NCBI GenBank assembly: GCA_001600175.1
Contig: BCJC01000008.1
Span: 374,781 to 438,780 of the forward strand
DNA length: 64,000 bases
Direction of reading: 5' to 3'
DNA from: Erythrobasidium yunnanense
Lineage: Eukaryota > Basidiomycota > Cystobasidiomycetes > Erythrobasidiales > Erythrobasidiaceae
How positions within the stretch are numbered: position 1 is the first letter of the stretch; each line of letters starts with the position of its first letter. The notes under the pieces are model-generated. The model did not search any database. It worked only from the letters and a program-made list of their open reading frames with translations, and was not told where the DNA came from. Positions 1 through 64,000 of the stretch are shown piece by piece. The translations under genes were made by a program, and so were the position numbers.

Positions 1-1917
1 ACCGTGCAAGCGCATGATCTGCATCTGTACTTTGGCATCTTCCGTCATGCGTATACGCTCAAGAAGCTTCGTAAGAATTCTTCGTATGCTTGTTGCCTGT
101 CTGACAGCCGAAGCCACTTTCGGAACGTCTTCAAGTGAGATTGGGGTGAGAGTAGGCTGAAGACCAGACAATCAGGAATGCGCAATGGTTAGAAGGCTAC
201 CGACTTACAATAAAGTCGATGTCGAGCTTCCGTGATTTCTTCTTCTTCGTACCACGTAAGCCGAGCTTCTCCACATCGTCGGTTATGCCAAGAGCTGCGA
301 GACAGCTTTTTAGTAATGATCCCAGAGGATAGACTAGATGAATGGAGCTCACCATCCAGATACAGCTCGTCCATAGCCCCGATATCCGTCTGTGTCTTGC
401 CTCCGATAAAGCCCACACAATTCGATTCTCCGCAATAGCAGACCTGTGCATCGTGTCCATATCGGTCGACGTTGTAGTTGAAAGTGAGTTCTTCATTCGC
501 TAGAATATCTCGCTTTGCAAAGATGCCCATTCGGATCTTCTTGCCGACCACCCATTTCGCAACGTAGCAGTTCGGTGCACAGGAATGGTTCAGAAATCGT
601 CCTTTGCCACCTCTCTTCGTAGCATCAATATACTGAGGAAAAGTTGGATTAGTACCTGTCGACCTAGCGGGGTTGATTTGCTTACTTCGCCACTTTGCAA
701 CATCATAAAGTAGAAGTGCTCGATACCTTCGTCGTAGTATTCCTTGATGCGTGCCTGGAACTTCTTCTCGCCGATGACATCCCCTACGTACTCGTAAATG
801 AACGTTTCGCTGATCGTGGATGTTAGCTAGCCGACAATAGATGAGAGGACTGACATACCGCCTGATACTCTGTTTCGCTCTCATGCCGAAGCCCTTCATT
901 TCGGTCATGACAATCTCGATCGGACCATACTGCCGACGCTGAAATCTGTTTACTAGCCTTAGCTCTGCAGCGAATACAGCTACAAGCATGTCTGACATAC
1001 CTTTGATTTTGACAGTAGTCCTTGCAGCGGCAATCCCCAGACATGCATTCGACTTGCGTGAGCCGATTGATGCAGTTCTCCCCACATGCATCGTCAAGGT
1101 CACTGACGCCTATAGAAGCGATATATATGTCAGTCTAGGCTGAGTGACAGTGTGATAGCCTGCTTCACCTGGCTTGTAGTGGCACTCGCATTGCATGGAC
1201 TCTTCGGCTTGATGTGCACGCCCCATGCCCTTATGCTGATATGTACTGAATGTCAGCTCCTCGAACGTCTTCATAGCCTAGAATGAATGAAAGAGATTAG
1301 ATTATTGCGGATTGGCTGACGGTCCTAGGTGAATTCACCTCTGCTTCAGCGACAGGGAGATCAGCTATCGACCTCGGCTGACCAGGCTTGATTTTCGGTT
1401 TTGCATCCTCCTCCTCTTCTTCTTCTTGCTCTTCGTCATCGTCGTCTCTCAGGTCGGGCGAGGCGCTTTTGCTGTCATTCTTCTCCTCTGGGTCCATCTT
1501 GACCTGAACTTTGTCATCTTCTGTCCGGAACGTGAGGAAATCCTCTGTATCTGGGTGTTCATGCTTTATTGTGTCTTTGCGGTCCTCTGCGGCCAATCTT
1601 GCAGCACCCATCGCACTCGACTCAGCAGTCTGCTGTGGCTGAAAGAAGTGGTCGATGTCTTCGGTCTTTGCAGATGGCTCCGCCTTGATTGCATGCTGAG
1701 AACCACCGTTGTAGCGTCCGTACTGCTGTCCCGATATCTCGTTGCCTGCCATGCTGCTCCCAGTGTCTCCTCCTCGAGCCGCTGAGCCCGTTTCTGGATT
1801 GCCAAAAGACGAAGGAACGGAAGCCTGTGCTACGCCGCCAGCTGCGCTACTATCGCCATTTATATGTCCTCCTTCACTATGCATCGGCTTATGCTCTTCC
1901 AGGATCTCCCTTGACAT
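1..1917 (-). CDS. SET2: Set2-type histone H3 lysine 36 methyltransferase (C-terminus cut by window edge)
   Basis: Predicted nuclear enzyme that methylates H3K36 during RNA polymerase II elongation. The start at 1917 opens a disordered, acidic N-terminal exon with a run of Glu near 1400-1430. Next come the pieces of an AWS domain (Cys-rich, including [17 protein letters not shown]), then a SET domain with [12 protein letters not shown], the catalytic-core motif [11 protein letters not shown] and ELTFNYN, and a post-[11 protein letters not shown]. Downstream is [20 protein letters not shown], which I know as a conserved Set2 segment after the catalytic part. Several short introns split it, for example one of about 45 bases near 300-345. 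The last visible exon (about 1-160) encodes a basic helical stretch and runs off the left edge, so the SRI domain that binds the polymerase tail is not seen. The AWS-SET-postSET order makes the family call firm; activity is inferred. Confidence 0.93.
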
Positions 1918-2620
1918 GTCGACTGGCTTGGAATCTGGCCTAATTGCTGACCTCCGAGGTGTGACAGAGACGGAACAGCGCAGACAGCGATATGGAAGAA
2001 AGTGCTATCTAATACTTGAAAGCTACTGCGACTGCGCTATGTTCGGAGACGGAGCCACTTTCACGTTCAGCTGCAGCTGTCTTCTGGGCTAGCTCGTGAT
2101 CAGCTGGGATATCGCGGGCCAGAAGAAGGCAAGGGAGGCTTCGATGCGGGCGTCTTGCTGGTATTGGATGGTATAGTAGCGGCGCTAATCTCAAGGCCTG
2201 TTTTGTGAGAGCTGTCTTGACTTTCTTCACCAGCTGCCAGAATCTTGCGGGGGCATGCAAGAATCGTAGTATGCGTGTGCAGCCAGGAATACAGAGAGAG
2301 AACCAGTAGATCAGAAGGAAAGCCAGATGAGAAAGTACACGAATTGGGGTGAAGAAAGGAAAGAAAAGTAGAACGGATGCATAGAGGGACTAGATACAAC
2401 AGATTCGTTGTGCCTACCTCTGTTATACTATCGTATTACCTGTGCCGAACTTATCCCCATCCGCATTAGCTCTTCCACCCTATCATTGCGAAGCTGAAAG
2501 GAAAAAGCGCTTGCCAGCCAGGACAAGGGCCAGTAATCGCAGACCTATGGTCGCTGCCACTGGGTTGAACTGCTTGCCTTGACTCATTACCGAGCACCGA
2601 GCAGACAGAACTAAACAAAC
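1918..2620. other. Divergent intergenic region
   Basis: About 700 bases between the start codons of the SET2 gene (leftward) and the small unknown gene (rightward). It must carry both promoters and 5' leaders. I see no convincing gene, repeat or RNA here; the open frames on the minus strand lack introns, motifs or family resemblance. Confidence 0.6.
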
Positions 2621-3237
2621 ATGTCAACTGTAAACCAAGTCACGAAAACCACTTTGTCTGCCGGAACAGCCGCAGCAGCTCCCTCGTACAACTTACAGCG
2701 CGGTCGGTTCAATCTGCCACTGCGGTTTACGCGTAAGTCGCCCTCTGGTCAGGCTGGCGAACACCATCGTCGCAGCTGGCCAGGCGGAAAGCGGACAGCC
2801 GAGGTGAGTAACTTGTCTACTTCGTTTAAGACACTGCTGAGGGCTGTACGAAGACGGGCATTCAAAAAGCAGGTCAGGACGGGGCTGTAGTGAAGAGCAT
2901 CACGCCTGGACCCATCATCGGATCTGAGGACAAGGGAAAGCGAGACTACACAATCATCCTGGAAAAGAATCCCAATGTTGAGTTTGTCAAACAGCTGCGA
3001 ATTCGTAGTCAGGACACCTTCTACATCAATACATGGCGAAATGCGGTCCGGGACGGCAGGAGGACTTGTCCTCTTCTGTATCGCAAAGGCAAGTTTGTGC
3101 TTGGTGACTGGCCAGAGCAGGACTATGTGACCACACCAAGCGCGCCGGTCGTCAGAAGCAGGCAGGGATCCATGAATGTCCAGCAGAACGGTCAGAACCA
3201 GAGCACCAGCAGCAGCCGTAGATCGAGCATGAAGTAG
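2621..3237 (+). CDS. Unknown small conserved-looking protein, three exons with a 20-base middle exon
   Basis: I do not recognise this protein. A coherent model is exon 1 from ATG 2621 to about 2732, a 20-base exon (GCGGAAAGCGG to GCCGAG) ending just before a GTGAGT near 2803, and a last exon starting with ACGGGCATTCAA near 2854 and running to the stop at 3237. The product is about 155 residues. It has a low-complexity N-terminus, a folded-looking middle with TIILEKNPNVEFVKQLRIRS, FYINTWRNAVRDG and KFVLGDWPEQDYV, and a Ser/Gln-rich tail. No signal peptide or membrane segment is visible. It lies head-to-head with SET2 and just upstream of RPA49. The splice joins keep one frame open throughout, which supports a real gene. 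Confidence 0.6.
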
Positions 3238-3361
3238 GAGCATCATCAGGAAAGGATAGATCTTGCGTGCTTTGAAATGTACTTTTAGAACGTTTTGAAT
3301 GAATGGGAACGGAGCCAACCTTGCCTCATCTTGAAACAGCGTCTGAAAATCCTTGAATTCC

Positions 3362-4929
3362 ATGTCGTCAAAGAAGCGCAAGCACGCTGAAGCGCACGAC
3401 GACGTCGCCGACTATCTTAACATCAATGTCTCGTCGGATGCCAGCAAAGATGGCCTGAAACCTTTGCTCGCAAGCGCGCCCAGCGTACCCTTACCGCGAG
3501 ATGCTGCTTTGACGCTGTACGAAAAGTCTAAGGAGAAAGGTAAAGGCAAAGATAAAGAAAAGTCGAAAGGAAGAGCGGCCTCTATGCTTCACGGCGAATC
3601 GAGCAAATTGGAATGGACATCGAGCAACAGGCTTTTCGGACTCTCTGCAGATTCTGGGATAAACGATGAGGAAGATGCTCTCATCCATGATGGTGATGTG
3701 AATGAGGACCCAGAATGCTCGGCTTCATACGCACTCGCTATCTATGACCCTTCCTCCGGAACCCTCTCTACCATATCCACTCCTCTTCACATCATGTCGC
3801 ACATTCCTAAACGCTTAAAGAACCTGCCTTCGTTAGTCGCGTCGGCGCCCGGTGCTGGGCCATCGAACACGGCCGCAAGAGCAGAACTTGGCTTATCCTT
3901 CGGTACAAAGAAGAGTATACGGGCGATACGAGCAGCAGAGAGGAACAAGGTAGATGCAGGAGCGAAGGATCTACAAGATCTGAAGGATGTTGTGCTGGAC
4001 AACCTAGATGCAGGGCTGGAAACTCTGGCCAATTCCCAGACTGTGCATGATATCGGCGAGAAGATGGGACTGCAAGGAGATGAAGCAGTTGCTGCAACAT
4101 TAGCGGAAGCTGCAGTAGATGCAGCAAGAAAAGCCGGTCGCCCTGTTCCGAACATTACAGCAGAAAGGCCTGAAGATGTATATCCGCTGCTAAACGACAT
4201 CATCACGCAAAAAGAATATGAAGCTATCAACCCAAGTGGACTACTAAAATTATCGGCGGAAGACAGGGTACGGGGTATCAGCATGCTACCCTATCGCAAG
4301 TCGACATGGGTGAATGACAGGATAAAGGACTGTGTGGGATCTACGAGCATGAAGAGCGGGACTAAAAGGAAGAACATCAAGGTCCTGCTGTTTATCAGCG
4401 CGCTCATGCAGCTCCGGTCCTTCAAAGGTGGGATGGACTTGAAGGACGAGGCTAACATGCGAAAGAAGTTTGGGAGGGACATTCAGCCAGACTGTATAGC
4501 CAGCTTGCTAGAGCGGTTTACAGAGGGTATCAGAGGCACGAGCAGGTACGTCGCTTCCGCTGGGCTCGCAGTAGGCCTTTGCTAATTCCGGGTCCTTGCA
4601 GGCGCCAAGTGACGGAAGCGAGCGATTCGCGAATTCTGTCAAACATCCTCTGTGCGGCTCTATATTACGAGTCGTACACGACGCTCGACTTTCAGCTCCT
4701 CGGCAACGACATGTCCGTGACAGCCAAGAAGACGACAGATCTCTTGAAAGCGCTAGGATGCAGGATCATCGTTCCGAAAGGCACAGAGCTGGATAAGATA
4801 GTCGCGGCGTGGAAGAACACGGGCAGATCGACGGAGACCGCCAGTGCTGGGAAATTGAAGGTCGCTAGCTTGTTACTCCCGCTCGAGTTCCCGAAGGAGA
4901 AGAGGGCGAAAGCGCCAGCTAGAAAGTAG
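3362..4929 (+). CDS. RPA49: RNA polymerase I subunit A49 (RPA49-like)
   Basis: Predicted nucleolar subunit of RNA polymerase I, which with A34.5 forms a TFIIF-like dimer that helps initiation and elongation on rDNA. The ATG at 3362 is used; the frame is open slightly upstream but without ATG. Residues about 1-110 carry a Lys/Glu-rich linker near 50-75, then a beta-rich dimerisation-like part (YALAIYDPSSGTL). The second half has the A49 signature region VYPLLNDIITQKEYEAI and STWVNDRIKD, followed by winged-helix-like sequence (KIKVLLFISALMQL-type helix, LSNILCAALYYESY, LLKALGCRIIVP). One 56-base intron (4546-4601) splits an Arg codon and restores the frame. It ends in a basic tail. Size and order fit the family. 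Confidence 0.85.
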
Positions 4930-5122
4930 ATCGTCTTGTTCCTTGTACTCATTCTGCAATGCTCTTGTCCCGTCGTAGTAATCGTAATAGATCAATGCTT
5001 TTCTTCTGTCGAAACCATGAAGAGGGTGTCTTGATCAGGTGGGCACATTGCGGTATGCGGATAATTCGATACAAGCGCCTTGCAACGGCAGCGAGAACAT
5101 CAGCTATACTAAACTAAACATG

Positions 5123-8100
5123 CTATGGTATCATGATACGCGAGTATCCTTGCACTTCTGCTCTGCCTGCATGACGATGAGTACCTTCATCAGTGCGTGG
5201 TTTTTCGAAGTAGGGTCGAGTACTTACAGCACGGACACAAACTACTTCCGCCTTGGCCAGTACTTCTAGCAGCCAATTCTCCTCGACAGCCATCGCACAG
5301 CGCAAGGCATCTACAAGGCCATAGAACAATGCTTCTTGCTTCGGAGCAGCATACTACACACGTGCTTGCTCCTCTGAAGGAATCATCCCATGTATCTGTA
5401 TTCTTCGTGGCAGGCGCGGTCTGCCCACGACGTATCGCTATTGCAGTCGTCAGAGCTGTGTCTGATGCTGAAGGAGAGATTCTGGATGGAGATGCATTTG
5501 AAGGGTGTAAGAGATCATTGTACCGCCTTCGCGTGAGGGGAGAGCCTGTCTTTGACTTCGTTTGCAGATGCGCCAAAAGAACAGGTGTGAGATACTCATT
5601 CTCGTCATCGCTGTCTTCCAGCAAGCTGCTGAGCTCTTCTAGGCGGCCTGGCATGGGCGTGACTTCGCGAGATCTCGGTAGCGCCCTGAGCGACTCCTCG
5701 ACCTCGTCGGCTTCGTCACTATCGCTTGCACTGTCCGAGTCTTCATCACTAGGAGCGGTGCTGCCATTCGAGTAGTCGGAGTCTTCCTCATCATCGGCAG
5801 TCAACGCATCTCCGATGCTAGCTTGCGGCGTATTGCGCATCATGGTTCGCAGCTGTGCTAGTGGTATAGGTCGATTGACCGCTCCTTGTGCTTGCGTATC
5901 TGCCTCTGCGCCCAGGAGCCTCAAGAACCACGCAACTCTGCCTGTACCCCTCGCTAATCTCCTTACACGAGTTTTGCGGGCCAGCGGGCCTACGATATAC
6001 ACTTTGTACAGCAGCCAGACTGCTTGCAAGAATCTCCAACCCTCTTTACGCAAGCCGGAATTGCGGGACATGGGGTCGACGTCGCCTGGCTTGTTGGCTA
6101 TTGCTTTGATCTGCTGAATCTGGTTGTCGAGCGGGTTGGCAGAGCGAGCGAGTTGAGGCATATATGGATGAGATGGGTTCTGTATGAGGACTCTCCCAGA
6201 AGAAGCGAGAGCAGAGCTGTCTGAGCCATAAGGTACGGAAGTCTGGTTGAGCTCCACGTAAGTGGATGAGGGGAAAGAGAGAGCAGAGACTTCGTTGTTA
6301 AGGCCCTTCATGGCTGTAGTCTCGAGTGCTGCTGTACCATACTTGATGAGGGCCAGTATGAAGTCGTCATCTCGATGCGGAAGACTGCTCGAGTGTCCGA
6401 ATATCTCCTTATTGACCTTTCCTTCTGTGACGATCTGGACCAATCCTTTGATTGTGATCGTCAAGAGACTGCACGTCACGAAGAAGGCTTCCGGCAGTAT
6501 GCGGCCTAATGACTGTATCGCCGGCATCAAAGAGGCGTGGGCTACTGCAGCAGGATTAGCTGAGTCCTTGACTACTGATCGAGACGACTCACACTTGTCA
6601 GTCGTAGTTAGCCATAAGTAGAGCATGCTGCCTCTGCTGAGGAGGGTGAAGGATCCGGTGATCCAGAGACGGATACGCCAGGCTGGAATGGCTGCTATCT
6701 GGAGGGCCAATATTTCGGCCAGCTGCAAGAGGATGAGGAAGTATATCGCTCTTGAAGGAGGAGATGCTGGGTCGTGATACGGTACGGAGTGGAAATGCAG
6801 AAGGAGACCAAAGCTGAACAGATTCACCGGACTTATCAGGGTGAAGCTGTGAACAAATCGGTCAGCAAGGCTCTGAGTGAAGTGAGATTATGCATACTTG
6901 TGATCCAGAGCACGAATGAAGCTCTCGCTTGCACACGCAATGCATGTGGCTACGAAGCAGCTCCAGAGCACTTGAGCATGGGTGGTCTGATGCAGCTCCA
7001 GGGCGTTCTTGACGGAGTAGTAGTACTTGTTCGCGGGATTGACATCGGTACTGAGTCTCGCCATCATGCCCACAACCAGCAGGATCGCTCGCACAAGCAG
7101 CACGATAGCCGGTGCTCGACACATCGCTCTGACTTTCAGCGAGCTACGATAGGGGATCTGGACGTGAACAGTAGCATGGATCCGGTTGATGACCAGGCTG
7201 AGGAGGAGCAGTGCGAACGAGTATCGACTCGTAAAGAAGGCCAGAAACGACGGGAACTCGATGTTCGGCCGGGCGTTGTTTGATGCTGCAGCGGGACCGG
7301 CCTGACCACCAGAACCAGCTGAAGAAGTCATGGATCCATCGGGTCCTCCTCCGCTCATCATCTGTCCGCTGCTAGCTTGGTCAAGGAGTTGCTTGATCTG
7401 GCGGTAATTGCTTCGGACGTCGACGTTGCTCGCCCATGATTTGGCACTCAGCGCAGCAGACTTAACGCCTGCATATGACCTGCTGGCCAGGTCAGATGCA
7501 AAATGCTGCATCGCATGGAAAGTGCGATATGCAAGATGACGCTCGGAGCAGAGGCAAGCCGGGTGGTCAGATAAGCAGACTCGTGAGAATGGTGTATCGC
7601 ATTGCTAGGCTACTCCAAGCTAATGTAGATAGCCTAGACACAGCTGAAAAGGTACTCGGGCTTGTTGTAATCGGCCAAACCCTTGACTGTGATGCTGGGT
7701 CTTCGCTTGTGGCGTGAGATGCCTCATCACCAGCGGTAGAGCTTACAGACTCGCTTCTGAACCTGCTGAGTGCTTGTAAGCCGAGAGCAGTCGGAGCCAC
7801 CCTGCCCGCATTGAAACCGACGAATTGGCCAGGCATCAGGTCCATGTGTCCAACGGTGTGCGGTACTTCCATCACTCTGGCTGAAGATGGCTGATAGACC
7901 GTCGCAGGAAATGAAGCGCTGAGTCTACGCTTGTCTGGTGACGTGATCGTCAGCTAGAGATCGATCGACGAAGCGTCTGAGCAGACTCACTGCTGAATGT
8001 AGCTGGAACTACGACATCTCCCTCCTTCTTCTGCTGCATGTTTGCATTGGCAGCCGCTGAGCCAGTCAGCGGATGAGCCGCAGATTGCGCTGCGAGAGCC

Positions 8101-8138
8101 TTGATGGATCCGAAAGCTGAAGCTAAGACTGATGTCAT
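5123..8138 (-). CDS. Multipass membrane RING-finger protein, Asi1/Asi3-like E3 ubiquitin ligase
   Basis: Predicted integral membrane ubiquitin ligase. In budding yeast the related Asi proteins act in the inner nuclear membrane and remove misplaced membrane proteins. The start at 8138 has a good A at -3. After a low-complexity N-terminal part come several hydrophobic segments (around YSFALLLLSLVI, IVLLVRAILLVVGMM, WSCFVATCIACA, then FLILLQLAEILALQIAAI and neighbours). A long acidic Ser/Asp/Glu-rich linker follows, then a C-terminal RING: CVVC, CRC, CDGC, CPCC. A 61-base intron (5227-5167) begins inside the last RING Cys codon. Splicing gives CPCC followed by RAEVQGYSRIMIP and a stop, matching the GYSRIxIP-type tail I associate with this family. 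At least four introns. Membrane location and family are well supported; substrates are unknown. Confidence 0.8.
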
Positions 8139-8283
8139 CTTGATGTGCCGTTGCTTGCGGATTAGTGAGCAAAGCAGGATACCGTCGTTCAGCAAAGCGT
8201 CTAAACGAGAGATACTGCCCTTTCAGCGAGTTTCGACAAAGGCCGGATGCGGACCAACCTGGAGGCAGACCGTGTGCCGGAGA

Positions 8284-10051
8284 CTACAGCAATCTGAAGT
8301 CGCGCGTCTCTTCCTCTAATTCCTGACGTTTCTTGACAAGCTGAACCGTCTCTGCGCCCCATAGCTCTTCTGGGGTTTTATCGCCAAGCAGGCATTCTTT
8401 CTCATGCTTGGTCGCTTCGTTCCGCTCGAAGACCACCACATTACTCCATGTCAAAGGTAGGTTCTTGTCCCACTTCGAAAGAACAGGTCGGCTCGCTACA
8501 GTGAATGTAGGAGCAACGACTGAACGGCCGCGATACAGCTCTTCGAAGATGTAAGCCACGTCGTCCTCGTTCAAGGGTATCGTACTGTAATCTTCATCAG
8601 CTGCGTACTTTACATCGAAGGTTGAACCTTACTTTTTGCCGAATACTCGAAGCTCCCGTGCTGCCAGATCTGTCATGAGCCTGTGGTATATCTTGTGTCG
8701 GTTTCTGGTGAACAGCTTTCAATTACGTGATCTCATGATCTCAAGCTCTTTTCCTACTAGACTCACTTGACGGCAAGCGGCTTCATCTCGATATTGCCAG
8801 CAAGAGCGGTGATGAGGTATGCAGCTGCAGCTTGTCCGAACATGCATGGCAGAGGGCCAAGCACAGGCAGAATACGGACTCTGAAGGCTTCTAGAGCTGA
8901 TAGCTCGTGTACAGATCCTTTCTGGAACTCTTCTTCTGGCAGGGGTAACAGCTTGCCCAGCTTGTTAGGCACTTCGGTCGAGTACTGCAGAACGGCTCAG
9001 CCTCATTGTTTCTGGAGAGAGGACGGCTGTGACGCACCACTACTGGTATGCCAGATCTGACACCCTCCTTCTTCAGGCCGATGCGCACGGATCGAGCTAG
9101 CGGATCTTCATATGTAGTCGAGATGTCCGAGATCTGCACCCTCGTTGGATCCCATTTGCCTCCAGCACCCATGGCAGAGAATACCTTGATGTTTCGCTTT
9201 TGGCAGTAAGCTAGCAGATCGACTTTCGTGGGGATATTGTCGATGCAATCCAGCACCCAGTCTGGATTGCCTGCTAACAAGCGGTCTGCGTCGGCCAGAG
9301 AGAATAGCTCTACCTGAGCATCTACATTGACCCAAGGTGCGATCTCTTCGAATTGTTTTTGACATGCTATGACTTTCGGTGTTCCGACATCGTTCAGGGT
9401 CGCGACGGAGTGTCTCTGCGCGGCAAAGTCAGTCATCGGTCTCTGCATATGTGTGAATACATACATTCAGCGAAGACAACGTCACTTGGTCGAAATCGAT
9501 CAGACGGATTTTGCCAATGCCCGAGCGCACGAGGATGGTAGCTGGACAAGACAGTCAGCTTAGTCGAGGACAGAGCAAGTAAACGGCCTACCTGCAGCGC
9601 TGCCAACGCCGCCGACTCCGACCACAATGACGAAGCTATTCCTGATTTTGTTCTGCGCTTCTTCGCCCAAGAACGCGATATTCCTTGCGAGTTGTTCTTT
9701 GATGATTTCCTCATCTATGATTCTCTTGCTTTTGCTACCTTGTTGCTGCGGACTATGGCCGTTTTCCGCGGCTGGCTGCTTCTTGTTCTTGTTCGTATTG
9801 GCATAATCTTCAATCTCGTCGTCGTCTGCCAGATTCTCTACAAATTTGCGACTGTTTCCAGGAAAATGCGACTCGACGTCGTCTCGGAGCTGCTTGCGGT
9901 AGAGTTTGCGCTGGGACGTCTGAACTGACAGCAGCGCGAAAGCCGTCAATCCAGAAGATAGAACAATCGTCACGAACGTCTTGAAGCTGGCATTTCGCGT
10001 GTATGGGACATATTGGGAGTAGAGGTTGTTCAGCCAGTTGCCGAATCCCAT
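8284..10051 (-). CDS. tRNA threonylcarbamoyladenosine dehydratase (Tcd1/Tcd2, E1-like)
   Basis: Predicted ATP-dependent enzyme that cyclises t6A at position 37 of ANN-decoding tRNAs to ct6A. It has an E1/ThiF/MoeB fold; yeast Tcd1 and Tcd2 sit on the mitochondrial outer membrane. The N-terminus, from MGFGNWLNN at 10051, has one hydrophobic segment (FVTIVLSSGLTAFALLSV) that fits such anchoring. Then come the nucleotide-binding Gly motif VVGVGGVGS, DADRLLAGNPDWVLDCIDNI with the E1-like D-x-IDN core, VFSAMGAGGKWDPTRV and ISDISTTYEDPLAR, which are characteristic of TcdA/Tcd proteins. The C-terminus near 8290-8580 ends in DFRLL. Several introns lie between 8580 and 9640. An in-frame ATG 84 bases upstream is an alternative start. 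Confidence 0.88.
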
Positions 10052-10206
10052 CTTTGAACGAAAGCAACCGGGGTTTCGTTGCAGGATGGCCCCTGGCGCC
10101 GTTGAGAGACTGACTTCTCCCGCTCGATCCTTCATTCATCCTCTCTCTTTGATGCTGATACTCTTCTCTGCTCAAACTCCATCTTGTTCCCTCAATCGTG
10201 CTTACC

Positions 10207-11523
10207 ATGCAGGCTGGGCAGCTTGTCGTGTTGACAGGAAAGCGCAAGGAAAGCGAGCTCAACAGTACTGTTCGCCTTGAAATCACTACTGGGGAGCTCC
10301 CATGCGGTCCCCACCAAAGTCTGTATCTGCAGCTCACACAATACTATGCCTATCTGGACGCGACGCAGCTATTACCAGCTCAGCGTTCGCGACTTCAATT
10401 GCAGAGCGTATATGTCCAAAGCGACACTCTCTTGATCGCCAAATCCGCACTTTTCCTGCCACAGTCGCAGGACTGCTCTACACCTCTCCTTGATCAAACG
10501 TATTTCCAAGGCCTTACTTCTAACTTTGGTCACTACAATACCTACTCGCCCAAAGACGTGAAGTATATGGTTTTCATCCACGTCCTCGACAGTCGTAAGT
10601 CGTTCACGCATTTCATCCGTGCAACAATTCTGAAAGCCTATTAAGCTCGACCTACCTTTTCCTCCCTCACCTACTCGGACCACAATGCAGTTCTCATTTT
10701 CCCTAACGAGCGTCCACATGAGAAGGCTATCTGGATCAATTGGCAGCAATTGGTCGAATTCTCTCCCTACTTCGGCGGGCTCTTCGGATCGGGCTTTCTT
10801 GAGAGCGACAATATATTGCCAAGCGTGAAAGACTGTCCTCAGACGATCACGCAGGATATTTCGCGCATAGCGCAGAATTACCGCAGCAGCAAAGTACGGC
10901 AGAGAAGTCCAAGCCTGGCAAATTCTGAACCAGAGCCGGACACCGCTGAGGTGGACGAGGGAGGATTCTTCGACTTCGAAAGCGATTTGGACCAGATACA
11001 CGGTATACGATATGCGATCATCGAAGATACTCCGTACGCCGTCTACCGAGCTGTCATTACCTGGATCCTTACTGGCAAGATCGGGTTCAAGGCCCTACGC
11101 TCGAGGTCCAGTAGTGTACAACAATCGAGTCCTGTCGTCAACAGCGCGGGAGATCCTCACTTTCGCGTACTAAGCGAGACAGTCCCTTGCTGTCCGAAAA
11201 AGATCTACAAGCTCGCGCACAAGCTGGACATTCCCGCCCTTTGTCAATTGGCCTTGAAAGATTACGAAATGCAGCTGGACTAGACCAATATCGTCAAGGA
11301 GCTCTTCTCATACTATGCACAGGTGTATCCCGAAATGCAGGAGACAGGAATGAGGGTTTTGAAGAAGTTCGCGGCAGAGGTAGTAGCTGAGGGTGGTTTG
11401 AAGGAGGCGCAAGAACTGGCAAAAGAGGGCACTGTCGACAGTGATTACGCGATTGGTCTACTTTGTCAAATTACGGAATATCTGGCTGAAAAAGCTTTTC
11501 CGAATTTCTTGTTCCTTAGCTAG
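10207..11523 (+). pseudogene. BTB/POZ family member A, interrupted by an in-frame TAG
   Basis: Leftmost of eight related BTB genes, and the only one on the plus strand. From ATG 10207 an N-terminal exon encodes the divergent first domain. A 51-base intron (10595-10645) follows at the position shared with B, C, E, F and G. The second exon has a BTB core (FSPYFGGLFGSGFLESDNI), an acidic insert, YAVYRAVITWILTGKIGF, then KKIYKLAHKLDIPAL. The frame stops at TAG 11281-11283, exactly where relatives have a Tyr, His or Thr codon before the NVLEEL-type motif. The same frame continues cleanly to 11523 (TNIVKELFS, EVVAEGG). One base change from a Tyr codon would explain it. It is either a recent pseudogene or a truncated protein lacking its C-terminal BACK-like part. 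Confidence 0.75.
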
Positions 11524-11550
11524 CTATCCTGTATGAGCGTTGTATTGTAT

Positions 11551-12801
11551 CTAAAGCCGCTCCATCATCTCTATAGCCACCTCCATCATTTCTCTCGTAT
11601 CACTCCCCTCCTTTCTAACGATTTGCAGCAGTGTCTTCAGACCGCCTGCGGCCTTTACTGCTGCCCAATTGCTTTCGAGCACTCGCAGGCCGGCCGCTCT
11701 TAGCTCCGGATAGAAGAAGCAGTTGGGAGAAAATAGCTCTTGCAAAACATTGCCAGTGGACAATTGAAGCTCGAAGTTTGACAGGGCCAACGCCATGAGG
11801 TCCTGAATACCCAATTGGTGGCACAGGCGATACAGAGACTTTGGAGAGGCTCCTAGCGGGAAGGTTCGTCCGCACTTGCTGTGGACGATCTTAATTGTGA
11901 GAAGGAGATCTCCCCTGTCAGTAACCACTGGAACAGCGATCTGTAGGTTCTGTAAGGCGTGTCACGTATAACCACGTAGAGAAGACTTGAAGGCGCAGTC
12001 TTTGAGCCTCTGTCCACAACTGCCCATGCTGATTCTTCACAATGGCCGGCTGGCGCCTCATCGTCCGAATCGTCTCCAAAATGATCGCTCTCACCGTCCT
12101 CTGCACGTTCAGCCGCAGCGATATCTGCCAGGTCTTGCTGTAGCGCTCCCATAATGTTGGATGTTCGCATCAATGGCTTTCCAGTCTCCGCAAATCCCCC
12201 AGATAACATAGATGCGAAGTATGAGGACGCTGCAGCGAGCATAGCTTTGTTTGCCCAGAGAACTTGCGGTGCAGATTTCCCTTCGAATGGAAAGATGAAC
12301 GCTAAGTTGTTGTCGTTCGTGAGCGAAAGACAAGGAAGCGGTGCATCTGGGCCAAAGGATGTTAGACATGAAAGTCGTATTGTCATAGGAAGCCAACCTA
12401 CCGAGTCTTTTCTTCGCAAAGTACGCAGTATACAGGAAGTCATCTGATATGGGAGTGTCCCATTCCTCCGTGTAACCACGATATGTACGGCCACTTTCGC
12501 TATTCAGTCCGAGGATTGTGAAGCTTGCCGCTTCGTGAGCATACGGGCTTATTTCAATTGAAACAGGCTTTGCAGATCTCGCGCTCGAAACGCTGATAGC
12601 TTTCAGCTTCCAGTATTTACGGAAGGCCGAGGAGAGTCCAGCAAGGTTGATTGTGCACTTGTTCGGCTTAAGGATGATCTCGAGAGTTTCGGTCTGCGCG
12701 GAGGAGTAGCTGATATCACGCAGCAGAACGCTGGCGGACTGAAGCTCGGTATCGCCCAATCTGAAGCCCTGGAAAGTCTTTTGCGGGACAGGATTGGACA
12801 T
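11551..12801 (-). pseudogene. BTB/POZ family member B, frame broken before the BACK-like part
   Basis: Divergent neighbour of member A, tail to tail with only 27 bases between. The start MSNPVPQ at 12801 leads into FQGFRLGD, the opening motif of the family. The shared intron is 12401-12347 (55 bases). The BTB core is present (VLWANKAMLAAASSYFASML), followed by an acidic Asp/Glu insert and YRTYRSLFQWLLTGEISF. Near 11850-11880 the frame runs into a stop after ASADEPSR, while the conserved continuation (SPKSLYRLCHQLGIQDL, then NVLQELFSPNCF and MMEVAIEMMERL) lies in another frame. No splice pair of plausible length bridges it. It is therefore probably a recent pseudogene, or holds a base-calling error. 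Confidence 0.7.
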
Positions 12802-13034
12802 GCTTAGAGAGAAGCGGACGTAGGTAGGTAGGAAAGAAGATGAGAGAAGGGGAACTGTCCTGCTAAACTTGAGAGGGAGCTTCACATCATCATCAGCTCA
12901 AGAAACCGTTCGACGGTCGGACGGCTTCCCGGGATGATCGTGGATGTCAGCACACGAAGCAGCAACACACATGGGTAAGGTCTTCCTGATACAGAAATTG
13001 CATGCTCCCAGTAGTCCAATATGCGATTCCACGC

Positions 13035-15393
13035 TCATGTCTCATATCTGAAGAGAGGACTCTTGTCTCCCATGTCTGCTAGTTCCTCGGTGGTGTAGCG
13101 GCTGTTGATGTCCTCCTGGCTCATGCTATCACGTCGTGCATTCTCGCGCTTCAGCAAGAAATGGAGTATGACAGCCAGGCCGCAAGCGATCGCGACGGCT
13201 CCCAGACACACGCCGTATCCGAGATAGTCTGCAAATTAGGTTTATGCGTCAATATGTCTTCCCTATAGCGCGTATCGGTATTGACGTACACCTCGGCCGC
13301 TGATTGGCGAGAAAGATGTTACTGCCAAGGATTCCGAACTGACAATGGTAGAATCATCAGAAACGTAGCAGCCACCGTTTCAACGATCTCCCCTTACGTA
13401 GTTTGTTATGCCGATCTGCATGTCGAAATCGTTAGCAGGTAGGCAAATGGCAGGAAATCGTCTTCTGCATACCTGCATACCGATGCCAATTCCTCTCTTC
13501 CATTCACCACTAAGATTATTGCTATTCCAAGCAATGACGGCTGGCACCACGCTGTAGGCCTGGAATACAGTACAGTCAGCAGTTCCTCAACAAGGCGCAT
13601 ACATGACCAGCTTACTCCAGCAGCTATGAGGTATACAGCGAAGAGTACCAGTCCGGGTAAGCGAGGTTGTGGTGTCGCTAAGCAAATGACCAGTCCTGCT
13701 ATCGAGACGATGTACGGGATGAGGACGTAGCGGGCTCTTTTGCCTGACTTGTCTGCAAAGACGGCGATAACCAGAGTAAAGATGGCCGCAAAGACATAGA
13801 TTGGCTGATGGAGATCATTAGCACTGCCGGAGGACTTCATGCAATTTACAGGTGTAGCCTCACGATAGTTAGTAGTTGCGCTTTTGCGCTAGTATAGTTG
13901 AGGGATTTGAGGATGGTCGGCAGGGAGAAGGACAATCCGTAAGTAAGTACGGCATCAGCACCATATATAAGACTGTAAGCATCGATCAGGACTGTGAGTT
14001 TGCTGTAGAACCGAGTCGGAGCCGGGCCTACCTCGTCATCCATATCTTGTAGTCTGTAACAGCTTGCTTGAGATACAATTTCTTGTATTTGCCTTTAACG
14101 CGTCCTTGTCGATCCATCGTTAAGCGGACTCTCATGTACCGCTTCTTATCTTGGTCAAGCCATTTGACACTTTCGATACTGTCGTAGAGGAAGAAGGGCG
14201 CAGCGAAGCCCAAGACCACTGTAGCAAGTCCCTCTATGACTGCGGCAGGAGAAATGGAAGACTCAGTACCGGATGAGCGACAATAATCGGGCGCGCTTAC
14301 TGAAGATCCATCTCCATCTAGCACGCAAATTACAATCAATACCGATATATAAGCCAAATGATACGATAAGCTTGCTCACCCTGCGAGTCCTCCCAAGCCA
14401 TCCATCTTAGCCAGTGCAAATGCAAGGAGGCCTGAGAAGGCTCCTGCGACGGATGCGCTACTATACAAGTAGCTCATGCGTCGCTGTGTTTCTTGTCGAC
14501 AGTACCAGTTGCTCAGAATGAACATTGCGCCAGGAAAGAATCTGATTCAAGCTGACATTAAGCATGGTAGTGAGATACTTGCTCAGTAGTAGACCTACGC
14601 GGCTTCAGCCATGCCTAGGAAGAATCTGGTTGCCAGTAGACCAGAGAAGTTTTTGACAATTCCCATCAATGTCACTAATACACGGGATTAGCAAGGTACA
14701 ATTAAATGCCATGTTGGCAGCACTCACTGACGGTGCCCCAGCTTACGACTGGGTTGCGTAAACATACAATCTCAGTGCACACTTCTCTGTGTGGCCACAT
14801 TGCGAACTCACTACAAAATGGAAGCCAGATCGAGGGCCTGAAGTACTTGAGGGCGATATTGGCGCCGAGCTCAAAGGTACCGTATGCGGCAAAGAAGATG
14901 CTGAGAGCAGCGTTGTATTGCAGTCCCGACATCCTGAGGTCTGCCTCCAGTCCTTCGATTCGTGCATTGCCTGTCACATGACGAGCATTCAGTCTGCGCC
15001 ATCATGAATAGATAGTCACTGCTTTATCACCTATGTTACCTCTATCCAGGAAAGCCGCCTATATATGCGCGTTCAGAGATAAGGTGGGGAGGAACAGCAT
15101 GAGCGGACGGATCTTACGAGATAGATCAAGACCAGGGCCGGCACAAGGTGCCAGTCAGCTCTTCGCAAGACCTTCTTGCCTCGACCACTTTCATCGAATT
15201 CGCGAACAAAATCGATGTCTTCTGGCGTGAGGGAAAGGTCTTCTTCGCTAGTCACGACTGCATGACTGCCTTTCTCGCCAGGTGGTTCAGCGCCCGAGTG
15301 TTCGATGTTTTCTGTATCAGCTGTGAATTTGGCATCGTTCGCGAGCGAAGAGCTCGTCCTATTCTTCCTGGTCTTCGGTTGGGCAGCCGCCAT
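13035..15393 (-). CDS. MFS anion:cation symporter, allantoate permease (Dal5) type
   Basis: Predicted plasma-membrane transporter of the fungal Dal5/ACS branch of the major facilitator superfamily, whose members move allantoate, nicotinate, pantothenate and similar organic anions. The start MAAAQPKTRK at 15393 gives a cytosolic N-terminus of about 90 residues. It is followed by the typical LRRADWHLVPALVLIYLV, the first membrane helix with the RxDWxxxP-like motif of this branch. Helices follow in many small exons (YNAALSIFFAAYGTFELGANI; later VSIAGLVICLAT). The last exon gives LGYGVCLGAVAIACGLAVIL and ends at 13035 with a short cytosolic tail (DINSRYTTEELADMGDKSP). At least nine introns. It sits inside the BTB island between B and C and shares no evident function with them. 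The substrate cannot be read from sequence. Confidence 0.85.
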
Positions 15394-15631
15394 TGCGAGA
15401 TTCTGCCGCCGTTGAGCAGCAATTTGTGGTGTCACGACAAGAACGAACAGACAGTGGAACAGCGCATAGAGAGATGAGCATCTCGAAAATCCTCCCGCTT
15501 GTCGGGAGTGCGAGATGCCGGACGTCACGCGTCTTGACAGCTAGCTCAGGGCAGACATGGTAATAGTCAGGGCATGGTTCACTGCGAAATTGCGAAACTA
15601 CGTACAGTGATTGTGCTACAACAAAAAGCTC

Positions 15632-17061
15632 CTAGGCACTTCCGTCCCTGACCCGTCTAAGGCGTGGATTGCCAGTCCCATGAACCCTTCTCAGGATATC
15701 GAAAGCGACCGTCATCATTTCCCTAACATCACTATTCCCGGCATCTATCAACAGAAGGATGTTGTCTAGGCCACCTGACACCTCAACCTGCGCCCATTGC
15801 TGATTCAAGACCGTCAAAGCAGCTTCTTTTAAAGTCGGATAGGAGAAACAGGAGGGCGTGAAGAGCTCTTCCAGCACATTCGCGTACGTAAGCTGCGACT
15901 TGAAATCTTCTGCAGCCGCCTGCGCCAGTACTTGGATGTTAAGCTGGTGAGCTAGCTTGTATACCATTTTGGGATTGACTGGCGTGAGAGTCGAGGTCGT
16001 GAGGCGTTCAAATTCGATTTTGCCTGTGAGAGCCCAATTCAAGAATGCTTCATCCGTTCTGCAAGATGCATCCCGAATGACGATGTAGCAGATAGAGCAA
16101 GCAGGAGGTTGCGCCGACAAATCTAGCAGGCTTTCCGCTGCAGGACTGCTTGCTGCTACATCTCCGTCTTGACTCAGGCTAGTATCTGGAGCACTCGATA
16201 GGTCTGCGCCTGCCCGTACAGGTTGTTGACCAGCGATTCGTGCCAACTCGCCAGCACAGATCCCCGCCAAGTGCGAGGTCTCCTCTAGGACATTATAGCT
16301 TTCCGAATATCCGCCTCCGAAGATCCTTGCGAAGTAGGTGGACACACGCGACAAGTTTTCTCGATTTGCCCAAAGAGCGGTCGTCCTATGCGCAGAGTCG
16401 AGAGGGAAGACGAGGGCCACATTGTTGCCGTTCGTGAGAGAGTAGCATGGCAGTGGAGAATTGATAATTGCCGGGGCGATGAGATCTGGGGCTGACCGAC
16501 AGTCAGTCCCGAGTAGCAAATTATTGTGACAGACTTACGACGATTTCCTATCCTTGCCGCTGGCAGAGGATCGCATTGGAGCGTGTGTACAACGTCTTCG
16601 TAGACGGTCTCAGAGTAGCGGCGTCCTTCGCGTTGGAGATACCGATTGCCATGAAATTGAGCGCCCGCGAAACATCGAAAGCCTGCCTCCCCTCCAGGAC
16701 CCTCCGTCAAGGCAAGCCTGCCCTGTCCATCTAGTGTACTATTGAGTGGGATCTCTATCTGGTGTCCCGTAGCCGAGCGCAGCAAAAGAAAGACGGGCTT
16801 CCAGTAGTTTACGAATGCTCCATCGATGCCTTCGAACGAAACGAAGGCGACTGGACCACCCAGCAAATGCAGTCGCATGTAGCCTCCGTTATAAGCTGCA
16901 TCGATTACTCTATCAGAAGTTCCAAGGCGTTCGAGGTCTACGACGGTCGGCTGATCTCTCGTGGTTTGCCGGGATCCATCTGAAGGGCGAGGAACGAAGG
17001 AATCACCACATCGAATACCTTGAAAGAACAGAGGTGGTCTCAGAGGAGTTGGTACGGCCAT
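15632..17061 (-). CDS. BTB/POZ family member C (intact, two exons)
   Basis: Intact member of the BTB island, 460 residues. Start MAVPTPLRPPLFFQGIRCGD at 17061. The first exon encodes the divergent N-terminal domain, with VSFEGIDGAFVNYWKPVFLL (the conserved YWK region) and YSETVYEDVVHTLQCD at its end. The 47-base intron is 16538-16492. The second exon has SLTNGNNVALVFPLD, the BTB core LSRVSTYFARIFGGGYSES, an insert of roughly 70 residues, then EAFLNWALTGKIEF, KMVYKLAHQLNIQVL, NVLEELFTPSCF and the C-terminal REMMTVAFDILRRV. Family comparison suggests a CUL3 substrate adaptor or homodimerising scaffold. That role is inference; only the fold is read from sequence. Confidence 0.8.
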
Positions 17062-17425
17062 GCTGTGCGGACAGAAGCAAAAAGCCAGATCTTGCGAAAC
17101 CCAGAAAAGTCGTGAGGCTGTCACAGATCCGTGCACTTGTCGAACGAGCAGCTAGTAGTGATAGGTGCGCGGAGTATGACTGTAAGGCTGGAATTGCATA
17201 GACGCGCGAGCATAGTACCTGAGGGCCAAGACTGAGATAAAAGAAGCAAAAGATGCATTGGTTGCGATTTTCGTACAACGACCGTACTTCTCGGGAATGT
17301 CATTGATAAATCAGTCGTGAACTGTCATTGCGAAGCCTTTATATCTGCAACAGCTCGCCTTTAGACTGGCGGAGAGGAAGACCTAGCTGCTGCGGAAACA
17401 GAAAGTTTCTTCTTTCCTGGTATTT
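17062..17425. other. Spacer between BTB members C and D
   Basis: About 360 bases upstream of member C and downstream of member D. It should hold the promoter of C and the 3' end of D. I see no gene, repeat or remnant of a BTB exon. Confidence 0.5.
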
Positions 17426-18400
17426 CTATGTGATGAACTGATCAGCGATGTTGTTCAGTCCATCTAGGAAAGCCAAATCACCCAGATCTCCGCTTTTCGA
17501 GTTTGAAGGCTGGCCGTAAACGATCTTGGGAGCCATCTTGAGTATCTCGACAGCAAGCAAAGCTATCTCCGTAGTATCGCTGTCGCCTGACCTAATCAAG
17601 CTTGTGATCTGGTCGAGTCCGCCTGAAGAGATGATTTGCTCCCAGTTGCTTTGCAGAGCTTTCATTCCAGCTTGCTGCAAAGTGGGCAAGGTAAAACAGA
17701 TGGGCGAAAAGAGCTCCTCAAGCACGTTCTCGTATGTGAGTTGGTCTGCAAAGTTGTCCGCGGCCAGCTGCTCCAAAGGTTTGATATCGAGCTGATTTGC
17801 TAACTTGAAAATAAGCTTGGGGTTGGCTCTGGGTAGGAAGGACGGTGCCTTTGGGGATTTGAGAGGTGCAAAATGGATCTTGCTGGTGATAAGCCATCGG
17901 AAAAGGGCTTCATACGTTTTATACGAGGCGTCTTTGACTGTCACGTAATGAATGGCAGTGGACGGTCGCCAATAGAGTGCACTTGCAGTAGTCCAGCCGG
18001 TGGTTTCGTCTTCCTCGTCTGCCCTCTCTGCTATAGCTTCGGGCTCGCCATTGGCTCGCTCATCAGCGATGATCTTGGCCAAGTCGTTCTGGTACGCCTG
18101 TACGATCTTTGATGTCTGTACCAGGACATTCTCACTCTCTGAGAATCCTCCTTCGAACATGGCACGAAAGTAGGACGAGACGCCTGTAAGCTGTTTCTTG
18201 CTTGCCCAGAGCACGGGTGGAGGGTAAATGCTCTTCTCGAACGGGAAGACGAAGGCTACATCATTGCCATTTGTGAGAGAGTGGCATGCTAGCTGAGGTG
18301 AGAGTGTATGATCTGCAGAGTAGAGTCGTTTAATAGGCGTAGGTACTGCAAGCTTCTTCAAGGTGCGACGCTCTCGGACAGGTGAGGGTGTTCGAGACAT
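17426..18400 (-). CDS. BTB/POZ family member D, short form without the N-terminal domain
   Basis: A single open exon of 324 residues from ATG 18400. Instead of the family's N-terminal domain it begins with a short basic leader (MSRTPSPVRERRTLKKLAVP). It then enters the shared second-exon sequence directly: HSLTNGNDVAFVFPFEK, PVLWASKKQLTGVSSYFRAM, an acidic insert (AERADEEDETTGW), YKTYEALFRWLITSKIHF, FKLANQLDIKPLEQLA, NVLEELFSPICF and IALLAVEILKM. The tail after this is longer than in relatives. It may compete with full-length members if the N-terminal domain binds substrate, but that is inference. No first exon could be found upstream. Confidence 0.8.
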   Translation of the reverse strand: MSRTPSPVRERRTLKKLAVPTPIKRLYSADHTLSPQLACHSLTNGNDVAFVFPFEKSIYPPPVLWASKKQLTGVSSYFRAMFEGGFSESENVLVQTSKIVQAYQNDLAKIIADERANGEPEAIAERADEEDETTGWTTASALYWRPSTAIHYVTVKDASYKTYEALFRWLITSKIHFAPLKSPKAPSFLPRANPKLIFKLANQLDIKPLEQLAADNFADQLTYENVLEELFSPICFTLPTLQQAGMKALQSNWEQIISSGGLDQITSLIRSGDSDTTEIALLAVEILKMAPKIVYGQPSNSKSGDLGDLAFLDGLNNIADQFIT

Positions 18401-18938
18401 GATGTTCTTCTATTTGTTATTTGTTTATGATTCTGGTTCTGCGACTTGTGTAGATCCGGCTCCTCGACTTCTGCAAGGCGGATCCAACTTGACAGCGCTT
18501 TCGCAGATAAGGCTGGCGAGCTTGAGTTTGTCCGAATGTCTTGTTATGGATAGATGCGTAAGGGTGATGACTGTTCTGTGCTTCGCTTTGCGCATACGCT
18601 GCGAGCTGCGAGCTGATGTTACGAAAAGTAGACGCGTCGAGCAGGTCTGTGCTTGCGCTTGATAGAAGAATGGCTAGCAGAGATGAATGTGGTGCTACTT
18701 TCTGTCAGCTTTGAGGCTACTGCCAGCCTGGGTCGACCTGAAACAGACGAGTTGGGCGGAAGCAGACGAACGGTTGGTCAAGGCAACAAGCAAAGGAACA
18801 TATTTGAGCATCATCGTTCAATCGCAGTAGAGTCTTGGTGCAATTGCATAATCAAAGTAGTGATAGACATCTTGAAGTGCGAAAGTTGCCTCATTCTTCT
18901 CCTGCGCCTACCATCTGTGCGCAGACGCAGGGCCCCCC
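18401..18938. other. Spacer between BTB members D and E
   Basis: About 540 bases, longer than other spacers in the island. I looked for a lost first exon of member D and found no recognisable FQG or YWK motif. It probably holds the promoter of D and the 3' end of E. Confidence 0.45.
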
Positions 18939-20383
18939 TCACGAATCTTCTCGTTCCTTTCCAAGCCTATCTGCCCTCTTCAGAATCTCGACCGCGACCA
19001 GCATCATCTCCTTCAAGTCTGCATTATCTGCCTGGATGAGCGAAAGAAGATCGTCCAGACCGCCGCAATTCTTGACTTCCTCCCATTGCTTCTCGAGGGC
19101 GTTATAGGCAGCTTCTCTGAGTGCCAAATGGGCGAAGCAGGTAGGCGAGAAGAGTTCCTTCAAGACGATCGAGGGGCTCAGCTGGCTCTCGAAGTTATTC
19201 ACTGCAATTTTCTGGAGCTTTTCGATGCCCAGATGATGAGCTAGCTTGTATATGGACTTAGGAGATGCATATGGGTTCGGAGTGTACATAGCAGACGATT
19301 TCAACCTTGAAAACTGAATTTCGCCGGTTTCGACCCAATGGAGCAGAGCCTTGTACGTCTTGTAATACGCATGATTGATAGTAACATAGTGCATTGTGAA
19401 AGCAGTGGTAGAGTGGAGTGACTCCTCTGCGCTCTCATTGACCATACCCGCCCCGGTGGCCGGAGCGGGTGTATCTGGATCTTCGTCTGTGTGGTCGCTG
19501 CCTTCTGCTTCGCTTTCGTCTGAATCACTCGAAGCTGAACATTTGGATCGACACTTATCGCGTCCAGCCTTAGCAATCCTGGCCAGCTCGAGATTGGATT
19601 GCTCCAACATGTTCGACATTCCTGTCAGGACATTCTCATTCTCCAGATATCCTCCCGTAAACATCGCTTCGTAATAAGTGGACAGCTGCATGAGCACTTT
19701 CTTGCAGCTCCAAAGTACGACAGGAGAGGAGAAGGATTCATGGGGGAAAACTAGAGCGACATCATTGCCGTGCGTCGGAGACTGATGCGGCGAAAAAGGC
19801 TTGAACTTCGAGGAGCTGCCCGGTACTGAGAAGCGAGATATGACCAGACATAAGCCCCGAAAAGTCGAACTTCAGCACGGCGTGAGCGGAACTTACTGAA
19901 GGTTGGTCCAACCCGACGCACGAACTGGACCGTGTAGGTAACATCGTGATACGCAGTATGAAGTGCTTCATGATCTCCGATACTGGCCCGAATGTCCCTT
20001 TGTACCTTGCCAGTCTCGTAATGGCAGGCATGCCCAAGGGTGATCAAATTGCCCTCTTCCATTGCGCATGTAGGGAGGAGGATAATCTTATTGATGTCTT
20101 TCGAAGAGATGACCAGGCATGCGGCTTCCCAATGCTTATCGAATTCAAGGCTCTTGTCTCCTAGCTGGATGTATGGAGGATCATCGATAGGAAGAGATAG
20201 AGTCATGCCCTCAGATCCGTTCAGCTTGTAGGGACCGATAGGCTTCAAGTCAAGCTCGAGATCGCCATGGTCGGGGTCGTTAAGAACGCCTCTCTTTGGG
20301 ACTGCCTGGCCGAATGAGGCACCATCTCGGAAGCCTTGGAACCAGAAACCTGCTGGAACTTCATACGAGGAGGTTATCGTCAT
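18939..20383 (-). CDS. BTB/POZ family member E (intact, two exons)
   Basis: 457-residue member. The start MTITSSYEVPAGFWFQGFRD at 20383 matches the family opening; an in-frame ATG at 20440 is possible. The N-terminal domain has LEFDKHWEAACLVISS (the family's YWK position reads HWE) and HTAYHDVTYTVQFVRR at its end. The 71-base intron 19896-19826 gives a clean join into SPTHGNDVALVFPHES. The BTB core is LMQLSTYYEAMFTGGYLEN. The acidic insert is long, about 80 residues rich in Ser/Asp/Glu. Then come YKTYKALLHWVETGEIQF, KSIYKLAHHLGIEKLQKIA, VLKELFSPTCFAHL and LKEMMLVAVEILKRA. Nearest relatives by eye are F and G. Confidence 0.8.
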
Positions 20384-20741
20384 ATTGAAGCGAATGCAGG
20401 AGCTGCGACGACTGGTGCCGCTTCTGGCTCGCCTAGACATGCATCAGCTTCGCTGGCCAAAGTGGCCGGCCCCTGTAGGCGTTGGACAAGCTTGCATAAA
20501 AGGGGTCACGATATCAGCGTTCGCAGTCTTCGTGCAGGATCATTATCCTCCTAGTAATCATGGTGTCCGTTGCAATTAGGAGAATTGGAGGCAAGCAGAG
20601 CCGCGATGCAAGAATCGGCGTAGTGCATGCTTTTGCAGCATCTTTGACATGGAGGAATCGATTTACTGCGCTTTCATCATACAAGAAGCACCTGCATGCT
20701 CGTTTGCGGACGCATGCTATTCCGCCTCGCTCTTCCAGAAC
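20384..20741. other. Spacer between BTB members E and F
   Basis: About 360 bases with the presumed promoter of E and the 3' end of F. No gene or repeat seen. Confidence 0.5.
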
Positions 20742-22091
20742 TCAACCGCTAAGCTGCGAAGCCCGTTTCAGTATCTCCAATGCCACCTTCATCATCTCCT
20801 TCGTATCTCCTTGATCCGACTCCACCAGCGAGAAGATATTATCCAGACCGCCAGACTCCTTCACCTGGGCCCAGTCCCGATCTAGCACCTGCATCCCAAC
20901 TTCCCCGAGGACCGGATACACGAAGCAAGTAGACGAGAAGAGCTCTTGCAATACATTCTTGTGAGAAAGCTGCGACTTGAAGTTGGCAGCGGCAATGTCC
21001 TCGAGTTCTTGAATGCCGAGTTGATGAGCCAGCTTGTACGTAGACTTGGCCGAGGGCTTAGAGGAAGAAGATGCAGAGTGGGTAGATCGAAGAGGCGCGA
21101 AGCTGATTCTTCCGGTAGTAGCCCATCCCAGTAAGTGTTCATACGTCTTGTACGCTGTGTCTGATATCGTAACATAATTGATGGCGGACACTGAGGAAGA
21201 AGGTGAACGCCCTGCTGCGGCCGTCTGTATTGCACTTCCATCGCCGATGGCTTCATCTTCCAGATCTGAATCGTCCGAATCTGGAGCTGTAGGCGGTGCT
21301 TTGGCCTTCTCTGCCTCAACAATCCTTGTCAAGTCATCCTTACAGACTTGTAGAAGCTGCGAAGTCTGCAGAAGAACGTTCACACTTTCCGAGTAGCCGC
21401 CAGTGAACATAGCCTCGAAGTAGTCCGAAAGCTTCATCAAAGTCTCTTTCTTTGTCCACAGAACAGCAGGAGATGGGGTTGTCCTTTCGAAGGGAAAGAT
21501 GAGCGCCACGTCGTTCTCGTTGATCATCGAATAGTGAGACCGAGGACCTCGCAGTGTCGGCGTGACAAACGGGGGATCTACGAGGATTGTTACTATTAGA
21601 TGAGCAGAAGTATGTGAAGAAGCTGACCTACTTGGCTCGGCGGAGATCAAGCGGTCAAATTGAAGGATACAGATGACGTCCCCGGACATGCGACACTCTC
21701 TTCGCCTCCAGGACAGGATCCCCTCGCTGGCCTGACCTCCTTCGTTCAGCGAACAAGCGTAGGCCTGGCCTCCAGCGTGATCTCTGTATGCTCCAAGAGG
21801 TGGTCCAATGTTGTAATGCACGCCACTACCCGAGAAGAGCGAGCTTTCGATGAGACGAACAGGCTTCCAATCTTCGAGGAACTCTCGACTGACGCAGACC
21901 AAGATGGTCGGTCCATCACCCCAGATGTGCAGCTTGATGCCGTCGCCATAATCAGGTGAAGTAGTTACGGATTCCTGAGTCGAAAATGGTCTGAGTTTCA
22001 CATAAAGCACTTTCTTGCTTTCTATCAAGCTGGCATGAGCACGGGTATCATCGATAGTGCGCACGCGATGAAAGAACAGTGAGGATGACAT
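20742..22091 (-). CDS. BTB/POZ family member F (intact; 54-base intron with no stop)
   Basis: Start MSSSLFFHRVRTIDD at 22091 is chosen because FFHRV aligns with the family opening (FHGV, FQGF). The frame is open upstream to an ATG at 22346, so a longer form cannot be excluded. The N-terminal domain has VSREFLEDWKPVRLIESS and CRMSGDVICILQFDR. At the shared intron position there is a GTAGGT..CGTAG segment of 54 bases, a multiple of three without stops, so the gene reads through as one frame; spliced length is 431 residues. The second part has NENDVALIFPFER, LMKLSDYFEAMFTGGYSES, an acidic insert (DSDDSDLEDEAIG), YKTYEHLLGWATTGRISF, YKLAHQLGIQELEDIA, NVLQELFSSTCFVYP and KEMMKVALEILKRA. Confidence 0.78.
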   Translation of the reverse strand: MSSSLFFHRVRTIDDTRAHASLIESKKVLYVKLRPFSTQESVTTSPDYGDGIKLHIWGDGPTILVCVSREFLEDWKPVRLIESSLFSGSGVHYNIGPPLGAYRDHAGGQAYACSLNEGGQASEGILSWRRRECRMSGDVICILQFDRLISAEPSRSASSHTSAHLIVTILVDPPFVTPTLRGPRSHYSMINENDVALIFPFERTTPSPAVLWTKKETLMKLSDYFEAMFTGGYSESVNVLLQTSQLLQVCKDDLTRIVEAEKAKAPPTAPDSDDSDLEDEAIGDGSAIQTAAAGRSPSSSVSAINYVTISDTAYKTYEHLLGWATTGRISFAPLRSTHSASSSSKPSAKSTYKLAHQLGIQELEDIAAANFKSQLSHKNVLQELFSSTCFVYPVLGEVGMQVLDRDWAQVKESGGLDNIFSLVESDQGDTKEMMKVALEILKRASQLSG

Positions 22092-22432
22092 TAATTGTAT
22101 ACCACGAATCTGGAGCAAGAAGGAGCGATCATAGGTACGCCTCAGGAATCCGGTCTTCTGGCCCAAGCAAAGCTGGGGACTGTGCATATCGTGAGAGAGG
22201 CGCAGATGGACGCAAACAGAGCCTTGAAAAGCATCTTGAAGTGTGGGGAGCTCAATTGCGAGTGAGAAGTACGAGGAATCGGGCGAAGGCAGAAAAGGCG
22301 GAAGCTCGAAGTCAGGCAAATAGGAGCGAGGTAGATATTGCGCCATTATAACAGTCCTCCTAGGTCATACAAAATTACGCCTACGTATACCTAGAAGCGT
22401 ACAGAAACCGGTTCCGGCTGAAAGCTAGCTCA
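22092..22432. other. Spacer between BTB members F and G
   Basis: About 340 bases. The part up to 22346 stays open in the frame of member F and could be coding if the upstream ATG is used. Otherwise it is promoter of F and 3' end of G. Nothing else seen. Confidence 0.45.
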
Positions 22433-23756
22433 CTAGCTACCGAGCGACTGAGACCTCTTCAGGATCTCCAACGCCATCCTCGTCATTTCCTTCGATTCAC
22501 CCTGCTCTGAACCTAACAGTTTAAATATACCATCCAGTCCACCCGCTTCTTTGACCTTGCCCCATTCACGTTCGAGCACTTTCAACCCGGCATCTCTGAG
22601 CTCCGGATAAGCGAAGCAAGTACTGGAGAAGAGCTCTTCTAGTACATTCTTGTGAGTGAGCTGCGATTGAAAGTTTGCGACGGCATCATTTTGAAGTGCC
22701 TTGATGCCTAATTGATGAGCTAGGCGGAAGATGGACTTCGGAGAGGGCTTTGATGAGGATTCAGAAGGATGTGTTGACTTGAGAGCCGCATATTCGATTT
22801 GGCCGCTGTATGCCCAGTCTAGTAAACCTTGATAAGTCCTGTAAGACGTATCGCGAATCGCGATGTAGTGGATTGAGGCAGAGGCAGCTGCCGCTTCCGT
22901 CTCCTGCTCAGCCTGATCATCGTTCTGCTCCATGCTGCCATCATCATCGGCGTCAAAGTCGCCTGGTGTAATATCTGACGGCCGGCCCTTCCTTCGCTCT
23001 TCGACTTTGACCTTTAAAACATCTTTCCTGGCAGCTTCGAGGATTTGCGAAGTCTCCACCAGAATGTTGTCGCTTTCGAGAAAGCCTCCAGTGAACATTG
23101 CTTCGAAATAGCTTGAGAGCGCCATCAATTTTGCCTTGCAGGCCCATAGTACACTTGGGCATGACGGCTTTTCAAAAGGAAAGATAAGAGCTACATCAAT
23201 GTCGCCGCTAAGCGATCTATATGGCCGAGGAGTGGGTATGGCAGTCTCTGCCAGTTCGCCTACTGATGGATTTAATCAGAGTCTGTAGCTCTCGGTGTCA
23301 AAGCTAGGACAAGGGCCTACGTATATCCATGGGTACTGTTCGCTCGAATTGGAGCTTCACGAAGATCTCGATGTGAAACATTGACCCGGCAATCCATTCG
23401 CGACCTGGGGACTGCATGCTGAACTCGTACATCTGTCCCTTGCCGCCCGTCCTGTAGTATCCCACAGCGTTTCCTGCGAGCGCGTGTATAGTCTGTACGC
23501 GGCTGCTGCTGGTAAAGGACAGAAACGCGGGCTTCCAATATCCCGTGAATTCCTCGGGGACGCGCACAAACAGATAGGGTGACTTGGGAAGGATTCGTAG
23601 CTCCATATGACCTTCAAGATGTACAGAATGGCGGTTGTTTGGGGAAGGGGCAAGTTCGCAAACTCTGGGACTGTCCGGATTGGAATCTGTAGCATCTGTC
23701 TTCATAACGCCATGAAAGACCAAGGAAGGTTGTAGCGAGCTTATGGTGTACGGCAT
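22433..23756 (-). CDS. BTB/POZ family member G (intact, two exons)
   Basis: 421-residue member with start MPYTISSLQPSLVFHGVMKT at 23756. The N-terminal domain contains VRVPEEFTGYWKPAFLSFTS, the clearest copy of the YWK signature, and MFHIEIFVKLQFER at its end. The 58-base intron is 23320-23263. The second exon has DVALIFPFEKPS, LMALSSYFEAMFTGGFLES, an insert with a short acidic run (DFDADDDGSMEQNDDQAEQE), YRTYQGLLDWAYSGQIEY, IFRLAHQLGIKALQNDA, NVLEELFSSTCFAYPEL and KEMTRMALEILKRSQ. Its C-terminal half is closest to F and H, as expected of neighbours made by recent tandem duplication. Confidence 0.8.
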
Positions 23757-24109
23757 TTCGATGAGTGGTGCAGAGGAGAGCTACTCTCGCTGCTCCAGGC
23801 GGCACGCAAGCAGCTCGGCGGAAGGGCCGGTGCAGACGTCAAACAGAGGACAACGCTGGGTCGCGATGCAGGCATATTGCATGAGCATGAGGGATAGTTG
23901 CTTTAGTGGATGCTAAATGGAACGGTGTTGCTTCCATATGCTATCGAGATGCACCTCAGACAAGAGGAGGACTGTTGCGAGAAGCAATTCTAACGCGAGG
24001 AATGCAACCGGAAACCGAGGATTGACTAAGCTTTGAAACTCTGACAGCAGCTTTACTGCTGTTTCTCTAACACGATTCCGATTCTCATCGGAAGCCGTCG
24101 ATAAAGCAC
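23757..24109. other. Spacer between BTB members G and H
   Basis: About 350 bases with the presumed promoter of G and the 3' flank of H. No gene or repeat seen. Confidence 0.5.
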
Positions 24110-25231
24110 CTAGCCATCAAGCTGAGGAGCCTTTCTCAGAATCTCCAACGCGACCTTCATCATCTCCTTCGCATCTCCACGATCCGACTCTACCACCTCC
24201 AACACCTTATCCAATCCACCAGCTTCTCTAACTTGGCTCCATTCGCGCTCTAACACTTTCATCGCGGCGTCTTTGAGGACGGGATACTGTAGCAAGAAGA
24301 AGAGAAGAGTTCTTCAAGTACATTTGCGTGACTGAGCTGTGACGCGAAGTTGGCGGCAGCTGCATCTTCCAATGCTTTGATGCCGAATTGATGAGCCAGC
24401 TTATATATTGACTTGGGCGAAGGTAAATCGACGCTGTGTGGAGAACTGCCGGACTTTGCGGACGTGAGAGATGCAAATATGATGCCCCCCGTCGAATGCC
24501 ACTTGAGAAAAGCTTCAAATGTCTTGTAGGCGATATCGCGGATAGGCACGTAATAGATCGGAGTCGGTAGGATGGAAGCGGATGATGAGTTCTGGCCTAT
24601 CTTTCCCTTAGAATAGCGATTGAAGTCCCCTTCACTGTCTGAATCGCTAGCTTCTCCTTGTTTCTTCTGAGGCCTCCCACGCTCTTTCTCGGCAATTCTT
24701 GCGATATCTTTCATGCAAGCCTCCATGAACTTCGAAGCCTCCACCAGATGATTGTCATTTCCCAACTCGTCTCCCGTAAACCAAATAGCGAAAGAAGGCG
24801 AGAGACTGCAGGTCTGATTTTCTAGCCCATAAGAGAGGAGGAGATGGGACATGAAAAGGAAAGACGAAAGCGACAACGTTGCCGTTGGAGAGAGTGTGGT
24901 ACACCGGAACGGGTGCAGTCTGCTCGTTCGTAGCTTGACCTGCGACCTGAGCCGTCTCTTGGGTCGACTGATCGTACACATCGTCCAGCAGAGGCACGGT
25001 GGCAGCAGTGCTGATAGATTGCACCGAACTTCTGCGAACGCTCGTTTCGATCCCATCGCCGATCGCCATAACCGCTTGAAGCTTCGCGAAAAAGTCGTTC
25101 CGAGGCTGGGCAGAACGAGGCAGAAGTTGAGCCTCAGGACGTGACTCTCTCCGACTTGTCCCTCTATTCCTGTACCGATTTGGTCGTTGAGACGAATTGT
25201 CATATTTGTCCCAGCGTTCGTTGTACTCCAT
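24110..25231 (-). pseudogene. BTB/POZ family member H, two frame breaks
   Basis: Rightmost copy. From ATG 25231 it has an unusual basic N-terminus (RPNRYRNRGTSRRESRPEA) in place of the family's first domain, then HTLSNGNVVAFVFPF and LLWARKSDLQSL. Near 24810 the frame shifts: the expected continuation (FAIWFTGDELGNDN, EASKFMEACMKDIARIAEKE) is in another frame, consistent with loss of one CT from a short CT run. The insert, YKTFEAFLKWHSTGGIIF, YKLAHQFGIKALEDAA and NVLEELFSSSC follow. A second break near 24285 separates this from YPVLKDAAMKVLEREWSQV and KEMMKVALEILRKA. Two independent breaks argue for a pseudogene rather than a single sequencing error. The protein sequence is still close to G and F, so loss looks recent. 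Confidence 0.75.
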
Positions 25232-25504
25232 GACTGACAGAGTCGAATAAACGTTGAGAGGAAGAAAGCCGGTTTGGAGAGTAAGAAGATAGAGGGAGAG
25301 CGAGGGAGAGAGGGAAAGCTTGAGAGAGAGGGAGTGATAGAATCCGCAGATCCTTGTCGATGTTTCGAAGAAGCCATGGCATCAAGAGCACATCGTCTTC
25401 TTGTCGAACGAAGTCCGGCTTCGACCCTTTCCTTCCCTCCAGCTCCCGCAGCTCACTCTTCCTCACATGTGATAGAACTCATCCTCTTAGCTCGCCAACG
25501 TCTT

Positions 25505-26513
25505 TTAGACCAATCGTACGTGTCCATCCCTCAGCAATCTCCTCACGCTCCTATATCTAAGCATGTGTGTATCCCCATTCCTCATCGCAAGGGGTGCTCC
25601 ACTGCATCGCAAGCATCAGTCTTCCTCCCTCCTCTTTGCAACTCAATATCACTTACTCAGGCAGTGTGATCTCAGGACAATCCCTCAGTGCGCGCGCGAA
25701 TACAGCTACGTCCAGATCTGGCTTGACGACTGTGTAATATACACATCAGATAGAGTGAGAGAGGTGAGGGGTAAGAGGGAGGAAAGGGCGCACTCATTTC
25801 TTCTTCGTCTAGTCTTCCGAGGCGTTCTGGAAGGTTTGCAATGACGCTCTGCGTGAGGTGTTTCTCCACGAGTCTCCTGTACCTACATCTATGCATCAGC
25901 ATCCTTTCACCTGTACAAAACCTGTATAGAACTGACCTCTCAGCATACCCAATTTCCACATCCGACATTTTCGCCTTCGCAGCGGGTGTCTTGAGCAAGT
26001 ACTGCGAGAACGTCTCTATTTTATATGTCCTTATACGTAGATATGCCCTCAGAAGGTATTTGACGCGCTCTATCTCGAGCTGGACGAGGAGGATGCGCTC
26101 ATGGTCGTTGGTCGCGGCGTTGTCGTTTGCAGAGAGGAGGTCGACGGCTTCTGTCTACACAGATACTCATAGAATCAGTATGAAGAAAGAAGGGAAGAGG
26201 GAAGGAGGGAGAGGGTACGGCGCACCTGCGCTTCCAGAGCCTGCATCACTTGATCCACCAGTTTATCTTTGAAATGCAATAGCTCAGGCGCGTTTCTCTC
26301 GTCCATCCAGTGTCGCATCAGTTGCTGTATCTGGTTTTCCTGTTCGCCGGCATTCAAGTCTTCTTCGAGCTCTTCCATGTCCAGGTCGACATTGGCCGTT
26401 CTTGCTGCTTGAGCTGCTCGAGCTGGCCGCTGTGGAGCAGCAGCATGGCCATTGCCATTCCCTTGTCGTTGTTGTAGTGGTGCAGGCAGTGCAAATTCGT
26501 CGTCGCTGTCCAT
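25505..26513 (-). CDS. SLD5: GINS complex subunit SLD5
   Basis: Predicted subunit of the GINS tetramer (Sld5-Psf1-Psf2-Psf3), which joins Cdc45 and Mcm2-7 to form the replicative helicase. Start MDSDDEFALPAPLQ at 26513. After a low-complexity Gln/Ala linker comes the A-domain helix region (IQQLMRHWMDERNAPELLHF, then VQLEIERVKYLLRAYLRIR and IETFSQYLLKTPA). The C-terminal B-domain begins around PDLDVAVFARALRDCPEI. The last exon joins from GA|GTAAGT to give LPDGAPLAMRNGDTHMLRY and ends RSVRRLLRDGHVRLV with the stop at 25505-25507. That terminal pattern is typical of Sld5. At least four short introns. It lies head-to-head with ERG3, sharing a promoter region of about 400 bases. Confidence 0.9.
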
Positions 26514-26914
26514 CGTCGTCTCACTTGGAGATTAGGCGAGACGCGTCTCTCGAGGCTGAGCCAGGATGCCGAAGAATCCTTGAAACTCCTCCAAATCAGC
26601 CCGGACTTGGACAGGAATACTCGCAATAATGTGTAGAATACGATGGTATAGAGTATGTTACAATGTCGTGATACTTTGGTTATGTCCGTCCTTATTGCCA
26701 CTTTGCCTTGGACGAGCAAGGTCGGCCGACTTTTTTATCAGCAAGCACAAGGAGAGTGAGGAGACGGGAGAGGGAGGAACAATCTATCGGTCCATCCACT
26801 TCCATCCAGGGTATACTCCAATTCAACACTTTCAACACTTTCAACACTCTTCTTCAGAAGATATCAACACACGAACAGTACAATCACAATCAGTACAACC
26901 ACTCAACAGTCACA
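26514..26914. promoter_or_regulatory. Bidirectional promoter region of SLD5 and ERG3
   Basis: About 400 bases between two divergent start codons. Near the ERG3 side, 26822-26848 holds three exact tandem copies of the 9-mer TTCAACACT. After them the leader is rich in CA and AG. No TATA box is obvious enough to call. Confidence 0.55.
26822..26848. repeat. 9-base tandem repeat, three exact copies, in the ERG3 leader
   Basis: TTCAACACT repeated three times without mismatch, about 65-90 bases before the ERG3 start codon, so probably in its 5' untranslated leader or core promoter. Confidence 0.85.
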
Positions 26915-28193
26915 ATGGACGTCGTCCTTGGCCTGGCCGACAGCGCCATCCTCGACAGCGCGTACGCAGCCATCAAACCAGAATGGGATAGGGAAAACAT
27001 ATACAGGCAGTGCATCAGCGTGAGCCCATACTCCCATCTTACGCCGACTCTCTGCGCGCGGCACATGCTGAAACAACAGCCCATTCTCCCCATCCCATTA
27101 TGATTCCACAGCTCTACATCATCACCATGGTCGCTACACTGGCACTATACTTTGGAATAGCAGGAGGGAGCTACGCCTTCATGTGTAAGCAATCCCGCCC
27201 GAATCCGCCGCCCCCTTCTTTCGAGAATTTCCACTGAGTTCCTTCGTCTGTGTGTGTTTTCCAGTCGACAAGCGCATGATGCGGCATCCACGTTTCTTAA
27301 AGAACCAGATCCGACGAGAGATCACAATGAGTGTCAAAGGTTTTCCCTGGCTCGACTTGATGACTCTTCCCTGGTTTTTAGGGGAATGCCGAGGGTACAG
27401 CTTGATGTATGAAGGCGTGTCCAATTCTCCCTTTGGACATGGTACAAAGGGAGGGATAGCGTATATCGTCTGCTCGGCGGCTCTCTTCCTCTGGTTTACG
27501 GATCTAAGCATATATATCGTGCATCGCGTCTTGCACTGGCCGAGCGTGTACAAGCACCTACACAAACCTCACCATAAATGGGTGATACCTACTCCATTCG
27601 CATCACATGCTTTCCACCCTATCGACGGATATGTCCAGTCCCTACCCTATCATATCTTCGTCTACATTGTCCCTCTACACAAATACACATACCTCGGCTT
27701 GTTCGTGCTCGTCAACTTGTGGAGTATATTCATCCACGACAGCGATATGATCGTTGGACACCCCTTAGAGAAGATCATAAATGGACCAGCACACCATACA
27801 CTACACCATATGTACTTTGTATACAACTACGGACAGTACTTTACATGGGCAGATAAAGTGGGAGGATCCTATAGACATCCAAAAGCAGAAGACGACCCCC
27901 TTCTGGGAATCAAACCGACATTAGAAGAAGCGAAGCTGAAATTGGCGGAAGAGAAGGAGATGCTCAGATTGCAGGAGGAGCAGGAGAAGGCAGCGGCGCA
28001 AGGGAAGACGAGTGCATTGAAAGCACCGAAGGTCGTACTGAGGAGGACGATAAGCTCAACGAGCAGTAGTGCAGATACGAACATGGCGTCGTCCCGCTCA
28101 GACTCGGGAGTAGAGCTCAGCTCCTCAAGCGATAGCGACGAAGCAGATAGCAGTAAGAAGCTATATAAGAAAGAGCAGACGCGGCGGAGGTAG
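26915..28193 (+). CDS. ERG3: Sterol C-5 desaturase (ERG3)
   Basis: Predicted endoplasmic reticulum di-iron enzyme that introduces the C5-C6 double bond in ergosterol synthesis. Three exons (26915-27019, 27112-27184, 27265-28193) give 368 residues. It has membrane helices (MVATLALYFGIAGGSYAFM; YIVCSAALFLWFTDLSIYIV) and the three histidine clusters of the fatty-acid hydroxylase family in order: HRVLH, HKPHH and HHTLHHMYF. GYVQSLPYHIFVYIVPLHKY lies between the second and third. GQYFTWADKVGGSYRHP is typical of C-5 desaturases. The C-terminal 80 residues form a charged, Ser-rich tail longer than in ascomycete enzymes. The family call is firm. Confidence 0.95.
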
Positions 28194-29023
28194 TGCTTCC
28201 GAAGGCGAATCTTACATATTCTAAGACGAAAGCGGGCGAAAAGGCGGACTTTGGCAATGAGGGCAGCAGGGCGGCGTAAGGGAGGCCCGATGGTAGTGAA
28301 CAAGTGGGATATACCAATTTCAAGCGGAACAAGGTGCATCAACGAAGTACGGGAAGAAGAAGTGTTTATCGATACCATCCTTTTCCAAGCTTTCTTTTCA
28401 AGCAGGATATCAGACTTCTTTACACCATCTTCAGGTTCGATACCTTACTCCGCATCTCTATTTTCCCCATCTCTATTTACCTCTCCATCAACTCAACACC
28501 TACCTCTGCTCGTTTCCCAGCAACCAAATATCAGCTCTTTCGGCAAACTTCTTGGTTCCACTTCCCTTCTTACTACTACACCTCTTGCAAATGCTCCATA
28601 TACGTCGTTCCATATCTTCTCTATCAGTTCTCAACCAAAACCTCTGGAGGAAACCGGCACCAGGGAGAAAGAAAGTCAGAAGGGAGTGCCTAAGCTAGGG
28701 TTCTCTTCCTTTCTCTCTCTCTCTCTCTTTGTCCGTGTTCCTTTCCATCACTGCTCATGCTCCTTAATATGAAGTATCCTCTCCCTTATGTGTTGTGTAT
28801 ACTTTACTTGACTCTGAAACTAGACAGCAGTTTTATCTGGGAAAAGGTCGCTTGACTTGGTAGCTTGCATGAGTCTGCTCTTGTATGAATGCGACTTGCT
28901 GCTCCTGCTTTGACGAGCAGATTCTAACTAGTTTCGTTATCACTTCGGCTTTCGAGGTCCTCCATTTGCCGGGCGCTTTGACTTACGCTTTCTCAAACAT
29001 CCAATCCACAGCTGGAGTGTGCC
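28194..29023. other. Intergenic region between ERG3 and PEX14
   Basis: About 830 bases in tandem orientation. Strongly pyrimidine-rich from 28380 to 28760, with a CT run of about eight units at 28713-28728. Open frames here look like low-complexity artefacts. It presumably holds the ERG3 3' end and the PEX14 promoter. Confidence 0.5.
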
Positions 29024-30374
29024 ATGTCAAGCAACACCAGCAACAGCGACAATGCCAACATCCAATCAGCCGTGACCTTTCTACGGGATCCGAGTGTGCA
29101 GTCCTCCACTCTGGCTCGCAAAGTCGCTTTCTTAGAAGCCAAAGGATTATCATCGAATGATATCGACACTGCTATCCGCATTGCCTCTTCTTCTTCTTCT
29201 TCTTCTCCATCTGGGCAGAGCAGTGCTCAGACGAGGTATGGAGGACAAGGACAAGGCTTCCAAGCATACCCGGACTACCGGCAACAAGGACAGCAGCAGC
29301 AGCAGTGGGAGAGATTAGGCCCTACGTGGAAAGACTGGTTCATCGTCGCTACTATAGGAGGAGCCGCTGGGACGCTGCTCTATTCGCTCGCAAGGGTAAG
29401 TCTGCGCCCTATCTTCCACCTTAAGCTAGCAGGCATCGCTGATATTCCTTCCTGCTGGCAATAGAAATACATCGTCCCGGCACTTTCTCCACCAAGCAGT
29501 AGCGAGCTAACATCCGTCCAAGACGCCTTGACTGCGAAATACGACGAAGCAGCGTCCATCCTAGCTTCTCTACAGCAAGAAACGGCAGATATAAAGACTA
29601 CACTAGCTGAAGAATGTCAGAAGATAGATGGGAGCGTCGAGGAGATTGAGAGTGCGCTGAAGGTTATCAAAGAGAAGGAGGAGAGTAGGAATGAGGAGTT
29701 TAAGAATGTGAAAGAGGAAGTGGATGGATTGAAGGCTATGATGGAGAGGGTGCGCTTTCCCCCTCTCTTATATTCTGGTGTAGAAAAGAGACTGATGAGT
29801 TACGTGGCCGCAGATGTTCGATAAACATAAAGAAGCACAGACTACATCGCTCAATGATATTCAACAAGAAGTCAAGTCTTTGAAATCACTCTTAGTCCGA
29901 CGAAACGTAGCTTCCGACGCCCCCTCCTCCTCTCTTGCACCAGGAAGTTCCTCAAGCACCAGCATCCTACCCGCTCCTACCTCTCTTTCAGCAAGCGAAA
30001 GCACACCTACCTCGACGCCTGCGCCATCATCCTCTTCCACACAGCCGCAAGCTGCTGTAGGAGGCTATGGAAGACCCCAATCGCCCTATGCCTACGGAGG
30101 AGCTTCGCGTTTCGGAATAGGCAGTAGTTCTCGTTCAGCTTCTTCTTCCTCAATAGCAGATATCGCAAATCGCCCACCTGGTATACCAGCTTGGCAATTG
30201 GCTTCTCAGCCCGCGGCTTCTTCGATGAGCGTTGGAGCGGAGGTGGGGAAGAAGGAGAATGGTGCCTTGGAGGATAGTACGAATGCGCTGAATGGATCGG
30301 CGAGCGAGTATGAAGAGGTCAAGAAGCCGGAAGAGGAGAAAGATGAAGGAAGCAGTTCAGAGATCACTGCGTGA
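29024..30374 (+). CDS. PEX14: Peroxisomal membrane docking protein PEX14
   Basis: Predicted docking and pore component for import of peroxisomal matrix proteins, binding the receptors Pex5 and Pex7. Start MSSNTSNSDN at 29024. The conserved N-terminal helical domain is clear: IQSAVTFLRDPSVQSS and KVAFLEAKGLSSNDIDTAI. A Gln/Ser-rich linker follows, with a TCT run encoding Ser near 29190. Then comes WKDWFIVATIGGAAGTLLYS, the hydrophobic membrane segment. The second exon has coiled coil (EEIESALKVIKEKEESRNEE). The last exon continues it (DIQQEVKSLKSLLVRR) and ends in a Ser/Pro-rich, then acidic, disordered tail. Two introns, at about 29395-29463 and 29750-29812. Confidence 0.92.
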
Positions 30375-31269
30375 GGCAAAGCAACAGCGATCGCTTGAGT
30401 AAAAGTAGAGCATGAGATCATGAGTAGGAAGAGCTGCTGATGTTTGAGCTGATAAACAAGGCGGCTGATCCAACATCGATCAATAGATAGACAGCCAGCT
30501 TTGTCGACATCTCCTTCAGCTGAGGCTGGCTTTACCGGTGCTGAAGCTGTTATACTGATGGACCGAGCTAATCGTATATTCCACCGATCACAGCAGTATG
30601 ACGTTAATAATTCCACTTCCATGACAATCGAGATTCTGCAAGCGCTAACGCCGTCAAACGCGCTATCTTCCACCATTATCGGAGGTTGGAAGATTATGGG
30701 AGCAGGTATAAATTGCCTCCTGGGCTCTGCTTCCCTTCTCTTCTTTCTTCATCCATCTCACTTCAACCCCCTCTAATCTTACTTCACTTTATCTTACTTC
30801 AGTTCATCTCACCTCGTCTCACTATTCCTCTTGCACACCTGATCATTCAGTCATTACTCCACTTGATGACATATACCATAAGCTTCTTTATACTCTCACT
30901 CCATCTACCGACGCCGCTGCTATAGCTCATCCAAGTATTCAGATGACAGGCCTCTATCACCTACAGTCAAGCGGTAACAGGATCCGTTCATCCGTCATCG
31001 AAATACACTACAGGGATGCACTACTCGAGCTACCATGCACGAATTGGGCCATCCGACCCCTCTATTAACATCATGGTCCAAGCTACCAGACGTGGAACAG
31101 CAAGCAAGCAAGCAATTATCCCTCAAACTCTTTCTGAGTAAACGGAATAGAGCTTAAACAGGAGCTCCACCTTGAAGAGCGAATAAGCAAAACAAGGGGC
31201 CTCTCTCTATCTATCGGGCGAGCGAGGATTCTTGCGAGGATTGGGTCTGCACTGATTACCGCGCCGCAT
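30375..31269. other. Gene-poor stretch after PEX14
   Basis: About 900 bases. 30710-30900 is pyrimidine-rich with loosely repeated CTTACTTCA-like units. 31098-31115 is a short AGCA repeat. No coding potential I can defend. Confidence 0.5.
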
Positions 31270-32128
31270 TATGGCACCCATCGAGCTAGGTGCACGCGCT
31301 GCTGCGACAATACGCAGTCTGAAGGAGCTACGAGCGCGCTTCGAGTTATGCATGCTGGTCAATCAACGTTCCCGGGAGAAGACGGAAAGCCGCAGACGCT
31401 ATCCATAGCAGGGATGATTTTCCTGCCTTTGCTGGCTGGCTCGAGAGCTGCAGGCAGATCCCCTCTTCCTGCTTCCAGATTATCGCGATACTCCACAAGG
31501 CTCATCGGCGATCATGCTGCCCTCTCTCCATCACGTAGCCGCATGTTCCCATTCTGCAGCCATTTCGCGATTGTCCCATCCAAATCCTGCCACCATGCTT
31601 GCACGCGCACTCAACAACAAGACCACCACTAACTTCAACGACAAGAGCGCAGCAGACTAGAGAACGGTAACATCGATGCTGGTGCCATCTTCAATGCACA
31701 GGCGAAGTGGGACGCATTGTTAGAAGTTCCAGAAGTCATGCTTGCGTACGTCCGTAGATGTTAGTCCCATATCTCCTAGCTGAACTGTCCTTCAGCTGCA
31801 CGAGGTACTCATCGCCAAGCTCTGCAAAGGAAGCTGTCTCGTCTGCTGGATAAAGACGAGCAATTCAGACATCAAACAGCCTCCTACCAACGGCCTAATC
31901 GACAGATTTCCAGATACGTCAAGCATAAACTAGGCTATCGTTGTAGCCACGGGTCCTGCGATGCTACCAGTCCTCCATGGCTCGTCGCCGCTTCGCATAT
32001 CGTCGCCGGAACTACGTCCGCCTGCGAACAGCTCGGGTCATGGTTCACCACTTTATCAGATCTCTTCTTCAACGTATACGAGTCTCTGCCATCCTTCTCT
32101 AAGACAACGCCACCTGAGTAAACGGAAT
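31134..32128. repeat. Pair of identical 15-base direct repeats
   Basis: CTGAGTAAACGGAAT occurs at 31134-31148 and again at 32114-32128, about 980 bases apart, both within the gene-poor region. They could be part of an old duplication or mark the ends of an insertion. A chance match within 3 kb is unlikely but not excluded. Confidence 0.5.
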
Positions 32129-32219
32129 GGCTATGGCCGGAAACATTAGGGCCAATACATGGCCCTCATCGCTGGCACTCTTCTCTCTCCGCGAGGAGAG
32201 CTAGACTGGCTTAAACCCT

Positions 32220-32817
32220 CTACGCAAGAAGCATTAAAACTTTGCGCGTCAATCAGGAATGGCCGAGTTGGGCCAACAGACTCAAGATGTATGACCTCAC
32301 GCGGTTCCTCATGCTCGACGTCCTTGCAGAGGCAACTGGACCTGGCGCTGCACACGCGTAGGACAGCTGCCTGTACCTGATCTGTCCAAAGCACAGTGGG
32401 ATACAGCAGCGCAATACAGCAGCACAATACAGCAGCGCAATACAGCAGCGCAATACAGCAGCGAAGCTCAGCGAGGTTGGCGCTCGTTTTCGCCTCGACA
32501 TCGTCTTGACCGTCATCCTTGACACTTCGTTGACGGCTCTACCCGCACCACCTGCAGCAACCCCGCAGCGACAGGGGCAAGCTCTGCAGGCGGCGAGGCG
32601 TCTTGAATACGAAGTGAAGGCTGCCGGCCAAGCTGAAGCCGTCGACTGGGCCCTCTTCGCTGTCATCGAGCAGGCCGAGCTTGACAGCAAGCCCGTGTCA
32701 CAAGACTAGCTAGACACTGCGCTGGCTGCTGTCACGCTCCGCACAAGCAAGCTCTATAAGGTCGCAGGCACCTGCGCAAGACGCACTTACAGCAGGGCGC
32801 ATCAATCAAGAATGGCC
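32220..32817. repeat. Diverged direct repeat of about 45 bases
   Basis: 32220-32264 and 32772-32817 align over their length with roughly three quarters identity by eye, including the shared end (TCAATCAxGAATGGCC). The second copy is open in the frame LRKTHLQQGASIKNG; the first is not. This suggests the decayed region contains a duplicated segment. Confidence 0.55.
32401..32465. repeat. 13-base tandem repeat, five copies
   Basis: Five units of ATACAGCAGCGCA in a row, with one changed base in the second unit and one in the fifth. The unit length is not a multiple of three, so copy-number change would break any reading frame. That agrees with the region not being under coding constraint. Confidence 0.9.
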
Positions 32818-33620
32818 AGTTTAGCTTATATGTCGAAGACAAGGTAACCCCTGCTCTCGTCCCCGATCAGCACGACTGGGAACAGTTCTCCTCGCTCCCA
32901 ACCCGCCTGGTTGTTGGCAGCGTTACGTCTGCGAGCGATGAAGTCTCACTGTCACTACGAGCCATAAATCCTTCTCTAATCACCCCTCGCTCAGCCAAAG
33001 TCACCGAAATCGCCATGGATTCCGAGCTTCTCGCCAGCGCGAGTTACGGACACGGCGGAGAATCGCATCCAGTCTCGCTTCTTCCGGTGTCACGATGGGT
33101 TTGCATTCTCTCAGACGGGCGACCGGAGTCTCGAAGGTCTATTCGAAGAGATGACTGTGGCTATAGGAAGAAAACCTCGATGAGCTCCGCAGGATTCGTG
33201 GCATTGAGGCTGTCAAACAAGAACGACCGGAGCCCTGCGCCGCATGACGAAGGAGGGACCTTTGACATTCCAGAAGAGGCGCGGTCAAGGCAAACATAGA
33301 GCACAGGCAGAGAAGGATCCTTCGTACGCGTAGACAAGAGCTGAGCGGTGGCCGAATCGATCTGTACGCGGCCTGCGTCGCTTACAAGATCGAGTCAGCG
33401 GCACTTGAAGCCGTGCTTTCTACTGCTCCTGCTCAGACCCTGCTGCGGAACATCTCGGAAGGTCTTCTTCCTGATACGCAAATTCTCGAAAGAGGTTCCG
33501 CTGGCTGGTACGCGTTAGTTGGTGACGCTCCAGTCTGCGAGAGACCGCAAGGGAACCGGTTTAATTGCAGCACTAGCCCTGCTTGCTATACGACGAGGCT
33601 GACACCAGCATATCAGTGAC

Positions 33621-34127
33621 GAAGTTGAAGAGACCAGATCTATGGCGGCGTCGAGCTGCACTATTGAGCCGAGATGCCTGGGGGCCGCCAGGTCCTCTCA
33701 ACTTGGCTTTCCTTTCTTCAGTTCAGATATAAAAGGATATCAGTTTTCTGCGAACACTCAGCACAAAGGTACTGGCGCTGTAAGCGAAGGGAACGACAGA
33801 GGAAGTGGGCGGATTCGGCAGCCTCTTCTCAAGAAGAGTTAGCTCGAACAAAGGAAGTGCTGCCATATTGCCAGTGGATCAGACTCCGCTGATGACTCTT
33901 GAAACTCTCTTCTGCAGACATCCTCGTGAAGCCGGCCAACAGAACAAAAGATGAAGAAGATGCTGGCTTTATTGACATTTGATGTAAAGATATCCCTATG
34001 TACAGATTGATGATGCGATTGAAAACCTGATATGTGGTACTCATTGATCCTAGCGTAGGCTACAGAGTTGTCTGGTCCTTCTTCCTTGGTATACTACATC
34101 GTTGACTTCGGTTCTCTTCTTGAAGGC
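33621..34127. other. Intergenic tail of the gene-poor region
   Basis: About 500 bases between the decayed region and the stop of the PY-motif gene. Short open frames only, with no recognisable motif. Confidence 0.5.
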
Positions 34128-35005
34128 CTAATTCACTCGGGCAGGCTCGCTCAGAGGAACGTCTTGCAGCTGGCCATCTGGTTCTGCGACGTGCATAGGT
34201 ACATTCGTAGCCGAGAGATTCGCACTTGGGGAAGGAAGCGGTGTGTAGATTCTTTGCCCTGTCGTCTGCTGCATCTCCACTTGCAATCCTGATCTAACGC
34301 TGTTTGTCGATGCCTGGGTAGTAAGACCCGGTCTTCCGAGCGCAGCAGCTGCAGCTGATGGTGTGTTCGCGCCGTAGTCGTACTTAGGCGGCTGGACTAC
34401 ATCGTATGTTGGTAGGCCGATGTCTTGCTGTGCTTCAGGATGCGCTTCGTTCGGTCGGTAGACAGCATCTGGGTATGGTAGGGTCGGCATTGGAACTCTT
34501 TCGCCCGGCTCGCCATAGGTAGGTAACCCCGGCGCTTCTCCACGACGGGTCTGCAAACATCCTTGATCAGCTTCTGTGCCCATGTCACAGAGAGGCAGCC
34601 TGAACGCACCTGGTTCGCCCGCTCAATGTCGATATGCCTCCGCATGGCCCGTCTTTGCTTTCTTGCGTAGAATAGACGGCCTCCAAGGACGGCCATAGCT
34701 AGGACAACTACCACAAGAGCCTAGTGATCGCAGAAGCAGGGAATCAGCTTCTGGGTTCGATGATGCGCGAAGTGGCGATATGCCCTCGATAACACCGAGA
34801 TGCGTATGCCAGCCTGTAACTTACAGTTACACCATAGTAGACACTGTTAGTAGGGTAGGAGGAAGTAGGGAGAGCGAGAGAAGGAGGGAAAGTCGTCGGT
34901 TAGGCCGGCCAGCTCGAAGCTCTTTCGCATGATGTCGACTTACCCTGCGCCCCATCTTGATTGCGCATCTGCTGGATTGTTCTGATTGTATCCTGATGTG
35001 CTCAT
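34128..35005 (-). CDS. Single-pass membrane protein with PY motifs
   Basis: Start MSTSGYNQNNPADAQSRWG at 35005; three introns join to GVYYGVT, then ALVVVVLAMAVLGGRLFYA (one membrane helix), a basic stop-transfer stretch (RKQRRAMRRHIDIERANQ), and a Pro-rich cytosolic tail of about 140 residues. The tail has LPTYGEP, LPTYDVVQPPKYDYG and another Pro-rich piece. PPKY is a PPxY motif and LPTY a common variant; such motifs bind WW domains of Rsp5/Nedd4 ubiquitin ligases. The short N-terminus has no cleavable signal, so a type III or tail-in topology is likely. By analogy with small yeast PY membrane proteins it may recruit Rsp5 to cargo, but no specific ortholog is recognised. Confidence 0.72.
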
Positions 35006-35251
35006 ACTTGCTTCAAGTGTCGTTTGGCTGAAGGAAAGCTGCAACTTGACTTCGTCGAACCATCATCAAGGCAATTTAGCAAGTCGCCACTACTTTCTGA
35101 CATCAGGAACAGCGAAGTTCCCTCGGCATCGACTTGATCATTGTGGATAGGATAACGACTACCATATTTTACTTCTCCTGCCTACTTTGTGCGTACGTGA
35201 ATGCCTGGCCTGCCCGTCCCGTCTGTCACAGGATCCTTTCGACTACTCTTA

Positions 35252-36508
35252 CTATTTGAAATGTGATTCTGCCTTTGCAAATCGCCTGAAAGGCATAGCT
35301 GGGTCCTGCGAGGCTTGACAGTCTATACCATGTTCTGCTAGACCATCCGACAACTTCCGCAAGCCCTCCCAGCCTGACCACGTCCCATCCCAAACATCCG
35401 GTATCTGTATGTTCCTGAGACTTGGAAAGCGCACTTTATTGATCAATACTCTGACCAAAGGTGCCCAGAAACCGACCGCGTCTCCTGGGTCACGCCATGA
35501 CGACACATCGATGCAGAGTGTGTGGAGGCCTGAATACTTGTGATGCGGCTCACCCATGCAGGCTATAAAGTCTACAAAGGACAGCAGATTTGTGTCCCCT
35601 AGACTGTCCAGACACATCGTTCTTAAGGATAGGATTGTCGGGGCCTCTCTGGATTGAGGATGGAGCCCAAGAACGCGTGGATGAGCCCCAAGGTGCAAGT
35701 GTCGCACATTCGGCTTGCTAGCTAATGCCTCCAGAATATCCGTGATATCGAATTGACCAAAGCGCTGAACAAACTCTAGCGAGGTGACGGTGGGCGGAAG
35801 GAGGCGTGTGAGAGCTGATGCGGGATAAGCGAAGGCTTCTAGTTGCAGACAGCTGAGTGAGGACAATCCTTGTACAAAGCCGCAGAAGGAGTCGAAGGCG
35901 TCCATGCCCACAGCGTTGATATGAGATAGCGAGAGAGCGGTAAGATCGAAGAGAGCGGGAGACTGTGCGAGCACATCTGCGAATCCGACCGCACGGGTCA
36001 TGGCTGGACAGCGAAGGTGAGGCATTGCGATCTGAAGTGTTTGTAGACCGTCCCTGCGGCACAAGGCTTCGAAGGTTGCGATCCAGGTAGATCTGTCCAG
36101 CTGAACTTCTTCTTCCAACTGCACCAGAGCGGAGTCGTACGGGAGGTATATGGCAATACCCTTGAGCCCTTTAGCTTCATCCAATAATCTGCCAAAGTAA
36201 CTATCGCGCTCTCGCAACCATTTCCTCCGCTCGCGTGCATCGGCAAGATAGTCTTCATGGGCACCAGTGACAAAAAAAGCGAGGTCTATGTAGCGGATAG
36301 AGCTGACTATCGTCGGTACCACGGCATCGAGGAAGCGACCGAGCTTTAGGTTGTCCACAAGCTGCGTGCTGACACGCCTGAATAGCATATCGCGAGCTGG
36401 CACTGTCCAGGAGGAGTGTACGATGGATAGTGCTTGGACGGTTGGGATGTCCATATGCTTAAGTACCTCGAGCTTGATATCGTCAGGCACGCTGACCAGA
36501 CTGGCCAT
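35252..36508 (-). CDS. F-box-like protein 1 with LRR-like repeats (intronless)
   Basis: A single-exon gene of 418 residues. The first 45 residues form an F-box-like motif: SVPDDIKLEVLKHMD, then VHSSWTVPARDMLFRRV. F-box proteins dock on Skp1 and bring substrates to SCF ubiquitin ligases. The rest has irregular leucine-rich repeats (LTALSLSHIN, LSCLQLEAF, VRHLHLGAH, LRTMCLDSL, LHTLCIDVS). No introns, unlike nearly all single-copy genes around it. It is paralogous to the genes at 36969-38210 and 41832-43148; shared pieces include HSSWT, IFRR/LFRR, FCxFVQxLxSL and a conserved C-terminal RFA/RRF pattern. SCF membership is inferred. Confidence 0.75.
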   Translation of the reverse strand: MASLVSVPDDIKLEVLKHMDIPTVQALSIVHSSWTVPARDMLFRRVSTQLVDNLKLGRFLDAVVPTIVSSIRYIDLAFFVTGAHEDYLADARERRKWLRERDSYFGRLLDEAKGLKGIAIYLPYDSALVQLEEEVQLDRSTWIATFEALCRRDGLQTLQIAMPHLRCPAMTRAVGFADVLAQSPALFDLTALSLSHINAVGMDAFDSFCGFVQGLSSLSCLQLEAFAYPASALTRLLPPTVTSLEFVQRFGQFDITDILEALASKPNVRHLHLGAHPRVLGLHPQSREAPTILSLRTMCLDSLGDTNLLSFVDFIACMGEPHHKYSGLHTLCIDVSSWRDPGDAVGFWAPLVRVLINKVRFPSLRNIQIPDVWDGTWSGWEGLRKLSDGLAEHGIDCQASQDPAMPFRRFAKAESHFK

Positions 36509-36968
36509 CTTGTAACAGGACTTTTGGGCGCGAGATTTGCAGATAAGGCGCGACTGATCAAGTTATTCAGGACTCAAGAGTGCTTTTGATGGCTTTGCAG
36601 AAACCCGCATGAAGACCACGGGCCGTCTCTGCCTGGCAGGCAGCCGAAAGGTCGTTGAAGGAACGCAGAAGGTGGAAGCTCTCTATGTCATCAGAGCCCG
36701 CCAAGCATGCTTCCTTTGATATGTACCACCAATCCATCTTAGTTGCGATTCGTCAGAGTTACGCAAAGAAGAAAACGTAGTCTGGCAAAGCTTCACGTAA
36801 AATGCGTGCCTATTGTAGACAGTAGTTTTGCTTGCATACTATTATCGCTCAAGCTATACGTATCGCAGTGGCTGTTGCAATAATTTAATAAACGGGCAGA
36901 TCTAGATGACCCAAACCTCCACTCCTCACATTCGTCGTCTGTCTTGAGCAGCTGCCATTCTTCTCTTC
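36509..36968. other. Spacer between F-box-like genes 1 and 2
   Basis: About 460 bases with the presumed promoter of gene 1 and the 3' end of gene 2. No gene or repeat seen. Confidence 0.5.
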
Positions 36969-38210
36969 CTATAAGAACCCCTCGAGTGCTAATGCGAACC
37001 GCCGGAAAAGTCTTGCTGGATCGTGCGAGATCTGAAGCTCGATGCCAACGTTGGCGAGGCTTTGTCTGAATTCCTGCGACTCCAACTCCGATAGCCACCA
37101 CTTCTGCATCGGTAGCTGTACGCGCTTCAGGCTTGGGAAGTGTGCTTTATCTGCCAGTGCACGGACGAGAGGCTGCCATGCTGCTCGAAAGCCATCTGTA
37201 ACCTTTAATACGTGAACATCGAGACAGAGTGTATGGAGCTGAGGATACTGGGCCGGCTCCAGAAAGGAATGAAGGTGGAGCATCCATTTCTCAGGATGGC
37301 TGCCTGGGCTTTCCAGAGACAGAGTCTCTAGTGGCAATACGCAAGGCGGGCCTTGGTCGGGCTCGCTCGAAACACCACCAACGTTCGGAGCGACCAAGCG
37401 GAGGTGCCGCAGGTTGGGCTTGCCAGCCAATATTCCGAGGAATCGGACCGTGCCGAAAGCTCCAGAATGACGCAGATATTCGAATGAAGTGATGGTGGAT
37501 GGAACGATCCGCGCGAGAGCCGACATAGGGCAGATGAAGTTGTCCAGTTGCAGATGTCTTAGCGAGGGCAAGCTCTGTACAAAGCTGCAGAAGGAGGTCA
37601 TGGCGTCCCCTTCGTGTTCTGCGTATCCACTCAATGAAAGGGTTGTAAGGTTGACCAGGGAGCCAGATTGCGCAAGCAAATTTATGCATCCAATAGGACG
37701 GACCATTGGATATTGAGCGCCATGCGGTAGAGCGATCTGTAGCGTTCGCAGACTGTCTCGACTGCACAGAGCCTCAAAGGTCTTGATCCATGCGGATTTA
37801 TCCAGTTGAGGTTGCGCGTCGGGGTTGGCACAGGAAGCGTCGTAAGACAGATAGATGCAGAGGCTTTGAAGTCCCTCAGCTTGACGCAAGATCCCTCCTA
37901 AATAGCGTTCGCGCTCTTGTAGCCATTTCCTCCTCTCGTCCGTGTCATGGATGGGCTTGTCGTTGAAGTGCAGAGTGAAAGACAGCCCCAGCCTTCGAAT
38001 CAGGCTGCCTGTTGCTGGTAAACTCTCGCGAAGTAGACGACCGAGCTTTGCATTCGTCCGGTTGTTGGTCTCGATACGCCTGAAGATTACACTCCGCGCA
38101 ACTGTAGTCCAAGAAGAGTGTACGGTGGCTAAACTATGGGTGTCCCGGACATCCAGATGCTTGAGAATCTCGACTTTGATATCTTCAGGGATGCAGACCA
38201 GGCTGGCCAT
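36969..38210 (-). CDS. F-box-like protein 2 with LRR-like repeats (intronless)
   Basis: A single exon of 413 residues from MASLVCIPEDIKVEILKHLD at 38210; an in-frame ATG 51 bases upstream is less like the paralog. The F-box-like start is followed by VHSSWTTVARSVIFRRIE. The body has LRR-like strands: LRTLQIALP, LTTLSLSGY, LRHLQLDNFICPMSAL, LRHLRLVAP, LETLSLESPG and LHTLCLDVH. DERRKWLQERERYLGGILRQ aligns with the same segment of gene 1, so the two arose by tandem duplication. Substrate unknown. Confidence 0.76.
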   Translation of the reverse strand: MASLVCIPEDIKVEILKHLDVRDTHSLATVHSSWTTVARSVIFRRIETNNRTNAKLGRLLRESLPATGSLIRRLGLSFTLHFNDKPIHDTDERRKWLQERERYLGGILRQAEGLQSLCIYLSYDASCANPDAQPQLDKSAWIKTFEALCSRDSLRTLQIALPHGAQYPMVRPIGCINLLAQSGSLVNLTTLSLSGYAEHEGDAMTSFCSFVQSLPSLRHLQLDNFICPMSALARIVPSTITSFEYLRHSGAFGTVRFLGILAGKPNLRHLRLVAPNVGGVSSEPDQGPPCVLPLETLSLESPGSHPEKWMLHLHSFLEPAQYPQLHTLCLDVHVLKVTDGFRAAWQPLVRALADKAHFPSLKRVQLPMQKWWLSELESQEFRQSLANVGIELQISHDPARLFRRFALALEGFL

Positions 38211-39109
38211 CTGCTGGCTGGACTTTGCAAGCGCTTTTGGAGGAGAAAGAGGAGGACGCAAAGCAGTTCAAGAGCCAGAGACGTCTACTGTTAGCTCCGA
38301 ACACCATCTTCGCAGTTACAGACGTTCCTTCGGCGGAAGGGCTGGCCGACCTGCCAAAGAACGGCTGTTTGCCTGCATCGCACCAGACAAGGATGGTTCA
38401 TGGTCGTCGCAATCAGCCAGCATGTTTCGTTGATTTCATTTCGCTTTTGGTTCTGTCGAGTTTTGGCCTGTCGAAAGAGCTATGTACAAGCTCCAAGCGA
38501 GATCGCAAAGATGCAAGAGTTATGGCTTTCGCAAACGAAGATACCCGCTGGATTCTATCGCATAGCAAGCTATACTGTATCCAGAGGCAGCCCATTCCCT
38601 TCACCAATCTATACGATGACTTTTCCTGGAAATCCTCGACCGCAACAACACAGCGCACCCGCCGGCAAAAAAAAAACCAGACCATTTGCGCTTCATCTCG
38701 AAGTATACCCGCACTGATGGGGATTATGATATGACACATCTGAAAGTGCGCGCTAAGCTGGATGTTCTTGGGTCCCCTCTTCACACCCAAGAAAGTCTTG
38801 GGCATCCTTCAGCATCGACTTCCGATTCCGCCTTCTACGATAGGACAGCTGTCAATGACAAGCCAATGAGGAGATCTTTAGTACACTCCCAAGACAAATA
38901 TACACATGATTGTGTCAAGTAACTCCGCCTAAATCACCATCAGGAGCTCCGTGTTGCGTCAATAATATGCTAGCATGGCCGCTGGCTATCGGTGTTAGGA
39001 GATCTTGACTGAGGAGTCTCCACTCTGATTCAAATCCCTGCTCGCAATGCATTCCCTCTTCTCCCTCCCTCTTTTCCTTGCATCTTCTTGACTCCTTGCA
39101 GAGACGACA
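38211..39109. other. Divergent intergenic region, F-box-like 2 / sugar transporter
   Basis: About 900 bases between start codons pointing away from each other. It contains an A10 run at 38667-38676. Open frames here have no family resemblance and overlap on both strands, so I do not call a gene. Confidence 0.5.
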
Positions 39110-41655
<2,546 letters not shown>

Positions 41656-41831
41656 AATCATTGTCAGCTATATCTGAAGCGGGAGCAACGAAAGCCTTGA
41701 AGGATTGAAGGATTCTAGCTGTTTTGTCGGAATTTCTAGCCCCGCATGGGCTGTATCTAGTCTTACATCATCTCAGATCAATGCTCGTATGTAACATCGT
41801 TCACTGCTCTACTGAGACTGCATACATATTA

Positions 41832-43148
41832 CTACTCCACCCGCTGTACGGCCGCCATGAACCGCTTGAAGTGTCTCACAGCGCTGTCCGAAAACTGAAG
41901 CTTGATCCCGCTCTTCTCCAGTCTGTTGGCCAAGACCGGAAGCCATGTGGCATCTGCCTTATACAAGGCATCTTGAGGCAGCTGTAAAGCCTGCAGGTGT
42001 GAAAAGTATGCTTCATTGGACAGCGCCAGTGCCCAAGGCTTGGGATCGAAGTGTGCCGCGACAGACTCCAACTTGACATTGAAGCAGATCGTATCAAGTT
42101 TTGGGAACCGCAATCGACCCCGTCTGAGGAATGGGACGACATCGTTTAACCACCTTTCGGAGTACTTGCCAGGGCATTCCAGGCATAGTGTTCGCAAAGA
42201 TACAATGCTGGGTGTTGCTTCCAAGTGGCTTGCGATCGAAGCTCCAGATTGACTGAGCGAAGAGAAGTTGCGCTCATGAGCAACGAAGCGAAAATGCAGC
42301 ACGTTTGGCTTCTCAGCGAGTGCCTGAAAGACTTCTATCGCGTTGAAATGTCGAAAGTCATCAAGAAGCTCGAATGACCTAACTGACGAGGGAATGATGT
42401 GTGGGAGTGACGAAGGGGGACAAATGAAGTTGTCCAGCTGTAGATGGGTGAGCGATGGCAGGCTTTGCACAAAGCTGCAGAAGGAGTTGAAGACGTCCAC
42501 TGTTGTTGTTGAGTGACCTCGATCGCTCTCGCCCGCAACTGTGATATTGGCTAGCGAGAGGGTCGTGAGGTTGGGAAACATGCCGGATTGAGTGAGCATG
42601 TCTGCGAATATGACTGGCAGTAGTATAGCCGACTGAAGACCGTATGGTCTGCCTGGCATGTTGAAGTCCAGTTGAAGCGTCTCCAATCCATCTCTTGCAC
42701 ACAGAGCGTTGGCCGTTCTCGTCAAAGTTGATCGATCAAGCTGAGCTTCCATCGTTGCTTCGGCGTGTGGAGACTCGTATTGAAAGCGATTGCGAAGTAT
42801 GCGCAACCCTGTTGCTTTCTCCAGGATCTCGCTGAAGTAGGTGTCGCGGTGAAGGAGCCAATCATCCATTTGAGCAGCACTAGGTATATGGCCAGAGACT
42901 GCCGACCATGCGAAGGATAGTCCCAATCGGCGGATAGACCCGCCTATCGTAGGGAGCATCGACTCGACGAGGTGACCGAGCGACGTTTTGCTTCTCTTGA
43001 CCGTCTCGATACGCCTGAAGATGATGGTACGAGCAGGAACAGTCCAGGAAGAATGCATAACGGATAGATTGCGGGCATCTTGGACGTCCACATGCTCGAG
43101 CACCTTGAGCTTGACGTCGCCCGGCAGGCTCGCCAAGCTGACCTTCAT
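41832..43148 (-). CDS. F-box-like protein 3 with LRR-like repeats (intronless)
   Basis: A single exon of 438 residues from MKVSLASLPGDVKLKVLEHV at 43148; in-frame ATGs at 43160 and 43187 are alternatives. The F-box-like motif is followed by MHSSWTVPARTIIFRRIE. Body repeats: LETLQLDFN, LTTLSLANI, LTHLQLDNFICPPSSLPHII (very close to gene 2), LRTLCLECPG and LQALQLPQDA. It ends FKRFMAAVQRVE. It is separated from the other two copies by the sugar transporter, so the array was formed with, or later split by, that gene. Role as SCF adaptor is inferred from the F-box-like start. Confidence 0.76.
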   Translation of the reverse strand: MKVSLASLPGDVKLKVLEHVDVQDARNLSVMHSSWTVPARTIIFRRIETVKRSKTSLGHLVESMLPTIGGSIRRLGLSFAWSAVSGHIPSAAQMDDWLLHRDTYFSEILEKATGLRILRNRFQYESPHAEATMEAQLDRSTLTRTANALCARDGLETLQLDFNMPGRPYGLQSAILLPVIFADMLTQSGMFPNLTTLSLANITVAGESDRGHSTTTVDVFNSFCSFVQSLPSLTHLQLDNFICPPSSLPHIIPSSVRSFELLDDFRHFNAIEVFQALAEKPNVLHFRFVAHERNFSSLSQSGASIASHLEATPSIVSLRTLCLECPGKYSERWLNDVVPFLRRGRLRFPKLDTICFNVKLESVAAHFDPKPWALALSNEAYFSHLQALQLPQDALYKADATWLPVLANRLEKSGIKLQFSDSAVRHFKRFMAAVQRVE

Positions 43149-43494
43149 GGCGTGAGACATGGTCTTCAGTACGGCTACCAAAGTCACTGGGATTGGATTG
43201 TCAGAATGTCAAGAAAGCTGGTCATCAAGCTCGAGTCGAATCGACAGCCCTTCTCGTTTCAGGCGGAGGACCAGGCGCGACAAACGGCTGAACGCGATGG
43301 CAGAAGCTGAATCTTTGTCAGAAAGATAAGAGTTCTCTTCCTTGATTCTTCAACACCGAGAGCTGGTCCTGAAGAAAGCCTAGCGGCACTGACGTCCTTC
43401 CTCTTTCGACGCCTTTGAGCGCATACTTGGCCGGCAGTCTTTCTGTCCTTGACTGACACCTGAAGCCTTTATATCAACTAATTGTATCTCTATC
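43149..43494. other. Divergent promoter region, F-box-like 3 / glucanase
   Basis: About 350 bases between divergent start codons. No gene or repeat seen. Confidence 0.5.
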
Positions 43495-45438
43495 ATGTCC
43501 ATATCGAAATCCACCACTTTCTCTGCCATGCTCTGCGTGATCTGGCTATCTCTTACTCAAGCTCAAAGCAACTGCTATGTTGAACCGTACAATGTATCTG
43601 CACCTTCCACGCCCACTTTCCTACCTTTCAACAAGTCAGAAGCAGATATCTATCGCTACCGCCAGCAGCAATCAGTCAATCTGGGTGCCTGGTTTGTCGG
43701 AGAAGCCTGGATGACACCGGACCTCTTTACATGCGCTGCGGGCAATCAGACAGCAGAGCTAGACATTGCGAGTGGCTGGAATAATGTAGAAGATGCGCGA
43801 ATGCTGCTGGAACGGTACGAAGCCTGCGAGCCCGAATACCAGACTGAATGGAGGGCTGACTTGTATCCATTGTTGCAGACACTGGGATACCTTCATCACT
43901 GAAGATGACTTTGCTGAGATGGCGTCTTTGGGCATAAATACTGTCCGCCTGCCTATCGGTACGAGGAAGCTTTAGCTGTCAGCTAGACTAACCCTAATAA
44001 TCACATACACAGGTTACTGGTCTCTCGGTTCTCCGTTCATGGACGGAACACCCTTCGAGCCCTACTCTTCAGTGAATCATTCTTTCGTTTATGCTCGATC
44101 AACTTGGGCTGACATCTCTCGAAAGGTGTATGCTAATTGCTGGCCAAGGGTATTACGGACAGTCAAGCTAGCCGAGAAACACCAGCTCGGTATTCTTATC
44201 GATCTACATGGCGCCCCTGGATCGCAGAACGGCGAAGCTCACTCTGGCGTAGGCAATGGTGTCGTTGGGTTATTCCAGGGTACCGAGAACACGCAAAAGA
44301 CTCTGGAAGTTCTCACATATCTGACACATCAGTTTGCAAATGTGTCAAACGTTGTCGGCATCGAACTTCTCAACGAGCCCAAGCCGAATGCTGCTTTGGA
44401 AGGCTTTTGTGAGCGCCCTTTCCACTTCCTAGATTGTCACGAAGCTAATATTATGTCGTCTGCAGACACTTCGACACTCGCATCCCTGCGCAATGTCTCG
44501 TCGGAAGCGCAGACCATGCCCTTCTACATCCAAGATGCCTACGTGCTAGAGCGCTTTGCCGACTACGTTGCAGCGAGAAATGATTTCGTAGTACTGGATG
44601 ATCAGTAGGTAACCTCGTCTAGATTAGCTATACTCTCAGCTTACATCCTCTCGCAGCTCCTACTTCGTGTTCACCCAGAGAGACTCGTCAACACCCGCTT
44701 CTGCACTGACTGCAAACTTCACTGGCGCTCTTGGAGAACGTCTCAGCGCAGCTAGTAATCTGACTCGACGGAATATGATCATCGGCGAGTGGTCTTGCGT
44801 CCTTTCGCAAGATTCGTTAGATGCCGAAAGTAGCGCTTCTCAGGCTCGTCGTGACTTCTGTACGACGCAACTTGAAGCATATCAGAACTTGACCAGCGGA
44901 TGGGCGTTCTGGTGTAAGTACAATTAGCTTCAATACGGTCTTTCTTAGCTGACACAATCCATGGTACAGCATGGACGAAAGAAGGTTGTAGCAATGATGC
45001 TAACTGGTGTAAGAACTACCTCGATGCTGTCGCTAAAGGTATACTGACATTGTATTTTCAGGCTTTCAAAATGTGGTCGGTACATACTTGCCTAGCAACT
45101 TCAGCAGCTATGCCGGAGCGCAGCCTTCTGAAGATCTGACAAACGCGATACAAGCAATCACACTTCCTTCCAGCGCAGCTCTATCAGCAATGGCGGGAGC
45201 ATCAGACAACAGCACGCTCTCTACACTCGCATATACCGAAGGCTTCCAAACTGCTAAGACGTTCGCGCTCAACGGCTTCAGCCGTCTTGGCTTTGCGATT
45301 CAGTACGCGTCTGATAAGCTGGCAGCTTATGCTACGGATGGTACTGTAAACCCGGCGGACGGAGATTACTATCGAGAATGGTCTGCAATTGGTTTGAGCG
45401 ATGCGGAAGCTCAAATATCTCAGGCAGTAGCGTCGTAA
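43495..45438 (+). CDS. Secreted GH5 glucan 1,3-beta-glucosidase (exo-beta-1,3-glucanase)
   Basis: Predicted secreted cell-wall enzyme of glycoside hydrolase family 5, EXG1-like. An N-terminal signal peptide is visible (FSAMLCVIWLSLTQAQS). SVNLGAWFVGEAWMTPDLF is the family start. A 64-base intron (43815-43878) restores ERHWDTFITEDDF, a signature of these glucanases. Then INTVRLPIGYWSLG, IDLHGAPGSQNG, IELLNEPKPN with the acid/base Glu, and IIGEWSCVL with the nucleophile Glu. WAFWSWTKEG is formed across an intron near 44910-44970. Several N-glycosylation sequons. The C-terminal 120 residues are Ala/Ser-rich and less conserved. Five to six introns. Probable role: remodelling beta-1,3-glucan or feeding on it. 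Confidence 0.9.
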
Positions 45439-45815
45439 GTTGCACACTAGAATGAGTTGCTAGGAGATAAGCACTCTTGAATCACTTTGTAGCACAAGAA
45501 GCACATCCCGTGTAGCGATAAGCAGTAAAGAATAATCGCATGTGACGTTTCAGACCACCGCGATAATATGGCTTTCTCATGAGTGTTGAGGACGCAGGTT
45601 CCCGACAAGCACCACACTCTTTCTTCGAAGTGGGAGATAGGCCGCGAAGAGGTGGCAAAGCGTTGCTGCAGCCGAGTCTTCGAGGATAACCAACCAACAT
45701 CCTTCGTTTCATTCCTGCCATGGATAGACTAGATGTGATACAAGCGAATGCGAGAGAGAGAAAAGAAAAAGAGAGGAACCGAGGGACCAGAACGAGTGAA
45801 ACGAAGTGTATGCGC
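45439..45815. other. Convergent intergenic region, glucanase / eS30
   Basis: About 380 bases between two stop codons facing each other; 3' untranslated regions expected. A purine-rich GAGA stretch lies near 45750-45785. No gene seen. Confidence 0.5.
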
Positions 45816-46502
45816 TTAACCCATCTTTCCTTCAGGGTTGGGGTTCATCCTGGGGAAGACAATGTGAATTAGTATTTCGTTATGTGCTGTTGCTGGTGTA
45901 TGCTGCTGCAACTCACCTCCTCTTGCCTCCGGTGAGGGTGACATTGACGAATCGCTTGTTGTATAGGACGCGCTTCTTTGCTCGGCCCTGTTGGCAGATA
46001 ACAGTCTCAGAGCATACTCGTATGCTGTAGTAACTATCCCAGCGCACCTGGAGCCTCTTTGGCTTGTCGGCGACGGGCTCGACCTTTGGTGTCTGAGACT
46101 TGACTTTACCGGCCTAGAGAACAGAAGGAAAGGGTCGATAAGCTCATGTTGATAGTTTCTTGATGTATCTTGCGGTCGCTGCTGCTCTGGTGCTGCTGTG
46201 CTCTCTATCCTGCGATTCCTGCATCCTGCGAATCTGCCGTTTGCTCGCAAATCGGGCGGTCTTGAAGCCTGAATCTTGCAGCGCAAAGCTCTCCCTCGAT
46301 AGATAGGTACTCTGAGTACTCTACTCTATCCATTCCCTCTCTCATTCTCCCAGCAGCAGCCAGAGCAGCCAGCGTCGTCGCTCGAAATCGGGGCATCTCG
46401 AAACTCACACGAGCGAGGGATCCGTGGACTGCAAGGTGATGGATCCATCAGCATGCTGCACAGTATCTCTGTACCATATGCTATGTCCTCACCTTTTCCC
46501 AT
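45816..46502 (-). CDS. RPS30: 40S ribosomal protein eS30
   Basis: Five tiny exons: 46502-46493 (MGK), 46428-46409 (VHGSLAR), 46113-46048 ([13 protein letters not shown]...), 45987-45917 ([20 protein letters not shown]) and 45849-45816 ([10 protein letters not shown]). Together they encode about 66 basic residues. [21 protein letters not shown] and the [18 protein letters not shown] end are diagnostic of eS30. The protein starts directly at MGK, with no fused ubiquitin-like domain as in animals. Exon 2 is only 20 bases and intron 2 is 295 bases, long for this genome. These exons are too small for ordinary open-frame searches, so the gene is easy to miss. Confidence 0.92.
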
Positions 46503-46787
46503 TTTTGCGTTTGAGATTCAGTTCTTTCAAGAAAGACGAAGGTCGACTTGGACGAGGGATGGAAGAAAAATTGGGCAAGGGCCAAGAGGAGGGGCAAATC
46601 TCCCTCAAGAAAGCGACAACATCTGGAATACACTGCAATGCTGATACACACGATGGTTGCATGCTAATATGAACGACGCCCTTGTTTTCGCGGGATTCTG
46701 ATTTGGACTGGCGAGCGAGCGAATGAAAGAGAACAAGCTGATGAGAGCTGACATGACAGTCGCTAACTTCTCTGCACCTTCCGCAAC

Positions 46788-48217
46788 ATGAAGACACTCC
46801 TACTGCTATCTTATGCCTGTCTGGCCCATGCTCTGGGAGAACCATGTCTCGTCTCAAACAACAGGCTCGACCCAAATTCCCATAAATTCACATCAGACTG
46901 CGGACCTACAGAATACTGTTCAGATGCCGTGACATTACCAGGAAACACTACCACGCCTGCCACAAATGTTTCTCTTCCCATTGCTGGCCTGGCGAAGCAG
47001 GCACATAAACGGCATTTGCACAAGAAAAGCTCGGTACAGAATGTATTTCTAGCTGGAGAAGCTTCGAATACTACAAAGACTACTCAACAGAAGGCTGTGG
47101 CATCAGCGACGTGCCAGCCGAAAGGGTGTAGAAGGGATGAATATCCATTTGGGTAGGCCTGCATCATGATCATAAGGCTAGCACTTCAGCTATTGATACG
47201 CGTAGCAGATACGGCCAGAACGACATACTTCCGCCAAGATGCGCCAAGGAAGAGTTCTGTCCTGACGAAGAAGACGAGTGTCAGCCGCTCGTTCCTTTGG
47301 GCGGGGCATGCCAGCTGAACAGAGATGGTTGGCACCTGCTTTTCCTCTATTCAATGGGTCTTAGCTAATGTAAAATCACCGCCAACGCAGACGAGTGCGA
47401 ACCGCCTTCGAATGCAACTATTCTAGCTAGCGAAAACAACTTCAATGGCGCGATATGCTTGAGCTATACCTGCATGTATGCTGATGTGCAGCTTGGAGAT
47501 GTAAGTTTCTCGTTCACGATATTGAGTATGTAATGCTGATCTGAATCTAGGCTTGCAAGATCGATAACACTGTTTACTCTGGCTATCTGCCGGACGGGTG
47601 AGATTGCCAAAAGCATATGCCGTTGTTTTGGCTTACTTCTTTCTGTTGATAGTTCCCAATTTACCGACATCGTATCTCGCGACAACTGCATGAGCACGCT
47701 CTACTGTTCAAGCGATTCCTTGCGCTGTGAACAACGGCTTGATGTCGATCGACCCTGTTCCTCTGACAACCAATGTCTATCTGGCAATTGCGACGTAACA
47801 AACATCTGCGTCTCTCCTCCCGAAGCGCCTCAGCCCATCGCAACTTATGTAAAAGTGCTCGTCTCCCTGGGCATTATTACCTTCATGACTGGCATGATAT
47901 TCGGTCTATGGAAGCTCCATCAGCGATCAAGAGCTAGGAAGCGACAAGTCTTGAAGGAATACTGGACGGAGCAGCTAGCGTACCGACATAGCATAATGAG
48001 CATGCACCATGCTGCTCTCCTCAGCGAGACCAAATCAGAGACGGATAGTAGTATGGGGGAAAAGAGACAGAGAAGAAGGAGGGCGAAGGATGATGATGGG
48101 ATTTCATCGATTGGTTCAGTCTGGTTTTCCGAGACGAGCAGCGAGACGTCAGCCAGGAGAAAGCGGATGCGAGCCTCTACAACGAGGCATTCATTGGCAG
48201 GTTTCTCTACACTTTGA
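46788..48217 (+). CDS. Cysteine-rich type I membrane protein, function unknown
   Basis: Start MKTLLLLSYACLAHALG at 46788 is a signal peptide. The extracellular part has many spaced Cys in five exons: CLVSNN, CGPTEYCSD, CQPKGCRRDEYPFGYG, CAKEEFCPDEEDECQPLVPL, CEPPSN, CMSTLYCSSDSLRCEQ and CSSDNQCLSGNCDVTNICV. One membrane helix follows (VLVSLGIITFMTGMIFGLW) and then a basic, Ser-rich cytosolic tail of about 95 residues (RARKRQVLKEYW; EKRQRRRRAKDDD). Sequons suggest glycosylation. The layout is one seen in fungal surface proteins of unknown role; I do not recognise a named family. It is head-to-head with eS30 and followed by trehalase 145 bases downstream. Confidence 0.8.
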
Positions 48218-48362
48218 CTTCTTGCTTGCTTGTACCTTACCCCTTTCATCCTGCGCGGGTCTGTAGCGAATTACCGAAATCCACCAAACTTCTGTTTACA
48301 GAGCTCAAGCTTGCCTTTGACTTCTGCGAACGTCCCATCCTCTTATTCTCGCTGATCTCGCG

Positions 48363-51232
48363 ATGGCCAGCGTGACGAGCAACGCATCGCAAGACTCGCT
48401 GTCTCTGCCAGGGCACGCTGGCGGGATCCAGCTGGACGCTTCGCAGTACTATGGCTATGGAAATGGGAGCGCAGACCTTACGAGCAACGGCCACAGCGCC
48501 AAAGACAGGCATAAGCATCGAAACAGAACGTATTCGAGCGGAGTTGCTGGTGGTGCGGCAGTGAGACGCCCTGCGCTTATGGACGACGAGCGCGTTAGCA
48601 GACCGCGCAGATTGAGCCATGGTAAAGCTATCCTATCCCACTGATATACTGCGAACATAAATTGACTAATGTTTTGCGCGCGCATCCAGACGAACACTCG
48701 TTCAAGCCGCGTAAATTCCTGATTGATGTAGAAGAGACTATGCGCATCGTACTGGAACAAGAAGATACAGATGGCAACTTCCAGATCTCGGTCACTGACT
48801 CTGGTCCCAAAGTGCTTGCTTTGGGGACAACTACTTCGAACGGTTATAGATCCTTTGATGTGAGTCGTACAATGCAGACTACTTCTGTGTGCTAGATGCT
48901 TATGGGAATGGCATCCTTAGATTAGAGGAACGTATATGCTCTCCAACCTGCTTCAGGAACTAGCTTTGGCCAAGGATTATGGCAGAAAACATATCGTGCT
49001 TGACGAGGCACGTCTGAATGAGAACCCAGTAGATCGTCTATCACGGATGATGTAAGTGATGCTGATTCCCGCAGGTGCAGAATCAGCTAATCCTGTTTCG
49101 CAACAGTCGCAACTTGTTTTGGAACGGCTTGACGAGACGTATCGACGGCGATGGGCTAGAGGTCATCTGTGCCGATCCAAAGAACCGTTCCAAGAACCTG
49201 GCTCCGCGAATCTACGTCCCAATCGGCGAGCCTGAAATGTTCGAATACTACAAGAAAGTCTCGGAGGACAAACCACATTTGAAGCTGCAAGTCGAGCAAC
49301 TACCGAAAGATATCACGGCAGAATACGTCAAGAGCTTGAATGACAAGCCTGGTATTCTTGCACTAGCGATGAAGAAGGTTACAAAGGAGGACGGAACGCC
49401 GAGCTTGGAGGGTATTCCCTTCGTAGTGCCTGGTGCACGATTCAACGAGCTATACAACTGGGACTCATACTTCATCTCGCTGTAAGGAACGTTTCCATCA
49501 GGTTTGGCTGCATTTCAACTGAGCTTCGAAATAGGGGTCTGCTTATCGATGGTAAAGTCGAGCTTGCAAAGGGCATCGCAGACCACTTCTGCTTTGAGAT
49601 CAGTGAGTGTCCTTTTGATCGCCTGAATTTACATCTTGGCTAACCTGTGCTTAATAGAACACTACGGCAAGATTCTCAACGGCAATCGAAGCTACTACCT
49701 GACCCGTTCTCAGCCTCCCTTCCTTACCGACTTGGCGCTACAAGTCTACAGCCGTCTCGAGCCGAGCGAAGCAGTCGAGAACAAAGCCTGGCTGAAGGGC
49801 GTCATCCAATCCGCAATTCACGAATATCACAGTGTCTGGATGGCAGAACCCCGCCTCGACCCCATTTCTGGGTTAAGCAGATTCCGACCAGACGGTCTTG
49901 GCATCCCTCCTGAGACGGAGGCCTCTCATTTTACACACATTTTGCAGCCCTTTGCGGATAAGCATGGTATTTCTGTCAACGAGTTCATCCAGCAATACGA
50001 TGATGGAGACCTCAAAGAGCCGGACCTAGATACATACTTTATGCACGACCGCGCAGTCAGAGAGAGCGGACATGACACTACGTGAGCCCCGCTCTTATGG
50101 GACAACATTTGATTACTGAACCACCATCTTTAGCTACCGTTTCGAGAAGCGATGCGCAAACCTAGCAACAATCGATCTTAACACCCTTCTCTTCAAATAT
50201 GAAGTTGATATCGCAACGGCTATTCGCGATGTCTTCGAAGATAGCCTCGAGTTAGAGCATGACTTTACCGTCACTTCCTTCCCCTTCGGCTCAGAAGTCT
50301 CTTACTCAGGCGACCACCCCTCTATCGACTCACAACCATCAAAGATGGCGAAAGCGACAACATCCGCTGAATGGTTCGCTCGAGCGTCGAGACGCAAAGA
50401 GCTCATTGATCATTACCTCTGGAACGAAGGAAAAGGTCTCTTCTTCGATTATGATACCGTCAAGAAGAGACAGAGCGTATACGAGTCCGTCACTGCTTTC
50501 TGGGCACTGTGGTGCGGCTGCGCAACAGATGAACAGGCTGCCAAACTTGTGTAAGCTGCGTTGGTTGCTTGACCAAAGTGAAAGAGGGCTGACTCTCGTT
50601 TCACAGCAAAAACGGTGTGGCCAAGTTCGAGGTGCCCGGAGGTCTAGTAGCGGGTACAGAGGAGTCTCGAGGAAAGATTGGTCTTGATAGACCAAATCGA
50701 CAATGGGAGTAAGTTCCTGTCCTTTCTGCGTAAAGTCCACCACGGTTACTGATGCTTGTAATCTAGCTACCCCGCTGCCTGGCCACCTCACCAAATGCTC
50801 GCTTGGTGTGGTCTGGAACGATATGGTTACGCACAAGATGCTCAAAGACTGGCTTACCGATGGCTCTACATGTGCATACTGCCCGCTCTTTCATCGGATA
50901 TTACGCTGATACACCGTTTCGTGCAGGTTAACTTCGGCTTTTGCAAGCTTCAACGGTCTAGTACCAGAGAAGTTCGATGCTGTCAATCTATCACATAACG
51001 TCGAGGCGGAGTACGGAAACCAGGGCATTGACTTTTTCTGCGTGCCGAGAGAAGGATTCGGGTGGATGAGTGCGTCACATCGTTATTCTCAGCTCGAAGT
51101 CTGGCTGAACCCACATTATTTGCAGACGCAAGCTACTCGCTCGGCCTCACTTTCGTCACTCAGCATCAACGACGAGCTCTGGGCGCTCTGACCACGCCGG
51201 AAAGCCTTTTCTCCCTGCTTCAGCGCAAGTAA
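48363..51232 (+). CDS. NTH1: Neutral trehalase (GH37)
   Basis: Predicted cytosolic alpha,alpha-trehalase that breaks storage trehalose to glucose on resumption of growth. Start [17 protein letters not shown] at 48363. The N-terminus is disordered and contains RPRRLSH, an RRxS-type protein kinase A site; yeast Nth1 is activated by PKA and 14-3-3. A calcium-loop-like [14 protein letters not shown] follows. GH37 landmarks: [18 protein letters not shown] (signature 1), [51 protein letters not shown] (formed across an intron; signature 2) and [20 protein letters not shown], and the end near LFSLLQRK. About eleven introns, including one (near 50873-50927) that splits ATG inside WLYM. All key motifs are present. 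Confidence 0.95.
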
Positions 51233-51621
51233 CACGGTCACGCTGGGGCGCTTCAGAAAGCATATGGGTCATATGAGCAGTTCAAGAAGTCAAGAATGCA
51301 TTGCAACTTCATCGCAAGGGAATCACGAAAGAAGTCAAGATACCCTCACTACTTAATTCTCGATACTTGGTTCTCCGATTTTTATCCTCACACCTGTTCG
51401 TGGACTGTAGCTAGCACCAGGGGCTAGAATGTCATCTATGCCATGCAATACATTATTCGAGTGCTCCACTACACATGCTCCTCTACTTGAAAAGGGAATG
51501 GCAAAGAGAAAACGAAAGGGCGATGGCAAACAGTCTCCAGCCGGTTATTACGTTTCAGCTACACAATCCGAATTGGTAATGATTTGACTACAACTACTTC
51601 GAATAGCTTAGGTCAGGCTGC
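51233..51621. other. Convergent intergenic region, trehalase / aldo-keto reductase
   Basis: About 390 bases between facing stop codons, presumed 3' untranslated regions. No gene or repeat seen. Confidence 0.5.
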
Positions 51622-53212
51622 CTAACTATCGATCAAGCGACGAAGCGAACTGCAAGCAGAAGAAGCCAGCAAACTCAGCCTAGCTGCCACCTCACCGTAA
51701 AACACGGCGCGACTTACGGCTTCGGGGTAGCGACCTCCGGAGATAGGGATGCTCTTGATGATCTCTCGGATCTCCTGATCTTCCTCTTTGCTGATCGTAA
51801 GCTTGTTCGAATCAAAGTTTTCTTGCAGATACCTTTGGAGCCCAGACGTTAGTACGCGCAAGTCAGCAGCTATCGCTGATATCTCTTACTTGGTAGACTT
51901 GGTTCCAGGGATGGGGATGATATCATCTGAAAGAACGACAGGTCAACATTTGCAGATTTGGCAGAATAGGCCTTACTTACCTCCTTGGGACATCAACCAG
52001 GCTAGACATAGCTGACCAGGAGTAGCATTCTTCTTCTTGGCAAGCTCTTCGAACTTGTGAACAAGCTTGATGTTCTTATCGAAGTTTTCTCCTTGGAATC
52101 GCGGAGCGCTGCGAATGAATTCGACAAAACCAGTCAGCGGCACTGTATACCCATCGTTCTAGTAAATAATACTCACAATCTGCGGAAGTCTCCCTCCTCG
52201 AAATCATCGGGACTCTTGTATCTGCCAGTAAGGAATCCTCGACCAAGCGGAGAGTAGGCAACAACAGTGGTGCCCAGCTCTCGGCAAGCATCAAGTACGC
52301 CGCTGGTCTCGATATCCAAACTGAACGGAGAGTATTCCATCTGAATCACATCGATCTTGGCGACCTGGCCATTTCGCCAATCGTCAGCTCAACTCCAAAC
52401 AGCCATTGAGCATGACTGACTTTCGCTGCTCGTCGAAGAGTGGCTGCTGATACTTCTGACAGACCTAGGTACTTGAATTTCCCCTGCTGACGAAGCTCTT
52501 CCATAGCCTTCACGGTCTCTTCAACAGGCCTGTGCGTCTGTCAGCTAGGAGCGGTTTCCAGGACACAGGACTTACACCTTATCGTCAATCCTGTGTGCAT
52601 AGTACAGGTCGACTTCCGGCAGGTTCATTCGCTGAAGGGACTCTTCCAGAGCTTGGCGGACATAGGCTGGATCAGCTCGGATGCCATAGTTCAGCTCCCT
52701 GGTCTCTCGATTGAAGTCGTTGCCTGAAACATGAATTCTCAATACGTGAACGCACCATCATGCAATTTTCATCATAGTTGCTTACCGAATTTCGTAGCTA
52801 TGAAGACCTTCGAGCGTGTATCACCCTCATTAAGGACCTGTCCGATGATTTCTTCGTTGTGACCGCATCCGTACCTAATATACGTGTCAATCTAAGGTGG
52901 GTATAGAAGAGGGGAATGGACGGCTACATGTCTGCTGTGTCCCAGCTAAGATCGCGAAGCCAGCATGTCAGTTCTCAAGTCGTACTGTGATTGATATAGC
53001 ATACATACAAGGTGCATCCCATAGCAATAGCATCGCGGAGGACTTGCTTGGCCTCTTCATCTGACTTTGTTCCGCCGTAGAAAGCAGACGCTCCCATAGC
53101 GCCGTAGCCTGCAACGCGTGGACAGTATAAGCTGGTGATGTATACAGCTGTATTGGCCAGACTTACCTGGCACGGGCACTCGCGTGTCGCCTAGCTTCTT
53201 CGTGAGGACCAT
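51622..53212 (-). CDS. Aldo-keto reductase (NADPH-dependent)
   Basis: Predicted cytosolic oxidoreductase with a TIM-barrel fold. Start [16 protein letters not shown] at 53212. Exons join to [19 protein letters not shown], then the barrel with Asp and Tyr of the catalytic tetrad in [14 protein letters not shown], the Lys in VFIATKFGN, and the His in [11 protein letters not shown]. After these come [39 protein letters not shown] and [12 protein letters not shown], which carry the cofactor-binding loop. Eight or so short introns. It resembles the AKR13/YakC-type group of pyridoxal or aryl-aldehyde reductases. Substrate unknown; the C-terminal 25 residues are Ser/Leu-rich and atypical. Confidence 0.9.
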
Positions 53213-53657
53213 CTTCGAGATTGTAAAGCTGTTGTTTCTGCAGATATCAAGGGGGCAATTGAAAGGTGATGGTAGAGAGACAAGATGAATCATCGTCTGA
53301 ACAAGTCTCTCTCAGAAGCCCTCGCTTACACGAAAAGCGGAGACATTGATTGATCGACCAGCCAGGGGCGGATGACGGCGATCGGCGTTGGTTGCGGACT
53401 CCCACTAACGCCGGCTTAGACATCCCCTGAAATAGTGAGACAAGGGTGAGACAGTAGTAGTAAGCAGCTCCTACCTCGGTCAAGATAGCCAAGCAACTCA
53501 AAAGCTTCGATAATCGGCCCTCTATCTGCGATCCGTAAACGCCGAGACAAGATACGTCGTTACTGCTTTTGAAGAGGCATCTGCGATACAGCCGATACCT
53601 ACAACTCAAGTAGCACCATTGTACGTGATGTGAACGCAGTGGACGGTCCTATCAGGG
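53213..53657. other. Spacer upstream of the aldo-keto reductase
   Basis: About 445 bases. A minus-strand open frame (53247-53609, 120 codons) is Cys/Ser-rich without recognisable domain and I judge it chance. It should hold the reductase promoter and the 3' end of the next gene. Confidence 0.45.
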
Positions 53658-54287
53658 TCAGTTGTCGCGGAAGAGCAACGACGGCCACTTGCGAGGTGTT
53701 CTATCCGCAAATCCGGAAGCGAAGGTCTCGCCTGCAGTCCCACGAGTTGCTTGTATGCCACGCTGGGCCCTGGACATACCTGTTCTGAGTCGCTGATGCC
53801 TATGCCTGCAGGATGGAGCTTGTGGTTTTCCGCCTAATCCCTGGGCAGCATCATTCGTCAAGTTCGAGCTTGGAACTCGCGTCTTGACCCTTCCAGCGGG
53901 ATGACCTGGGCTTCCTGAGACTTTGCTGACACGCAGAGCCCAAGTATTCTCCTCATACACCTCGTACGACTCTCCGAGTACTCGGAAGGGGAAGCCTGGC
54001 AATTCAGCATCCTCCTGCTCTTCTTTTGTAGGTGTGTGAGTATCTTCGCGCCAAGCGGGGTCCATATTGGAGTACGGCGGCTTGGTCTTGACCTCGGTTG
54101 AGCTGCTAGATGAGATCTGGCTGAGAGATCGCTTCAATACTCGACCAGCACGCCCAGGGGCTGAGCGACCACGTGTGCTGCTTGTATCACTGGAATGTTG
54201 CTCCGGCAAGCTCTCTTGTGATGGAGCACGGGCAGCTGGTCTGTGCGATCGCCCTCTGCGAGCACTGCGCTGGCTTCGGGATGACAT
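53658..54287 (-). CDS. Unknown basic/disordered protein
   Basis: A single open exon of 209 residues from ATG 54287. The first 70 residues are Arg/Ser-rich and disordered (RSARRGRSHRPAARAPSQ; a Ser run near residue 58). A middle segment looks more conserved: DPAWREDTHTPTKEEQEDAE and GFPFRVLGESYEVYEENTWA. The C-terminus after about residue 125 is low-complexity, and an intron there is possible, so the end is uncertain. No signal or membrane helix. It lies head-to-head with POL32, 250 bases apart. No family recognised. Confidence 0.5.
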   Translation of the reverse strand: MSSRSQRSARRGRSHRPAARAPSQESLPEQHSSDTSSTRGRSAPGRAGRVLKRSLSQISSSSSTEVKTKPPYSNMDPAWREDTHTPTKEEQEDAELPGFPFRVLGESYEVYEENTWALRVSKVSGSPGHPAGRVKTRVPSSNLTNDAAQGLGGKPQAPSCRHRHQRLRTGMSRAQRGIQATRGTAGETFASGFADRTPRKWPSLLFRDN

Positions 54288-54537
54288 GGAGCAGTGCGAT
54301 AGTCGAAGAGGTGTCTGATGTGCAGAGGTAGCTGATATAGCTGCGGAGAGCCAGACGCCAGCAGGTTCTGCCGATTTGCGACGAGGTCAAGGCAGTGCGC
54401 AGGACTCGATAAAGGGTATCGGAACTCGCTGGTATCGTTATGGACACGAAGGATGTGAAGGTAATGAATCTGCATGCGATATCGAAAGATGTGTCGAAGC
54501 GTGGCCTTGCTCCTTTCGCTTGTCGCGACAATCCAGC

Positions 54538-56258
54538 ATGGCCAATCTGCTGACGCCGTCCAAGCTGGAGCTGCTCACGCAGCAGGTCGTCTATGAGCAT
54601 TCAATCATCACGTATCGCGTCGCAGCCAGGATGTTCAAGATGGGAGCCCGAGACGCCAAAAGGTGCACGAAGCTCAGCTCAGGAAGCTGGAATCAACGAC
54701 AGTTGCTGATTCTTGAAATCGACATCTTCATTCAATGCTTCTTCCATATCTTCTGCTGCGATATCTCAGCCTTCTGCGCGCTTTTCATGAGCAGAGCGAA
54801 GGGAGAACACACGCTACGCTGCTCGTGTCGGGCTACATCAAGCTGGAGCATACTACAAATGGAACACACACCAACGGAGATGCTCATATGGAAGACCTCG
54901 AAGACGAGACAGCCTATGTTAGCGAGCTCAAGACCATCAAGGAAGCTCAGCCTGAGGAGATGCAATGCATCATGCTCGTACCGGAAGACGAGCTAGAAGG
55001 TAAGCAGACATATGCGATTGTACAACAACGCGTTCAATGCTGATGCACAACGTGGTCCGCCTGAGCAGCCAAGCTAGAGTCCTTTACGCGTGTAACTTCG
55101 AATGAGGTATACAGTGTCGAGCCCAACAAGCTACCGGTAGGCCTGATAAATGCAATACACGTACATGTTTGCTGACACCAAAGCACAGGACCTCGTCCTG
55201 CTGTCTGTAGCGAACGCTCCTATCCGCAATGATGCTTCACTTGCAGCCGTGGATCCCTCTGTCATTGGAGTCATTGCTCACAGTAGGAAGAACGTCAAGA
55301 AGGTACGCCCCGTCTGCTGCCTCGCTCCCTGCTGCGCTCTCCTGACCCTTTCCTTCGCCTGACAGTCCGGAAAGGCTGGCAAATCCTCTACTACAGCGAG
55401 CACGAGCGCATCCAGCTCAAAGGCGACTCCTTCAAGCAGCAAGCCCGATCTGAAGCGTAAAGCGTCGTCTGTCGAAGTCGCTTCCGCTTCGACATCCGCC
55501 TCTACCTCAACCAAGCCATCTACCAGCTCGAAGCTAGCGACAAGCACATCGAAAGACAAAGAGAAGGCTAAAGATGCGTCGAAAGATAAATCAAAGTCGA
55601 GCACGCCAGCTGTAGAAGACCTGTTCAAGAAAGGAAAGGAGAAGGAATCTGCGAAAGAAGCTGCGTCTACTAGCAAGAAGGTCTCACCTGCTAAAGGCAA
55701 AGAGAAGAAGGGACAGAATGATATGGAGGTGGATGAAGACGAGTACGATGCTATGCTGGCGGATGATGACGATCTGATGGCTGAACTTGACGGTGAGACT
55801 GCAAATACTCGCAGTATGAGAACCGTTGCTGATATTCACGTATCATAGACATTGATGCGGCGCCGTCTAAGAAGTCCAGTAGCAAGTCATCTACTGCCAA
55901 ACCGGCTGAAGGTGCCAAGAAGTCCAGCGAGAGCAGCAAGCCGGCAAAGAAAGACAAGATACTAAAGTCAGGCAATCGCAAGACACGCACGGTGACCAAG
56001 AAAGTCGTGACTACAAATGCAAAAGGCTTCAAGATCACGAAGGAAGTGGAGACGGACGATGATGGTCCCACCGTCGCTTCTTCCTCCAAGCCTGCTGAGA
56101 AGGAGAAGAGCAAGCCGACCAAGAAAGAGAAGGAGAAGGAACCGACCCCATCTGCTAGCAGTACTGGCACAAAGAAGAAAGCTTCGGCAGGCAAGCCTGG
56201 AGAGCAAGCTAGTCTCAAGAACTTCTTCGGCAAGCCGAAAGCCGCAAGCAAGAAGTAG
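54538..56258 (+). CDS. POL32: DNA polymerase delta subunit 3 (POL32/Cdc27-like)
   Basis: Predicted non-catalytic subunit of DNA polymerase delta, acting in lagging-strand synthesis and translesion repair. The start MANLLTPSKLELLTQQVVYE at 54538 and IITYRVAARMF fit the N-terminal winged-helix-like part of Pol32/Cdc27. The next exons give THATLLVSGYIK and EEMQCIMLVPEDELE, then VYSVEPNKLP and DLVLLSVANAPI. The second half is long, Lys/Ser/Glu-rich and disordered. The C-terminus has QASLKNFFGK, a PIP box (Q-x-x-L-x-x-F-F) for PCNA binding. Five or so introns. The PIP box at the very end plus the N-terminal pattern support the call. Confidence 0.85.
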
Positions 56259-56359
56259 ACTTTCTATTGCAGTTGCATCAGGTCTCCGGAATATGCACCT
56301 CTGTCCTTCTATTCCTACCTATCTTAGCCATTATGCTATGTTATCAATGCTATCTCTTG

Positions 56360-58470
56360 CTATAACGGTGCCCATGCTTGCTCTGCCTCTTTCTGTCTCC
56401 TACGTCGCTCCGCAGCACTTACTACGAACGAGGTGTCTGAAGATACTGAAGAATTGTCGGAACCTTTCGCCATTCGAACTTGCGGCGTAGAAGGAATGGA
56501 AGTAGAGGGGAAGATGCCTGGTGTCGGAGTGTTCGCTGAAACGGTGTCAAGGCTGCTACACCAATTGGACAGTATTCCTGGCAGAGCATCCAGCTGTGCC
56601 TGGAACTTCTCCTGATCGGATGGATTGGCTTTTATGGCTTCCAACCATGTTCTGATCAAAGCTTGCGCTTCGGACAACGCTTGCAGTGCTCGCGCTTCGG
56701 AAATCGCATACTCCGCTCCCGCGCTGTTGCTGACACCTGACAATGACGTTGATGCGTTGCTCTCCGAGTCTAGTCCGCTCGCGACTTTATTGTGCACTTT
56801 CATCTTTCGTCTCCTTACTACCTCTTCTCTCAAGTAATTTCCCGTTACATCGATCGAAAGAGCCGGCAAGTCGCTCTTATCGCTTGGCGGAGTTGTCGAT
56901 GCGATCGCACGTCGTAAAGAGGCCGATGTTATACCTTGGTATGCCACTACGTGTGTCCGAGAAAAGCATTCGTCCAGATACGCCAAGCTGTCTATCGCAT
57001 TCTTCGACAGGTCTAGCGTGGTAAGCCCAGAGAAAGCACCTTCGAAAGAGGCAACGGAGAAGAAGTTGTCGTCCAATCCATTGTCAGAAAGCAGAAGAGT
57101 CCGTAGAGGAGGTAGAGATGCGAAAAGGGCTAGCGGTATCCGTCCAGAGATACCATTGCTGGAAAGATCTATATGCTTGAGGCTGGGTGGCAGTGATGAC
57201 AGCTCGTTCTCGGAAAAGACTGGAGCCTTCAAGCGGTTTGCAGCCAGGTTCAAGGACACCAAGTTTGGTAGAGGAACGTCTGCTCCCGCAAAAATGGTGG
57301 GAGAGTGCTCAGGCGCGCTCGAGCGAGGTTTCGTAGGCGATGACGAAGGAAATGAGTTCCCTTGGAGCCACTACAGTCAGAGTTGCGTGGGAACGTCGAA
57401 TCAAGCGGACTTACAGAAACTTTCGCCTGCATTCTGATCTGTAGCGGTACTCTGGCTACTGACACTATCGAAGGATGCATCTGCGTCCCCGTTGGGAATA
57501 GCTTGAGCAGGCTTTCGCGATCTTCCAACGCCTTTCAGGCGGGTTCGTAAATCCTTCGGCCAGCTAGTTGGCCATAGTCTAGAAAGCTGGTTGTTGGAGA
57601 GATCCAGTTCTCTGAGCTGTACAAGTGCCATGATCTCTAATGGCCAGTCGGCTAGCTTATTGTTGGACAAGTTTAAGCTTGTGAGGGTTATCATAGTTCC
57701 GAAGCTTGCTGGCAGCGGCGACTGGATGGCATTGCTGTGTAGATCTAGGATCTCTAATGCCTCAAAGCCTGCAAGCTCTTCGTCTACGCGTTCAAGCTCA
57801 TTGTTGACAGCCTTGAACGACGTAAGATCTGTCGTTTCCCACCACTTTGGCGCATCCTGGTCTGTATCTTCTAGACTGATACGTTGGACATTAAGCTGCT
57901 GCTCTACTGCATCCGAGAACGGCTGAGGAGGGCGCGAATTGCTTGGGTGGAAAGGTGATGTACGAGAGACGAGGTGTTCATAGACAACCAGGGGAACTTG
58001 AGGCAGCGAGCGGGCCGATATGTTGAGACGTCCTGAAGCGCATCAAATCAGTCAGCTACCTTATTGCAGGCTATCCGGGCTGATCCAACACAGGGCTTGC
58101 TTACCGGACTTCTTGGCCTTTGATATCTCGCCTTGGATGCTTGTCAGACCACTGACATCTTCCTGAAGAGATACTGCAGGGCTTGCACTACGTCTGCCAT
58201 CCTCAGAACCGTCGACTGTATCGCTTGAATTCGATATGGACACGTCTCTGATTGCAGCGGTCTTTGACTTGTTTCGCAACTCAGCCAGACGAGCACGGAC
58301 TGCGGGCACGATGTCAATCTATCAGGATCATATCATCATAGCTGGCGGTATCACTCGCCTGCTGGACTGGCGCTGGCTTCAGCGCGACCCGCTACTGCTG
58401 TTGGACCTTTTCTGACGGGAGTTCCAGCTCGAGAAGGAGCGCGCGTAGGAGTGCCCGACGCTGTCGGCAT
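56360..58470 (-). CDS. Leucine-rich repeat protein
   Basis: Start placed at MPTASGTPTRAPSRAGTPV (58470), though the first exon join is uncertain. An N-terminal disordered region (VPAVRARLAELRNKSKTAA) is followed by FKAVNNELERVDEELAGFEA and typical LRRs: ALEILDLHSNAIQ, TSLNLSNNKLADWPLEIM, LRELDLSNNQLSRL, LVSLNLAANRLK, LKHIDLSSNGISG, LRTLLLSDNGLDD and LTTLDLSKNAID. After the repeats come a loop with IDVTGNYLREEVVRRRKMKV, a helical part and a Ser/Thr-rich tail ending EAEQAWAPL. It resembles the LRRC40-type group of intracellular LRR proteins, but that is a loose match. Convergent with POL32, about 100 bases apart. Confidence 0.75.
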
Positions 58471-58891
58471 TGCGAGAAGGCGCAGACCAATAGTACGATC
58501 CAAGATTACACGTCAATTGGCCAGCCTGGAACCGCGTTGTTTTGGTTTCTTTCGAACAAACAGCTGTACACCGGCTGGAGCTTGACGCCTTCATGACATC
58601 CAGCCAGACGCAATGCATCAGTCTCTGAGCAGTCTATCTACATCTTATCACAGGTTGAACAGCAGAAGCACATCAGGACGTCATGGATAGTGGCGCCGAC
58701 TTTAAGCTCGGCAAGATTGGCAGTCATATGAAAGCCCAGAAAGCTAGCCGCATGCAGCAGCTTCTTGACATCTGACTGATATTATCCCTGAAATCGTATT
58801 GATCTCTTCTCCCTGGTCTGCGATTGTCCACTATCTCGCACATGCAATAACGACCGATAACGACCCAACTTTCGCCTCCAGTAGTACCAGG
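58471..58891. other. Divergent region, LRR protein / mucin-like protein
   Basis: About 420 bases. It may contain an unseen first exon for the downstream secreted-looking protein, because that protein lacks a visible signal peptide at its ATG 58892. No other feature seen. Confidence 0.4.
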
Positions 58892-60931
58892 ATGGCGGCA
58901 GACACGCTATATTGGCTTTTCAGTACCGGCAGTATCTCTTCATGCACCGGCTCGCTCTCCTCGTAAGTCGGCTCTTGTTCGCATTGAAAGCCTTCAGGCG
59001 AGAAGCTGAATAAACTTTCCTGTGCAGATACACGTTCCCCGCTTCGTTATGTAATAATAACATATGTGGTCTTAATACTGGATCCAATGCAGCCGTACAG
59101 GTTGGCTCGACATTTTATGGGCCTGCAGGCCAGGTACGCCTTGGCATTGTTCAGGCACGCCTGGCAGAAGAAGCTGATCTTGACGCTCTCGCAGGCGATA
59201 TGTGACGGGCAAGAGCATCCTGCCAACCTTGCTAGCTGTGAGTGAGCCCCCACGTAAGTTTCCACCAAGCTGAGAATACTTGCAGCCAGTACGTCTGGTA
59301 CTTCCAATGTCGGGACATACGCTTGCGCGATTGGCAATGGAGCTTTGGATGTCGCAGCACCTTGCAAGTGCGTGCATGCAACGCCCTCTGTGAAGAGGAG
59401 AACGCTGATGCTTTCGTTTTCCAGCCAAGCTCAAGCCTTAAACATAGCGACGGGTACTCACCGATGCGACATCCTCTTCTACCGGAACGACAATCCTACA
59501 CCGTGTACGGTGAGTATATTGAGCCCTGCTCCTTCAGTGATCCGGAATAATAGTGGAATCGTACAGGAAATGATCGGGTGCGATTCAAGTCTTGTCAACT
59601 GCGTTTCGTATCTCGGTCAATCATACACTTGCGACGGACAGCCACATGAGGGATCTCCCAGCTACATCTGCAGCTGTACATCGCAACTCGTCAACCCACC
59701 AGCATCAGTCAGCGGCTTCACTTTTCCGACTGTACCCCGTAGCGGAGGCTGCGGTCTACCTCTACTGGCCCAATCGCCCGCAGCTTCTTTATCAAGTGCT
59801 TCGCCGACGAGCTCCTCAGCGACCGAACCCCTTACCGTCACGCAAACCTCGATCAACTCGGCAGCTGCTTCAAGCATCATAGCTTCTATATCGTCAGAGT
59901 TGCAAGCCTCGGCCAGCTCAGCGGCTGCGGCAGCCAGCGCATCGGCGCAATCGCTTCTCAGCTCCCTTAGCGTGGCATCGGCGTCTTCTGCATCTGTAGT
60001 CTCGGAACTGTCAGCCTCATCGGCTGCTTCGGCATCGTCAGCTTCTCTGGCAGCAGTGTCAAGTCTGTCAGAAGCATCATCGATATCCTCCGCTTCAGCT
60101 GCGGCAGCATCCAGTTCCTCAATCTTGTCCGCTTCACTGGCGTCGCAAGCGTCCGCTGAAGTTAGTTCAGCAAGTGCAGCATCTGCTTCTGCCTCTCAGC
60201 TGTCTGCGATCTCCTTATCATTGGCTAATGTGGCATCCGTCTCTTCGCTAGCCGAGATCTCAAGCTCTTTGTCTGAGCTCAGCATCTCAAGCTTGGCCGC
60301 TGCAAGTTCTGCTTCCGTGGAGGCTTTGGTTAGCTCTTCACAAGCTGCGCTTTCTAGCTCGCTCGCTAGCGAAGCTTCCGCAAGCAGCCTCTCTGCAGCC
60401 CTACTTTCCTCGTTGGCATCAGCTAGTTCGGCATCTCTCGCCTCCGCCAGCTCTGCAAGTCTAGCGAGTCTATCTTCCGATGCAATACTATCGACCGTCA
60501 GCTCGCCTTCGCCTACGGCTTCTCCAGCTCAGAGTGTACCGACAACGGCTGCGTCTACAGCTACTCTGGATGCATCCGCAGCTATCTTGTCCTCCCTTTC
60601 GGTTCTGTCTGCCTCGGCCTTCTCAGCCGCCTCTTCCAATCTAGGTGTTGCAAGCCAATCTGTGTTTGGCTCTGTCTTCACTACGGGAACAGATGGCGAT
60701 GGCGACCTATCGACAGGAGCTAAAGTGGGCATAGGTGTAGGCATCGGTGCAGCTGCCCTGGTACTCATCGCTATAGGAGCCTTTGTGGTATACCGACGGA
60801 AACACCCAAAGGCAGTATATGACGATCATGATCCGTCAGCATACGCTGAACCGGCAGGGTCTGGGAGACAGCTGCGTTTCGCAGATACCGAAGGCATGAG
60901 AGAGCGGCTTACAGCCCAAGACAGAGGGTAG
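58892..60931 (+). CDS. Ser/Ala-rich mucin-like membrane protein
   Basis: The first exons give MAADTLYWLFSTGSISSCTG and a Cys-containing extracellular part (LCNNNICGLNTGSNAAVQVG, CDGQEHPANLAS, YACAIGNGALDVAAPC, CDSSLVNCVSYLGQSYTCDG, YICSC). From about 59800 to 60600 the protein is almost only Ser and Ala with scattered Leu, Glu and Val, about 250 residues, as in heavily O-mannosylated stalks. Then come VGIGVGIGAAALVLIAIGAF (one membrane helix), the basic YRRKHPK and a short tail ending TAQDRG. The design (Cys-rich head, long Ser-rich stalk, one helix, short tail) is like Wsc/Mid2-type wall-stress sensors, but no WSC domain is certain. No signal peptide is visible at this ATG, so the true 5' end may be upstream. 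Confidence 0.7.
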
Positions 60932-61191
60932 AACTTGCTTTGATGTAGTACCTTTACGAATAAATATACACGACATGTAGCCCTAGTTCTCGTACACAGC
61001 CTGGATCAGCATAACGATAAACAGTCACTACTGCAACCTGGGCAACGAGCAAACACCAGAAATGCATTGTTACGCAGCAACATACGTAATCTCCGATACT
61101 CAACCCGCACTTTCGCAAACGACTCGCTGATGACTCACGCTTACTAGATATTCCTCGCTCACACGTTACTTGGCCTCTCTCACTCGCTCGC

Positions 61192-62528
61192 TCAATAGAA
61201 TTGGTTCGTATCTCCGGACAATAGGCATCTCAATTTCGCTAAGGCATAATGTATTGTGGGTCTGGCTTGAGGGTGTCTCACAGCCATGAATCGAAAGAGG
61301 GCTGTGAGATCATCGCTTGGTAATCGTTCCATCTGAGATTGAGTTCGATGAGACATGGATTCCATCAACAAAGGCAAGCACGCGCACCTGTAGAAACATG
61401 TCGGCCATTTGCCATACGTCCGCTGCAAACGGATCAATGGCAGTCTTTTCGCCCAGTTCGGGCAATCTCGCATTCACTGCAAGCAGTTTCTTGCCGACCA
61501 GTGCGTCTTGCATGTGATTCTCGCTGGATACGAGGCGGGATCCCTCGAAGTCGATGAACGATACTGTAAGCCTCTGTAAACCTTCTGCAAACCCGCTGGG
61601 GTATAGGGTATAAAGGATATTTGCTGATGATCTGCAAGAGTATGGCCATGTGTCAGGCCGGTGTTGATATGCGTGCTGCAGTTGCAATGCGCAACTCACA
61701 CGTCGAGATGTGCTATGCCTTTGCTATGCAAATAGGCCAGCCCTTCGAAGCATGAGAGGACGAGTTGCTGCCAGTCCTCTCGGGGTATAGAGTTTGCTTC
61801 CAGTTCAAAAAGTGGCAGACCGCCGTCTTCCTGCACGATGAAGACGATCTCGATATCGTCGTGCACGTGCTGAACGATCTTGCGAATACCTACACATCGC
61901 AGCACCGTTAGGCACGGGCACGACAATTCAGAATCTTTACGCACGGATAGTGTGGTTTCCCGCCTCCTCTCGCGCCTCTTCTGTGTTCAAGGCTTCCAGG
62001 ATCTCAATCTCCTGGCTGTCGGTGGATGGTATCAAAGCCTTGACATATAGGATGGTGTTGCCATCGTTTGTATCGACTGCAAGTCGCAGGCAGTCGTACT
62101 GTCCAGAAAAATTCAGGTTGAGGGCGAAGACTTCGAACACGAGCAACACTTACAGGGGTGAGCTGTTCGGACGCAGCAGCCAACTGCTTGTCGCCATCTC
62201 GTTGGCTGAAGAGAGGAACGTCCTTGATGATGAGATGGTAGCCGTGTTCCAGTAGGACAGGAAAGAACAGTTGCCATATCGATGAATCCCAGTGCTTCGT
62301 TGAAGTCTGCAGATGGTACCGCTACAGCTCTTGATCCAATCCTCTTGTTGAAGAGCTACGAACCTTCCAGCGTTCTTCGTCATCATCGTCTGATGTGTTG
62401 CTCGAAGACCGAGAAGATGACCATGCGAATCCATCTGAGATTGGAGACGGCCAAGCGCATTCGAAGTCGGTTGATTTGGTGGTACTGTCCATGATGGGTT
62501 GGTATATGGGTATGTTGAAATCCATCAT
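61192..62528 (-). CDS. Atypical protein-kinase-like protein
   Basis: Start at 62528 (MMDFNIPIYQPIMDSTT). An acidic, Ser-rich N-terminus leads into a kinase-like fold: ILYVKALIPS (possible beta-3 Lys), IEILEALN (possible helix C Glu), IEIVFIVQEDGGLPLFELE (hinge), FEGLAYLHSKGIAHLDVSSANIL (catalytic loop with Asp and Asn; the usual HRD reads HLD), FIDFEGS (usual DFG reads DFE) and PELG...DPFAADVWQMADMFLQ. The last exon, after a 60-base-class intron, ends HPQARPTIHYALAKL (the RP of the C-lobe) and GDTNQFY. No glycine-rich loop was found. It resembles fungal lineage-specific kinase-like families; activity is uncertain because of the altered DFG and missing loop. Confidence 0.7.
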
Positions 62529-63167
62529 GAACAGCGAAGTAGTCTGAAGACGCCTGGAAGATCCAGACCGACTACTCTGGAAAGCGTCCGACAGCGGCGG
62601 CGAGAATGGTATAGAGTTGCGGAACGACGAATACGGAAGAAATGATGCGATGCGAAGTGAAAGAGAAAGAGGAAGAAGCAAGAGGTACAGCTACCCCTTT
62701 TTTGCTTGCCCAAGGATAGAACGTCCATCAACCGTTCTTGAACAAGGTGGAAGTAGCTGCACCATCACGGCAGCATGGCGTTGGGGAGAGTAGGAGGACG
62801 ATGAGAGTATTGAGGATGTCCCTGCTGGTTGGATTGCTGGAATGCCAGCGCAGGTAAGCCGGGCCGCGATGACGCTACGAGAACCAGACTTGTAAGCCAG
62901 CATCTGCTGGATCAGCAGCAGCCGCAAAGCAGCTGCCGCTCGTTGCCAGTACCTGATGCGTCTTCTTTGCTGGAATGAAAGCCAAAGACCTCTCCATTCT
63001 TGACGCTTTGAGACTGATATCAAATCGGACCACCTTTGCGTCCAGTCATCATTCATCTTCAAGGAAACCTGGCTTTTCTTCGCTTCACCAGCTCTTGTAT
63101 CAAGTCTTCATCCTACGGCAGTGTCTTCCCTGCGCCGTCTCTTCTGCACATTCGTTTTTCGAGCACA
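62529..63167. other. Divergent region, kinase-like protein / glutathione peroxidase
   Basis: About 640 bases between divergent starts. From about 63036 to 63167 the plus strand stays open in the frame of the peroxidase but has no ATG. The rest shows nothing I can call. Confidence 0.5.
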
Positions 63168-63864
63168 ATGTCGGCCAAACCATCGAGCTTCTGGGACCTG
63201 TCGGCGGAGTTGCCCAAAGGTGACAAGTTCGCGATGAAGGATATTCAAGGGAAGGTAGTCCTAGTCGTTAACGTCGCATCAAAGGTGCAGATTTGATAGT
63301 CAATATGACGGAACCGACAGATTGCTAATTAGGCGGCCTCCTGAACAGTGCGGATTCACGACACAATACACGGGACTTGAAGAACTGCAGAAGAAGTACC
63401 AAGATCAAGGCTTCACCATCCTCGGATTTCCCTGCAATCAGTTCGGGATGCAAGAGCCCGGGACGGATGAGCAGGTTGCACAATTCTGCAAGCTTACCTA
63501 CGATGTCTCCTTTCCCATAATGAAGAAGTCGGATGTCAACGGATCTAAAGTAAATCCGACATACGAATGGCTTAAGAGCCAGAAGTCAGGTTTACTCGGT
63601 CTGAGTCTGATAAAGTGGAATTTCGAGAAGGTATGGTATGTCAGGTCTCTCCAATATTCAAGTAATGACGCATGTCTTCGTCGTCTGCCCAGTTCCTTGT
63701 CGGCCGGGATGGGCAAGTCATTCAACGATACGGTAAGCATGCGTAGCGAATACGCCCGGGCGCTCAATCACAGAGTACTGATTCTGATTATACATATAGG
63801 CTCCACGACCAAGCCCAACGACCTCGCGAAAGATATCGAGAAAGCATTGGCAGCGGAAGCGTAA
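63168..63864 (+). CDS. Glutathione peroxidase / thiol peroxidase (GPX-type)
   Basis: Predicted peroxidase with a thioredoxin fold. Start MSAKPSSFWDLSAELPKGD at 63168. The first exon ends VVNVASK, joined across a short intron to CGFTTQYTGLEELQ. The peroxidatic residue is Cys, not selenocysteine, as in all fungi. Then GFPCNQFGMQEPG with the Gln of the catalytic set, FPIMKKSDVNG and LIKWNFEKFLVGRDGQVIQRYG (across an intron), with the Trp and Asn. Three introns. In yeast relatives (Hyr1/Gpx3) a second Cys makes these enzymes thioredoxin-dependent and redox sensors; FCKLTYDVS holds the likely resolving Cys. A possible non-AUG N-terminal extension is noted separately. Confidence 0.93.
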
Positions 63865-64000
63865 TCAGGTTTTGGCCACTTCCATGAAGTCAAGTCGCAG
63901 TCGAAGGGAGCGATCAGATTCGTCCTCGCAGCAAGCATAAGCATAGATACAGACATACCATAGCTTCGCAATCTCTGTGACTCTTTGATTCCCTTTGTAA

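Follow-up and report, generated by a model that had tools for sequence, protein, structure and literature searches.

Eight tandem paralogs within 15 kb of the Erythrobasidium yunnanense genome probably encode substrate adaptors of CUL3-RING ubiquitin ligases whose substrate domains have diversified, a reading to which we assign a probability of roughly 0.6. The paralogs lie in a 64-kb stretch of one contig, hereafter the window. Each protein is proposed to consist of a variable beta-rich N-terminal domain, a BTB core with a long insert, and helices resembling a 3-box and the start of a BACK domain. We infer that the protein docks on CUL3 with its BTB core and 3-box, making contact by the phi-x-E loop and the first hairpin of BACK, that the N-domain (lacking in copies D and H) chooses the target, and that the target is then ubiquitylated, presumably to be degraded. 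If so, divergence of the N-domain would cause each intact copy to direct the ubiquitylation of a different set of proteins. Paralogy, gene structure, motif conservation, the unequal divergence of the two halves and three gene disruptions were computed directly, and the BTB fold was modelled.

Organization of the island

A six-frame profile search of the window identified eight paralogous copies, A to H, between positions 10207 and 25231, with E values between 1e-124 and 1e-63 for their main pieces. No ninth copy was detected in the 64 kb, and reversed or shuffled sequence gave no matches. When each copy was left out in turn, a profile of the remaining seven recovered it every time (E 2e-45 to 4e-105). 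The island is bounded by the ATG codons of A (10207) and H (25231), and A is on the plus strand, with B to H on the minus strand. To the left is a ThiF-family (ThiF/TcdA-like) gene at 8.9-10.1 kb, and to the right is SLD5 at 25.7-26.5 kb. An earlier note, made from the sequence, had described eight related genes in 15 kb, all but A on the minus strand, between a tRNA dehydratase (the ThiF-family gene) and SLD5; this layout is borne out, with the addition of an MFS-type transporter between copies B and C (MFS_1 E 4e-23 for a hand-spliced model). The genes of the island are as follows.

10207..11523, plus strand: copy A; exon 1 10207-10594 (divergent N-terminal part), exon 2 10691-11523 (BTB half)
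11551..12801, minus strand: copy B; exon 1 12801-12402 (N-domain), exon 2 12346-11551 (BTB half)
13022..15400 (limits approximate), minus strand: MFS-type transporter, multi-exon, unrelated to the BTB family, inside the island
15632..17061, minus strand: copy C, intact; exon 1 17061-16539, exon 2 16491 (or 16485)-15632
17426..18400, minus strand: copy D, intact; single exon, 324 aa, lacking the N-domain
18939..20383, minus strand: copy E, intact; exon 1 20383-19897, exon 2 19825-18939
20742..22346, minus strand: copy F, intact; exon 1 ending at 21632, exon 2 21577-20742
22433..23756, minus strand: copy G, intact, with the best Pfam BTB score; exon 1 23756-23321, exon 2 23262-22433
24110..25231, minus strand: copy H; two frameshifts, phi-x-E lost

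In six of the eight copies (A, B, C, E, F and G), a phase-1 intron at the same place separates two exons. This intron is located just before the BTB half and thus splits it from the N-domain; neither the common intron nor the separate N-terminal domain was part of the earlier description. Introns modelled in the family are 47-96 nt long; such short introns, like the genes present in the window, would be in keeping with a fungus. Alignment with G makes position 22091 a more likely start for F than 22346. A profile search did not find an N-domain in H. The motif order that had been reported for every copy holds generally, except that A is divergent (it has FPNE and lacks EMMxVAxEIL) and H lacks the core motif.

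Searches of viral and prokaryote collections revealed no relative, and no Rfam family or tRNA was found within the window. In the literature, we found no paper on a fungal tandem BTB family.

Disrupted copies

Five of the eight copies (C to G) have open frames of 324-460 codons. The others are interrupted: A by an in-frame TAG at 11281-11283, ahead of the 3-box; B by one frameshift at about 11853-11856, after helix A3; and H by frameshifts at about 24803 and about 24291. These three occupy the array's edges (A and B on one side, H on the other) and are probable pseudogenes.

Alternatively, the disruptions might come from mistakes in assembly or sequencing, or be very short introns, such that all eight genes work. 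In keeping with this idea, B and H retain 83-86% of the columns conserved in intact copies, which is within the range of the intact copies themselves (76-94%), so any decay must be recent. Also, candidate GT-AG introns of 35-37 nt in H and 23-26 nt in B could restore the frame, as could longer candidates at the price of conserved sequence. However, the short candidates fall below the length range of the family's modelled introns, and in H they would excise conserved BTB or 3-box residues, so introns of 23-37 nt are an unlikely cause of the frameshifts. Moreover, no comparable defect is seen in the five sister genes or in three F-box-like genes of the window, and H has also lost phi-x-E, while its insert is no longer acidic. 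We therefore regard intactness of all eight genes as rather unlikely. In any case, it bears on the number of working copies and not on their mechanism, and it is compatible with a role as CUL3 adaptors.

One segment of H is described here in its own right. At 24287-24321 (minus strand), 35 nt with splice-like ends (GTACTT...CTACAG) lie exactly over the second frameshift; their removal would restore the frame but take conserved 3-box residues with it.

The BTB half and its CUL3-contact features

Pfam BTB is matched by six of the eight copies, with a best E of 1e-6, and two of these matches are above the curated cut-off. The two halves of the protein were folded separately because N-exons were misplaced on the BTB half when the pieces were aligned to full-length F. 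An AlphaFold model of the BTB exon of G, made with an 11-row alignment, has a pLDDT of 72.7. When this model was compared with the PDB by using Foldseek, 60 matches were obtained at E <= 1e-3, with probability 1.00 for BTB structures, and the best 50 of the 60 are all CUL3 adaptors (KBTBD2, KBTBD4, KLHL3, KLHL11, KLHL22, SPOP and KEAP1). The BTB fold that had been proposed for the island proteins was thus recovered by structure prediction. The TM-scores, 0.30-0.45 on the query and up to 0.67 on single-domain targets, are modest, which would be expected of a model with some 70 low-confidence residues.

Profile comparison leads to the same fold. After removal of the insert, the family profile and SPOP align across 129 columns, from helix A1 through the 3-box, with a score of 41.4 and an E value of 7e-6; the best of 100 shuffles scores 20.4, and the SPOP sequence was checked against PDB chains. 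Within this match, the 3-box aligns to that of SPOP without gaps, whereas the C-terminal piece taken alone gives a weak match (E 0.08). The phi-x-E motif occurs as [FY]xE in seven of the eight copies (A to G) and is lost in H. In an ungapped profile alignment, it sits on M83-S84-E85 of KLHL3 and on the phi-x-E of SPOP. In the complex of KLHL3 with CUL3, the phi residue (M83) buries most surface, and the E85A substitution severely disrupts CUL3 binding (PMC3616122). The corresponding features of G, together with the insert considered below, are as follows.

23075..23083, minus strand: phi-x-E of G (F-L-E), at the position of KLHL3 M83-S84-E85
22874..23059, minus strand: insert of G, about 62-64 aa, a helix followed by an acidic low-complexity stretch
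22433..22660 (approximate), minus strand: 3-box/BACK-like C-terminal helices of G

These results favor the suggestion that the proteins are CUL3 adaptors: phi-x-E and the 3-box, both features of CUL3 contact, are present, and the best Foldseek matches are adaptors of this kind. CUL3 binding itself is predicted. A BTB-BACK design had also been suggested, and here the BTB fold and a 3-box/BACK-like start are supported by the profile-profile alignment and the model, but there is no Pfam BACK match. It could also be that conservation of phi-x-E among the paralogs reflects inherited structure rather than selection for CUL3 binding.

Two other assignments were considered for parts of the protein and rejected. 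A PDB profile search matched the C-terminus to designed ARM-repeat proteins at up to 1e-7, but only through the sum over many repeats, and single repeats were not significant. For a Skp1-type BTB, hhalign to an unverified Skp1 sequence gave an E of 0.36, compared with 7e-6 for SPOP.

Departures from textbook CUL3 adaptors

The resemblance to BACK is structural and at the profile level only, given that Pfam BACK yields no match up to E 10. The beta1-alpha1 N-terminal element of long-form BTB domains, through which most MATH-BTB and Kelch adaptors are predicted to dimerise (PMC1257465), is not visible, and the stretch preceding the core is rich in Pro and Ser and is modelled as disordered. In addition, all eight copies carry an insert of 58-79 residues between phi-x-E (helix A2) and strand B3. 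The insert comprises a modelled helix and then a low-complexity tail, with a net charge of -5 to -10 in A to G and +2 in H. It adjoins the cullin-contact region and, being located right after phi-x-E, could hinder docking on CUL3.

In view of these departures, perhaps the proteins are BTB scaffolds that lack a ligase role and whose BTB core and beta domain make other protein contacts, for example in transcription or signalling, with phi-x-E as a structural leftover. BTB folds are known to make many non-ligase contacts (PMC1257465), and the absent dimerisation helix and the large insert at the CUL3 face would suit such proteins. However, the best 50 of the 60 structural matches are all CUL3 adaptors, and phi-x-E and the 3-box both persist at near-saturated silent divergence. 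A scaffold function is accordingly judged considerably less probable than a role as CUL3 adaptors.

The N-terminal domain

The N-domain is most clearly seen in G.

23322..23756, minus strand: N-domain of G, predicted all-beta with eight strands, presumed to bind substrates

The AlphaFold model of this domain is all-beta with eight strands and has a pLDDT of 68, and the other four of five models are near 49. Profile links between the N-domains of different copies are clear for G and C only, and most N-domains are linked weakly. Pfam gave no match to the N-domain, and Foldseek did not reveal any PDB or viral structure match to its fold at E <= 1e-3. The layout of the proteins prompted a comparison with MATH, and this identity was rejected: Pfam did not match it, hhalign to the MATH domain of SPOP was no better than to shuffles, and MATH was absent among the listed Foldseek matches. 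The N-domain is a candidate for an unassigned beta fold.

Between copies, the BTB half is 27-49% identical, whereas the N-domain is only 10-28% identical. This inequality is a pattern known from the F-box and MATH-BTB adaptors of nematodes, in which positive selection acts on the substrate-binding part and not on the cullin-binding part (PMC4334554). By analogy, the N-domain is probably the substrate-binding part of the island proteins.

Age and mode of duplication

Copies that lie farther apart in the array are less similar (Mantel r -0.49, p 0.001; without A, -0.43, p 0.02), and the conserved blocks of E, F, G and H recur every 1.7-1.8 kb. Both observations imply tandem duplication. No inner branch is supported in a tree of the copies. 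Among intact copies, 61-76% of four-fold sites differ, compared with 75% at saturation, and 51-65% of residues differ, which argues against recent duplication. Either the duplications are old or sequence evolution is very fast; recent birth is not seen. Fast birth and loss had been suggested for the family, and only the loss finds support, in the three disrupted copies, whereas the near-saturated four-fold sites speak against the birth.

It is conceivable that the island is a decaying array with little present function, that is, an old local expansion that is losing members, with the rest transcribed rarely or never. Disruption of three of the eight copies (A, B and H), at both edges of the array, fits this picture. 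In contrast, the five central copies are intact, and their motifs are conserved even though silent sites are near saturation, by which time pure decay would have broken them. The long open frames of C to G thus appear to be under constraint, and we consider decay improbable as the main explanation and retain that of CUL3 adaptors.

Other genes in the window

Several observations were made elsewhere in the window. Three tandem F-box/LRR-like paralogs with open frames, 38-44% identical, are found at 35252-43208 (minus strand); a sugar transporter separates the third from the second. The third copy scores weakly for the F-box (E 0.08). This set is 10-18 kb from the BTB island, and the window thus contains two tandem sets of putative ubiquitin-ligase adaptors. 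At 5190-6887 (minus strand), an open frame carries a RING-type zinc finger at its C-terminus (Pfam zf-C3HC4_3, E 5e-7) and may be a ubiquitin-ligase gene. Finally, an open frame of 557 aa at 59258-60928 (plus strand) has a long low-complexity stretch rich in Ser and Ala and, after it, a likely transmembrane segment. This frame has no Pfam match; its product looks like a surface sensor-type protein.

Comparison with known systems

The island proteins resemble MATH-BTB proteins such as SPOP and the members of the nematode and grass expansions. In both, a beta-rich N-terminal domain precedes the BTB domain and 3-box, the N-terminal part is variable and the BTB part conserved, and expansions include pseudogenes (PMC4334554, PMC3030570); also, the island profile aligns to the BTB-3-box region of SPOP. 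However, the N-domain is not recognizable as MATH by Pfam, hhalign or Foldseek, and the island proteins have no visible long-form dimerisation element and carry the 58-79-residue insert inside the BTB domain. BTB-BACK-Kelch proteins (KLHL3, KBTBD2, KEAP1) share the BTB fold and the position of phi-x-E and supply the best Foldseek matches. In contrast to them, the island proteins end shortly after the BACK-like helices, have their extra domain at the N-terminus, and match neither BACK nor Kelch repeats in Pfam.

Skp1 and Elongin C, which are short BTB proteins, resemble the island proteins in having a core BTB that lacks the N-terminal helix, and Skp1 carries low-complexity insertions in its BTB domain (PMC1257465). 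However, the insert of Skp1 follows A3, whereas that of the island follows A2, and the island proteins have the phi-x-E and 3-box of CUL3 adaptors. Among fungi, BTB/POZ and F-box classes are reported to occur in orthogroups with developmental expression in mushroom-forming species (PMC8893723), and these are likened to the island by class of ubiquitin-adaptor gene, not by sequence. In the two model yeasts, only five and six BTB proteins have been counted (PMC1257465).

If the island proteins are indeed CUL3 adaptors, they represent a large local set for a fungus, and both the requirement for dimerisation and the gating of docking by the insert become testable. As a speculation to which we give little weight, CUL3 adaptors that lack the dimerisation helix, use an acidic insert as a possible regulator of docking, carry a diversified beta domain and are situated beside an F-box array might be a fungal counterpart of the nematode F-box and MATH-BTB repertoires that have been proposed to recognize foreign proteins.
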